A stretch of DNA of 64,000 nucleotides from Actinostola sp. cb2023 (Eukaryota > Cnidaria > Anthozoa > Actiniaria > Actinostolidae), in contig JAUJYZ010001329.1 of the NCBI GenBank assembly GCA_033675265.1, forward strand, positions 1-64,000, given 5' to 3'. The translations under genes and the position numbers were made by a program. This document shows, in pieces, positions 1 to 64,000 of the stretch; within the stretch, counting starts at the first letter, position 1; each line of letters starts with the position of its first letter. A model generated the notes under the pieces. It was not told where the DNA came from, did not search any database, and was given only the letters and a program-made list of their open reading frames with translations.

Positions 1-3000
1 TCCAGTCCCCTCCACTCACAGTTCCAACTCTGGCCAGTACCCTCCACTTCCCAGTTCCAAACTGTCCAGTCCCCTCCCCTCCAAGTCCAACTGTCAAGTT
101 ACCTCCACTTCCAGTCAAACCGTCCAGTCCAGTCCCATTCCCAGTCCAACTGTCCAGTCCCATCCCCTCCCAGTAGTCAAACGGTCCAGTACCCTCCCAG
201 GTCCAAACTGTCCAGTCCCCTCCCCTCCCAGGTCAAAATTCCAGTCCCCTCCCCTCCCAGTCAAAACTGTTCCAGTCCCCTCCCCTGTCCCCCAGTTCCA
301 AACTGTCCAGTTCCCCTCCCCTCCCAGTTCCAAACTGTCCAGTCCAGTCCCGTCCCAGTCCAAAATGGTCCAGTCCCCTCCCCTCCAGTCCAACTGTCCA
401 GTCACTCCTCCCTCCCAGTCCAACTGTCCAGTCCCCTCCCCTCCCAAGTCCAACTGTCCAGTCCCCAGTCATCCTTCCCAGTCCAAACTGTCCAGTCCCC
501 TCCGTCCCAGTCAACTGTCCAGTCCCCTCCCCTCCCTCCAGTCCAACTGTCCAGTCCCCTCCCCCTCCCAGTCCAACTGTCCAGTCCCCTCCCTCCCAGT
601 CCAACTGTCCAGTCCCGTCCCCTCCCAGGTCCAACTGTCCAGTCCCCCTCCCCTCCCAGTCCAACTGTCCAGTCCCCTCCCCTCCCAGTCCAACTGTCCA
701 GTCCCCCTCCCCCTCCCAGTCCAACTGTCCAGTCCCCCTCCCCTCCCAGTTCCAACTGTCCAGTCCTCCCCCCTCCCAGTCCCAACTGTCCAGTCCCCTC
801 CCCCTCCCAGTCCAACTGTCCAGTCCCTCCCTCCCAGTCCAACTGTCCAGTCCCCTCCCCTCCCAGTCCAACTGTCCAGTCCCCTCCCCTCCCAGTCCAA
901 TGTCCTGTCCAGTCCCCTCCCCTCCCAGTCCAAACTGTCCAGTCCCCTCCCCTCCCAGTCCAACTGTCCAGTCCCCTCCCCTCCCCAGTCCAACTGTCCA
1001 GTCCCCTCCCCTCCCAGTCCAAACTGTCCAGTCCCCTCCCCTCCCAGTCCAACTGTCCAGTCCCCCTCCCCTCCCAGTCCAACTGTCCAGTCCCCTCCCC
1101 TCCCAGTCCAACTGTCCAGTCCCTCCCCTCCCAGTCAACAACTGTCCAGTCCCCTCCCCTCCCAGTCCAACTGTCCAGTCCCCTCCCCTCCCAGTCCAAC
1201 TGTCCAGTCCCCTCCCCTCCCAGCAGTCCAACTGTCCAGTCCCCTCCCCTGAACTCCCAGTCCAACTGTCCAGTCCCCTCCCCTCCCAGTCCAACTGTCC
1301 AGTCCCCTCCCCTTCCAGTCCAACTGTCCAGTCCCCTCCCTCCCAGTCCAACTGTCCAGTCCCCTCCCCTCCCAGTCCAACTGTCAGTCCCCTCCCCTCC
1401 CAGTCCAAACTCCCCTCCCCTCCAGTCAACTGTCCAGTCCCCTCCCCCAGTCCAACTGTCCAAGTCCCCCTCCCCTCCCAGTCCAACTGTCCAGTCCCCT
1501 CCCCTCCCAGTCCAACTGTCCAGTCCCCTCCCCTCCCAGTCCAACTGTCCAGTCCCCTCCCCTCCCAGTCCAACTGTCCAGTCCCCTCCCCTCCCAGTCC
1601 AACTGTCCAGTCCCCTCCCCCCCAGTCCAACATGTCCAGTCCCCTCCCCTCCCAGTCCAACTGTCCAGTCCCCTCTCCCAGTCCAACTGTCCAGTCCCCT
1701 CCCCTCCCAGTCCAACTGTCCAGTCCCCTCTCCCCTCCCAGTCCAACTGTCCAGTCCCCTCCCCCCCTCCCTGTCCCAACTGTCCAGTCCCCTCCCCCTC
1801 CCAGTCCAACTGTCCAGTCCCCTCCCCTCCCAGTCCAACTGTCCAGTCCCCTCCCCTCCCAGTCCAACTGTCCAGTCCCCTCCCCTCCCAGTCCAACTGT
1901 CCAGTCCCCTCCCCTCCCAGTCCAACTGTCCAGTCCCCTCCCTCCCAGTCCAACTGTCCAGTCCCTCCCCCCCAGTCCAACTGTCCAGTCTCACTCCCAG
2001 TCCAACTGTCCAGTCCCCTCCCAGTCCAACTGTCCAACTGTCCCCTCCCCTCCCAGTCCAACTGTCCAGTCCCCTCCCCTCCCAGTCCAACTGTCCAGTC
2101 CCCTCCCAGTCCAACTGTCCAGTCCCCTCCCCTCCCAGTCCAACTGTCCAGTCCCCTCCCAGTCCCAGTCCAGTCAACTCTCCAGTCCCAGTCCAGTCAC
2201 CTCCCAGTCCCAACTGTCCAGTCCCCTCCTCCAGTCCAACTGTCCAGTCCCCTCCCCTCCCAGTCCAACTGTCCAGTACCCCCTCCCAGTCCAACTGTCC
2301 AGTTCCCCTCCCCTCCCAGTCCAACTGTCCAGTCCCCTCCCCTCCCAGTCCAACTGTCCAGTCCCCCTCCCAGTCCAACTGTCCAGTCCCCACTCCAGCC
2401 TCCCAGTCCAACTGTCCAGTTCCCCAGTCCCCTCCCAGTCCAACTGTCCAGTCCCCTCCCTTCCCAGTCCAACTGTCCAGTCCCCTCCCAGTCCAACTGT
2501 CCAGTCCCCTCCCCTCCCAGTCCAAAACTGTCCAGTCCCCTCCCCTCCCAGTCCAACTGTCCAGTCCCCCTCCCCTCCCAGTCCAACTGTCCAGTCCCCT
2601 CCCCTCCCAGTCCAACTGTCCAGTCCCCTCCCCTCCCAGTCCAACTGTCCAGTCCCCTCCCCTCCCAGTCCAACTGTCCAGTCCCCTCCCCTCCCAGTCA
2701 ACTGTCCAGTCCCCACCAGTCCAACTGTCCAGTCCCCTCCCCTCCCAGTCCAACTGTCCAGTCCCCTCCCCTCCCAGTCCAACTGTCAGTCCCCTCCCCT
2801 CCCAGTCCAACTGTCCAGTCCCCTCCCCTCCCAGTCCAACTGTCCAGTCCCCTCCCCTCCCAGTCCAACTGTCCAGTCCCCTCCCCCTCCAGTCCAACTG
2901 TCCAGTCCCCTCCCCTCCCAGTCCCAACTGTCCAGTCCCCTCCCCTCCCAGTCCAACTGTCCAGTCCCCTTCCCCTCCCAGTCCAACTGTCCAGTCCCCC

Positions 3001-6000
3001 CTCCCACGGTTCCCTCCCAGTCCAACTGTCCAGTCCCCTCCCCTCCCAGTCCAACTGTCCAGTCCCCTCCCAGTCCAACTGTCCAGTCCCCTCCCCTCCC
3101 AGTCCAACTGTCCAGTCCCCTCCCCTCCCAGTCCAACTGTCCAGTCCCCTCCCCTCCCAGTCCAACTGTCCAGTCCCCTCCCTCTCCCAGTCCAACTGTC
3201 CAGTCCCCTCCCCTCCCAGTCCAACTGTCCAGTCCCCTCCCTCCCAGTCCAACTGTCAGTCCCCTCCCAGTCCAACTGTCCAGTCCCCTCCCCTCCCAGT
3301 CCAACTGTCCAGTCCCCTCCCCTCCCAGTCCAACTGTCCAGTCCCCTCCCCTCCCAGTCCAACTGTCCAGTCCCCTCCCGTCCCAGTCCAACTGTCAGTC
3401 CCCCTCCCCTCCCAGTCCAAACTGTCCAGTCCCCTCCCCTCCCAGTCCAACTGTCCAGTCCCCTCCCTCCCAGTCCAACTGTCCAGTCCCCTCCCCCCAG
3501 TCCAACTGTCCAGTCCCCTCCCCTCCCAGTCCAACTGTCCAGTCCCCTCCCCAGTCCAACTGTCCAGTCCCCTCCCCTCCCAGTCCAACTGTCCAGTCCC
3601 CTCCCCTCCCAGTCCAACTGTCCAGTCCCCTCCCCTCCCAGTCCAACTGTCCAGTCCCCTCCCCTCCCAGTCCAACTGTCCAGTCCCCTCCCCTCCCAGT
3701 CCAACTGTCCAGTCCCCTCCCCTCCCAGTCCAACTGTCCAGTCCCCTCCCCTCCCAGTCCAACTGTCCAGTCCCCTCCCCTCCCAGTCCAACTGTCCAGT
3801 CCCCTCCCCTCCCAGTCCAACTGTCCAGTCCCCTCCCCTCCCAGTCCAACTGTCCAGTCCCCTCCCCTCCCAGTCCAACTGTCCAGTCCCCTCCCCTCCC
3901 AGTCCAACTGTCCAGTCCCCTCCCAGTCCAACTGTCCAGTCCCCTCCCCTCCCAGTTTTTCCAACTGTCCAGTCCCCTCCCCTCCCAGTCCAACTGTCCA
4001 GTCCCCTCCCCTCCCAGTCCAACTGTCCAGTCCCCTCCCAGTCCAACTGTCCAGTCCCCTCCCCTCCCAGTCCAACTGTCCAGTCCCCTCCCCTCCCAGT
4101 CCAACTGTCCAGTCCCCTCCCCTCCCAGTTCCAACTGTCCAGTCCCCTCCCCTCCCAGTCCAACTGTCCAGTCCCCTCCCCTCCCAGTCCAACTGTCCAG
4201 TCCCCTCCCCTCCCAGTCCAACTGTCCAGTCCCCTCCCCTCCCAGTCCAACTGTCCAGTCCCCTCCCCTCCCAGTCCAACTGTCCAGTCCCCTCCCAGTC
4301 CAACTGTCCAGTCCCCTCCCGTCCCAGTCCAACTGTCCAGTCCCCTCCCAGTCCAACTGTCCAGTCCCCTCCCCTCCCAGTCCAACTGTCCAGTCCCCTC
4401 CCCTCCCAGTCCAACTGTCCAGTCCCGTCCCCTCCCAGTCCCAACTGTCCAGTCCCCCTCCCTCCCAGTCCAACTGTCCAGTCCCCTCCCCTCCCAGTCC
4501 AACTGTCCAGTCCCCTCCCCTCCCAGTCCAACTGTCCAGTCCCCTCCCCTCCCAGTCCAACTGTCCAGTCCCCTCCCCTCCCAGTCCAACTGTCCAGTCC
4601 CCTCCCCTCCCAGTCCAACTGTCCAGTCCCCTCCCCTCCCAGTCCAACTGTCCAGTCCCCTCCCCTCCCAGTCCAACTGTCCAGTCCCCTCCCCTCCCAG
4701 TCCAACTGTCCAGTCCCCTCCCCTCCCAGTCCAACTGTCCAGTCCCCTCCCCTCCCAGTCCAACTGTCCAGTCCCCTCCCCTCCCAGTCCAACTGTCCAG
4801 TCCCCCTCCCCTCCCAGTCCAACTGTCCAGTCCCCTCCTCCCAGTCCAACTGTCCAGTCCCCTCCCCTCCCAGTCCAACTGTCCAGTCCCCTCCCCTCCC
4901 AGTCCAACTGTCCAGTCCCCTCCTCTCCAGTCCAACTGTCCAGTCCCCTCCCCTCCCAGTCCAACTGTCCAGTCCCCTCCCCTCCCAGTCCAACTGTCCA
5001 GTCCCCTCCCCTCCCAGTCCAACTGTCCAGTCCCCTCCCCTCCCAGTCCAACTGTCCAGTCCCCTCCCCCTCCCAGTCCAACTGTCCAGTCCCCTCCCCT
5101 CCAACAGTCCAACTGTCCAGTCCCCTCCCAGTCCAACTGTCCAGTCCCCTCCCCTCCCAGTCCAACTGTCCAGTCCCCTCCCCTCCCAGTCCAACTGTCC
5201 AGTCCCTCCCCCCAGTCCAACTGTCCAGTCCCCTCCCTCCCAGTCCAACTGTCCAGTCCCCTCCCCTCCCAGTCCAACTGTCCAGTCCCCTCCCCTCCCA
5301 GTCCAACTGTCCAGTCCCCTCCCCTCCCAGTCCAACTGTCCAGTCCCCTCCCCTCCCAGTCCAACTGTCCAGTCCCCTCCCCTCCCAGTCCAACTGTCCA
5401 GTCCCCTCCCCTCCCAGTCCAACTGTCCAGTCCCTCCCCTCCCAGTCCAACTGTCCAGTCCCTCCCCTCCCAGTCCAACTGTCCAGTCCCCTCCCCTCCC
5501 AGTCCAACTGTCCAGTCCCCTCCCCTCCCAGTCCAACTGTCCAGTCCCCTCCCAGTCCAACTGTCCAGTCCCCTCCCCTCCCAGTCCAACTGTCCAGTCC
5601 CCTCCCCTCCCAGTCCAACTGTCCAGTCCCCTCCCCTCCCAGTCCAACTGTCCAGTCCCCTCCCCTCCCAGTCCAACTGTCCAGTCCCCTCCCAGTCCCA
5701 GTCCAAACTGTCCAGTCCCCTCCCCTCCCAGTCCAACTGTCCAGTCCCCTCCCAGTCCCCTCCCCTCTCCAGTCCAACTGTCCAGTCCCCTCCCCTCCCA
5801 GTCCAACTGTCCAGTCCCCTCCCCTCCCAGTCCAACTGTCCAGTCCCCTCCCCTCCCAGTCCAACTGTCCAGTCCCCTCCCCTCCCAGTCCAACTGTCCA
5901 GTCCCCTCCCCTCCCAGTCCAACTGTCCAGTCCCCTCCCCTCCCAGTCCAACTGTCCAGTCCCCTCCCCTCCCAGTCCAACTGTCCCAGTCCCCTCCCAG

Positions 6001-6955
6001 TCCAACTGTCCAGTCCCCTCCCCTCCCAGTCCAACTGTCCAGTCCCCTCCCCTCCCCGTCCAACTGTCCAGTCCCCTCCCCTCCCAGTCCAACTGTCCAG
6101 TCCCCTCCCCTCCCAGTCCAAACTGTCCAGTCCCCTCCCCTCCCAGTCCAACTGTCAGTCCCCTCCCCTCCCAGTCCAACTGTCCAGTCCCCTCCCCTCC
6201 CAGTCCACTGTCCAGTCCCGTCCCAGTCCAACTGTCCAGTCCCCTCCCCTCCCAGTCCAACTGTCCAGTCCCCTCCCCTCCCAGTCCAACTGTCCAGTCC
6301 CCTCCCCTCCCAGTCCAACTGTCCAGTCCCCTCCCCTCCCAGTCCAACTGTCCAGTCCCCTCCCCCTCCCAGTCCAACTGTCCAGTCCAGTCCCGTCCCA
6401 GTCCAACTGTCCAGTCCCCTCCCCTCCCAGTCCAACTGTCCAGTCCCCTCCCAGTCCCAGTCCAGTCCCCTCCAGTCCAACTGTCCAGTCCCCTCCCAGT
6501 CCAACTGTCCAGTCCCCTCCCAGTCCAACTGTCCAGTCCCCTCCCTCCCAGTCCAACTGTCCAGTCCCCTCCCCTCCCAGTCCAACTGTCCAGTCCCCTC
6601 CCCTCCCAGTCCAACTGTCCAGTCCCCTCCCCTCCCAGTCCAACTGTCCAGTCCCCTCCCAGTCCAACTGTCCAGTCCCCTCCCCTCCCAGTCCAACTGT
6701 CCCAGTCTCCTCCCCTCCCAGTCCAACTGTCCAGTCCCCTCCCAGTCCAACTGTCCAGTCCCCTCCCAGTCCAACTGTCCAGTCCCCTCCCCTCCCAGTC
6801 CAACTGTCCAGTCCCCTCCCCTCCCAGTCCAACTGTCCAGTCCCCTCCCCTCCCAGTCCAACTGTCCAGTCCCCTCCCCTCCCAGTCCAAATGTCCAGTC
6901 CCCTCCCCTCCCAGTCCAACTGTCCAGTCCCCTCCCCTCCCAAGTGTCAAGTCTC
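1..6955. repeat. 29-bp C-rich minisatellite (about 7 kb)
   Basis: The whole interval is a tandem array whose dominant unit is 29 bp and consists of CCAGTCCAACTGTCCAGT followed by two C-rich CCCCTCC blocks. A 24-bp variant that lacks one block recurs throughout. Units are most homogeneous at about 3.5-5.7 kb and most degenerate at 1-500, as expected if unequal exchange homogenises the centre. The array ends abruptly near 6955 in AT-rich DNA, and its left end lies outside the window. The complementary strand has repeated GGGGAGGGG blocks that could form G-quadruplexes. The long open frames on both strands come from a stop-free unit whose length is not a multiple of three, so they are not evidence of coding. 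Confidence 0.97.
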
Positions 6956-7018
6956 CTCCTCCGCACGCAAATGTTATAATTATTATCATTATTTTTATTA
7001 TGCTATTGTAATACAATA

Positions 7019-7470
7019 TACATGTTGTGATGAATGCTGTCCATGCTATTTGAATACGTACTATCACCATTATACAAGATATACATAAGCGAAGTTGTGA
7101 TGAATACTGTCCATGCCATTGACCTTTGGCATAATCACCACTCAGGCTAACGTCCAAGACCATGGTGAACTAAAATGATTACTCACTTCTACAACAGAGA
7201 CAATGACTATGATGACATTAGACCAGACAACAACCATGACAGAGACAGTTAGAGACAGTTACAGACATAAGAACAATGACACAATGTTACAATAACACAG
7301 TATAGACATAGTGAATTAAAATGATTACTGACTACTACAACAGAGACAATTATGACTATGATGACATTAGAGCAGACAACAACCATGACAGTGACAGTTA
7401 TACATACATGAGAACCTGAAATACAATATGTTACAATGACACATAGATGCTAATATGATGTTACAATGTG
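7019..7470 (+). repeat. left arm of an 8-kb inverted-repeat pair
   Basis: This segment is recognisable in reverse complement at about 14,590-14,915. Shared blocks include GTTGTGATGAATACTGTCC, the GACTATGATGACATTAGA block and the GAGAACC...ACAATGACACA block, in matching order. The left arm carries its own internal duplication (7170-7260 against 7315-7410). The arms may be ends of one large element or two oppositely inserted copies of one repeat; no target duplication was found. Confidence 0.7.
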
Positions 7471-7509
7471 CACCACATGCATATCACAACTACATATAGC
7501 ATCGCAACT

Positions 7510-7650
7510 GTCTTAATTAAGTTAAAGAACTGTATTAATGTATGTCTTAATTATGTTAATTAAAGAACTGTATTAATGTTGTCTTAATTATGTTAATTAA
7601 AGAACTGTATTAATGTTGTCTTAATTATGTTAATTAAAGAAATGTAGTAA
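7510..7650. repeat. 37-bp AT-rich tandem repeat
   Basis: Copies beginning GTCTTAATTATGTTAATTAA start at about 7544, 7581 and 7618, with a diverged copy at 7510 and another at 7754 beyond the TTA microsatellite. No coding potential is seen. Confidence 0.85.
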
Positions 7651-7699
7651 TTGTAGCTCATTAGCATAGAAGAGCCACCTCGTGGATTGCTAATAAACC

Positions 7700-7700
<1 letters not shown>

Positions 7701-7746
<46 letters not shown>
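7701..7746. repeat. (TTA)n microsatellite
   Basis: An uninterrupted ATT/TTA trinucleotide run of about 15 units. Confidence 0.95.
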
Positions 7747-7759
7747 GTATGTATGTCTT

Positions 7760-9800
7760 AATTATGTTAATTAAAGAACTGTATTTATGCATATAGACTT
7801 GGAACTGTACTTTTGCTATCTTGGAAAAGTGGTCACCTTGGAGAGGTGGCCGCATAGGAGAGTGGTCGCAACCAGAGGATCAACTGCATAAGATAATATC
7901 GAAGACAATATCAAAGTATTGAGCCAGTGTGTTATTGTCTGCAATGCTGCATACACTTTTAGTATTATATTTATGGTATTCTTGCAATCAGTGTAAAGAG
8001 CGATTTAATATTATATTAATTAATAATTTATATTACTGTCATTCCCCGATTATAAGTACTTGATATTAAATCAATGTGCCCATGAATGTTTGTTGAACTG
8101 TTATTTCTTTATCATTCTCAAAGATATTAGTTTCACTTTTAAAGTTTACTGTGATCATCAAATTACATGGATGTCAGTGTCCGTAATTTCCCTGGATGCT
8201 ATATCTGCTTTAGAAAATCAGTTCCCTTTCACAATGATTTAAGTATTGAAACAGTCAAACATTACAAATTCACAGCAAGCTACAAGTTGCAATAACAATA
8301 TAGAAGACATAAAAGTTCTCTTGTGGGACAAGTCTATGGATAAGTTTTTGAGAAATTAAGTGCTATGAAAGCTGGCTGACTTCCCAGGATTCTTTCGAAT
8401 AAGAAAAAGATAGACTCCTCTGAAGTAATAAGAGTTTGGAAAACAGATTGTATGGGTACTTTATTTTGTAGGTTATACATGGAGATTATCCAGACCATAT
8501 AATAGTAGTATTTACAGCCTGACAAATGAGATAATATTTGTTGAACAAAATCATGAAAAGATTATGTCTAGATGTTGAAACACTTTAGACTACTAGTAGC
8601 CAAATGGTTTGACTTGTAATGGTATCAAAGGCACCCATTGGTGAACTCGTGGATTTCCATCTTTCAAGCATTTAATACCGATGTTTGTGGCTGACGAGGA
8701 ATGCCTTGAGGAAGACGTGAGGGCATGTTATCGCATGTAACCAGCACAGTCGTCTTTGTTATATTTCGTGATCAATGCCGTATGTTTTCGATAAAAACAA
8801 AGAGAATGTTGTGTACATTCATTTTCTGAAATAATTTCCAATTGTTTTAATTTTTATGGAGAAGAAACTGGAGTTTGATTGCGGCTCACTTCAGTAATTT
8901 TTCCCCATAATAAACGTCACCTATCCCAAGGGAAAGTGCAGTCACAATATAGAGTAATTATAAGTGCATTGTATTTTCTTGTGTTGATATCTAAGAAAGA
9001 TTTACAAAAAATAATACTCAAGTAAACTGTTCACTAGTAATGCTAGTACAATAGATATCTAACTTGCTTGCGAAAATAAAATTTATCTTCAGTTCCCCTT
9101 TAAGTAAAATGTTTAGTGATTGACTAGACTTTGAAATAAAGTGTTTGAGGCGAACGAGTTGAAGTCTCTTCACTATGTTTACATGTTTACGATAATTCGC
9201 TTCAGTGAAGGTGTCCAAAAACGGCTTAATTTGTCCAACTAATAAACTGAACTATGACATTTATCTTATCTTCTCCTTCTAAGACGACAAAGAAAACTGC
9301 CATGTGATTCAAGTCAGTGACACCGACTCCCTGAATGCTTTGTAAACTTAGCTTTCTTCACTCGGCACAGCTATATGACACAGCACCGAGTATTTGTGCC
9401 GAGCTTGCAAATTGGTTTGTTTCAGGGTATCTGAGACACTGGCGACACAGTTAATTGGTCAGGGTATTGCCATTGAAATCTGAACTAGCTGGAGGCAGCA
9501 ATATAATGGCCGCCATTTTGTATGAAATGAGAGAGCCCTGGGAACGAGTTTACAATGTTGGAGCAGAAAATTTTCCCCATCTCATCCCAATAACTCGTGG
9601 ATGCTGTGAATATATTGTTGTTGTATACATTAGCCCCACTTTGGGCTCAGTGCAAAGGGATTAATTGACCGAGTGACGCATTTCTGTTTGGCATCAAGTT
9701 CAGCGTCGTGTATTTAGTATATCTTGATAGTCATTAGATTTATTTGTCACTTTCGTTTGTTACTTGTATCGTTCTGTTTACATTCACCTGCGTTGGCTAG
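7760..9800. other. AT-rich intergenic stretch without a recognised gene
   Basis: Only short open frames (up to about 70 codons) occur, with no recognisable domain. At 7815-7880 there is a GTGGTCACCTTGGAGAGGTGGCCGC-type motif of the kind seen in the element at 23,507-23,980, suggesting a fragment of that repeat family. The part from about 9,420 may belong to the retroelement remnant that follows. Confidence 0.4.
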
Positions 9801-9809
9801 TTCTTTTTC

Positions 9810-10420
9810 ATGGGTCACACAAGCCGTTGTCCTGGTTGTAAGCTTCCTAAGTCGGAGCACAGGTTTGGTAAGCCTGAACCCCATTGCACTGGAACATTTG
9901 CCTTGCATGAAGATCAGGAGAATGAACAAGATGACTGCACTGAAACATTTTCCTTGCACAAAGATCAGGAGAATGAACAAGATGACGGATCCAATGAGGG
10001 TTCAATGGATAATACATTATTAACGGATTCCATTAAGCCCTTATCAGAAGAGGTTAAGGCAATCCGCATAGACCAAGGAACTCTGTTCAATGGTCACAAA
10101 ACCGCCATCTAAGAGTCCTACCAGAGACCAACTAGCATCTGTTGAGCCTACTAGTCACAAGCGGACAAGCGCATGGTTAAACTTGGCATCAGAGACTCAT
10201 CCGACTCTAGTGACACTGAGAGCAGTTCCCTCCTGAGGACTCGCGCCAACCTGCCCGTTCCAAAAAGGGTAAGTTAAAATTTGGCAAAGACACCAAAGCG
10301 ACTAGCGATGTAGTGGCACCTCAGTTGTGGCCTCAAAGCTTTCTGTTTCGTGGCAGGCTATGCCCAAATATTGCAATCATCCGACTATCATGTGCTCATG
10401 GAACTTATTGAACAGACACA
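9810..10420 (+). pseudogene. retroelement gag-like remnant
   Basis: A 100-codon frame begins at 9810 with an N-terminal Cys-x2-Cys...His...Cys module (CPGCK...SEHRFG...HCTG), a type of short zinc-binding head found at the N-terminus of some invertebrate retroelement gag proteins. It continues with an acidic region holding a duplicated ENEQDD block and stops at 10110-10112. Downstream, at 10,150-10,420, other frames give Ser/Asp-rich sequence and a APQLWPQSFL-like stretch that also resembles gag central regions. No reverse transcriptase follows and no LTR was identified. Identity rests on remembered similarity, so it is tentative. Confidence 0.35.
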
Positions 10421-10520
10421 CGACTTGACCTTTATATTGATGACTGGATGATATAGTACGCAATATTATTCTAGTAGTTTGAAAAGAATGCATCCAATAT
10501 GTAACACTAGTAAAAATACT

Positions 10521-10975
10521 TTCACAGGAAAACAGTAGTCAGAAATAGCAATTCCAAAAATTACTTTCAGCTGCATGAAGTGAAAAAGATGAGCGAGAGA
10601 ACAACAAATGATCCAAGCCACTTTCAATTGCCCATACATGTGTAGATAAACATGTTACGCCCATAGATACATTTGTTTGCCCAAGTTGTTGCTTTTTCGC
10701 TTGTGCTTTAAAGTTTAAAATATAGCTGATTTTCTCAAAAGGTAAAAACAGTAGTCTGAAATGTCAATTCCAAAAATTACTGTCAGCTGAAGTGAAAATA
10801 ATACGAGTGAGAGAACAACAAAATGATCCAAACCACTTTAAATTGCCCATAGATACACATGCTATGCCCACAGATAAACATGTTATGCCCATAGATACAT
10901 TTTTGGCTCAAGTGGTTGCTTTTTCGCTAATTGTGTTTTAAAGTTTAAAATATATCTGATTTTCTCAAAAAGCAA
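10521..10975. repeat. tandem duplication of about 220 bp
   Basis: The block starting AAACAGTAGTCAGAAAT at about 10,530 and ending with TGATTTTCTCAAAA at about 10,738 is repeated at about 10,745-10,975 with scattered substitutions and an internal duplication of the GATAAACATGTTA part. Confidence 0.85.
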
Positions 10976-12355
10976 AACTGAACGTTTTCTAATGGGTTAC
11001 AAAGAAAGGACAAATGAAACTCTTTGCCCTATTTTTATCCTTTCACCCAAGAATGATCAGCCAAGAAAATATTGCGTCAAAATTTAGATTGATTGAAAGA
11101 AACTTGTGTTGACTTTCAAGAAAAATAATTGTTTACAAATTAAGAAAGGAAACTCTCTTTCATCAGTGTATATTATTGACCAGGCCCTGTTACAAGATGT
11201 TGAAACCTTTTATTACTCTGCATGGACGTACACCAAGTCTTAAAATGGGCTTTTTCCCCAGTCGCAGGAAGCCTGTGAAGATCGCTCGATTCGTTGTTGA
11301 AGAAAATAGACTATGTAATTTGGAGGACTCGTCTGAATGATTATACAATGTAGTTTTGTGGTATATGGCCAAGCAAGTGCTCAAAGTACTTTGTATACAT
11401 TTTTTCAACAAATAGTACTGTCTTAGAGTTAGAAGTGTTTACTTCTGAGTTCTCCCAGAAGTTCCTTGCAATTTCGGGCTGTCAAGCAGCCAAGAGTCTT
11501 ACTCCATCTTTATCCCATACTTTCACCATAAGTTTACTAGTATATTGTTCGTTTTATTACTGAGTTTGTAAAAACTACAGCTGATGCCGTCATGTCAAGT
11601 GCCGGGCGATTCCAAATTCTGCATGCTCTATGGAGTCACGCAACGCGAGTCTGTACTCACACCTAAATTTTACCGTTTATACCCATTCTGAGCTGGTATT
11701 GTTGACAGGAAATTCTGTTTTAAATTGTGCAAATATAAATAGGTTAAAACTACTTCTGTATGACGATACAAATAATATTTTAGGTTTCACATTAACATTA
11801 AAATAGGCTTAGCTTTATCAAAAGGCCTCAGTTCATGTACACTGTCTCACAGCATTTTGGTCACTCATGCCTTGGCTTGTCATACTTATAGTCCCAGCTG
11901 ATCATCTCATCATCACCGAGTGAATGCTCAATGAGCGTCTAGTCTTGAAACTGGAATGTGACTGCATTTTTCATTGTGTAATCCCAAAGAATATGGTGTG
12001 TTAAGAATATAAATTTCTATGATTTATGCGGATTTTCTCAAAAAGCAACACTGAAAGTTTTCCAATGGGTTACAAAGAAAGGACGAATGAAACTCTTTGC
12101 CCAATTTTTTTCCTTTCATCCAAGAATGATCAGCCAAGAAAAATGGGTCAGAATTTAGATTGATTGAAAGAAACTTGTGTTGACTTCCAAGAAAAAAATT
12201 GTGTTTACAAAGAAAGGAAACTCTCTTCCATCAATGTATATTATTGATCAGGTCCTGTTACAAGATGTTGAAACCATTTATCTTGAAACTGAAATGTGAC
12301 TGCATTTTTCATTGTGTAATCCCAAAGAATACGGTGTGTTAAGAGTATAAATTTG
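10976..12355. repeat. dispersed direct repeats about 1.06 kb apart
   Basis: The block at about 10,965-11,215 (AATGGGTTACAAAGAAAGGA through GACCAGGCCCTGTTACAAGATGTTG) recurs at about 12,030-12,275. A second block, TTGAAACTGGAATGTGACTG with the following 65 bp at about 11,945, recurs at 12,283. Segmental duplication of a non-coding unit explains both. No gene is recognised in the interval. Confidence 0.8.
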
Positions 12356-12814
12356 ATGGACAATCAAACAGCCACGGCAGTCCGCAGAAGTTAAGGCAAA
12401 CCACGACAAACACACGAAGCTTCTACACAAAGACAAAATTGCATATTTCAACAAAACTCTTGAGCAACCACAGTGAAGGACATTCCTGATTCTAAAGAGA
12501 TAGATTATTTGTAGAGTTGCAAAAGGTGAAATTATCAAGGAATTTTTGAGTGACCATATATTTTTTAAAGGCAAATTATTTCATTGTGTTCAATCCAGAA
12601 ATGTGTATTGTAGTAGTCCAGACTGTCATCAAAATATTCAACACTGGCATCTTGGTGCATTTTGATTGGTCAGTTTGAAACCATATAAACCATCAACAGA
12701 AATTCTGATCACTTGAAATATGCCATTTGAAGCTTCTTATTAATTAAACTCACAGGTTGTTTCCCACAGCAGCTATTTGACCGTCTTATAACCTAGCCTT
12801 TCAGCAAGTGAGCA

Positions 12815-13405
12815 AATAGTGAGCACTATTGGTAGATACATTATCTGTAGTCCTTGTGTAGTGTCCATGCCACTCCTGCAACAAGCTCTGTGACATGATC
12901 ATTAGTGGAATCTTTAGTACTATTGGTAGATACTTTATCTCGTGTACTGTCCATGGTACTCCTGCAACACTTTCTGCAAAATCATCATTGGTGGGATGTT
13001 TAGCACTATTGGTAGATACTTCATGTGTGGTACTTGTGTAGTGTCTGTGCTGCTCTTGCAACAATTTCCGCATCATCATCATTGGTGGAATCGTTAGTAT
13101 CGTTGGTAGATACAGTACTTCATCTGTGGTTGTGTGAAACTTGTGATGTTTCATGTAGGGATTTGGTGGAATCGTTAGTATCGTTGGTAGATACGGTACT
13201 TCATCTGTGGTTATGTAGAACTTGTGATGTTTCATGTAGGGATTTGGTGAAATCGTTAGTATCATTGGTAGATACGGTACTTCATCTGTGGTTATGTAGA
13301 ACTTGTGATGTTTCATGTAGGGATTTGGTGAAATCGTTAGTATCATTGGTAGATACGGTACTTCATCTGTGGTTGTGTAGAACTTGTGATGTTTCATGTA
13401 GGGAT
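12815..13405. repeat. 81-bp tandem repeat with degenerate flank
   Basis: Starts of GTTTCATGTAGGG are spaced exactly 81 bp at 13148, 13229, 13310 and 13391. Degenerate copies with the ACTATTGGTAGATAC core extend left to about 12,820. The period is 27 codons, which keeps open frames on both strands; no start context, domain or splice site supports a protein. Confidence 0.9.
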
Positions 13406-13480
13406 AGCCCTCATCAACATTTGAAATACATTTCATATTTTTTGCATTGCATAACATTTTTCATTTCATAAACAACAATA

Positions 13481-13762
13481 TACAGCTATTTCAAAAAACA
13501 TTGTCTTGTGAACACTGAATACCGATTAGTGCATTCCAAACCGAAATACATTGTATGTCAGTATATTTAAAGTATATCAGCTCCAATATAGTGAGGAAAC
13601 AACTGCTGATATACTTTGATATAATTTAAATATATCAGCAGCTGTTTCCTTGCTATAATGGAGCTGATATACTAAATATACTGATATACAATGCATTTCG
13701 ATCTTGGAATGCACTATTCGGTATTCAGTGTTCACAAGACAACGTTTTTTGAAATAGCTGTA
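13481..13762. mobile_element. palindromic foldback element (MITE-like)
   Basis: The two halves are reverse complements over about 130 bp each: TACAGCTATTTCAAAAAAC at 13481 pairs with GTTTTTTGAAATAGCTGTA ending at 13762. The GTGAACACTGAATACCG and ATATATCAGC blocks also pair. No coding capacity is present. The TATA flanks are compatible with a short AT target duplication. Confidence 0.85.
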
Positions 13763-14324
13763 TAAACAACATTGGTTTAAGATGATTACTTGTTACAAAG
13801 ATATATTAAATAACTTGCATTTGAAGCCAAAAGCTGAGTGCTGAACATTGTCTTCTATGCCAATCACTTTCTTTACAATTTTGCAATTAGCTTTAATTTA
13901 ATCACTGTATGTTTAAAGAATCAAAATATTTGCTTATATGTTATACCATTAGAACTTCTCAAAAACATTCCCTCAATAATTTTCTGTGAGATTTAACAAA
14001 GTCAATGTCTTATTTGATTAGAATTATAGGTTATGGACATATGTTTATTGTAAGTAAGCATACGTTTTCAATTAAGTTCAATGTGGAAATAATTTGCAAG
14101 AGTGTGTTTTTCAAAGAGTATCAAAATTGTACAAGCCTGAAGGGCGAGTGCAAATCATTCCAAAATGAATGAGAAATTGTATGATTACCAATTAATAATA
14201 TTCAGTGCAAATTAAACTGAAATGCTCTTAGCCAATCAGAATTGACAATTTTTTTCATGAATACTATTATAACAATTAAATTACAAAAACTAACTAATTT
14301 AATGGTATTAGGAAATATTATAAT

Positions 14325-14454
14325 TACAGTTCGACCTCTATAATAATAATAATAATTATATTATTAAAGCTGACACTTAGTAAGCGGCCAACCTCTATTA
14401 AGCTGCCAGTTATCAAATTCCCAAGGATGGCCACTTAATAGAGTTTGGACTGTA
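14325..14454. mobile_element. 130-bp MITE, TACAGTT...GACTGTA ends
   Basis: The ends TACAGTTCGACCTCTA and TAGAGTTTGGACTGTA are imperfect inverted repeats. The interior contains GCGGCCAACCTCTATTAAG and its inverse. Terminus and motif content resemble the longer element at 23,507-23,980, so this may be a short relative. Confidence 0.7.
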
Positions 14455-14589
14455 TTACCCAAATAATAATAATAATTCATTAATATTATAATACAGTTCT
14501 TTACACGTGAGAGTAAGTCATCTCAATACATATACATTTGTACCTGTAGTGTAAAATATAAATGTAAGCACTCTGGTGATTGTCAATAT

Positions 14590-14990
14590 TCTAAGAGTTC
14601 AATCAAGTAGGTGTCGGTAGCATCAGTGTTCTATGTCTGTACTGTGTCATTGTAAATATTGTTTCTGGTTCTCGTGTGTAACAGTGTGTGTCCTGGTTGT
14701 TGTCTGGTCTAATGTCATCATAGTCATTATGTCTGTTGTAGTAGTCTGTAATCATACTAATTGACTATGGTCTTGGAGGTTAGCCGGAGTGGTGATCATG
14801 ACAAAGGTCAATGGCATGGGCAGTATTCATCACAACTTCTCTAATGCATATCATGTATAAAGGTGATAGTACTTATTCAAATAGCATGGACAATATTCAT
14901 CACAACTTCTCTTATGTATGCCTATCATGTATAAAGGTCATAGTATTTCAACAGCATGGACAGTATTCATCACAACCTGTCTTATATATG
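14590..14990 (-). repeat. right arm of the 8-kb inverted-repeat pair
   Basis: Reverse complement of the arm at 7019-7470. The stretch 14,770-14,915 matches best. It also contains about three tandem copies of a roughly 60-bp unit around ATTCATCACAAC (14,828, 14,895 and 14,965). Confidence 0.7.
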
Positions 14991-15549
14991 CCTATCGATT
15001 CAGTTTTCTACTTTCAGTATTTAATTATATTATTGGTTGCATACTTTTGTCCCGGTGAGAGACAATGATGTGATGCAATTATATCTATTTAAATCATAGC
15101 AACAACTTAGTTTACTGAACTCGAAGCAGATAATATACAAGTGACTACTGTGTCTTGTTGTTTAATAGAACTTACAACTACATTTGTACTTCAATGTTTT
15201 TTTTCTTTTCTCAGTAATATTCTCGATCACTCCATCAGAGCTCAACTCATTTCTAGTACATGTACATCGTGTTATTATTTTTCCTTAGAATTTACCGTAC
15301 CCCTCCCCCTCGATTTTAAACCAAATTTGATCAGCCCCGATTAGCCTGATATCAGATTTACAGCCAAACAACATTACTCGACATACAAACCGCGACACTC
15401 AGTTAACAATGACCCTAGAAACTCCATACCTGATACCAGAGGCGTTATTTACCATCAACTAGTCTTTACAGACATCGAATTGTCGATTGTACAGGGTTTT
15501 TACTGATCGTCTGTCAGTCAGCCTGAACACACCCCACACATTATCACTC

Positions 15550-15880
15550 AAGAAAGTTCCACAATTGACCTGAGAAATAAACAAAGAGAAATGTTGTTTT
15601 TACAGTAGTATAGAGCGAAAATAAGTCCTTGAGTTCCGTGTCATTTTGGCAGTATTTTGAAACTTTTTACCTTGCAAAACGAGATGAAACGAATCCGGTG
15701 CAACACAACGCAAGTTGCTTTGAAGAACTCGACGCCATGATCCAAATTAACCTGAAAAATAACATTATCAACTGAATAAAGAGAAATATTGTTTGTACAG
15801 TAGTATAGAGTGAACATAAGTCCTTGAGTTCTATCATTTTGGCAGTATTTTAAGTCTTTTTACCTTGCCAAAACACAACC
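15550..15880. repeat. duplicated segment of about 110 bp
   Basis: AAAGAGAAATGTTGTTTTTACAGTAGTATAGAG with the following AAGTCCTTGAGTTC...TTTTGGCAGTATTTT at 15,585-15,680 recurs at 15,780-15,870. The rest of 14,990-16,200 shows no convincing gene. Confidence 0.75.
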
Positions 15881-16206
15881 CACAGCTCCGAAGAACCATC
15901 TTCTCAACTTCTGAGTTCTGTCACCTTTTCACCTCTCACCTTTTGCACGTGCAACAACTGCCGCAAGGGATCATGGTCATTGTAATACACCACAGGAATC
16001 CCAACAGTATTGGTTTATAAAGTGCAACGGCCGAGCGGGGACTGTGGAAGAGTCTATGAATACACTTGTTTATAGTGACTTGATTACAGTGAATACAGGG
16101 TTGCAAGTGTGATATACATGTGTTCGAAGCAGAAGCATTTGGCGTCATTTGGCGTAACTAACCCTTGTATGTGTTGTTGGGCTACCTGTGTATGGTAACG
16201 AAAGAG

Positions 16207-16244
16207 CCAATCACGTGCCAGTATTTAGTGGGCAGCCATCTTGG
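16207..16244 (+). promoter_or_regulatory. putative AP-3 beta promoter: CCAAT, CACGTG and YY1-like sites
   Basis: About 80-115 bp before the AP-3 beta start codon lie CCAAT (16207-16211), TCACGTG (16211-16217) and GCCATCTTGG (16235-16244). TCACGTG is the core of the CLEAR element bound by TFEB/MITF factors in vertebrate lysosomal genes, and GCCATCTTGG resembles the YY1 initiator site. The motifs are seen; their function here is inferred. No TATA box is evident. Confidence 0.4.
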
Positions 16245-17133
16245 TGAACTTCTGTACGAGAAGAGGAACTTCATCAATGCCGAAATCTTAACTCTACTTC
16301 CACAATACTAGTCCTTTACAATGTCTTACAACGACGAAAAGCCTTCAAGGGAGCCGGACGTTCCCGAGACGACCATAGGCATAGGAGGACTATTTTCGGT
16401 TGATTTTAAGAAGTAAATAGTAATTTTTACCAGAGTCGTAGTCTAGTCAGCTGATAATGGAGTGACGGTAGAATGGTGGAATATTCGTCTCTTGTTCTGA
16501 TCTTTTTGCTTGTTTGATTTGTAGGCATGATGATTTAAAGTCTATGCTTGATAGCTCAAAGGACAATCTTAAGCTCGATGCTATGAAAAGGATTATATCG
16601 GTAAGACAAGTACCCTGTGTCTTACATGTAGCTTCGATGTGTTGTTATTTGATAGACTTTCTCTTTATTTGATTAACTGCAAACGTGGCACAACTAGACT
16701 AACCATCACTGTTCTGTTATAAACAGTTAATGGCTACTGGTAAGGACATGTCAGAACTGTTTCCTCCCGTTGTCAAGAATGTAGCTTCAAAAAATGTCGA
16801 GGTAAGAGCCAAGAGCAGAAACACTTCTGGAAGAATGACCTCACTATTCCTGTAATCCTTTATTTGCACAAACTGTGGTGTTTGTAGATATTTATAATGT
16901 TGTAGGAAAACTAGCTACAGTATATATCAAGGTTGTATTCACACTGTGACTACATGACTTGTACAATCTTACTGGTTTATGACTGAATAATTAAAACAAA
17001 ACATAATTAAAGCAAATAATAATTTGTTTATTACTGTAACACATTAGACACTGGAACTGTTTTGAATGACTTTTATATAATAATTGGTACATGTATGTTA
17101 TGTGCGCTTTGATTGGTCAGGGGCTGTGTGTTA

Positions 17134-17340
17134 TTAGAGTACAGACGCACAGATGACGTCATAAAATCACTCAATTCACAAATTCACAAATAGATTCCAT
17201 TTTGTCGTGTGTCTATACTCTTATAGATTCGCAGAAGATGTCAAAATGTTGTGAGAACAACAGTCATAGCACTTGACTTCATCTCGTGGCATACTTTTTT
17301 GTTCTCGCCACATTTTGACGTCATCTGTGCATCTATTTAA
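17134..17340. mobile_element. palindromic MITE in AP-3 beta intron 3
   Basis: TTAGAGTACAGACGCACAGATGACGTCA at the left (key blocks GCACAGATGACGTCA) pairs with TGACGTCATCTGTGC plus ATTTAA at the right. Inner arms (GATGTCAAAATG...GAGAACAA and TTGTTCTCGCCACATTTTGA) also pair. Each terminus carries TGACGTCA. Confidence 0.75.
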
Positions 17341-18784
17341 GAATACAGACGCACGGGAAAATGGGATGTATTTGTTAAATAATTGTCATGTTTGAATTTC
17401 GAATTTCAGCTAAAAGAGTTAGTGTACCGGTATGTTTATTTGGTGATGTATGCTGAGTAGCAGCAAGACTTGGCTCTATTGTCCACGAGTACTTTTCAGA
17501 GAGCCCTTAAGGTATTTGATGGTGTTCTATGCAGTTACTTGTGCAGCAATGACTGACCTTCACGTATGCTGTAAATTATAATGTTTAAGAGAGAATTTCT
17601 CTTATTATGAAGCAAAATCGTTAAAGGGGGACTTCAACCGAAAAATGAATCTTTTGAAAGCAAATGGAATAAACAGTTGAAAGTGTGCTAAATATCACTT
17701 CGTTGTTGATTTTTCTCAAAAACGTTTTTAAAGTACGAAAATTTAAGGCTAAAGTTTCCGTTCAGCAATTGGGAAAGTCCGGGATGCACTCGGAAATTGG
17801 TCGGAATGACGTCACAACAGGAAGTCACTTTCGCGGGACACCATCTTTGTTCAGTGTTGTGGAGCCGGTGTTGTGAGTTGTTATCTCCTTCTTTATTCGT
17901 TTCTCTGCTCTAAATGCCAACTTTTTGCACAGTTTCTGGAAGCGAAGAGTCGACCTGAATTTGTTTCTGAAAGAAGCTGAAGACGAAAATTGATTATTTT
18001 TGTATTGAAAACATTGATCATGGCCGATTAGTGTGGGTTCGATTTTTAAGACGAACAAAAACCGCTCAAATAGGGAGCACTTCCAAGATTTATCTATTAA
18101 AATGATTGTTCAGCGTTTATAAAGAGAGAAAGACGTCGGGTATGTTTGCACTTCAATCTTCATTTACTGATTTAGCTAAGCCCACGGCTTCGATTCAGTT
18201 TTAATACTTCTAGCAGTTCTAGTTGTGTTATATTTTTGCAATGAAGATTGGAATTTAGAACTTTAAAAGTTATTAAAGTATACCAGCCTGAGCAAATGTA
18301 CTTTTGTTACTGTTGTTGTTGACTTTATTTTATACTACTCTGTCTAGCTTTGGCTTTATCACATAATGTAAATACGTGTGTGCTCAATGACAATAAATTG
18401 AAAGCAATTCAGTTACATGATTATATAAAGAGGCTAATTATTTCATTGTCATGACTGACATTAACCATTCTCTTCTCCTTGTCCTCCAGCCAGAGATGAC
18501 GCATCATGCTGGAACCTTTAGAAAATTTAGTTTTTCTTACTGAGCGCAGTTGTTGTGTTGTTGTAAGCTTATAGAGATGGTGATTATCTGATAGTATAGT
18601 CCACAGGCTGGATGTCATAGTGCCAAGTTTGGGCTGTATTTATACTGTAGTATCAAACCGAAGCTAAATTGACATTCACCTAAATCCTAAATTGTCATTC
18701 ACCTACATTCTGTATTCCAGGTTTTTTTCATTAACAGCTTTTTGTACTATTCATCTGTAGTAGTTTTTGTCAGTAACTAAAACC

Positions 18785-20155
18785 CAGGGGCAGGGGTACT
18801 TAGTACACCCGAAGGGGGGGGGGGGGGGGGGGGGGGGGGGGGTGGTGGTACTACCCTATATACGCTATACGGGTATGTGCCGTGGGATAGGGTATGGTTT
18901 TTGAGCTCCCAGGTCTGGGGTGGTATCAATTTTAGCCTTTTTAGGCTGGGATCGGGTACGTTTTGGTCTGGTATAGGGTATGGTTTCCGCAATAATCAGG
19001 CCCTCTGATAGGGTGCGGAAAAAAACCGGAAATTGTGCGGAAAAAAAACGGAGATTACGCGGCAAGAAAGGCCGATTGTGCGGAAAATTACGCGATTTTT
19101 CCAAACGTTAATATAAAAAAACCCGGAAATTGTGCGAAAAAACCCCCGAAATTACGCGGCAAGAAAGGCCGATTATGCGGAAAATTACGCGATTTTTCCA
19201 AACGTTAATTTAACCTTGTTTTACTAGGTTTTAGAAGTGGAAAATCAGTTTTCAAAAAAACGTAAATTGTTGTTTACGACACCGAGTTCGTGGAATCTTT
19301 TGAAAAACGTGCAGCAGTGAGTTTACCTGTGGGGTATTTTCTTGCCCTTTCTTTTGCAGTGATGTTCACTGCAAGGTGCGATCTTTTTTTCTCATCTGGT
19401 TTGGAAGCCACTTTCAGCACAAACTTATCCATGTCTTTTAAAACATGGCCAGCCGCGTCGTTTTACTTACACCAAGCGACCGAATGGCATATAAAGTAGG
19501 CCAAATTCAGAAACATAACCCCCCTCCCCCTATAATCCTGACCTCCCCCTCCCCCCCCCCCCCCTCCCCCATTCGCGATGATTTGTAGCCGCAAGAAAAA
19601 AAGCCCATTGTTTAACCCGGCCTGCCACAGGAAGACCGCCGTAACTAGTGCCAGGCCTCCAAGGCATTCCACGCATAGAACGCCTAGATGATATTTACAC
19701 ATTCGTGTTGCAGAAAGAACGGGATTGTTGAGGATTGTTGAGGGGATTGTGAGGTGTTTTCAAAGGTAAAAACTCTGAAATAACGTTCAACTGTCAATGA
19801 AAGTTTAAATAAAGCGAATATTTGCTTTGGATTTGTTCATATTGTGCTATTTTTCATGAATTACGCGGACATCGGTGAATTACGCGATCGGATGCGATTT
19901 GAGGCCAATTGTGCGAAATCGCACCATCGCGTAATATCAGAGGGCCTGAATAATGCCACTATCAGTTTACATATCCCTTTAGCACGCTTTCAATCTGGGA
20001 TAAGGTATACATTTTTAAGCTTTAGTCTGGGATAGGATGTACATTTTTAAGCTTTAGTCTGGAGTCTGGGATAGGGTCAGGGTTTTGAGGTGTCCGCGGC
20101 ACACCCTTACCCAAAAATACCCTTAGTGTAGTGCCAACCCCCCCACCCCCCGGTT
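18785..20155. mobile_element. outer element carrying poly-G/poly-C and a nested insertion
   Basis: A GGTACTTAGTACACCCGAAGG start with a 29-G run (18814-18842) is mirrored by CCCCCACCCCCCGGTTAGTACACC ending near 20,162. Between them GTCTGGGATAGGGTA-type motifs occur several times. Boundaries are approximate. The long homopolymer may be an assembly weak point. Confidence 0.5.
18997..19948. mobile_element. 952-bp TIR element nested in the previous one
   Basis: The ends CAGGCCCTCTGATA and TATCAGAGGGCCTG are perfect 14-bp inverted repeats. The direct repeat AATAAT lies immediately outside each end (18991-18996 and 19949-19954), a plausible 6-bp target duplication. The left part contains a roughly 110-bp tandem duplication (ATTACGCGGCAAGAAAGGCC at about 19,053 and 19,152). 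No transposase is encoded. Confidence 0.8.
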
Positions 20156-20159
20156 AGTA

Positions 20160-21900
20160 CACCATTTTAATTGGTACATGTGTGTGTGCCACCCTCACAG
20201 CGCTGAAACATCAAACTTACAAGGTAACAAATAATGTTGGCAATGTACACTGAAAGAGGGTGATAAGCTAGTAAACAGGGTATGAAAATTGATGCATTGA
20301 AACATTGTCAGAGTTCAGGCTCAGTGTCTAAATGTATTTGCATACTTTCGTCTCGGCCATTGTCCAATCAGCTTTGCAGGATTGTCTTATCTTATCTCTG
20401 ATCTAACCACTAATTGGAGGATGGGGAGACAAAAGTATGTGAATACATTAAAGGCGGTCATAGTCGAGAGCTTCACGCTGTAATAATTAATTAATTATGA
20501 TGATAATCAGGGGCTCTAAAACCTTACACCACCCTGGTGCATTATACGACATGGCCCAATGAGAAATAATAATAATGTGTGGTGCAAAACCAATAATAAT
20601 AGCCGGGGGTAACAACAGGCATATTTATTTATGTTCATACAATGTATGATGACTTGTACATTCACCATATACGACAATGTACATGTACATAGGCATGACA
20701 TACTTAGCCTTTTCTTATTTTGTGTAGCTACATTGTATAAATAAGAGACCATTATTTTGTGCTTTGTAGTAATATTATTTGAGTATGTATAAAAGGTAGT
20801 TTACTAGTCAGACTAGTTGCAATCACTTCCCTATCATTAATGTTAATCATATTGAACCAGCATGACAGCTGAAACTATGCTGATTAATTTTGATAGCATG
20901 TGGCATATATTACACATTGCAGAATAATGGTTGTCTGTTATTGATCATATTCTTGAGGGAGGGAGGCCAGGAAGGGGAGGGGGACGTTTAGAAAATTATA
21001 CCGGTATATTAAAATTACTTCCCATCTTAGTATCGGGTAGTATTTGTTTCCATAGAAAGTACAACTAAACTGTATCCTCTATACTTTTGGCTGAAGTCTA
21101 CCAAAAACAGTCACACAGTGGAAGCTGTTACATACATGTAGTCATGACAACCAACTTTTTCATACCAGAAAGTATAAAAAGAGTAAGTGATTTTAGAAAA
21201 GTACATAATAATAGACTATACTTTCAGTAGTTGACACCACTATAAAATTATCTAACAATATTATAGGTCATATCAATGTATGCAGTCCCTCATTAAAAAA
21301 TGTATGTCAAAATCAAATTTAAATCAGTACTAAGCTTGTAAAATACATAAGCTTACTTATGTATAATAAATAGCAAAACAAATGTAATAATATAAATACA
21401 ACAGAATATGTAAGCTTAATTGAACTTCTGGAGCATCTTAGAAAAATAATTAGATTCAGCAACACAGGCATGCTGGAGAAACCTGGATGAGTGAGCTGGT
21501 GGATGGAGGAAATAGACTAGAAAATCTAGGGATTCGACTCTACAGTATAATAATAAGCTTAATAATATAAATGTAAGCTTTAGTTTAATAAGCTTAATCA
21601 ACTTTCAGTCTCACTCAGTCTCCATTACAATAAATTATTGTTCAATTTCAAGCACATTTTCAACAAGTACAAAACAATGAACTATGTCAAATGATGTGAA
21701 ACACATTTTAAAACGTTTATATCTATATAAAGCTTACTATTGAGTATTGTAAAATCCTAGACGATCTGCAGACTGCACTCGAATTCGAAAATTCATTACA
21801 ATATGTGGCTCTTCTTCTGCCTCTCCATCATCGTCTTGGTGTCTATTTGGCTCATATTAGTATAGCTCTACACTTTACTGCACTAATTTTCTCCCTTCAT
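20160..21900. other. AT-rich intronic DNA
   Basis: Inside AP-3 beta intron 4. A short inverted pair (ATGTATTTGCATACTTTCGTCTC at about 20,331 against GAGACAAAAGTATGTGAATACATT at 20,428) marks a possible 120-bp MITE. Repeated TAAGCTTA motifs occur at 21,340-21,600. No gene is seen. Confidence 0.4.
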
Positions 21901-23506
21901 CTAATTCCTCTTCAATCTAGTAAAACTTCTGACATCCGCTCCTGCTTGTCCGCCATTTTGTGTTCAAAGAATGACTCCCTGTTGTGACGTCACAACAGGG
22001 CGTCCTTCTTTCGGGATGTGTTCGGAGAATGTTCGGTTTTCTGTCTTTAACGCTAAATTTGAACGATTTCCCGAAAGTTTTGAGAAAAATCAACAACGAA
22101 GTGATATTTAGCACACTTTCAGCTGTTTATTCCATTTGCTTTCAAAAAATTCACGTTTTGGTTCAAGTCCGGTTTAATATTCGGCCAGTTTCAAAAAATC
22201 GATTTCTCTCAAAATATGTTTCTAGGTAACCCTAGGGTAGGAATGATTCGTAGTGTAATTTGTTTATCATAAATAACTTTTCTTTTTGAGAAAAATCCAA
22301 AAGTTCATATATGCAGTCTCAGTCCTGAAATTGACCAAAATATACACTGGTCAACCATGACTCGTAACTTGTCTCGTGGTCCAAAAAAACACAAGTTACC
22401 TAGACCATTTTAAGTCCAGAATCCCTAAAAGGATGTGTTTCTTGCTTACCAGAGTTTAATAGTTTGTTCTTATCTTAATCACGGAAGAGGAATATTGTCC
22501 GTGAAAAGGGCATGATTTTTAAATTGACAAAACTCTGTTTTAGGACTGATTTAGGACCAAATTTCAAATATTTTTTTTACCATGTGCCATAACTCCAATT
22601 TTTTTCTAACGTCGCATGTAGTTTCTTTAAATGTTGTTTTAAAACATACTTGAAAAGCTGACTTGGGTTATTTTATCTGCGCTCCAAAACAAGCCTTTGA
22701 ATATGACCAATTTTCATGAAACTTTGTGGTTGCTATGGCAACAACAAGCCCGTAACGAGTCAATAAAATGCTATTTTATGATTAATCGTATATTCAAATA
22801 ATAAATACAAGTTAGAAGAAGGTTTTAGTAAGTAAGACAATATTTATAGCTATCTAAAATGTACTTTAATTTAATCAATTTTGGAATCGGCTAATTATTC
22901 CAGTCTTGATATCACACAAACGTGACAAGCGGAGTTACTTCAACACAGTCTGAATCCTCTAATTTCACTCTTTATAGGCACTACTTCGTTAGCAATAAAA
23001 TTGTTAACATTATTCTTTTTGGAAATCGTAATATCGTGCATGAATATTTTCTTTGTGGGATCATTGTACAATCCGGCAGGTTCAGTTGCGAAAATGAACA
23101 CTAATGATAAAAATCTGCCACTGTACCATGTGACATGACCATGCATGACATTTTCTATGGATCGAATAGTTCAAAATTACCATGGAATGGCATCAAACCA
23201 AGTTGGTGGATCTCTATGTCATCTCAGAACTCATAAGTATCACATTAAAGCTGATATTGATTGGGAGGACCACGGACCATCTGAAAATCAGGCACCTAGC
23301 ACTGTTGGGACCAGCTCTTATTGTGCACCTTAACTTTTTTCGGACCCATAACACTCAATTTTGTTTCCTATCATACCACTGTGCGTGATTTTATTTGGAC
23401 GTGTTACCTTCTGCGTAATTTAATTTTCATACTGAAAACGTTATACTCCTCTAGCTAATTTTATGAGCATTATGTTCAAGAGCCTTCGCACTGAGAAGTT
23501 TTATAA

Positions 23507-23980
23507 TACAGTTGAACCTCCATGAGAGACCACCTCCCATAGGAGACCACCTCTCATGAGCGACCGCTTCTCAAAGCACCGTTTTGTCTCGGTCAAATCA
23601 CTATATTTGTAACCTCTCGTCCACCTCTCGTAGGAGACCGCGACCACTTTTTGAGAATAAGAACTGGGACTTTCTCTGTAATTTTACCTCTCGTAGGAGA
23701 CCGCGACCACTTTTTGAGAGTACGAACTGGGAATTTCTCTGTAATTTTACCTCGGAGATCACGCAAAAAATAATTTTAAACTGTATCCAAGTCGCGACAG
23801 CTTAGACCTTAACCAAGGTATCGATGTTCTTGTGTCCCCATTAAAGGTATATGTGAGATTAAACATTACTTAGATTTGGGCTTCCCATGGCGTACCTCCC
23901 ATGAGAGACCACCTCCCTGATAGGCGACCACTTTTTCTTGCACGGATCGAGGGTGGTCGCCTACGGGAGGTTCAACTGTA
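23507..23980. mobile_element. 474-bp MITE with GAGACCACCTC repeats
   Basis: TACAGTTGAACCTCC at 23507-23521 is the exact inverse of GGAGGTTCAACTGTA at 23966-23980. Inside, ACCTCTCGTAGGAGACCGCGACCAC recurs at about 23,628 and 23,688 together with related GAGACCACCTCCC motifs. It has no coding capacity. Confidence 0.85.
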
Positions 23981-24126
23981 TTTGTTTATTTATATAAAGC
24001 ACCATTAAACATTCAATATTTTGTTAGAACTGCATGAACGTGAAAACAATGTGATGGTGCATCTTTGCCTCCTGACTGTTGTTGCAGACCACTTCCTGGT
24101 CTGGTACACGGTGGTATACAGTGGTA

Positions 24127-26359
24127 AGGGAGCACGTCCAAATATCGGTCGGGTATCCGATTATCGGAATCGGTCCCGATTCCAATTCCGATAAGAATAT
24201 TTTCAAGGCTGTCAGGGACTCTTAGCATTTGTTCCGATTCCGATAAAAATATTTCCGATCACTGTTATCGGTGTGATCAGTATGACTGGTCGTCTCTTCT
24301 TCCGATTTCATCGGTATTGCCCGGTTCATTCGTATCGGCCTCGTGTCTTTTTCGTATCTTCGAATTGCTCCAGTTCTGATGGACTTAAAAATATAGTTTT
24401 TGCAATTTCAATTGGTTCTCAAGTTTATTTTGTCGCGTTTGCTGTACGTGATTGCCGGAGTAAAACAGTTTCTGCAGTAGATCATTATATGAGACACCAA
24501 AATCACGATTCAGAAATCGTAACTTGCAGATAAAAGTCTGTAGCATTCACACATACTAAGTAGCGTTTCAGGACGACAAAGGAAACAAGTAGTTACAGAC
24601 TTCGATTACACATGCCGGGCTACATTCACACTGGGACTTTCTTCTCGATTAAAGCCAGTCATGTTTGCTTACATGTAAGCGTTCACACACGAAGTTGAAT
24701 ACCACGAACTATTGCCGGCAAAGAGTTCAAAGAAAAAGCCAATGTTTACTTAGACATTTCGACCCCTGTTAACTAGGGTTGTAGCCGTACCACAACACAA
24801 GCAACCAATCAAATGAGTTCTTGAGTTATTGAATTAACTATGCGTGTGAATTTGGCGCTAATGGTACGGAGTTCTTCTTGTCTCTTGTTGAAGATTCTAG
24901 CGAGTAATTCATGGCGAATAATAATATCGTTTAGCTTCAAGTATTTGGCTTTCGCTACGTCTTCAGCCATTTTTTTCAACTTGGCGCGCGATTGTATTCC
25001 CGACAATGATAGGAGTGACGACAGCAATGTGACAGCTCAGCTTGGTAACTTATCGCGTGCGTGAACGCTTCTACTCTACCATTAATTCTATGTCAACAGT
25101 AAACGTCAAGATTCTAGATCGAAAAGTCCCAGTGTGAACGCAGCCATTTATAACGGCATAGACCACAAAAATTAGAACTAATTTGTAGTAATTTGTTTTC
25201 TTGATTTGAAGTATATAACTACAGAATACCCCGCAAGCTCTTGAGAACGACGCAAAATAGAGAATAGTGATGAGAGTTACTAGAAACTTTCAGATTTGCT
25301 CGACGTTTTGTGTACGAAATTGTGTCACGCAACTCTGACCTAACGCTGTTTTCTCAGGCTAGAAAAGTTGTGGAATTCAACAAATTTGTGCCAAATTAAA
25401 TGATTTTAGTTTTATACAGGTTCAGAAGTTCTATTTATAGTGAAATAAAGTGATGTATATCAACTTTAGGTTGAATTTATGTTTAGAAATTCTGTCGGCC
25501 ATGCATGAGTGGTGATGGACATATTGGTGTCACTCACCACCAAAATGGCGCCAAATATTTGGAAACTTCGTTAGCCAGTAACGCGGTAAAAAAATGCTCT
25601 AGTGCTCCAAATGTCGACCCAGAGGTGTTATTTTGATAGCTCTACGAGCTCATAAGCATTATATTTTACTGGTAAAGGAAATTATATTTCGAGATTTCAT
25701 AACAGCCAATGCACGTGGTTGATATCGAAGATGCTGTTGTGTGTCAATTTAATATAATGGACACTATTTTGTGTTTTCAAAGGCGACAACGAATCCGGCG
25801 ACAAAATAATAATGGTACAAGCTAAGGTTTTGCTCGTATCAGTTCTCCGATTCTTCCCTGTAATTCATTCTGTTTCAAAATAATTATGTACAGAGTCTAC
25901 TTCATTTATGACAAGCCGTCGCAGCGTACTACAAACGTAGATCGAACTCAGCTCTCGCTTTTATACATACAAAATATGTAATTCTATAAATTCTATGCAA
26001 TGCAAAAGTGCAAATATTAAAAGTACATTCATTCACTCGTTACTTTGCATCAATCAGATGAAAGTGTAGAATCTACAAATGTCTTTCATTGATACATCAA
26101 CATTCAACCAGCATCAGTAGTGTTCGACTTTTTTAAATTTTCCGAACCAAAGGAAGGTTTCCGATTCTCTACCGATAAAATCGGGCGGACTTCAGGTTAT
26201 CATTGGAACGGATTTATTTCCGATTGATCGGAATCCAATTCTTTCGGTACAGATTCCGATTCTATCAATTCCGATACAATCGGGTGGAATTCGGAACGGA
26301 TTTATTTCCGATTGATCGGAATCGGAAGAACCCGATTCCGATATTTGGACGCGTTCCCT
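24127..26359. mobile_element. 2.2-kb TIR element rich in CCGATTCCGAT motifs
   Basis: AGGGAGCACGTCCAAATATCGG at the left matches, inverted, CCGATATTTGGACGCGTTCCCT at the right (two mismatches). Subterminal TCGGAATCGG/CCGATTCCGAT clusters are also mirrored (24,150-24,260 and 26,160-26,345). The direct repeat TCTGGTACACGGTG lies just outside both ends (about 24,101 and 26,365). No transposase was recognised, and another element is nested at 24,618-25,145. Confidence 0.75.
24618..25145. mobile_element. 528-bp nested TIR element
   Basis: The ends GGCTACATTCACACTGGGACTTT and AAAGTCCCAGTGTGAACGCAGCC are inverted repeats with two mismatches. A 72-codon minus-strand frame at 24,809-25,027 lies inside and is helical and basic, but no family could be assigned. 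This size and end structure fit a non-autonomous DNA transposon. Confidence 0.75.
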
Positions 26360-26469
26360 AAACGTCTGGTACACGGTGTAGTGAAATTTGGGAATGTCAG
26401 TTCTAATGATATCAAAATACTTTAATTTGAGTCGAAAAGGATTTTGTTTTCCACAACAATTAATACACA

Positions 26470-26872
26470 CCACAGCAGGCCCGTAGCAAGGAGAAAAGTA
26501 TTGTGAGGGCACAATCCGGACGAGCTGCGAAGGTCCGAGCTCCTAGGGGGTGCGGAGGCATGGTTCCCCGAAACGTTTTGAGGTACATTTGTATAGGGTC
26601 TCCGAAATAGCATTTCCTGCCTTGTGAGAGTAGTTTCCAGGAAGTTTAAACTGACAGAAAATTGATCTTGTGGCCGAATTGTAAGGAATTTGCTGGGGCT
26701 GCATACGTGTAAATCATATACATGTGCATAATGATGTGTGTTTCTAATTGTTGTCAATTCGGTGTTCTTTCAAGTAAATATCAAGTGAAACTTTTTATAA
26801 GGAGAAAACAAGTGATCTTCCCTTTTCATACTTCCAAAATCAAGCGAATCGCCCCAAAATCCTAAGACCCCG

Positions 26873-26912
<40 letters not shown>

Positions 26913-27300
26913 ACCAAACCCCCACCAAACCCCCACCAAGAAAAAAGACCCCCCACTATTAGGAAGGGGATAAATTTGCAGCATTGTTTTTTCTGAAGAT
27001 GGTGGGAAGCAATTTTCTTGTTAGTGTTGGTGTAGGTTTTCTTTCGTCCAAAAACAGCATGATTTGAGGAATTTTTTCCCAAAATCGCCCAACCTTCCAC
27101 TCAAAAGTTTAATGCATGGTTGGCTCCTTAGGGAGGTACAGCACAAAAAAAAAACAGTTCATTGCCGATTGCGCCGTGACCAGAGCCATTGTAACGCGTT
27201 GTTCAAATTATTTTCTGATTTGACCTATTCTCAACATAATTTTGAGCCCCTCTCCCCCTACCCCCTTCTCCCAAAGATACCGTAGTACGTAATGTGATGA
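26470..27300. other. repeat fragment and 40-C homopolymer
   Basis: 26,475-26,640 resembles the element at 52,636-53,358 (shared GCGAAGGT.CGAGCTC, CCCCGAAAC.TTTTGAGGTA and GGGTCTCC.AAATAGCATTT). A run of 40 C occupies 26873-26912, followed by CCACCAAACCC repeats. No gene is recognised. Confidence 0.55.
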
Positions 27301-27408
27301 TATACCGTACTTTAATGAAATACACAACGGTCCGATACTCGTGACTCATGCAGTACAGTACGGTTTATCGGTATTACCATATAAACTTACTATGTTCAGT
27401 ATATTTAT

Positions 27409-27605
27409 TACCGTATTTACAATAAAGTGATTACAGAATTCATTAAGGTACCTGTGACCGTAATTGGTATAACTTACATCTCTAGTTTTCCGCGAAATTT
27501 AATAAGCCCCCTCCCTCTATTAAGCTCACTCCCTCCATTAAGCCCCTCTCAAAAGTGCTTGAAATAAATAAGCCCACCGGGGGGCTAAATAGAGGATTTA
27601 CGGTA
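27409..27605. mobile_element. MITE with TACCGTATTTAC ends
   Basis: TACCGTATTTAC at 27409 is mirrored by GGATTTACGGTA ending 27605. The interior has several ATTAAGC(C)CC motifs. Its ends and interior resemble the element at 43,199-43,547. Confidence 0.65.
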
Positions 27606-29177
27606 TGCAAAACAAGTCTGTGAGGTGAGTTGGGATATTTTGCACACAACTATATCTGAATTTCAGGTTATGCAATAGCTTCTTTTAAGCTTTTTAGTTT
27701 GAGTGGTTAGTATTGAGAATCATGCTGAATGACCATGTTACTGGCTCCCGGGGTGCCACCATAGTAGAAAGTTATAAATGATATAATGTAAAATGGAAAT
27801 GCCTGAGATAACCTGTTGTACATGTAGTTTAATCTTGACTTCCTATATATAGTTGACATTCAAACCTTCCATTTCACATGATGACCTTGTAATAAAGTTG
27901 AAATATCGTAGTTTAACAGCCCATTTCATCTTTATTTAAGATGCATTTCTTCTCCATATTGGGAGGTACATTAAAACTATGTATGTATGTATGTATGTAC
28001 TGATCATGACGTTCCTACTATATTTGCTTGAATTGTCGAATGGTAAAGGTTTTTAGTGTAATAACATACGTAATATTCGTAAGTGGCTTTTGATAAGCAA
28101 CTAAAAATGAAGCAATTAGATCAAATGTGCGAAATGGCAGGGTGTGGTACCTTACCCGACCCACCCCCCCCCCCCCCCCCCCCCCCTCATTTCCCAGTCT
28201 ACCATTCCATCTAATTGTAATGCTGTGAATTTTGTTTGATTCCAACGCTTATTTTGGAGAGTTGGGAAAGAATATTAATAAAGTATATTTAAATTTCTAA
28301 ACAATGTTATCTCTATCCTACACAACACCTCAATCAGCGATATTTCCAAACGGCGCATCACGCAATGTGTGATTGTATAGTGATCCCACACACAAAAATA
28401 TGGACAGTATTACGATTTCCAAAAATAATAATGTTAACAATTTTATTGCTAACGAAGTAGTGCCTTAAAAAGAGTGAAATTAGAGGATCCAGAGTGTGTT
28501 GAAGTGCCTCCACTTGTCACGTTTGTGTGATATCAAGACTGGAATAATTAGCCGCTGGTTTATTCAGTAGATATTAAGAAATGTATTCCAAAATTGATTA
28601 AAAGTTCATTTTAGATAGCTATAAATATTGTCTTACTTACTAAAACCTTCTTCTAACTTGTATTTATTATTTGAATATACGATTAATCATAAAATAGCAT
28701 TTTATTGACTTATAACCCAAGTCAGTTTTCAAGTATGTTTTAAAACAACATTTAAAGAAACCACATACGACGTTAGAAAACAATTGGAGCTATGGCACAT
28801 GGTAAAAAAAATATTTGAAATTTGGTCCTAAATCAGAGTTTTGTCAATTTAAAAATTATGCCCTTTTCGCAGACAATATTCCTCATCCGTGATTAAGATA
28901 AGAACAAAGTATTAAGCTCTGGTAAGCAAGAAACACATCCTTTTAGGGATTCTGGACTTAAAATGGTCTAGGTAACTTGTGTTTTTATGGACCACGAGAC
29001 AAGTTACGAGTCACGGTTGACCAGTGTATATTTTGGTCAATTTCTGGCCTGAGACGGCATATATGAACTTTTGGATTTTTCTCAAAAAGAAAAGTTTTTT
29101 ATTTGTATATTTGCTATCCTTTAACGTTTCATTAATTTATAACATTTATTTGGTCCGCTTCCCATTTACAATAATGT

Positions 29178-30941
29178 ACAGTACAGCCCAAAAGTTTTCC
29201 CCGCTATTGCGGTAGCCGTTATTGCAGTTGTAAATGCGTTTCAACCGCAATTGCAGTTTGTAACTTCAACCGCAATTGCGGTTGGAGAAGCCGCAATTGC
29301 ATTTAGACCAAATGCACTTGCGTTTAGACGAAACACAATTGCGTTTAGACAAAACGCATTTGCGTTTGAGGCCAAACGCAATGCGGTTTAAGCAACCGCA
29401 ATTGCAATTGCGGTTAAAGATCTCACAGAATGAACTGAACGGCTGACAGTGAGTGTTGTGTTGATTCAGTCAAAATGCAAAACCAAAAGAATCCTAAGCC
29501 CGAAAGAAATAATGTAAAATTACTAAAGAAGATTAGGAGCATTTTATAGTCTAGTGTGGAGCGTTCTTTCACTTCTTTTTGAACGTGAAGCCGGCAAACA
29601 TGAATGTGAAGCCAGCAAACAACAAATACAAACTTACGACATTTCTTCGGTAACGGTCTTCGGTTCTAGTTAGCGTACATGCACGAAACTTAGCTCGTTT
29701 TTAAGCTAAATACTAAAGGAAAGTTTTATAGTATTTTGACTGGTGTGCAATTATATCTAATTTGTTTTTATACAAGAAAAGGAACAACCGGCAAACAAAG
29801 CGTTCTTGCACTTTGTCTCAAAAACACTACAGTGATGACGCGATCGTAAACAAACTTGTTGAATCACCGTTTCTAAAGCTTACTGTAGGAGAAAATACTC
29901 ACATTATGATAATGATATAAATGTGATTTATAGTAAAGCTCTCTTCACAAGAAATCACCGTATCTCTTAGATTCACCATTAAAAAGTAAAGAGTAAAAGG
30001 AGCACATTGGTAAAGTTCCCGTCAAAGCGCCCTGGTTCCCGTAGACTTTTTTCACGTGCTAACACACCATGTGTCAATCAAGTGTCTCAAACATAACGTT
30101 CTCACGTGCACGCTAATGAACCTTAGATTTTAGAACTGATAATGCCGAAAGTTGGGAAAGACGTGAATGAATGTTGTTTATATATTGTAGGATTATGAAT
30201 TCAAGAGTTCATTTAAACTTTTTGCGGCCTTTATCGTCTTACTGAAAAGTGAAGATACGTGAAGCTTCTTCAAGCTTGCATGATGTTCTACTTTTAATAC
30301 TTTACAGTAAGGTTCCAACAGAAATTTAAAAGCACGTAATGTTTCAGACATTTCAATAAAAACAGCAAAAGCTGATAAAAATAATAGCTAAGTTGATTCA
30401 ACATCGTTCGTGTAATTTCTAGACATACGCAGTTTCTTTCGTAAATGCAAATTAACAGCTGCGAGTAAAAGTCAGTCAAGCCCATACTGAGGCAAAAAGT
30501 TGAGTGTAGTTTGACTCTCAGACAACACAAACTCTTTTGAGAACTCATATCATTGAGAACTGTTTTGAGACCTTTACATCGAGATAACTATTCCTTCATC
30601 ATTACAATATCACCATATTATATTATAGGCAAGACAAGTGATCGTAAAGAATATGATACTACATTTGTATGTTGTGTTATGACGATCGAACCGCAATAAC
30701 GATCGTTAACCGCAATTGCGCTTCACCGCAATTGCCCCTAAATGCAATTCCATTTAGACCAAATGCAATTGTGTTTGGCTTAACCGCAATCTTGTTTAGC
30801 CACAATTGCGGCGCAATTGCGGCTGTGGCGACCAAGCGCAATTGCGGTTGATTGAGGCGTAATTGCGTTTGGGGTACCGCAATTGCGGTAACGCAAGCGC
30901 AATTGCGCCGCAATGCGGGAAATACTTTTGGGCTGTACTGT
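29178..30941. mobile_element. 1.76-kb TIR element with AATTGCG-rich ends
   Basis: ACAGTACAGCCCAAAAGTTTT at 29178 is inverted at the right end (ACTTTTGGGCTGTACTGT ending 30941). Both subterminal regions are dense in CGCAATTGCG-type palindromes (29,205-29,420 and 30,680-30,915). An inverted, truncated copy of its right part sits at 37,239-37,843. An 84-codon frame (30,294-30,548, minus strand) is open in both copies. No recognisable transposase is present. Confidence 0.85.
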
Positions 30942-31240
30942 AGCTCAATTGGTAGAGTACCAGTCTGTTGAGTGGAAGGTCGTAAGGTTCGATCCCTGGC
31001 CGGACCAACTCTCAGAGTCTTAAATTAAACCATAAGTCCTGTCTCGTGACCCTAATCTAACTAGTACATGGGGGACATTAAAGAACCTGTCAACTGGTTG
31101 AGGCATAGCATACTAATGTACTGACCCCTCATGATTGTAAGCTGCTCGGCTGCCATGGGCACCTTCATATGCAGCCCGAACAAGTCCTCCATTGGTTGTA
31201 AAGCGCATTGAGACAATGTGAAATACGCTATATTTATTAG
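30940..31240 (+). mobile_element. tRNA-derived SINE
   Basis: A tRNA-like head contains an RNA polymerase III A box, TAGCTCAATTGG (30941-30952), and a B box, GGTTCGATCCC (30986-30996), with normal spacing. A non-tRNA body follows, with TTGTAAAGCGCATTGAGACA near the 3' end and an AT-rich tail. The head lacks clean acceptor-stem pairing, so it is a SINE rather than a functional tRNA gene. It abuts the right end of the AATTGCG element. Confidence 0.8.
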
Positions 31241-31273
31241 ACTTCCAACAGAATTTACAAAAAAAACTAAGGT

Positions 31274-31562
31274 AATAGGCCCTTTGCAGTTTACAGTCAC
31301 ATGCCAATATACAAATGTATTGCTTGAATAACGAATAAACTGAGCCGAAGATCCCATGGGAACGACTCTGCTGACTGGCAAACAAACTTTGAGACGTTGA
31401 TTGAGAAAGATTGACAATCAACTGGAGGTTGAAAAATAGCATTTCAAACAGATTTCTTTACTGTCACTACTGATATCATGTAAGATTCTTCAAATAAATA
31501 AAGTCAGATTTTATTTGCCAGTCAGTACAACCACGTGATCGTAATCCTGCAAAGGGCCTATT
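31274..31562. mobile_element. 289-bp MITE with AATAGGCCCTTTGCA ends
   Basis: AATAGGCCCTTTGCA at 31274 is exactly inverted as TGCAAAGGGCCTATT ending 31562. It lies in AP-3 beta intron 4, 205 bp before exon 5, and has no coding capacity. Confidence 0.85.
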
Positions 31563-32816
31563 GTCTGTTGAGGAGGACTATATAATTATGTTACTCATAA
31601 TTATCCTTTATCCTATATAAGAAGTTATTATTATTATTAAGAACCAAATCCATACCTACATGTACGTATTGATCAACACATTAACTACTACTATTCTCTC
31701 ACAGACTGAGTGATTATCTTTGTTGTTCTATCATCTCTATTGTTTATATTGTGTGTTATTTTTATAGGATCCTAATCAACTAATACGTGGCAGTGCTCTT
31801 AGAGTTCTTTCAAGCATCAGAGTGCCAGTGATTGCTCCTATACTGATGTTATCCATCAAAGAAGTATGTTATGTTTGATAGTTGTACAAGGTGTCTTGTT
31901 CATACACTAAATTACAGCATTATGTACACAGTAGGCTTGCCAATGTAGCTCAATGACTGTGTCTAAGTGTGCTGTATCTATGACAGGGTGTGGTTGATAT
32001 GTCACCATTTGTAAGGAAGACTTCGGCACATGCCATTCCCAAACTATACAGGTAAAGCATAGTGAAACTTTCATGGACATTAATTTGTAAACAATAACAA
32101 ACTAAATGTACAGTACATGGAATAAACATTGAGCTTCTATTTTTCATGTAAAGTTTGGATCCTGAGCACAAAGATTGTCTTATTGAAGTGATAGAGAAAC
32201 TATTGAAGGACAAAACTACAGTGAGTTACTTAGAGTTGTTTTCGTATAAGTGGGAAGTGTAGTATGGAATGGTTACGGTAGCAGTATGGTTCATGTGGTG
32301 ACCGTGCTGTGCCATATGTGGTTGACGTGCTGTGATTGGTTGAATAAATGTCTTTGATTCCATACTGTGACCATAACTCCCTGTCATAGGTTTCCCACTC
32401 ATACGAAAATGACTCTATTGGATATATTGTATAATCATACTGGTACTTAAAATGAACCCAGGGCTCAAAGTTCGCAACCAGCTGGTCGCACATGTGACTA
32501 GATTTTTGATTTGCGACTAAAAAGACACTTGGCGCCGAGATGTGTCACGTTACGGCACACAAAGAAACTTTGCGTGCGTTTGGAGTTAACGCAAAACAAA
32601 TGCGCGTTTGAGGTTAGTAAAGTTATAATCGTCTATGGGGTTTCGATTTTTTTCTTTTGGGGCGCGCCTAAATTTTTTAGTTGTGCGACTAAAATTACAG
32701 CTGTGAACCTAGAATTTTAGACCTGGTGGCACAAGTGCACCCAAAGACAAAAATAAACTTTGAGCCCTGGAACCTGGTCGCTACTTATTACTACATGTAT
32801 AGTCCTGGCCCCGGTT

Positions 32817-32959
32817 GCACGAAGTTAAGGTGAATAGCGCTATCCACCGGATAAGTCCTATTCAACGGATAGAATTTATTGGATAACTGAGTCAATTTTA
32901 TCTGTTGGATAGGACTTATCCAGTGGATAGCGCTATTCACCTTTCATGCAACCGGGGCC
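32817..32959. mobile_element. 143-bp palindromic MITE in intron 7
   Basis: GGCCCCGGTTGCACGAA at the left pairs with TTCATGCAACCGGGGCC at the right. The internal arms AGGTGAATAGCGCTATCCAC and GTGGATAGCGCTATTCACCT also pair, forming an almost complete hairpin. Confidence 0.85.
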
Positions 32960-33160
32960 TGGTCTCTACTTATAACTAGTTAGTACTAGTACTTAACCTG
33001 GTTATAAATGTTGAAGTTGTATGAGACGTTTCGGTTCAGATCTTAGCCCACAAACCATCAAGTCCATTAACATCCAACTGATGAAGGTTCTAGTACCTGA
33101 ACTGAAACGTCTCCACCGATAATTCCACAGTCAGTGAAAACTCTTTTTAAATCACAAATA

Positions 33161-36100
33161 ACTTAACCTGGTCTCTACTTATAACAATACTAGTACTTAA
33201 CCTGGTCTCTACTTATTACTATACTAGTACTTAACCTGGTCTCTACTTATTACTATTAATACTAGTACTTAACCTGGTCTCTACTTATTACTATACTAGT
33301 ACTTAACCTGGTCTCTACTTATAACTATACTAGTACTTAACCTGGTCTCTACTTATTACTATACTAGTACTTAACCTGGTCTCTACTTATAACAATACTA
33401 GTACTTAACCTGGTCTCTACTTATAACTATACTAGTACTTAGCCTGGTCTCTACTTATTACTATACTAGTACTTAACCTGGTCTCTACTTATAACAATAC
33501 TAGTACTTAACCTGGTCTCTACTTATAACTATACTAGTACTTAACCTGGTCTCTACTTATAACTATACTAGTACTTAACCTGGTCTCTACTTATAACTAT
33601 ACTAGTACTTAACCTGGTCTCTACTTATAACTATACTAGTACTTAACCTGGTCTCTACTTATTACTATTAATACTAGTACTTAACCTGGTCTCTACTTAT
33701 TACTATACTAGTACTTAACCTGGTCTCTACTTATAACTATACTAGTACTTAACCTGGTCTCTACTTATTACTATTAATACTAGTACTTAACCTGGTCTCT
33801 ACTTATTACTATACTAGTACTTAACCTGGTCTCTACTTATTACTATACTAGTACTTAACCTGGTCTCTACTTATTACTATACTAGTACTTAACCTGGTCT
33901 CTACTTATAACTATACTAGTACTTAACCTGGTCTCTACTTATAACTATACTAGTACTTAACCTGGTCTCTACTTATAACTATACTAGTACTTAACCTGGT
34001 CTCTACTTATAACTATACTAGTACTTAACCTGGTCTCTACTTATTACTATTAATACTAGTACTTAACCTGGTCTCTACTTATTACTATACTAGTACTTAA
34101 CCTGGTCTCTACTTATAACTATACTAGTACTTAACCTGGTCTCTACTTATTACTATTAATACTAGTACTTAACCTGGTCTCTACTTATAACAATACTAGT
34201 ACTTAACCTGGTCTCTACTTATAACAATACTAGTACTTAACCTGGTCTCTACTTATAACTATACTAGTACTTAACCTGGTCTCTACTTATAACTATACTA
34301 GTACTTAACCTGGTCTCTACTTATAACTATACTAGTACTTAACCTGGTCTCTACTTATTACTATACTAGTACTTAACCTGGTCTCTACTTATAACTATAC
34401 TAGTACTTAACCTGGTCTCTACTTATAACTATACTAGTACTTAACCTGGTCTCTACTTATAACTATACTAGTACTTATCCTGGTCTCTACTTATAACTAT
34501 ACTAGTACTTAACCTGGTCTCTACTTATAACTATACTAGTACTTAACCTGGTCTCTACTTATAACTATACTAGTACTTAACCTGGTCTCTACTTATAACA
34601 ATACTAGTACTTAACCTGGTCTCTACTTATAACTATACTAGTACTTAACCTGGTCTCTACTTATAACTATACTAGTACTTAACCTGGTCTCTACTTATAA
34701 CTATACTAGTACTTAACCTGGTCTCTACTTATTACTATACTAGTACTTAACCTGGTCTCTACTTATTACTATACTAGTACTTAACCTGGTCTCTACTTAT
34801 AACTATACTAGTACTTAACCTGGTCTCTACTTATAACTATACTAGTACTTAACCTGGTCTCTACTTATAACTATACTAGTACTTAACCTGGTCTCTACTT
34901 ATAACTATACTAGTACTTAACCTGGTCTCTACTTATAACTATACTAGTACTTAACCTGGTCTCTACTTATAACTATACTAGTACTTAACCTGGTCTCTAC
35001 TTATAACTATACTAGTACTTAACCTGGTCTCTACTTATAACTATACTAGTACTTAACCTGGTCTCTACTTATAACTATACTAGTACTTAACCTGGTCTCT
35101 ACTTATAACTATACTAGTACTTAACCTGGTCTCTACTTATAACTATACTAGTACTTAACCTGGTCTCTACTTATAACTATACTAGTACTTAACCTGGTCT
35201 CTACTTATAACTATACTAGTACTTATCCTGGTCTCTACTTATAACTATACTAGTACTTAACCTGGTCTCTACTTATAACTATACTAGTACTTAACCTGGT
35301 CTCTACTTATAACTATACTAGTACTTAACCTGGTCTCTACTTATTACTATACTAGTACTTAACCTGGTCTCTACTTATAACAATACTAGTACTTAACCTG
35401 GTCTCTACTTATTACTATACTAGTACTTAACCTGGTCTCTACTTATTACTATACTAGTACTTAACCTGGTCTCTACTTATAACTATACTAGTACTTAACC
35501 TGGTCTCTACTTATAACTATACTAGTACTTAACCTGGTCTCTACTTATAACTATACTAGTACTTATCCTGGTCTCTACTTATAACTATACTAGTACTTAA
35601 CCTGGTCTCTACTTATTACTATACTAGTACTTAACCTGGTCTCTACTTATTACTATACTAGTACTTAACCTGGTCTCTACTTATAACTATACTAGTACTT
35701 AACCTGGTCTCTACTTATTACTATTAATACTAGTACTTAACCTGGTCTCTACTTATTACTATACTAGTACTTAACCTGGTCTCTACTTATAACTATACTA
35801 GTACTTAACCTGGTCTCTACTTATAACTATACTAGTACTTAACCTGGTCTCTACTTATAACTATACTAGTACTTAACCTGGTCTCTACTTATAACTATAC
35901 TAGTACTTAACCTGGTCTCTACTTATTACTATACTAGTACTTAACCTGGTCTCTACTTATAACTATACTAGTACTTAACCTGGTCTCTACTTATAACTAT
36001 ACTAGTACTTAACCTGGTCTCTACTTATTACTATACTAGTACTTAACCTGGTCTCTACTTATAACTATACTAGTACTTAACCTGGTCTCTACTTATTACT

Positions 36101-36587
36101 ATTAATACTAGTACTTAACCTGGTCTCTACTTATTACTATACTAGTACTTAACCTGGTCTCTACTTATAACTATACTAGTACTTAACCTGGTCTCTACTT
36201 ATTACTATTAATACTAGTACTTAACCTGGTCTCTACTTATTACTATACTAGTACTTAACCTGGTCTCTACTTATAACTATACTAGTACTTAACCTGGTCT
36301 CTACTTATTACTATACTAGTACTTAACCTGGTCTCTACTTATTACTATACTAGTACTTAACCTGGTCTCTACTTATTACTATACTAGTACTTAACCTGGT
36401 CTCTACTTATAGCTATACTAGTACTTAACCTGGTCTCTAATTATAACAATACTAGTACTTAACCTGGTCTCTACTTATAACTATACTAGTACTTAACCTG
36501 GTCTCTACTTATAACTACATGTATACTAGTACTTAACCTGGTCTCTACTTATAACTATACTAGTACTTAACCTGGTCTCTACTTATT
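33161..36587. repeat. 34-bp minisatellite filling AP-3 beta intron 7
   Basis: About 100 tandem units of 34 bp (core CTGGTCTCTACTTATAACTA followed by TACTAGTACTTAAC). A recurrent 37-bp variant carries an extra TAA before TACTAGTAC, and point variants TTATTAC and TAACAAT also recur. Units are highly similar, implying recent expansion. The array ends right at the exon 8 acceptor: the polypyrimidine-AG of exon 8 (TTATTCCAG, 36583-36591) is a diverged last unit. Its left edge contains a non-repeat start near 33,000. Confidence 0.97.
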
Positions 36588-37238
36588 CCAGTTAGTTGCT
36601 GGCAGTGCAGTCATGGCATTTGAAGAAGTATGTCCAGATATAATTGATCTGGTTCACAAGAACTTCCGTAAACTCTGTAATCTGCTGATTGATATTGATG
36701 AAAGGGGACAAGTACATTTGTGTAGCAGTGATCCACATGTTGACCAGATATGCACGCACACAGTTCCTGGACCCTAACAAAGAGGTATGGTGTTGATAAA
36801 TATGCAGCCGCTAACCTTTAGATAACAATGACAAAGAACGCTCTGCATTTTTAGAGTTGGGCATTCCACAGGAAGCCCGACTAATGAAGGTGGTGTGTGT
36901 GTCTGTATAAATTCCCTCAACCAATCAGGAAGCACACATACATAGTTTACATACATAAAGTTTCTTTAGAAACACGGTAAAATCAATGGTTATCTAAAAA
37001 TATTAAGGTTAAGTTATTATACAATAGCAGTATTGAAAATGGTGCAAATCACCAACCAAGCCCCTGTTGCTATTAGAGAGTCCTTGGAAATAAATCCCTT
37101 GATCACCAAATTTCAAACTAGTATCAAAAGTTCAACCCAGAAAAAAATTAAACCACAACATATCACCTAATTGCAATAACCTTGTCATAGAAAAATGAAA
37201 AAAAGCCAAATAGGAATTACAGTGCGAAGCTCTCAACT

Positions 37239-37843
37239 ACAGTACAGCCCAAAAGTTTTTCCCGCATACCGCAATTGTGTTTGGTCGCCACAGCCGCAAT
37301 TGCGCCGCAATTGTGGCTAAACAAAATTGCGGTTAGGCCAAACACAATTGCGTTTGGTCTAAATGAAATTGCGGTTAGGGGCAATTGCGGTGAAGCGCAA
37401 TTGCTGTGAAGTGCAATTGCGGTTAACGATCGTTATTGTGGTTCGATCGTCATAACACAACATACAAATGTAGTATCATATTCTTTACGATCACTTGTTT
37501 TGCCTATAATATAATATGGTGATATTGTAATGATGAAGGAATAGTTATCTCGATGTAAAGGTCTCAAAACAGTTCTCAATGAGTTCTCAAAAGAGTTTGT
37601 GTTGTCTGAGAGTCAAACTACACTCCACTTTTTGCCTCAGTACGGGCTTGACTGACTTTTACTCGCAGCCGTTAATTTGCATTTCCGAAAGAAACTGCGT
37701 ATGTCTAGAAATTACACGAACGACGTTGAATCAACTTAGCTATTATTTTTATCAGCTTGTGCTGTTTTTATTGAAATGTCTGAAACATTACGTGCTTTTA
37801 AATTTCTGTCGGAACCTTACCGTAAAGTATTAAAACACGTCGG
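37239..37843. mobile_element. truncated inverted copy of the AATTGCG element
   Basis: Begins with the same ACAGTACAGCCCAAAAGTTTT terminus and is reverse-complementary to about 30,284-30,941, so it is a partial copy ending near 37,843. The 84-codon frame at 37,579-37,833 differs from that at 30,294-30,548 by only a handful of residues. Confidence 0.85.
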
Positions 37844-37849
37844 GCACAA

Positions 37850-38372
37850 ATGACCCCAAAATCGGCAATGTTGAACGTGCCTCTTTTACATTAACCTTCG
37901 TATTTTCAACAATTTCACATCAATTAGGATGAAAGTTTCGGAGGTTGCTTACTACATGTATTGTTTTATTTTGGCATGCTAAAAGTTACCACTGACGTAA
38001 TTGTGACGTCATCACGAATTGTTACATTTCTCGGGAAAATCGAGATCACTTTAAAACGTTCTAGAGAGTAGATATTGCGAAAGAGAATAACATTCTCTAA
38101 AATTTGGTGCAATTTTTATCGCGATGTGGTAATTTATGGCTGAGTTATAAAGGATATTCATTTTATGATGACGTCATAGAAATGACGTCACCTAAATAGC
38201 ATTAAAGCTTTACGGAGCAATGAAAATCGATGAAATGACGTTCTCGTGATCATTTATTGTTAATAATAGATGTTTGTAATGGACGAAGCTAAAAATTTTG
38301 GTCCACGATCTTTATTAGGGATATTTTAAAATATTAGTGACGTCATTATGACGTAAAAGGAATCTGTCAATA
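37850..38372. other. segment with four TGACGTCA palindromes
   Basis: TGACGTCA occurs at 38004-38011, 38169-38176, 38183-38190 and 38338-38345. No open frame of note is present. It abuts the tyrosine-recombinase element. A similar TGACGTCA...GTTACATTT...AACATTCTCT arrangement precedes the second recombinase at 56,395-56,460. Confidence 0.5.
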
Positions 38373-38606
38373 TTTATGTTTTCACGCTTCTCCTTATCTT
38401 TATACTAAATTCAGTGTTGCATTGAATGAGCTCGTTTACTGGGCTAAACTATGGAAGAACGATAGTACTCGGCGATGGAGTTATAATGGCTGAGGGGGAA
38501 AATCCCCCAAAGCCGCTTTTAATACAGAATATCAAATTAAATATTTACAAATGTTGTCATGGTAACCAAAACCAATTGGGCCCAGTAAAGGTGAGGGCAA
38601 ATGAAA
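38373..38606 (-). repeat. B2, outer copy of the 234-bp repeat
   Basis: Aligns base for base (offset 616, few mismatches) with 38989-39222. A 63-codon frame seen in both copies is repeat sequence with no recognised domain. Confidence 0.9.
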
Positions 38607-38651
38607 TGCCTAGCTAGCAACAAACCGCGGATGGCAAGGGGAGGTGGCGGG

Positions 38652-38991
38652 CGATGCGATGGTCAGAGTTGATGGGACCGAAGCAGATCGCAGAATGGTG
38701 CAATTGCCGATTGCCCGTGAATGTATAATCGCAGTGGCACCGCCTTGTAAACTTGCGCATCCACAGATCGATGCTTGATAAACCATATTTGGTAATTTGT
38801 ACGGATTTATATAACAAGTAAAATTACTGCACGAGGCCGTGAATGGCATAGTAAAATAACTGGTTACAGGAAAAATTACAATGATGAGCAGTAGATTAAT
38901 TATGACGTAATGATGACATATAAGAGTGGGGAGATGATACTATAACCAGCACGAAAACAGAAACATCCTATTTGGTTCAAATAATTAATTT
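38652..38991 (-). repeat. A2, inner copy of the 340-bp repeat
   Basis: Aligns with 42014-42353 at offset 3362 with only a few substitutions. A 45-bp unique spacer (38607-38651) separates it from B2. Confidence 0.9.
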
Positions 38992-39222
38992 ATGTTTTCA
39001 CGCTTCCCCTTATCTTTATACTAAATTCAGTGTTGCATTGAATGGGCTCGTTTACTGGGCTAAACTATGGAAGAACGATAGTACTCGGCGATGGAGTTAT
39101 AATGGCTGAGGGGGAAAATCCCCCAAAGCCGCTTTTAATACAGAATATCAAATTAAATATTTACAAATGTTGTCATGGTAACCAAAACCAATTGGGCCCA
39201 GTAAAGGTGAGGGCAAATGAAA
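38989..39222 (-). repeat. B1, inner copy of the 234-bp repeat
   Basis: Partner of 38373-38606. It directly follows A2 with a shared TTT, like a joined circle junction. Confidence 0.9.
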
Positions 39223-39531
39223 CGCCAAAAGCATCATAATAAATTATGATGCTGCCCCACCCAAAGGAAATGCAACACTGAACGAACACTTAAAGTTGCT
39301 ACTAAGTGATTATATGGAAAACATATATATATCATAACCGACTGCTGCCCTTGCAAATCAGTCGGATATGAGAGAGTGAAATCAACTGAATACACTAGCC
39401 GATTAAAGTCTGAAGTATTTCTTATGCAATGACTGCTGCCCTTGCTATTCAGTCACAGATGCATGACAAATACTGACTTGTAATAAATGACGTGACTATG
39501 AATATAAAGTTGTGTAGATCATAAGTGAAAT

Positions 39532-40938
39532 CTAAGCAGACATCGTAGGTATTCGGATATACTTCAAAAAGGCATTTGACTTCCACCTACCCAACACTCG
39601 TATCTGCGCATCTGACATTCCTCGACCGGCAGCATGAGACGCAGCCCCTATGCGGAAACTATGACCTTTGTAACGAGCAGGATTAAGACCACATTGCTTT
39701 ATGGCGAGGGCAAGCAGGTCGCAGAAATATTTCCTTGTGATAGGGAAACCGGATTTAATAAAAAGTGCCCCAGGGGCGTTGCCCCTGAGCGCAAGGTAGT
39801 CAAGGATAAGCTGTACTGGGCATAGTGTATCCTGGCGAGTTATGATCAACGAGAATGGGGTTCGGTTGTAGCTATGCTTAAAAGTCAGGAATGTGACCTT
39901 TAAGGATACTGTCTCGTTAGAGGCATTAACCAGCTTAGTAACGTTACAGAGTGTTAGGTTAGTATTACTAGCGTGTTTGTTACCAACCGTCATTTCCCCA
40001 ACGCGTAGGAAAGCATAAAATGCTAGAGAACACATAGCCTGGAATAAGCACAGCTCGTAAGGAGACGCGATGAATTTTGATGCAGAATTCAAAATCTTGT
40101 GAAGAATTTGAATAGTAATTGGTAACCTGCAGTCAAGACTTGAGTCTAACTTGCCATAGCCTTTCAACATCTGTACAATGAAAAATGTTTTGGTTGGGTC
40201 AAGGACTCCAAAAAGCTTATGCGAGTAACTAATGGCCGAAATATAAGTATTGACAGTCGAAGCAGCGTAATTACGATCAAACAAGTAAGCAATGAAAAGT
40301 GCTAAATCTGGTGGTGAAATGGGAAGTTGTACAGTGACCCCTGGAAAAGTAGTATGAAAAAATTGGTAAAATAAATGCCATGACCTTTTGTATGTAGGCA
40401 AGGACGACGGCTGAAGACTCGATTGCACTAATTGTCTCACTATGGCTGCCAATTCTGAGGCTGCAAGTGAAGAGGAATGTCTGTTGCGCAGCGATCCATG
40501 TGTAAGGGTGCTAAACGTCTGAAAGTCTGGACCTTCGACGAGATGTTGCACCACGGAATTGGGAATAGTCGGATTGGTGGGTGTGATGACAGGCGATGTA
40601 AGCTGGACTTCCGTTAATCCCACTGATACGTCTGCTGATACGCCGGGCTCAGATGCTGGTTGTACTTGTATCGGGACTGATGCTGACCCAGATTGCCGAC
40701 CCAAACGCTTTGTTACTTCATCGGCCACACGTGCTACCAGCTCCTCGATGTTAAGGTTTGAAGACGGTGGGCTCGACTCGGCAGATGCGGCTTGGGAACC
40801 CTGTTGCAATTGGGATCGTCGAGGTCGCTTTGATGCCCCTGATAACCTCACAGCTGGTGGTGATTGAGGGCGTTTCTCTAAACGTACAGAACGCCGTGGC
40901 ATTGTAGATCTAGAAATCGAAGAAAATAACGGCAACAA
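39532..40938 (-). CDS. tyrosine recombinase (DIRS/Ngaro/Crypton-type integrase)
   Basis: A 468-residue intact frame. The first 130 residues are basic and Ser/Pro-rich and probably bind DNA or are unstructured (MPRRSVRLEKRPQSPP). Residues about 165-260 form the SAM-like core-binding domain (YKRSWHLFYQFF...SPPDLALFIAYL). The catalytic domain follows: Arg I in FLRVGEM (R312), the HxxR box in GHSFRIGAA (H426, R429), W452 in LGRWKS and the nucleophile Y460 in KYIRIP, eight residues from the end. These enzymes cut and join DNA through a 3'-phosphotyrosine and integrate circular element DNA. It lies 332 bp downstream of the hydrolase on the same strand. The intact reading frame and complete active site suggest a recent or active element. 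Confidence 0.93.
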   Translation of the reverse strand: MLPLFSSISRSTMPRRSVRLEKRPQSPPAVRLSGASKRPRRSQLQQGSQAASAESSPPSSNLNIEELVARVADEVTKRLGRQSGSASVPIQVQPASEPGVSADVSVGLTEVQLTSPVITPTNPTIPNSVVQHLVEGPDFQTFSTLTHGSLRNRHSSSLAASELAAIVRQLVQSSLQPSSLPTYKRSWHLFYQFFHTTFPGVTVQLPISPPDLALFIAYLFDRNYAASTVNTYISAISYSHKLFGVLDPTKTFFIVQMLKGYGKLDSSLDCRLPITIQILHKILNSASKFIASPYELCLFQAMCSLAFYAFLRVGEMTVGNKHASNTNLTLCNVTKLVNASNETVSLKVTFLTFKHSYNRTPFSLIITRQDTLCPVQLILDYLALRGNAPGALFIKSGFPITRKYFCDLLALAIKQCGLNPARYKGHSFRIGAASHAAGRGMSDAQIRVLGRWKSNAFLKYIRIPTMSA

Positions 40939-41270
40939 ATGACAACACCCGATAGGGTACGTATAAGAAGACTATGTGGTATGGCAAACAAAATACAAAC
41001 CAGAGACAGGCCATGTCAGACAAATTGTCGACGCAATTAATGGCAAGTCTCAACAACAATGCGACAACACAGTCGCAACAATAATGGAGACAAAAGTCTC
41101 AAACATTAACGAGATAACAAGATCTCAACAATTTAACGAGACACATGGTCTATTAAAACAAGTAACAGAGATAAAGTCCGATTCGGACTTATCATAACAA
41201 AAATAGAGCGAAAGCCCAACAGATAAACATGTGATATAACGTAACATGGATATATCAAATAAAAAGTGAA

Positions 41271-41864
41271 TCAATTGTATAACGGCAGCAAACTTAATGC
41301 CCTTATAATTGCACCTCGATAGCTACGGTACAAAAAATACTGGCCCGTAGAGTTGAGGTGAACTCCATCCCTTAAATAAAGATCCTTAGCAGGATGATTG
41401 AAATCACGGTGCGACCAATGAAATATACCAGGTAAAGGTTCTAGGACAACACGGAGGTACCGATTTAAGAGATTGGCCTTGCTTAAGAACTGCGAGGGGT
41501 GTGTACTCGTAAGGCCACGAGGGATTACTTGGCATACGCCAACAACGTTTACTGAATGCTCACGCTGTAAAAACCTGGCAAATTCTTCTATTTGGGATCC
41601 TACAACCTCAGGAGAGGTGGAAGATAGGTCATTTGTTCCTATCTCAAGAATCACTACGTCAGGCTTAAGGCGACGGACGACATGCATATCATATGTGCAC
41701 AACTTCGGTACCGTTCGACCGCCAACACCACATAAAGTGACACTGACAGAGGTATTAAAATGAAAACTAACGTTTGTACGAGGATCAAAGCAAGCATCCA
41801 GGTCGCTATGTAAACGTTTAACAAAGGAATGCCCCAGAATGAGAACCGTCGGCACCGACCCCAT
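41271..41864 (-). CDS. SGNH/GDSL-type hydrolase of the recombinase element
   Basis: A 197-residue frame with all SGNH blocks. Block I is ILGHSFVKRL with the nucleophile Ser near residue 13; block II is the Gly in GVGGRTV; block III is LEIGTNDLS with the Asn; block V is DGVHLNSTGQ with the Asp-His pair. The fold normally hydrolyses esters or acetyl groups; the substrate here is unknown. Hydrolases of this class have been described in Ngaro-type retrotransposons, and a companion of a tyrosine recombinase fits that. The frame begins at a Met just before VPTVLILGHS and lies near the upstream A1 repeat, from which it is probably transcribed. Confidence 0.88.
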   Translation of the reverse strand: MGSVPTVLILGHSFVKRLHSDLDACFDPRTNVSFHFNTSVSVTLCGVGGRTVPKLCTYDMHVVRRLKPDVVILEIGTNDLSSTSPEVVGSQIEEFARFLQREHSVNVVGVCQVIPRGLTSTHPSQFLSKANLLNRYLRVVLEPLPGIFHWSHRDFNHPAKDLYLRDGVHLNSTGQYFLYRSYRGAIIRALSLLPLYN

Positions 41865-42013
41865 TATAACGATGAACTGGGAAAGGATGGAGTCCGCACC
41901 GAGAATTAAATAGTGCGGTTAAAATAACACAACAGGAAAAAGTTTCCTTACCTTAAAAAGTAGAATTTAAACAAGGGAAAACTTGAATTAAAGTACAACA
42001 GTTACTGGTACTA

Positions 42014-42353
42014 CGATGCGATGGTCAGAGTTGATGGGACCGAAGCAGATCGCAGAATGGTGCAATTGCCGATTGCCTGTGAATGTATAATCGCAGTGGC
42101 ACCGCCTTGTAAACTTGCGCATCCACAGATCGATGCTTGATAAACCATATTTGGTAATTTGTACGGATTTATATAACAAGTAAAATTACTGCACGAGGCC
42201 GTGAATGGCATAGTAAAATAACTGGTTACAGGAAAAATTACAATGATGAGCAGTAGATTAATTATGACGTAATGATGACATATAAGAGTGGGGAGATGAT
42301 ACTATAACCAGCACGAAAACATAAACATCCTATTTGGTTCAAATAATTAATTT
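42014..42353 (-). repeat. A1, outer copy of the 340-bp repeat
   Basis: Upstream of both element genes on the minus strand, so it is the likely promoter-bearing end. Identical to A2 except for scattered substitutions. It ends in TTT, matching the start of the B repeat. Confidence 0.9.
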
Positions 42354-42423
42354 TTGATTAATATTTCTAATACTTATCTTCAAAAAATCTAAAATCTAAA
42401 ATGATACGATTTGAGGGGCGTCT

Positions 42424-42620
42424 TACAGTGAGGACACACTAACCGGGACCACTTGAGCAAAACTGACCAATCAGATTACACCTGAAAACAATCACATTCC
42501 AACAAAAGTCATCTGCGCCAGATTGGCCCAGACAACTTTTGTTGGAATGTGATTATTTTCAGGTGTAATCTGATTGGTCAGTTTTGCTCAAGTGGTCCCG
42601 GTTAGTGTGTCCTCACTGTA
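42424..42620. mobile_element. 197-bp palindromic MITE
   Basis: TACAGTGAGGACACACTAAC at the left is the inverse of GTTAGTGTGTCCTCACTGTA at the right. The arms remain complementary for about 85 bp each (including CCAATCAGATTACACCTGAAAA), leaving a short loop near 42,515. Confidence 0.92.
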
Positions 42621-42803
42621 GTTCTTTCAATATCCAAAGTGTGAAGAGAAAAGATTTTCAAACAAAAAAGTTTTATGAAGAAGTTTATTTACGAATGGCT
42701 CTATATAATTCATTTTGGAAATTATGAACAATATAATATATTCTTCATTCACTTTAGATGACTGTGATCGGCATGACTTATATGAACCGGCTTTGGCGGT
42801 TAT

Positions 42804-43711
42804 ATGCGTTTCTATATCGTGACTATCGTGTTTTGTGCGTTAGTAGGTCAAGGTAAGTTCAAATATAATTTACGTTCTGCTTATAAGACTTTGTTGAGGC
42901 CAACCGCATTCTTGGTAATTGTTGGATGAGTGATAAAACAAACATCAAATATTCAACAATGTTTGATGTTGTTGGCGGCTAACAGTGTTGGGAGCGTTTG
43001 CACGACCTAGACAGTAGACACAAATCCATGGACATCCTTCTGATTGTTCTATAGAAAGGAAATGAGCCTCATGACATCGTAATATCATTTGTAACGGAGA
43101 CGAAGCGCGCTAAAATCATTCCCATTGTTTTTGAAATGAATTTCAGAGCGCGCACGGCGTCATTTTCCTTTCTTCGTTGGATTTTATTACTTGATGTACA
43201 CCGTATTTACTCGTTTAAACGCCTCCCCCGATTAAACGTTTCCCTCGATTAAAGGCCTCCCCCGATTAAGCGCCGCATCTGATAGCAAAATTATTAATAA
43301 GCGCCGCCCTCGAATAAGCGCCGCATTTATTCACACAAAGCGGCGCTTGATCGAAGTTTGAACATTTAAACACGTTTATTTTGTTAACATTTGGCTGACG
43401 TATTTTCAAAATCATTTAATATTGTTAATTATTTGTTAATAAACGCCGCCCCCGAATAAACGCCGTCCCCGAATAAGCGCCGCACTCGAATAAGCGCCAC
43501 ATCCAAAACCCTAAAAAATTAATCAGCTTAAACGAGTAAATATGGTATTTGTATCTAATTCTGAGTTGTTTATTTCAGGTCTATCTATATCGTGTCATCA
43601 CTGCAGACACAAACATACCGTGTCTGAATGCATTAAGGCAGGACAAGGGACAAAGGAGTGTAAAATAGGCGACAAGGCTTGTTTTTATGAAGAATCGCAG
43701 CCATACTACAG
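42804..43711 (+). CDS. Ly6/uPAR-like secreted protein, two exons visible
   Basis: Exon 1 (42804-42852) starts MRFYIVTIVFCALVGQ, a short signal peptide, and ends at AAG|GTAAGT in phase 1. Exon 2 (43579-43711) joins in frame after TTTCAG and encodes LSISCHHCRHK, then Cys at regular spacing (...SEC...KEC...KACFYEES). This is the first half of a three-finger (LU) domain. Exon 2 ends at CAG|GTACTG in phase 2; if unspliced, a stop follows within two codons. No further Cys-rich exon with the expected CCxxxxCN end was found, so the gene is incomplete here or broken. A MITE occupies its intron. These proteins are usually secreted or GPI-anchored. Confidence 0.5.
43199..43547. mobile_element. MITE with ACCGTATTTACTCG ends and AAGCGCCGC repeats
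   Basis: CACCGTATTTACTCGTTTAA at the left and TTAAACGAGTAAATATGGTA at the right are inverted with few mismatches. The interior is built of GAATAAGCGCC(G)C-type short repeats. It lies in the intron of the Ly6-like gene and is related to the element at 27,409-27,605. Confidence 0.75.
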
Positions 43712-43826
43712 GTACTGACAAGGGGGGGTATTACAGTCTTCCCATCATGCACCGCGAACAAACTATATTATCAACCGTTTCGACCCCCAGCGAAGTCTCA
43801 TTTCGATCAGATTTTGAAGAAGAAAC

Positions 43827-43877
43827 ATGGCGGACGAAGGGTGGCGGTGGAAGAAGCGAGATCGTTTCGATGGAAAG
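43827..43877 (+). CDS. possible first coding exon of an unknown gene
   Basis: A good start context (GAAACATGG) opens a 17-codon exon, MADEGWRWKKRDRFDGK, that ends exactly at AAAG|GTAACG. No downstream exon could be assigned before the Polinton-like element. It is short, so it could be chance. Confidence 0.25.
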
Positions 43878-44675
43878 GTAACGTATAACGGACTTCCTTT
43901 ACTTTCATTTTTGATCATCTTGTTGACAGTCATATTTTGAAGTAAAATCTACTAGGGTAACCTATATTTTCGCTTAATATATATGTGTTTTCGTTCGATA
44001 GTATCGACTCGTAGAAGTAAACGAGTAAACAACACAGTGAATCAACCATGCCAACTCTAGTCTAGTGCTCTGAAATGAAGTATATGTAGTCTCTTATTTC
44101 TTCACTGCATCGGATACAGAAGTCACCCTTCCCTTGGACTGTACACATGGGTCATGCCAGCTTCCTCATTGAACTATAAACGGCGATTAGTTTTATTTCC
44201 GAATACAGTCCAGTTTTTTTAAACTACATGTATAAAGATGTTAGAACGAAAATTATAAATCACCGAAAGTGTCAATAGGTAGACGTTTCTCATAGTTTTG
44301 ATCTGCAGGTACGCGTTTTTATTTAATACAAAGCTAAATATGTATACTTATTAATACCTCGTACAATCTACCTTATTATATGCAATAGATTCATTTCTTA
44401 CATTAGCTGTAATTAACGCTGGGGGCCTAATAAATCAAAATAAAATACTGTATTGTGTAAGAAGTCTTTTTAAATTCCCAATCTATGTACATGTAAGCTT
44501 ATTCAACATTTGTTTACAACCTATAGCTTGAACACCCTGTCCAAGTGATCTGCAAGTTTGATGTTGTGTTTTGCATGTCAGGTTAACTTTGTGTGCTAAA
44601 GCTCATTACACTGAAACAAATACCAAACCACAAATGTCTTACAGTACCTAGAATTGGATAGTGTTTATTGTAACT

Positions 44676-45188
44676 AGTAGATATGAAATGGCGGTTCTGC
44701 GCCAGGTATGTACCTGTATTATCGGCATTCACACCCAATACCGGTACAAGCACAGCTTGGTCCCCAGTATACGGTATAAGGGCAGCTTGGTCCCCAGTAT
44801 ACAGTATAAGCGAGGTCCCCGATGCCGGCATAAGCGAAGCGTGGTCCCCGGTAGTGCCAGACCAGCCGGCCGAAGCCTTTTTTGTTTGTTTCCGCACTTC
44901 TATTTTTTATTTTTTTATTTTTTTAAATATATATCCAACTTGAGTTCACTTTATATATTTATAATTATAATTATTTTTGTTGTTCTGAAGACTTCATCTT
45001 TTGTATTGTAATTTCCGGTACGGATTGTCTATTGTTTTCTAACAGACCTTGTGTCTATTTTAGAACGACCGTTTGGTCTTTCGCTGACGTTTTTTATTTT
45101 CCCCGTATTTCATTTTTCTGTGAGTCATCAGTTCGTGACACAAACAAATGACGTCAGCACAAACAAACATAAACTAAAGAATAAAAAT
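44676..45188 (+). repeat. left terminal inverted repeat of the Polinton-like element
   Basis: Reverse complement of 51622-52153 with few substitutions and one main indel near 45,050. The outer 200 bp contain short sub-repeats around GCTTGGTCCCC and TATAC.GTATAAG. Confidence 0.95.
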
Positions 45189-45189
45189 C

Positions 45190-45195
45190 TTTATT
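45190..45195 (-). promoter_or_regulatory. candidate poly(A) signal of the 222-residue gene
   Basis: Minus-strand AATAAA lies 73 bp past the stop codon at 45268, just inside the left terminal repeat. Position fits a 3' end signal; use is inferred. Confidence 0.4.
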
Positions 45196-45267
45196 CGTAT
45201 ATATAATTATTATTAAATCGTAAAACAACAAGTTTTGTTTGAATTTTAAATGATAAGGGTCCATTGT

Positions 45268-45936
45268 TTAAAAAAGTTCTTTTGACTCAAATAAAAGTGT
45301 TCCTTCTCTCGAGGGAGGAAAACCAAACAAACTACTCTTCTCTCCCTCTTTGTTCATATCGCCTAGTTCTAAATTCGTCTCTTCGTTTGGAAATCGCGCT
45401 CGTTCATGTTCTGATACTTGATTGGATCCAAACAAAATCTTAGCTTTTTTACTTGTGGGTGGTACATCAAACAAACCGCTCCTCTTTCCGGTCTCCTTCT
45501 GCTCTTCGCATTTATCCCCTTTGTTTCCAGTTTGAAATCGTCTCTGTTGATATGGGAGGAGATTGCAGTCAATCACGTGACGGTTCTTTATCCAATATTC
45601 GTAAGCCAAGACTGCATCCATCGTTGGGGCTCTAAAAAACTCGTCCGTTTCCACCACACGATAGAACCACTCAGCCGGCATACTAAACTCTTGCTTTATC
45701 CCCATACGTTCTACAGTCACTCGATCGTCTAAAACCACTTTCTTGGTTCTCTTATACACTTCTGACGTAGGTGTCGTTGTAGCGTTTCGTACTATTTGAT
45801 TGGTTGGGTCCAGGTTAAACTTCACAACCAGAGAATTTGGTTGATCTATAGTCACACTTTGTACATTCACCTTTTTTAAGAGATCTTCCAGAACCATCGA
45901 AGGCGTCATCATAGATCTGGCTAACATGTTCATCAA
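45268..45936 (-). CDS. unknown 222-residue protein of the Polinton-like element
   Basis: No family is recognised. Residues 1-135 look folded, mixed alpha/beta (SLVVKFNLDP, KRTKKVVLDDRVTVERMG, EWFYRVVETDEFF, AVLAYEYWI). The C-terminal third is charged and contains a loose duplication: GLFDVPPTSKKAKILFGS and SLFGFPPSREGTLLFESKE. It has no membrane segment or signal peptide. Position next to the left terminal repeat, facing it, suggests a virion-associated or element-specific role, but this is speculative. The nested foldback begins about 380 bp upstream of its start, so a longer ancestral gene or a lost neighbour is possible. Confidence 0.6.
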   Translation of the reverse strand: MMNMLARSMMTPSMVLEDLLKKVNVQSVTIDQPNSLVVKFNLDPTNQIVRNATTTPTSEVYKRTKKVVLDDRVTVERMGIKQEFSMPAEWFYRVVETDEFFRAPTMDAVLAYEYWIKNRHVIDCNLLPYQQRRFQTGNKGDKCEEQKETGKRSGLFDVPPTSKKAKILFGSNQVSEHERARFPNEETNLELGDMNKEGEKSSLFGFPPSREGTLLFESKELF

Positions 45937-46319
45937 GTTTGCTGTCTAGATCAAACTAACCTCTGCACTCACATTCAATCGCTTCTTATAACTATTTTCC
46001 AAACTGATTACATCATCATGATGCAAATAAAAAATGATATCATTTTCTAAACTGAAAATAGAATAGCGTTGGTTTTCTAAGTTTCGTATGCTGAAGTTAT
46101 TTTTAGTACCTGCATGACTTCATGAATCTATGAACTTTCAAATGCTCCCTCAACCCAGACTCCCACCCGGTCACCCTACGGCTTTAAAAATATTTCAGAC
46201 AACACCTGTTTGCACAATGGATACTCCCTCTATTCTTATTCCGCAGAGACTGCAGATTGTCTATATTAAAATCACCATGACCAAAAGCGTAGTTTCAAAG
46301 CTGCTTTATTAGACTTCTA

Positions 46320-48184
46320 AGACATTTAAGAGTGGATGCCAGTAAGGATCGAGACTAATTCTTCAACTCAAAAAATTCGAATTTAATTTTATTTCTCCAT
46401 ATCATTCCTTTCGATGACCTATTTTAGGGAAAAATACTAAAAAGTTCCAGCGAATTTTATTTTAGGAAAAATTTCAAGTTTTTAAAAACCCGTCTATCTA
46501 CTTAATTTTTTTGACTAAATTATAAGCCAAATTTGAACAGTCGGTGTGTGTGCACCTCTAGAACTACAACAATGACATTAAGAACACTTAATAAACGTTT
46601 CTTGGTCTTTTCTACTGTGTAATTTATTTTTCTGTAACTTCTGTAGTTATTTTTCAAATTTGGTTTTAAAAAGGTATACTGAGCGCCATGAACGGAACGT
46701 TGAAATATAGGCAATGTTTGAGGTACGAAAAAGGAATCTGGTACATAAATTTTTGATGAAAACGCCATGCCCTAGGAAAGCTTTACGTTTGCTCTATCAG
46801 TTTAGAAAGTTTCAAGCATGGGAATTCAATGTAGCATTTTTGAGAAATAAAACTATTATGCTTGGGACTGCCAAAATTAGCATAATTTTCGTCCTGTGGC
46901 GGACATTTTTGTCATCCAAACACAAAACCTAACGCCAAAACACGGCTATCTTGCATTTTTAGTTGATTGCTGCTGATGGAAAACAATGTTCGAGTCAATA
47001 GGAATGATTTTCAACAATGTTTGTGTTTCGATGGTCGTAAATAACTCTCGCAAAAGTTAAAATTAGCATAGATGGTCGATCAGATAACAGCAAAATACGA
47101 ATTTTGTTTAAACAACGTATATACGAAATTCCACCCATTCAAGCAAGTATGAATTCTGTTTAGTATTATATTTTATGATTAAAACTATTATTTCATGCCG
47201 CAAAAAAAATTATTCGAAGGGCAGTAGCGTGACTTGCAGCAGCTACATTGCGTTACATAATTGGCTTGTCAACAAAGTGGAGCATCGTGTCAAAATATCC
47301 GAACTCTTCATGATAAAGCGCCAGTTTGAACTAGAAATCAGTGCAATTGTTTGTAAATCTTATTTGGAGCAAACTCTAAGCATTTTAGAGTGAAGAACCA
47401 CAATTTTCGGAAACGGTGTTTATATTTGATCAATGAATATGCTAATTGTCACTATTTTAGGAGCTTATGTGGCTGAAATAGCTCAATATGGTTGAAAATA
47501 ACTCTTATTAACTCCAAGATTGTTATCAGTTGGCAGCGAGCAACTAAAAGTGCAAGATAGTCGTGTTTTGGAATTAAGTTTTGTGTTTTAACGACAAAAA
47601 TGTCCGCCACAGGACGAAAATTATGCTAATTTTGGCAGTCCCAAGCCTAATAGTTTTATTTCTCAAAAATGCTACATTGAATTCCCAAGCTGGAAACTTT
47701 CTAATCTGATAGAGCAAACGTGAAGCTTTCCTGGGACATGGCGTTTTCTTCAAAAATTGATGTACCAGATTCCTTTTTCGTATCTCAAACATTGCCTATA
47801 TTTCAACGTTCCGTTCATGGCGCTCAGTATACCTTTTTAAAACCAAATTTGAAAAACAACTACAGAAGTTACAGAAAAATAAATTATGCAGTAGAAAAGA
47901 CCATGAAACGTTTATTCAGTGTACTGAATGTCATTGTTGTAGAGCTAGAGGTGAACACACACCGACTGTTCAAATTTGGCTTATTATTTAGCCGAAAATG
48001 TTCGGTCGACAGACCGGTTTTTAAAAACTGGAAATTTCTCCTAAAATAAAAATCGCTGGAACTTTTTAGTATTTTTCCCTAGAATAGGTCATCGAAAGGA
48101 ATGATATGGTGAAAGAAAATGAAATTCGAATTTTTTGAGTTGAAGAATTAGTCTCGATCCTTACTGGCATCCACTCTTAAACAT
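46320..48184. mobile_element. foldback element nested in the Polinton-like element
   Basis: The arms 46,320-46,963 and about 47,549-48,184 are reverse complements (shared AAGAGTGGATGCCAGTAAGG, CATCGAAAGGAATGATATGG, ATGGCGCTCAGTATACC and GTCCGCCACAGGACGAAAAT). The 585-bp centre is AT-rich and unique. Short frames in both arms are mirror copies, not genes. It may be inserted, or it may have arisen by internal inverted duplication, because no clear target duplication was found. Confidence 0.8.
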
Positions 48185-48231
48185 CCAAAACAAACAAAGA
48201 ATGAAATTTGATAGTTCACATTCACTTGTTC

Positions 48232-49692
48232 TTAATACTTCTGCCAGTTAGGTATTGATTTAATCACGGCTCTTAATCGTTCTGAACGTCGAGGAGGTGT
48301 TACTACATCGTCGTATTTATGGGCATCCCGATAAGGTATCCACTTGATGGGTTTTTCTGTACTTGGTGGGGGAGTGGGTGGAAATATGGGTGGGCCAGAT
48401 GGAGTGTTTGGTGTGTTGAACAAGGAGGTTGGTTGCCCCATTTCTGAATGGGTTCTTATTGGAGTAGAAGGAACCTCAACTGAAGTCGATGGTCTCGAAG
48501 TAGATGGTATTCTAATTTTAGAGGTGAGGCGTTGTAGCATGGAAGGTGGTTTAGATGTAACAAAACCACTATCACGAGTTAGACTTGTTGAAGGAACATT
48601 CTCTGGAGTTGTAAAAGCCGGCAGATGGTTTTCATCAGCCAATGGTGGTAGGACTGCTTCTTGCCTGGGTCTGACCACCACACTGTTCGGAAGTTGTTGT
48701 TCGAGGTGGAGGTAGCGATTAAACAGTGTAGTGTATTCTTTCACTTTCACCTCTGGAGGAACACTGGGGTCTTTTAAAATGTGGTCCATCTGCTCTTCTA
48801 GATTCTGCATGGCTTTTAAGAGGGGTGACTGTAAGTACCCTTGACGTTGAAAAAAGTTACCAATGGTCTTCATCGCATCCAATTGACCCCCAGTCTGTGG
48901 GGGATCATTCGGAAGAACATTAGTACGCAGTCGACACTCCTCTGGAGTGTTGGGTTTGAGATCAACAAAGAGGTAGCCGTAAGGTCGTTCGACAGCCGCT
49001 TCATACTTATGAAGAAACTGGTCGGTCTTGCCAGGGTTCATCTGTTTTCCCAATGTTGTTATTTGTAGTTTATCTCTTGGGTTTATAAACAGAACTAGGT
49101 ATGCGGCATTCAGACTCAACGTGCGCATGATTTTGCCTTGAAAGTAAACATTCTGACAGAGGAAAATGACACTGAGATTTCTATGGTGGGATCCCTTGGT
49201 AAATAAATTCATAATTCTTTTGTCGTTGGAGGTCTCGGTCATTTGGTCGTCAATGACTATCAGATTGTTGACTTTGGGATCAGAATACCAATCCTCGTCC
49301 AGGTCGTGAGGGATGCCTCTGACAAACTCGATCCCTGGTAGAGTCTGCTGCAGTTGCTCATAGGCCGGTTGCCATTGCGAATAGCTCCATACAATACGGT
49401 CAGGGGGAGGTTGAATGACTCTACTTGCGTGTTGAAGCAAGTTCTGAACCCAGACCGTTTTTCCAGACCCAGTCATTCCCGCCACGATAGCCGTAAAGGG
49501 GTGGAGTAACTGAAAACGGTCACACTTTATGTCTTCAACATTTTCAGTCCGGGGGTAGGGAGTAAACCGCTGACCGCTCTTTTGCATTTGAACCAGAAGT
49601 GTTCGATCCGGACCATTGATCTTGTGAACACGACTTATATGAGATGATAAATTTTGTACTGATTTGTGGCACAAGGGACACAACCGACCCAT
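48232..49692 (-). CDS. FtsK/HerA-superfamily (A32-like) packaging ATPase
   Basis: A 486-residue intact protein. An N-terminal C2H2-type finger (C5, C8, H18, H23) precedes the P-loop ATPase core: Walker A AGMTGSGKT at 71-79, Walker B LIVIDDQM at 144-151 and a sensor-like strand VIFLCQN at 175-181. The C-terminal 180 residues are Pro/Ser/Thr-rich and end in a basic tail (PPRRSERLRAVIK). Viral members of this superfamily pump DNA into capsids, and adenovirus-like and Polinton elements carry such an ATPase. It is transcribed leftward from the heptamer-rich spacer shared with the divergent 108-residue gene. Its intact frame argues that it is recent or under selection. The N-terminal finger is an uncommon addition. 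Confidence 0.85.
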   Translation of the reverse strand: MGRLCPLCHKSVQNLSSHISRVHKINGPDRTLLVQMQKSGQRFTPYPRTENVEDIKCDRFQLLHPFTAIVAGMTGSGKTVWVQNLLQHASRVIQPPPDRIVWSYSQWQPAYEQLQQTLPGIEFVRGIPHDLDEDWYSDPKVNNLIVIDDQMTETSNDKRIMNLFTKGSHHRNLSVIFLCQNVYFQGKIMRTLSLNAAYLVLFINPRDKLQITTLGKQMNPGKTDQFLHKYEAAVERPYGYLFVDLKPNTPEECRLRTNVLPNDPPQTGGQLDAMKTIGNFFQRQGYLQSPLLKAMQNLEEQMDHILKDPSVPPEVKVKEYTTLFNRYLHLEQQLPNSVVVRPRQEAVLPPLADENHLPAFTTPENVPSTSLTRDSGFVTSKPPSMLQRLTSKIRIPSTSRPSTSVEVPSTPIRTHSEMGQPTSLFNTPNTPSGPPIFPPTPPPSTEKPIKWIPYRDAHKYDDVVTPPRRSERLRAVIKSIPNWQKY

Positions 49693-49764
49693 CTCGTGTC
49701 TTTTGAGGAATGAGTTAAATTATTATGGAGGTTGTTATTTATAAGAGTTTTAATATATCCAGGT

Positions 49765-50020
49765 TAAGCTATCGGCTATCGGCTATCAAGCTATCAGCTA
49801 TTGGCTATTGGCTATCGGCTATCAGCAATCGGCTATCGGCTATTGGCTATCGGCTATCGGCTAGCTATTGGCTATCGGCTATCGGCTATTGGCTATTGGC
49901 TATTGGCTATCGGCTATTGGCTATCGGCTATCGGCTATTGGCTATCGGCTAGCTATTGGCTATCGGCTATCGGCTATTGGCTATCGGCTATTGGTTATCG
50001 GTTATCGGCTATCAGGAATA
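49765..50020. repeat. heptamer array (GGCTATC/GGCTATT) between divergent element genes
   Basis: About 35 near-tandem heptamers occupy the spacer between the ATPase (leftward) and the 108-residue gene (rightward). GGCTAGCTATT variants interrupt the phase twice. It lies 72 bp from the ATPase start and about 60 bp from the plus-strand start, so it could act as an iteron-like origin or a shared promoter. Confidence 0.93.
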
Positions 50021-50081
50021 TAAATAAATAGCTTAGCTTTCTATTAAAATTTCATTTGAAACAGCCTTCCATAGAGACAAC

Positions 50082-50408
50082 ATGAGTCAACTCCTATGTC
50101 AAAATTTCGGTTATTTGCATCATTTAGCACATTGTCCTCCCCACCAGAGGGCTTTATTACTGGCCTCCGCTAGTCCAGAACAGGTTCATGCCATTTGTGA
50201 AGTGTGTTTGAATTTGTGTATGGGCACTCTTCCGGTTACGGTTGGACAAAAAGAAAGACTTAAACCACATGTGGATGTCATACGAGAATTAGCGGACTCC
50301 TCAATTCCTTTCAAAACCAAGAAACGAACTCTAGCCCAACACGGTGGGGGATTTGTGTCCGATGTCATGTCACCGCTGATGTCAGCTTTGAGCCTGTTTT
50401 TACTATAA
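50082..50408 (+). CDS. small GGG-motif protein of the Polinton-like element
   Basis: A 108-residue protein starting MSQLLCQNFGYLHHLAHC. Residues 20-65 form a helical block (ALLLASASPEQVHAICEVCL). A basic stretch (KPH...KTKKRTLAQ) follows, then HGGGF near residue 88 and a hydrophobic helix SPLMSALSLFLL at the C-terminus. I recall similar small proteins with this helical block and GGGF plus a hydrophobic tail beside transposon ORFs in cnidarian and other invertebrate genomes, but cannot cite a family. The Gly-Gly could be a processing site for an adenain-like protease, which this element does not encode. A membrane-active or minor virion role is only a hypothesis. Confidence 0.65.
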   Translation: MSQLLCQNFGYLHHLAHCPPHQRALLLASASPEQVHAICEVCLNLCMGTLPVTVGQKERLKPHVDVIRELADSSIPFKTKKRTLAQHGGGFVSDVMSPLMSALSLFLL

Positions 50409-50464
50409 ATAACGTCATCTTGAAAGAAAACCTTCATTTTACCTTGACTACCTGAGGAAGCAAC

Positions 50465-51265
50465 ATGAAAAGATCAAGAGTCGATTCTACTAGCTCTGAA
50501 GAAAGTTCAGTTTATTCTGAAAAGAGTTCCTCGGAATTGGACATTTTTGACGATGACGAGATCGAAGAAGTTATGCAGGATCTCTCCCAGAGTACTATCC
50601 CGAAAGATAAGGCTCTAGCTTTTCTTCACAGTCTTGCTGCTTCAAAAAGTATTTTATACTGGAATTCTCATGGTGAGATGACTTATCATCAACGAAGAAT
50701 TCCCCTAACCAACATAGTAGAACTTATTGAATATGCCATGTTACCTTACAACCTCGATGTCAGAACCCCGAGAGGACTCAAAACATTCACGAACGGGTTA
50801 TCGGAAGTCGGAATTGACAAAATACTGATACGAAACAAGCGCTTGCTGGCGGATCTGGTTGCTAGACAACCTGAAGAAGAGGATACTGACGATGACAGTG
50901 AGAGTGGAGAAGAAGAAACGGATGAATCTGAGGCAGAAAGCACATCAACAGAATCTGACAGTGGCAAGTCGGAAAGTTCAGAATCGGATGATGAACCTAG
51001 GGAGTGTCACGTGTGTCGTGACTTTAAGCCGTTCTATTCGATACCTATTGTTCAATGCCCTAGATGTCTATAGCGAGAAGGCTACTACTGCCGTCAGAAT
51101 CAACATGTCGAGTGCGATGTATGTGCGCATGTGTTCCCAGTGGATGTCAAAACCACAAAAAGAACCTTTTGCCGTTGTAGAGACTGCGATGCTGTTCATG
51201 AACTGTCGTTAAAATTCAATAAATTGAAACTCATTGACGGGGAACAGGAATCTGAAGAAGATTAA
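50465..51265 (+). pseudogene. acidic Cys-rich zinc-binding protein interrupted by an in-frame TAG
   Basis: The first frame (50465-51073) gives 202 residues. It has a Ser/acidic N-terminus, a folded domain at about 55-135 (ILYWNSHGEMTYHQRRIP...PRGLKTFTNGL) and a long Asp/Glu/Ser tract, then the start of a Cys-rich module (CHVC at about 180, CPRC at about 199). A TAG at 51071-51073 stops it there. The same frame stays open for another 63 codons to TAA at 51263-51265, with four further Cys-x2-Cys-type pairs or single Cys in zinc-binding spacing and an acidic end. The module is therefore split by a single nonsense codon. AATAAA follows at about 51,294. Readthrough, recent inactivation and sequence error are all possible. 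Confidence 0.6.
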
Positions 51266-51621
51266 ACCAGTTGAATTTTGTCGTGCAAACCCCAAATAAA
51301 ACGTTCTAAATCAATTTGAGTGGTGGTGTGATTTTATAATTATTTAAAGAAATGTTGTGATTTTATAATTGCCTAGTTGTAAATAAATCACATTTTTAAA
51401 AAGACTCGCGTGTTTGACTCTAGTTATTATTGTTCTGATACACAGACGAATTTACATATGGTCACCTGTTGATACAACAATAGATAATATATCTAGCGTG
51501 CCTCTCAGTCCATTGTTTAAGTTAATCTATTAACTATTGTTTACCCTACTGTAATTGAAATAAATTTGTTAGGGTACGAGTGGTGGACATTTTCGATTAA
51601 ATGTTTTGAGTTCTAAAATCT

Positions 51622-52153
51622 ATTTTTATTCTTTAGTTTATGTTTGTTTGTGCTGACGTCATTTGTTTGTGTCACGAACTGATGACTCACAGAAAAATGA
51701 AATACGGGGAAAATAAAAAACGTCAGCGAAAGACCAAACGGTCGTTCTAAAATAGACATGTGTGTAAACAAAAGGTCTGTTAGAAAACAATAGACAATCC
51801 GTACCGGAAATTACAATACAAAAGATGAAGTCTTCAGAACAACAAAAATAATTATAATTATAAATATATAAAGTGAACTCAAGTTGGATATACATTGTAT
51901 ATAAAAAAAATTATAAAAAATAAAAATAGAAGTGCGGAAACAAACAAAAAAGGCTTCGGCCGGCTGGTCTGGCACTACCGGGGACCACGCTTCGCTTATG
52001 CCGGCATCGGGGACCTCGCTTATACCGTATACTGGGGACCAAGCTGCCCTTATACCGTATACTGGGGACCAAGCTGTGCTTGTACCGGTATTGGGTGTGA
52101 ATGCCGATAATACCGGTACATACCTGGCGCAGAACCGCCATTTCATATCTACT
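51622..52153 (-). repeat. right terminal inverted repeat of the Polinton-like element
   Basis: Inverse of 44676-45188. It carries about 20 extra bases near 51,760 (around ATGTGTGTAAAC). The target duplication GTAACT follows immediately. Confidence 0.95.
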
Positions 52154-52272
52154 GTAACTGCTCAAGGTGGCCAAAACCTGGCTTGATTTTGATAACCGAA
52201 GACATCACAATAATTATTGTTTGTAGCACCAGATCCAGTTGTTGAAAATAAGTGTTGAAACAGAACAATACA

Positions 52273-52412
52273 TACCCTGGTCCTAGAGGCACTGACCTAC
52301 ACTCTCCCTTACTGTACTTTTGAGCAGCGAGAAGCTTGTCAGCTTCACAGCTCGCTCGCCGCTTTGTGGCTCAAAAGTACAGTAAGGGAGAGTGCCTCTT
52401 GGGACCAGGGTA
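52273..52412. mobile_element. 140-bp palindromic MITE
   Basis: TACCCTGGTCCTAGAGGCACT and AGTGCCTCTTGGGACCAGGGTA are inverted ends. The inner arms ACTCTCCCTTACTGTACTTT and AAAGTACAGTAAGGGAGAGT are exact complements. Confidence 0.9.
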
Positions 52413-53520
52413 AACAATGCAATGATTCCCTTAGAGAGTGAGGTATTCAAGCTAAAGGGATGTAGTTATCACCCTCCAATGCAAAAGGCATTGAGAATCA
52501 TACAAGGGAACATTGCAGCAAAAGAGGAACTTTATGTAAAAATATTTGAGCAACCTGTGAATCTTGAAGATGAAAATACCCTGTTTACATATGAACCTGT
52601 TGGTATGACTCTTGGTGATAAATCACTTACTATTGCAGGGGCGTAGCGTGCTTTTTTTGCAATGTACGCACATAGCAACGAGCGCCGAAGGCGTGAGCTT
52701 CTAGGGGGGTGAGGGGGCATGCCCCCCCTGAAAATTTAGAAATCTAGAGCCTTGGAAATACCATTTTCTTCGTTTTCCAGCGGACTTTCTCGCTACATAA
52801 ATACATAGTAAAATGCATTTATCACTCAGTTTTATGGGGGGATTTATAAGGTTATATAAAGGATTCAGAAAAGGATTTATGTATAGGTTGTGTAAATGAT
52901 TTATGAGTATTGGTTAAAGGATTTATGTAAACAGGTTATATATACCGCTACCGTTATATATAGCGATATAAAACCCGAGGCGAAGCCAGTTTTTTGGTAT
53001 TTATTTTGTTTGAAACTGTACTAACTACAATCATCATTATACATGCCTACAATGACTGACTGAAAGGGGAAATGTATTGGGGGACACAATCTGACGAGCG
53101 GCGAAGGTGCGAGCTCGTAGTAGGATGCGAGAGTATGCTCCCCGAAACTTTTTTGAGGTATAGGGTCTCCAAAATAGCATTTTCCTGCCTTCTGTGAGTA
53201 GTTTCCAGCAAGTAATCTGCCGTGAGCTGTTAAGATTTTGTCCTAGATTTCATTTTATTTTCAATATTTTTATGTTTTTTATAATATATAGTATATTAAG
53301 GATTTTAAATTGTACGCACGTGCGTACGGGCGTATACGGTATGCACGCTACGCCCCTGTATTGCAGCACCAACACTCTGGAACAAGTAAGTTGCCAAGTT
53401 GTATTAGAGCAGAAAAGGATTTTGTGAACGGTTCAAAACACTTCTAAAAAGACAAATTTATTTCATGAAGCTTATGATTTTTAGTTTTTAGGATATACTA
53501 TTGTCTATATTATTATTATT
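52413..53520 (+). pseudogene. LINE reverse-transcriptase C-terminal fragment
   Basis: 52,422-52,635 reads IPLESEVFKLKGCS...GDKSLTI and continues beyond an inserted element at 53,364 with AAPTLWN. SLTIAAPTLWNKLP-like text followed by an FK..LK..F segment is the typical tail of CR1/Jockey-type LINE ORF2. Stops and shifts follow (for example TAA at 53,382). It is a 5'-truncated dead copy; the stretch to about 53,520 is its degenerate 3' end. Confidence 0.6.
52636..53358. mobile_element. 723-bp TIR element inside the LINE fragment
   Basis: CAGGGGCGTAGCGTGC at 52636 and GCACGCTACGCCCCTG ending at 53358 are exact 16-bp inverted repeats. TATTG is duplicated outside each end (52631-52635 and 53359-53363). 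No transposase is encoded. Related sequence occurs at 26,475-26,640. Confidence 0.9.
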
Positions 53521-55430
53521 ATTGTATTTAGTATGTAATGCGCATTTGATCATATTCAAATGCTAATTTGTGCATAACAAATATTAAACATATTAGTTAT
53601 TATTATTATGTGGAAAGCAAGAAAATCACAGCTGCTCTACAAAATGATTAAATTGAATCAAAAACACTGTCAAAACAAATTCATAGGATTTATATCCTTT
53701 GTTGCTTGGATAATGACAGTACCAGGCAATTACAAAATACAAATATAATTGTACAATATAATTATTGCTAGACAAGTACAAAAAGTAAACCCATGCTGGT
53801 AATAGGTTCTTATTCAGCAAAAACAATAATATTGTACTTGATATGGTGTATTTCCTTATTACGAGTTGTTTTAATTACATACATAAACTTTATTAATGTG
53901 TCAGGACTTCTAGCATACCACAAGTGGTACACTAATCGGGGACACTTAATTAAGACATAAATACATTTACAAATAGATATATGAAAAGGAAATATAATTA
54001 GTGAACTATTGACCCTGAAAGGTCTAATAACCAACTGTTACTGAAAAATATCAAGTTGTATATTTTCCGTATTCTCTAGTGAGGATATTGATGACATAAA
54101 CACTTGTGTCTATGTATAAAAATAACATTTAAAAAATCTTGCTGTACTCGGGACATTTTATTATTGTCGAGAGCATTGGTAATTACTAATACACAGTATA
54201 TATACATGTTTAATGTTAATAAATTCATTGATAGTTGTTTTGATGTCCATAGGCATCCTCAGCCTCCTCTACACACTTGAACTGTCCTTTAATACAACTA
54301 CTCACTGTCGGGTGGTACTTGCTAAAAATAAACAATAAATAACATCACACCACATTATTATTATATAATTATTATTATATAACTTGACAGCTTACATTGT
54401 AATTGCTTGAAGTTACATGTTTTGTTTATTTTATTACTTGTAATCCAAGTCTTGTTTGCTCGGATGGTTAATGTTTTTGATTTGTAAAAGTTGCAGAGGG
54501 TTTTTGGTGGGTGATGCAATGAAAATTAAAGCAACAAACAAACCCCCCAAAAAGTATGATAATGAAAAAAAACATATTTGTTAAAAATATGATATTCATC
54601 ATTCATTTTGTATGTTTTCAACTCAGACTGACATCCCAGGGGTTATATTACTGCCATGTGACCAATACAAAACCTGAATATTTTGCACTTTTATCACATT
54701 TTTGTTTATTTCAAGCCTTGTACAAATATTATGTAATGTAATGCAAGCTTTTAAAGTAGATCTTCACCTTGTGAGATAAACTAAAAGCATTACAGTCAAA
54801 GGACATGAAGCGTGCCTCCCTAGACTGCAATATTAAATTCATTATTGGACTTAAAATTCATTATTTTCGTTCTCGTCAGTTCAATCTTCCGTTAATGTAA
54901 ATAAAAATACTGTAAATTCAAATCACGAACTCTAACTCCATATATAGAAACTACACAGGAATACCATCAGTGCCATTAAACCCAAATCAACCAATCAGAG
55001 TGGACCGTTCCCACGCCTGAAATTGACAAGAGATGATCGCGAAGTCAAAACATTTTAACATGGAAGAATGTCGGGAGTCATGAATCATCGAGTTTGGACT
55101 CGAGTTCGAGTTACGGTTCGAGTTACGGTTCGAGTTATGGTCCGTCCTAGTCCGACCCTGGATCCCAGGGTTTATTCATTCTTCGATAAAACTTTTCGTG
55201 AATTCGTTGAAATTTACTTCGTGAACTGAAATTCAACTATACTATATGAAGATGAGATGCGTAGCCTTTAATACGTGACACAGGGAAAACCCACAGTACT
55301 AGCCATGCTTTAAAATTATTCTACGCTCCGAACAAATCTCGAGTTTTAATATTAATGCTTGATGTAATGTGTGTACGCCACTATTCAATGAGTGTTTTTA
55401 AGTTAATAAGTAAACGTAATGAATAAATAG
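53520..55430. other. AT-rich DNA with one possible exon
   Basis: Apart from the exon candidate at 54,225-54,321 no gene is seen. GAGTTACGGTTC is repeated three times at about 55,100-55,140. Confidence 0.4.
54225..54321 (-). CDS. possible terminal exon of an unknown gene
   Basis: On the minus strand a TTTATTTTTAG acceptor precedes about 31 codons (KYHPTVSSCIKGQFKCVEEA and a short tail) ending in TGA. The composition looks protein-like, but no upstream exon was found and no family is recognised. Confidence 0.22.
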
Positions 55431-55446
55431 AAAAAGAGCACGCATG

Positions 55447-55576
55447 CTATGTGCAGATTTATAGCACGCGGGGACTGATCAGAACACCAGAGAAGTCACG
55501 ACGCGTAGCGGAGTGCTTCTCAACACTTCTCGAGTTTTCTGATCAGTCCCCAAGTGCTATAAATCTGCACATAGCA
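55447..55576. mobile_element. 130-bp palindromic MITE
   Basis: TGCTATGTGCAGATTTATAG at the left pairs with CTATAAATCTGCACATAGCA at the right. GGGGACTGATCAGAA and TTCTGATCAGTCCCC pair inside it. A related ATGTGCT...AGCACGCG fragment lies at 55,670-55,720. Confidence 0.88.
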
Positions 55577-56463
55577 CAGCGGGCAAGTTTTCTATTTCTT
55601 TTATAAAATACAATTATGATTTTAAGGCAAGTTTTCAATTTTGTTCGTTATAAAAATGTTTGTATATCTGTGTGCTATGTGCTCTCATAAAGCACGCGGA
55701 ATACGCATCCTTTGGCCAATCAGAGCGCGCGTTATATCATATAGTTATTTTATAATACATTATAACTGGGTAGAGTTTTCGTTGTGACGATCGATTATTT
55801 GCGAAATAGAAACCATTTTGAGCACAGTGCTTGTGAAAGGCATATGCATAACAAAGAGTGATAATTTCGCTGTCATCTTCAAAACTTAAGTTACGGTTCG
55901 AGTTGATTAGAATATCATAAAAACAGATAAATTGGGGATCGACGTTCTCTACATTGGCTCAGTATTATAATATGTCCGTGATTCGTGATATAACATTTCT
56001 CTCCACCGTGAATGGTGCTGTTGAACCCCCACCCCCTCTACGCCCCTGATTGAACACTGAACCCATAATTTGGCTATATTCATTCATTTGGTAAGTATTC
56101 ATTTGTAAATTTCCCATTTTCTTTTTCTTTTTGACAACTTAATTGAATTAAATCAAATCTAGCCTCCTCCGCAGTCAAACGTAAACGTGATCGAAGGACT
56201 TAGGTTTTCATGGGGTAACCGTTTGAAGTTGAATGAAATGAATCTAAGGAGGTCAATTTCAAATAAAAGTAACTTAAACAACAAAGGCAATTCGTAAAAT
56301 GATCATGTCTGAAGTACAACGACATAATTAATGAAATGAATTTCCAGAGTGTATTTATTGTAATGTGGTATTATTGCATGACTCATTGTCAAAAATTGAC
56401 GTCATGATGACATCATAACGACAAGATGTTACATTTGGAAAATCAGTAACATTCTCTGTATAT

Positions 56464-57416
56464 TGGAAGCCTACAGCCGGAGAGTTGGTCAATACATTGA
56501 GAGATCTCCTTGGTTCAACCTTAACATCTGGTTCAATGAAATGCTATCAACGGGCTTGGGCAGTATTTACACAGTTCATCAATAGGTTTTATAGTTTATC
56601 TTCACCCACATTGCCCATATCATCTTCTTGTCTTGCACTGTTTATTTCGTATTTGTGCGCCAGGAAATTAGCTCCTTCAACCGTTATCGGTCACGTATCA
56701 GCCATTGGCTATGTTCACAAAATGAAAGGCTTTCCGGACCCATCAAAAGCATTTTTGATACGTAAATTACTGACAGCAGTGGGTCGACACAAATCCAGTG
56801 ATATCCGTTTGCCCATTACTCGAAATGTATTACATGAACTTGTGGGATCTCTTGAACATACCAACTCTTCTGCTTGGCAACGCATTTTGTTTAAAGCTAT
56901 GTTTCTGGTAGCTTTTTACGGCTTTTTTTCGCTTGGGTGAACTGGCGACCAAGGGTTCACAGTTTGCAAGCTGCGTCCTCCAATATGGTAGCATACATTT
57001 CGTAACAGAAAAGGGTTGCGTGTGTAAAGTTAAAATCACTATCTCGAAATTCAAGCACAATTCAACGAATAGGCCGTGTGAGATTATGATTGACCGCCAG
57101 AGCGTGCGGTCCTTCTGTCCAGTACAGTCTTTGATTGATTATTGTAATATTCGAGGTCTAGCGCCTGGTCCACTATTTTGTTTTCCTGACATGCGTGCCA
57201 TAACGGTTACTCAGTTTTAACACTGAACTTCGACGCTGCCTGACATTCTGTGGGCTAGACAGCTGTCGATACAAAAGTCATAGTTTTCGAATAGGGGCTG
57301 CGTGCTACGCAGCGGAACAAGGTTTTTCGGACGCGCAGATTAGATCCCTTGGTCGCTGGAAATCCGATGCTTTCAAACTTTACATTAGACCTACTTCGTT
57401 ATCTGCAATGTCTTGA
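56464..57416 (+). pseudogene. second tyrosine recombinase, broken by two single-base shifts
   Basis: A recombinase of the same type as the one at 39,532-40,938. Three consecutive frames cover it: about 56,464-56,940 (core-binding domain, CYQRAWAVFTQF...LALFISYL, up to FYGFFSLG), 56,933-57,220 (start of the catalytic domain) and 57,219-57,416 (HSFRIGAACYAAEQG, LGRWKSDAFKLYIR, stop). Each shift sits in a T run (TTTTTTT near 56,924; TTTT at 57,215-57,218). HxxR, Trp and the Tyr nucleophile remain, but Arg I falls at the first lesion. The basic N-terminal extension is missing and there is no Met start, so it is 5'-truncated. No hydrolase or split repeats were found beside it. Confidence 0.88.
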
Positions 57417-57419
57417 TTT

Positions 57420-58340
57420 CAAATTAATTCAAGAGGTGGGAAACGGGGCAGGTTGTCAGACAGGGGCTGGACTCTGCCTTGTTTTCTTCCTTGGACAGTT
57501 GTTTGAGCTCCAGACAAGCTCGGTAAAACTACTACATTCTATCGCACTGTTATTCATGAGGCTAAGTCAGTCAAGGGCTGTTAGCTTTCTATATTAATTA
57601 GTAGGATAGGGGTTTCTATGCCCGACATCATTTATATCCAAAGGTAGTTCATTCAGGGGATGCTACCTTTTGTACATCGTTTATTTTCGTATTTTAGTTT
57701 GTTGGCTACTCGCCTGCACTACGATTCGTCTTGGTGGGGTGGCCACAGTGGGTGGCCTTGTGGCGTCTTTTTAGCCCCCACCTTTGCTGATGAGATTATA
57801 ATCTGTTATTTGTATAATGATTAATGTCTTTCAAATAAATCCGTCACTCTATGTGGCCAAATTTATTCCAGACACAGTTTCTGTTTTATTGGATCTCATC
57901 AGCAAACGAGTGCGACAATTCGCAGTGTACTAGATTTAGTTCTCTCGTGATGGCTTGAGATAAAAAACCAACATTATACCCAAAGTATAATGTCATTTTA
58001 TCTCAGGTCATTACCGAGTTTAACTGTCCCATTACCGTAATATTATATTACTATTGTATTGTATGACCCAATCAGATGCTTGGGGCGGTGACAGCGGAGT
58101 ACATTAAGGAGGTATACCAAATTCTCGGCCTTGCTAGCCGCACACCATCATAGTGGGTACAACACCAGATCACATTTTCCCGCCTCCAACCCCGTCACCT
58201 CCCCTTGGAGTAGATTTAAGATATGTTAATGTTAACATGTACAATCGTACTAGCTATGAGTCACTGATATTCTTTTCCTATTGCCAAACGTTTGGTTTAG
58301 AATCACTGAACACAATAAAACATGATAACTGAAATGACAC
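57420..58340. other. flank of the recombinase remnant
   Basis: No gene is recognised. A hairpin occurs at 57956-58005 (TGAGATAAAA...TTTTATCTCA with an inner CATTATAC/GTATAATG pair). GATGAGAT...ATCTCATCAGCAAA elements are mirrored at 57,789 and 57,893. Confidence 0.4.
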
Positions 58341-58343
58341 GGG

Positions 58344-61266
58344 TCAAATGATCAATCCTAGATTGACTGCCGCTGCTTGCTTATGGCAAGGTTGTAGCTG
58401 GGCAAGGACACCTGGCTGTAACTGCACCATTGCTCCATTGAAGAATGGAAGGCGTTGTCTCAGGCACATATTGCTTGCATGGAAGTAGGCGTTTCCCATC
58501 TTTGACATTTGTCTTCCTTCATGAAGAAACTCGCGTCGCATTTGTGAGGCTACAACTAGGTCATGTGGAGGTGGAGTGGGGTGTCCCGCTACCCTTAGAG
58601 GCTGGTTGCAGCCGTAGCATACAGATACTGCCGGGTGACACCATCCAAGGATTGTCAAAACGAAGTGGCCAGGTCTTAAGAACGGAAGCTGGGAAATTGA
58701 CTGGATATTAGCAGTTGACTGGCTGGACTGGGTTTGTGACAGTTGAGGCTGCGTTGAATGCAATGGCGGTTGTTGAAGTTGGTACAATGACCTGGGATGC
58801 TGAAGGCCGGCGTAAGACTGGGTCATCTGTGGTACAAGGGATTGTATGGCAGGCTGGAGGATATGGCGTGGTGGTGGCTGGGATAGAGAAGAGTCCTGGG
58901 CACAAGGCTGTGATTGCCCAGACTGACTGGAATCGGGCCTTTGTTTTCTAGTAAAAAGACTGTCCAGCAAGTCCTTTGAAAACTTTTTTTCTTTAAGGAT
59001 TGGACTATCCTCCTGGACGTCGAACACAAACATCAACACCCACAACACATGTTTACAATGGCAAGTGCGGTTATCAGGACATGAGCATGAAGGTGTATGG
59101 CAGATGTCAACCTCGTACAGCTTTTCGCCATGCATCACGTGGTATTTCTGGTGATCTGTGGCAATTGCAAACTTCTGTTTTACATCAAATTCTGTTGCCT
59201 CTGATTTTGCTACTTCAATAGTGTGAAGCAATTGCTTGCTGAATGGCTTGGCGTTGCTTGGATTATTCTTGATACTCTGTTTTCGCTTGGGTTTCCCGCG
59301 CTTTGTAGGGCTATGAGATGCAGTTGGATCCACAAGGCTACAAGTGCTACCAGGAGAATATGGATCACCTTCAAACTCTTCGGCAAGTATCTCTTTGCCA
59401 TACTCATTCGCTCTTTGGATTTGCCGCTGTCGTTCTAGTCTTTCTGACTCTGTGGAGCTAGGCCCTTTTCCGGTTGGCCTTGCACTTCCCTCCATAAACC
59501 GCTCAACCATTTTCTCCAGGCGGATGTTTTCACCGACATCGTGACGTGCCGCATCTACCAGACTCAACTGGATCGCTCCCGATTTAACCCAGGTAGAATG
59601 TCCTGTCTCTGCCATATTCATTCGCGGCGTCAGCATGGTGGCCTTGAAAGCTCTGAATATGTGTGTTTTTCGGTCTATCCACCATGAAACCCACGTACTT
59701 AGGAACCCACGCTCTTTTGGACGCTCCTTTATAAATCTATTGATATCTGCACGCTTTTTCTCGAATGTGCTTACGGTGTTGGCCTGCAGTAGTGCATCCG
59801 CTAATGTCTCAAATTCAGACTTGTCGGGCTCCGTCAGCTTGGCTGCTTTGCGTCCCACCGACTGTTTATAATGGAATTCGCAGCCGATCACTTTTGGAAT
59901 GGATTGCTCACCAAAAACTATGCGCACTGCATTCCACTGCGCGCCAGCTTCGTCCAACACCCAACCAGTGGGATTGAAGACATATTGAGGATCACCTGTT
60001 ATGTCTTGCAAAATCTAAAAAAAACGAAATACGACAAAAATACGACTGATAAATCAGTGAGACAAAAGGGATTACAATGGATAGGGATTACAAAAAAACA
60101 AGATCATCATTTAAAACATAAAAGGAATAAAAACGTAGGGAATTGAAACGTAAAAAAATAAGAAAAGGAAGAAGAGGAAATGAAGGGAAAGGTAATAATG
60201 AATGCATGTACTTCTTCGCATATGAGTATTTAGTATGCACAGGACAACCTTTTTTTTTGAAAAATATTTTTCTTAAATACCTCGTTAAAGAGCGACCAGA
60301 ACTTGATCATTGCATCTGTGTCTTCTTTCATACTTTCCATCGTCGCTAGCTTCACCAGTTTTCGCAGTAAAGGATGATATACCCATGTGGTGATGGTTTT
60401 AAATCCAGGACAGTGTTTGTGGGTGGCATCGGCATAGCAATATTGGCCATGCAGCACGCCGTCTTTTGAGCTGTCCATACTAAGGGCCAGTTGGGCTTGA
60501 AAACGAGAACATTGAAATACGTACGTTAAATCTCCATTTTGACGTTCGTCGTTGATCTTGTACACAAGATACGGATCTTTTTGGTCACAAAATTTCTTGA
60601 ATTGACAAAGAGCGTCCAACGAATGGCCATGTAATTCAAGTGAGCGCTTGACCTTTGCCTTGGTGTCCTGTATTCTTCTGGTGTCTGCCAAGGTGTATGC
60701 CATTTTATCGATTTCTTCCCACGAGCTATTTCCATCTTTTAAGGCTGCAACCATAGTGTTTGAGGCAGCCTCCGATGGTTTCAAGGAAGCATGTTTCTTG
60801 AAATCCTCTTCAAGTTGCTGTTCGATGCCTACGTCAGTTTGATTCAGGGGTATAGCATGACAGGTGTGCATACCCTTATGGTAAACAGTTACTTTTTTTC
60901 GATCATTGTAAAATTCCCACACTTTGATAGCAGAGCAGGGTACATATGATGCCTCAAATTCACAGATGAAACATTTCTTTTTCTTGCTTTTGTGAATACT
61001 AATTGGATGTGATTTGGCTGGCCTTTCTCTTTTAAGTACAGGCACTCGGGATTTGAACACAGCCACGACCCTCCACACTGTGCACGTCGTCTCACACCAG
61101 TATGCCCACTTCTCTTCGATGTACACCAGGTCTTCCATGGTCTGCCATCTTTACTGGATTTCATCATATGTTGTGAATCGCATGTCAGTTCATACCGATG
61201 TAGGCCGTCAATATCAAATGGCAATTTCGTTACCATCTCTTTAGGCACAACATCAAACATATTCAT
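58344..61266 (-). pseudogene. MULE-type transposase gene, two exons with one apparent frameshift
   Basis: Exon A spans about 61,266-60,281 and exon B 60,014-58,344, joined by a canonical 266-bp intron (minus-strand donor GAG|GTATTT, acceptor TTTTTTTTAG|ATTTTG) in phase 0. In order there are: an N-terminal Cys/His module (GLHRYELTC...GVRRRAQCGGSWLC...C); a second Cys motif (KKKKCFICEF...VPCSAIKVWEF...HKGMHTCH); the MULE DDE core with YADATHK, VLDEAGAQW and CEFHYKQSV; a SWIM-type zinc finger CSCPDNRTCHCKHV; and a Gln/Pro/Ser-rich tail. The first module and the rest lie in different frames; the switch falls at about 60,970-60,990 in an A/T-run-rich stretch. It could be a pseudogene or a one-base error. 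Cut-and-paste transposition of DNA is the family's role. Confidence 0.8.
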
Positions 61267-61737
61267 ATCGATCCTTACATTCCTGTTGAGAAGAAAAGAA
61301 AAGAGCAAATAAAATCAATCAATCGAATTAATCAATGATCGCCTTGGTGATTGAAGCGAGTATCAGAATATAACTAACTGGGAGTGGTTATAGATGAGTC
61401 TTTAAAGTGCTAGAACGATGAAATTTGTACATTTTTTAAAAATTACCCTTTTCGAAAGTAGAATTGCTATGTTTTCATCTGTCCAAACCGTATTCTCATA
61501 CGAGAACGGGAAGATGTACTTTTTAGTCTCTAAAGTTACGGATTTTATGTCCGCCATTAAACGAATGCGTTCCAGGCCGCTGATCGACGATCTAAAGGAA
61601 GTGACGTCACCCGCGCTACACTTGAAATCTCGCGGGTACTTTTAGCCTGTGTTGTGCACAGCGTCAGAGCAATCTTTAGGAATTTCGCGTAGTTTTTAGA
61701 CTTTTTCTTTAGATGGAAATCAAAACCATAACGTAAC

Positions 61738-64000
61738 ATGCCTCCCAAAAGGTGTGTAGTGCAAAATTGCAGCAATGTGGCCAACAGCAAAGGAATTTCG
61801 CTACACTTTTCTCCTCAAGCCGGCAAGGTGCGAGATCAATGGGTCAGATTTGTCAGAACACATAGAGCAAATTTCAACCCAACTGGACGTTTTGGGGTCT
61901 GCTCTGAACATTTCGACGATAAATCGTTTCAAAGAGCAGTGTATGTGGAAGGATCTTCCAGGCGAATAGTGCCAGGAGCAATCCCGACGATTTGGAAGAG
62001 GGGATCGGAAGTGCGTTCTGACAGAGATCGTCGAAAAGTAAGTCATAAAACGGAATATTTGTGTTTATAGTCGTTTCGTTATTGCAATCGGCAATATTAT
62101 ATAATAAACAAAATGTTTTAACAATTGTAGTGAATTTAAAAACGTTGGACGTCTAAAATGTTGCAGTTTACATGCCAGTGTACGTTACGAGTGCTATCAT
62201 GCAAATGAGCTAGTCGCAGGTGATTTTCAGGGAAAGTAAGCGCACTAACACTCGCTTATTTTTAACTTTGCAAAGTATGAAACGTGTACGTTGCCTATTC
62301 AAAAATGATTTTAATAGACAGTATATAAATAAATTGAAACGCTACTACTTGCCGGCATTCTTTGTTTCAAGCACGTCGCGCTTCCCTCCGATAGGAAATG
62401 ACGGCCGCGAATCCGCAAACGACTCTAGCATTTGTTTTTCTATAAGCTTATCAAAATCGAAAATATTTTAAACATCATACTTATAGTGTATTCCTGTTTT
62501 TACAAGCATTTAGTCGAGTTTAATTGCTATAAAATTATGAGACAAATTTGGCGTCGTCGCATACTGTCTCGAAATGAACATGCAACACGTTTGATGTTAA
62601 TCAAGTGCCGCCGATCACAGTGCACATAAACAACTTTTTGTTTCTAATAAAACTTTGGCTTTTTTGAAATCCAGATTATGATAATTTATTTTCTCACCAT
62701 AGATTTTAAAAGAAACGCTATCAGAACAGACGAATCTGGGGATTGAACCGAAAAACGTCCCATTAGCAAAAGTAAGTAGAAATATATTTTTCAACTGTAT
62801 GAAAAGAAAGGACTGAATGGGAAAACTAATTCCAATAATTTTTTGTTTGTTTTAGAAGCAAAACTGTTCACATGATCAAGTTGACCTTCTGGCCTCCAGT
62901 AGTAGTACTGAGTCAAATGTGCTCTTTACTGATGGAATTGAGTCCTCAACTGAAACAAATTGGATTTCTACTGAAGCAATGGAGCCCACTTCTGAAACAA
63001 ATGAGGCTTCTTCTGAAGCAACTCTGCACCCTACTGAGACAGCCCCACCGTTTCTTGGAAGAACTCTACCCTCACCCGGGACAACTTTGCACTCCACTGA
63101 AACAACTCCACACTCTCTTGTCGCAGCCCTACACTCTCCCGCAATGACTCTGTACTCTCCACTTCATTGTGAAAATTGCCTCACCCTAAAGAAACAGACA
63201 AAATCATTGAAATCCAAAATTAGAAGACTTGAACAAAAAGTTAAAGAAAAAGAAGAAAAAATAAATGCTAATCAGAGTGACTGGGTACATGCCATTGAAA
63301 CTGTGGTGAATCCCCCAAAAACTGTGACAGCAGGTAAGATGTTCAAAACAACTTCAAAAAACAATGAAATAGGAAATATAAAGAAAACTAATTTATTGCA
63401 TGATATACATGTATATATTCAAATATACACAAAAGAGAAGAAAACAATACTATAGAGTCTACTACAGTGCTGAATTCATTTCTCCTTGCAGCGACACAAA
63501 CCACTGAGCTTGATGAGACTTGTGCTGTCAATGATCATTATGATAATAGTAATGAAAGTTGTGATGAAATAATGGATGACTTAGAAGATCATGGCACAAA
63601 TGCTAATGATTGTGAGGATGACTCTTGGACACCAGAACAATTAGAAAGGGAATATAATGCAATGGAAGAGGATGATGACTGTGAGGATGACTCTTGGACA
63701 CCAGAACAAATAGAAAGGGAATATAATACAATGAACGAGGATGATGACAGCATAGGTACTTCAAACCCAAGGTAAAATGTCTATATAATATTTTATCTAC
63801 TGTTGATAGGAAGCTTAATTAATACATTTTTTCTGCAGATTGGATTACAAGAACAAGAACATTAGAGAAGAGCCCAAAGGAATTGTATTTCTTTCAAAAC
63901 TGTTACTGCTCTTCCAACACTGCCATTTCTGTTTCGCAAGTGATCCAGAGACCAATGTTAGTCAAGCTGGGACATTACTGACAATCGAGTCAAAATGTCA
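61738..64000 (+). CDS. THAP-domain protein, five exons, 3' end outside the window
   Basis: Exons with agreeing phases: 61738-62037, 62703-62771, 62856-63333, 63492-63771 and 63839 to beyond 64000. Exon 1 is a THAP zinc-finger DNA-binding domain: C6, C11, W35, C55 and H58, with FSPQAGK and the terminal AIPTIW motif. Exon 3 has a Ser/Thr/Glu-rich linker and a coiled coil (KKQTKSLKSKIRRLEQKVKE). Exon 4 is acidic and repeats DCEDDSWTPEQ.EREYN twice. Exon 5 begins a segment with KGIVFLSKLLLLFQHCHFC, a Cys pair resembling the body of THAP-containing transposase-derived proteins. It starts about 470 bp from the divergent MULE gene. Whether it is a transposon gene or a domesticated host gene cannot be decided from this part. 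Confidence 0.8.

Follow-up and report, generated by a model that had tools for sequence, protein, structure and literature searches.

Polintons (Mavericks) have AG...CT-type ends, terminal inverted repeats (TIRs) and 6-bp target-site duplications, and usually measure 15–20 kb. Virophages, which also bear on the present case, bring their own capsid genes. Two viral groups offer further points of reference: PMC10812802 mentions a packaging ATPase gene for the Terrapene box turtle adintovirus, and PMC4061559 describes the bidnavirus genome as made of small segments (6–6.5 kb) that bear inverted repeats, with a family B DNA polymerase (PolB) of Polinton type. Against this background, we analyzed an element in a 64,000-nucleotide stretch of DNA (the window) from the vent anemone Actinostola sp., together with its relatives in the same genome.

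Results

The element occupies 7,478 bp (44676–52153). Its left TIR (513 bp, 44676–45188, plus strand) and right TIR (532 bp, 51622–52153, minus strand) both begin AGTAGATATGAAATGG, yielding the termini AGTAG...CTACT, and the two arms are 95.5% identical over 533 columns, with 3 mismatches and 21 gap columns. Unstranded copies of GTAACT lie on either side (44670–44675 and 52154–52159). The TIRs of about 0.5 kb, the AGT...ACT ends and the exact GTAACT duplication given in the preliminary description were thereby confirmed. Internally, a tandem repeat of the GGCTATC/GGCTATT type (49764–50017, unstranded) separates two divergent gene pairs. The segment at 46330–48176 (about 1.85 kb) is a foreign insert outside the element proper, because it is a TTAA-flanked foldback transposon and because three related elements (L009, L010 and L014) have an empty site at this position. 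This unstranded nested transposon measures 1,847 bp, has inverted arms of 697 bp and is piggyBac-like, judging by its TTAA site.

Only three stop-to-stop frames of at least 150 aa occur inside the element. The largest product is an intact A32/FtsK-like packaging-type ATPase of 486 aa (48232–49692, minus strand) with a zinc-finger-like N-terminal segment. Its Pfam score for Pox_A32 (PF04665) is 27.7 bits, above the cut-off of 22.8, and its P-loop and acidic-pair residues are invariant across 31 aligned sequences; the intact P-loop ATPase of A32 type proposed earlier is thus borne out. In the protein database, 265 relatives were found at E 1e-3 or better, and one cluster among the best 120 of these 265 represents 511 sequences. 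Since the family is this large, similar elements may be common and have been taken for stray genes. IMG/VR scans with the ATPase and with its alignment returned no matches.

Structure prediction, proposed earlier as a check on the encoded proteins, was applied to the 108-aa GGG protein (50082–50408, plus strand), whose frame is intact as described. Its predicted structure is all-helical with a pLDDT of 90 and matches "GasderminX" of the Terrapene box turtle adintovirus in Foldseek (E 3.6e-6, probability 1.00, TM 0.88, 35% identity). The GGG protein is a homolog of an adintovirus protein, which strengthens the earlier interpretation. A Foldseek search of the PDB with the same model gave nothing at E 0.001, and an IMG/VR scan with the GGG alignment gave no matches.

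The acidic, Cys-rich protein held up only in part. Its frame is present, but an in-frame premature stop ends it after 202 codons (50465–51073, plus strand); the same frame is open beyond the stop through the Cys-rich end (51074–51265, plus strand, compared across 12 copies). In L009, L011 and L024, the acidic/Cys frame is open as 269 codons from stop to stop. The protein belongs to no recognized family, its model is weak (mean pLDDT 64) with no structural match, and it has no match in an IMG/VR scan. A similarity by eye to the tail of the PolB gene model P0147 was dropped, as it is absent among the blastp matches listed. PF05563 (SpvD) on an overlapping, out-of-frame 117-aa frame (50859–51212) was likewise rejected, since its E-value of 4.5e-4 accompanies a score of 20.5 bits, below the cut-off of 25.

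The 222-residue protein listed as unknown (ORF222; 221 aa from the first ATG, 45268–45933, minus strand) also has an intact frame and matches nothing in Pfam or PHROG. It recurs in L009 (99%), L010 (broken), L014, L016, L025 and L017 (64%), and is without match in the complete elements L011, L012, L034, L037 and L038.

Consistent with the reported lack of polymerase, integrase and capsid genes, none of the three had a Pfam match in the five window frames scanned; this holds for rve integrases, and also for parvovirus capsids and SF3 helicases. A double jelly-roll capsid had no Pfam or PHROG match among the three frames of at least 150 aa, a result that covers sequence profiles only. PolB pieces from the same genome and the Polinton-type integrase of locus L029 gave no tblastn match in the window at E 1e-3.

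At least 16 family members have both ends and identical 6-bp flanks: the window element, L009–L013, the outer and nested elements of L014, C21, L022, C262, L034, L037, L038, L017 and L018. The duplications differ between elements, and those of L013 and L017 carry less weight because their flanks lie within simple or tandem repeats. Polinton-type insertion, with 6-bp duplications and AG/CT ends, is therefore seen in 16 elements rather than one. The further copies with the same gene set and different duplications that the preliminary description called for were found: the ATPase–GGG–acidic/Cys block is present in 11 of the 16, as well as in the one-ended L033. Across TIR subfamilies the block is colinear, and its aligned parts share 89–97% DNA identity between elements, those of different subfamilies included. 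The ATPase aligns in at least two pieces in every block-bearing element except that of the window and so looks broken in most copies. Pooled pN/pS values among copies are 0.22 for GGG (12 copies), 0.27 for the acidic part (5 ungapped copies) and 0.20 for the Cys part (12 copies), a range of 0.20–0.27 for these frames, and the gene block looks to be under purifying selection by this measure. Random deletion in a single copy is ruled out, because the block is common to 11 of 16 complete elements, colinear and apparently selected.

Judging from TIR arms that are 99–100% alike, L011, L012, L037 and L018 are recent insertions; older arms occur in the window element (95.5%), L010 (93%), L038 (92%) and L034 (83%). 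L013 and the nested element of L014 are short derivatives without complete genes, and L017 carries a third gene set (Fic/ORF222) between family ends. Two larger elements were considered as full-length relatives and rejected, since both have the same genes in the parts read. Judging by eye, the 14.7-kb C21 is enlarged by a BEL-type retrotransposon, and the 38.3-kb C262, read on either side of a middle of about 16 kb, contains Helitron/helicase-like and retroelement frames.

A new finding is that PolB is present in another element of the family. This element, L022, is 6.1 kb long, has family ends, is flanked by a duplication of its own (CACCTT), encodes a viral PolB and lacks the ATPase block; the relative with PolB is small, unlike the full-length one proposed earlier. 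Its right TIR is 91% identical to that of the window element over 286 columns, and its own two arms are of different subtypes that do not align to each other. PolB occurs in one of the 16 elements and the ATPase block in 11, and none combines the two. L022 and the C21 element have in common 862 aligned bp (92%) comprising the end and a CGC frame, which occupies the same end in both. The genome contains 87 PolB matches, the 12 best-scoring at 84–100% identity, with one PolB element read in DNA. Another PolB gene model, P0169, extends into the translation of a family terminus (88% over 34 aa). In a further gene model, P0015, on a 343-kb contig, an ATPase of this family continues into a PolB, and an element bearing both may therefore exist. 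A related PolB (45%) lies beside PLA2, fiber-like and capsid-like frames on the virus contig L047. No integrase, protease or capsid gene was found in any family element in this partial search. The integrase of L029, the one integrase locus encountered, was rejected as a family part: two family-like termini adjoin it, 1.4 kb apart and with unequal flanks, and do not enclose it.

Discussion

We somewhat favor the view that the window element belongs to a multi-copy family of small, gene-bearing adintovirus/Polinton derivatives that depend on factors supplied in trans and spread as a unit. The family would derive from an adintovirus/Polinton-type virus, and the unit would carry a packaging or particle block consisting of the A32-like ATPase, the GasderminX-like protein, the acidic/Cys-rich protein and often ORF222. 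Integrase would come from other elements, as probably would PolB and capsid. PolB would copy the element via the shared termini, a Polinton-type integrase would insert it, and the ATPase would package this DNA, or that of a sister element, into a capsid whose gene lies elsewhere. Packaging and helper use are inferences, since the partial search turned up neither integrase nor capsid in any family element. Elements carrying the packaging motor and the PolB element may depend on each other for spread. Several observations count against this explanation: integrase, protease and capsid are in no family element, and the L029 integrase lies outside the termini; the single PolB element read has arms of different subtypes; P0015 joins ATPase and PolB, and most ATPase copies look broken; and several TIR arm pairs are older (83–95.5%).

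The complementary gene sets between shared termini also fit a split (multipartite) virus or transposon, a less probable explanation in which integrated segments with shared ends are each required: ATPase/GasderminX in the window, PolB in L022, Fic/ORF222 in L017, and integrase and capsid on unseen segments. PolB without the block, the block without PolB, the end and CGC frame common to L022 and C21, the third gene set of L017 and the run of P0169 into a family terminus all agree with it, and bidnaviruses, as portrayed in PMC4061559 and PMC11071296, are a segmented precedent with a Polinton-type PolB. However, no integrase or capsid segment was found, the ends of the sole PolB element differ in subtype, and P0015 unites ATPase and PolB. 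On L047, moreover, the related PolB neighbors a capsid-like frame, and this PolB lineage is therefore not split everywhere. A tentative proposal is that a split Polinton/adintovirus lives in the germ line of this animal as a multipartite dsDNA virus, its cooperating segments all copied by one polymerase and each integrated on its own.

It is improbable that one ancestral internal deletion gave rise to an amplified, non-autonomous short form whose genes are relics. The presumed source would read end-CGC-PolB-...-acidic-GGG-ATPase-ORF222-end, an order in keeping with CGC at the same end of the PolB element and the C21 ATPase element and with the union of ATPase and PolB in P0015; gene-poor derivatives (L013 and the nested L014 element) and the many ATPase copies in pieces also fit. 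Nevertheless, relics should lose the signal of low pN/pS seen on the GGG and acidic/Cys frames, and the block has been retained while TIRs diverged. An autonomous transposon with co-opted viral genes and unrecognized integration machinery of its own, such as the family-less ORF222 or acidic/Cys protein, is very improbable, given that ORF222 has no match in the complete elements named above, that a Polinton-type integrase accounts for the 6-bp duplication and AG/CT ends, and that no catalytic motif was recognized.

Returning to the trans-dependent derivative, a block kept under apparent selection without capsid, polymerase or integrase argues that a packaging step still matters for spread. This bears on particle formation by animal Polintons and on the mutual dependence of their parts. 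With a PolB element whose ends match, the choice between split genome and satellite can be put to a direct test in an assembled genome.

Among known systems, Polintons/Mavericks resemble the element in AG/CT ends, long TIRs, the 6-bp duplication and the A32-type ATPase, whereas it measures about 5–7 kb and has no detected integrase, protease, capsid or PolB. It resembles adintoviruses in encoding a GasderminX homolog and a packaging-type ATPase but lacks hexon and penton, as well as the integrase and PolB from which that group takes its name. Its acidic/Cys protein recalls adintovirus oncoid (Rb-binding type) genes by composition only. The likeness to bidnaviruses is one of organization, the parvovirus-type capsid and SF3 helicase being unmatched by Pfam in the five window frames. 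A helper-dependent way of life may be shared with virophages and satellites, although no capsid frame was found in the element; multiple copies and a PolB relative were found, and the partial search yielded no integrase or capsid helper with the same ends. Finally, shared ends and presumed mobilization in trans are features in common with MITE-like or deleted non-autonomous transposons, but the element differs from them in carrying four genes, at least two of them of viral type, with low pN/pS in the two tested.

Results

The reduced Polinton-like element placed at 44676–52153 by the preliminary description was borne out as real. It has two terminal inverted repeat (TIR) arms (44676–45188 and 51622–52153), both ends read inward as AGTAGATATGAAATGG, and GTAACT flanks it on each side. 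Its interior consists of two divergent gene pairs separated by a GGCTATC-type repeat: ORF222, encoding a 222-residue protein, and an A32-like packaging-type ATPase gene form the left pair on the minus strand, and the genes for the 108-residue GGG protein and an acidic/Cys-rich protein form the right pair on the plus strand. The four genes originally described are present, but the acidic/Cys-rich frame, open in other copies, is broken in the window copy by an in-frame stop after 202 codons. A foldback transposon without a clear gene is nested at 46330–48176, with TTAA duplication flanks and 697-bp arms that are 91% alike; its empty site is present in three other family members (L009, L010, and L014), and it may be piggyBac-like, judging by the TTAA site only. 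A perfect 26-bp inverted repeat lies at 52300–52394, about 147 bp outside the element. Elsewhere, the window contains a long tandem array of about 7 kb (177–7088) with several frames open and an SPTVQSPPLP-type repeat, a 479-aa tyrosine-recombinase (Crypton-like) frame with an adjoining SGNH-like frame and a related fragment (39532–41918 and 56419–56940, by eye), and MULE/SWIM-type transposase-like frames (58344–61150, by eye).

A TIR search of the assembly (424,152,321 bases, 1,594 contigs) gave at least 54 matches (40 of 337 candidates scored), and 30 stretches around them (11 + 19), plus a few later, were read. Sixteen elements, a lower bound, have both termini and identical 6-bp flanks that differ from one another: besides the window element, L009 (GAGGAT), L010 (AACATC), L011 (CTTTGC), L012 (GATCGG), L013 (AAGGGG), L014 (GTGATA), a member nested in L014 (CACACT), C21 (AATGTA), L022 (CACCTT), C262 (AATTAT), L034 (CACGTG), L037 (TGCCAC), L038 (AGCGTG), L017 (AAGCCA), and L018 (CATATG); the duplications of L013 and L017 are weaker, as their flanks are repetitive. 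The nested member (L014 2199–4183) is inserted in another member's ATPase gene. Of the remaining TIR loci, some showed a single terminus, some showed none that fitted the pattern used, and some reached a contig end; the exception is a seventeenth terminus pair, with unequal flanks, in L029. At 124–6089, that stretch also encodes an rve integrase of Polinton type (PF00665, 1.5e-8), accompanied by other frames, among them some judged helicase-like by eye; the integrase was rejected as a family member, as the adjoining terminus pair does not enclose it. Arm-to-arm identity is 99–100% in L011, L012, L013, L037, L018, and the nested member, 98% in L009, 95% in the window element and L014, 93% in L010, 92% in L038, and 83% in L034; the two arms of the L022 element did not align to each other.

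The preliminary description had proposed a search for copies sharing the TIRs and gene set with different duplications, and 11 of the 16 elements carry the ATPase, GGG, and acidic/Cys-rich genes together (window, L009, L010, L011, L012, L014, C21, C262, L034, L037, and L038), as does the one-ended L033. ORF222 matches occur in the window, L009, L010, L014, C21, C262, L017, and the one-ended L020; L013, L018, and the nested member are short. Block DNA is 92–93% identical between the window and L037/L038, whose TIRs have diverged, and 89–97% over all pairs compared, so the block outlasts the ends. Pooled pN/pS, indicative since it ignores the tree, was computed for GGG in 12 stop-free copies (0.22) and, within the acidic/Cys-rich frame, for the acidic portion in 5 copies (0.27) and the Cys portion in 12 copies, of which one contains a stop (0.20), with the ATPase left out. 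Outside the window, the ATPase aligns in at least two pieces in block-bearing elements. Fic/DOC-type frames also lie inside family elements (L009 5210–6044, PF02661 at 3e-10; L014 7182–7975; L017 3814–4639 and 7242–7810), those of L009 and L014 each split across two frames. L017, with L041/L042, forms a 10.1-kb element (C526:400078–410171) whose terminal repeats are 1.7 kb or longer; it contains a frame shared with the L022 and C21 elements (CGC), ORF222 at 64%, and Fic in two copies, one of them partial, whereas the ATPase is represented by just 36 residues in each terminal repeat.

The window ATPase matched Pox_A32 above the curated cut-off and belongs to a large family (265 proteins, 31 aligned), within which the named members among the matches listed come from Actinostola and Oculina. 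For the GGG protein, 23 homologs were found. Structure prediction, also proposed earlier, gave a GGG model (pLDDT 90) matching A0A5H3CT60 of Terrapene box turtle adintovirus (E 3.6e-6, TM 0.88, 35% identity), with the second-best match at E 0.73. The same longest-contig figure (16,562), by itself, suggests that ATPase P0013 and GGG P0142 are neighbors in another species.

Relatives carrying PolB, integrase, and capsid had likewise been envisaged; PolB was found in the L022 element, but integrase and capsid were found in no family element. The 6,123-bp L022 element (3561–9683) has family termini at both ends between its CACCTT copies; over 286 columns, the right end shares 91% identity with the window TIR, and the element is 92% identical to the C21 element over 862 aligned columns, including CGC. 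Its PolB pieces lie on the minus strand, and the ATPase, GGG, acidic, integrase, and Fic sequences were not found there (E 1e-3). The PolB core, without a Pfam match of its own, aligns to QZH41_017837 at 100% identity across 89% of the query; the family to which it belongs numbers at least 7,993 proteins, and PF03175/PF02945 occur in some of them. On this contig, a second PolB model, P0169, terminates in the translated sequence of a family terminus (88% over 34 aa). Scoring 82 of 505 candidates gave at least 87 PolB matches in the genome, and identity is 84–100% among the top 12. Several divergent frames, judged ETS-domain-like by eye, stand in a row at L039 1438–3201, with PolB and GRF zinc-finger frames nearby. 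A 1,313-aa PolB, 45% identical, lies on an IMG/VR contig piece (L047) beside a PLA2-like protein/domain, a T4-fibre/Peptidase_S74-like protein, and frames that look capsid-like by eye, so the PolB lineage is viral.

Discussion

Duplications of 6 bp and AG/CT ends are marks of Polinton-type integrase. Since the family elements have both, such an integrase would insert them; PolB would copy them through their shared termini, and the element's own ATPase, given its family, would package them. The selection signal in the coding sequences suggests a role of the block in aiding the spread of elements that carry it; the block may serve only its own element. Alternatively, the block-bearing element may be one segment of a split virus, as PolB is absent from the parts read of all 11 block-bearing elements and the ATPase block from the PolB element; however, no family element showed integrase or capsid, and gene model P0015, in which a family ATPase runs into PolB, leaves room for an element that may join the two.

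The titles and abstracts surveyed yielded no description of such reduced elements in anemones. In the portions of the sources consulted, Actinostola sp. is a vent anemone (PMC10803348), and a capsid of the PLV type is mentioned for two Polintons from sea anemones (PMC4642659). Terrapene box turtle adintovirus is comparable to the family in that its A0A5H3CT60, named GasderminX by the depositor, resembles the GGG protein in predicted structure. For a split PolB-bearing virus, the nearest precedent found is the segmentation of the bidnavirus group, whose members, in the part of the source consulted, have up to twelve segments (PMC11071296).
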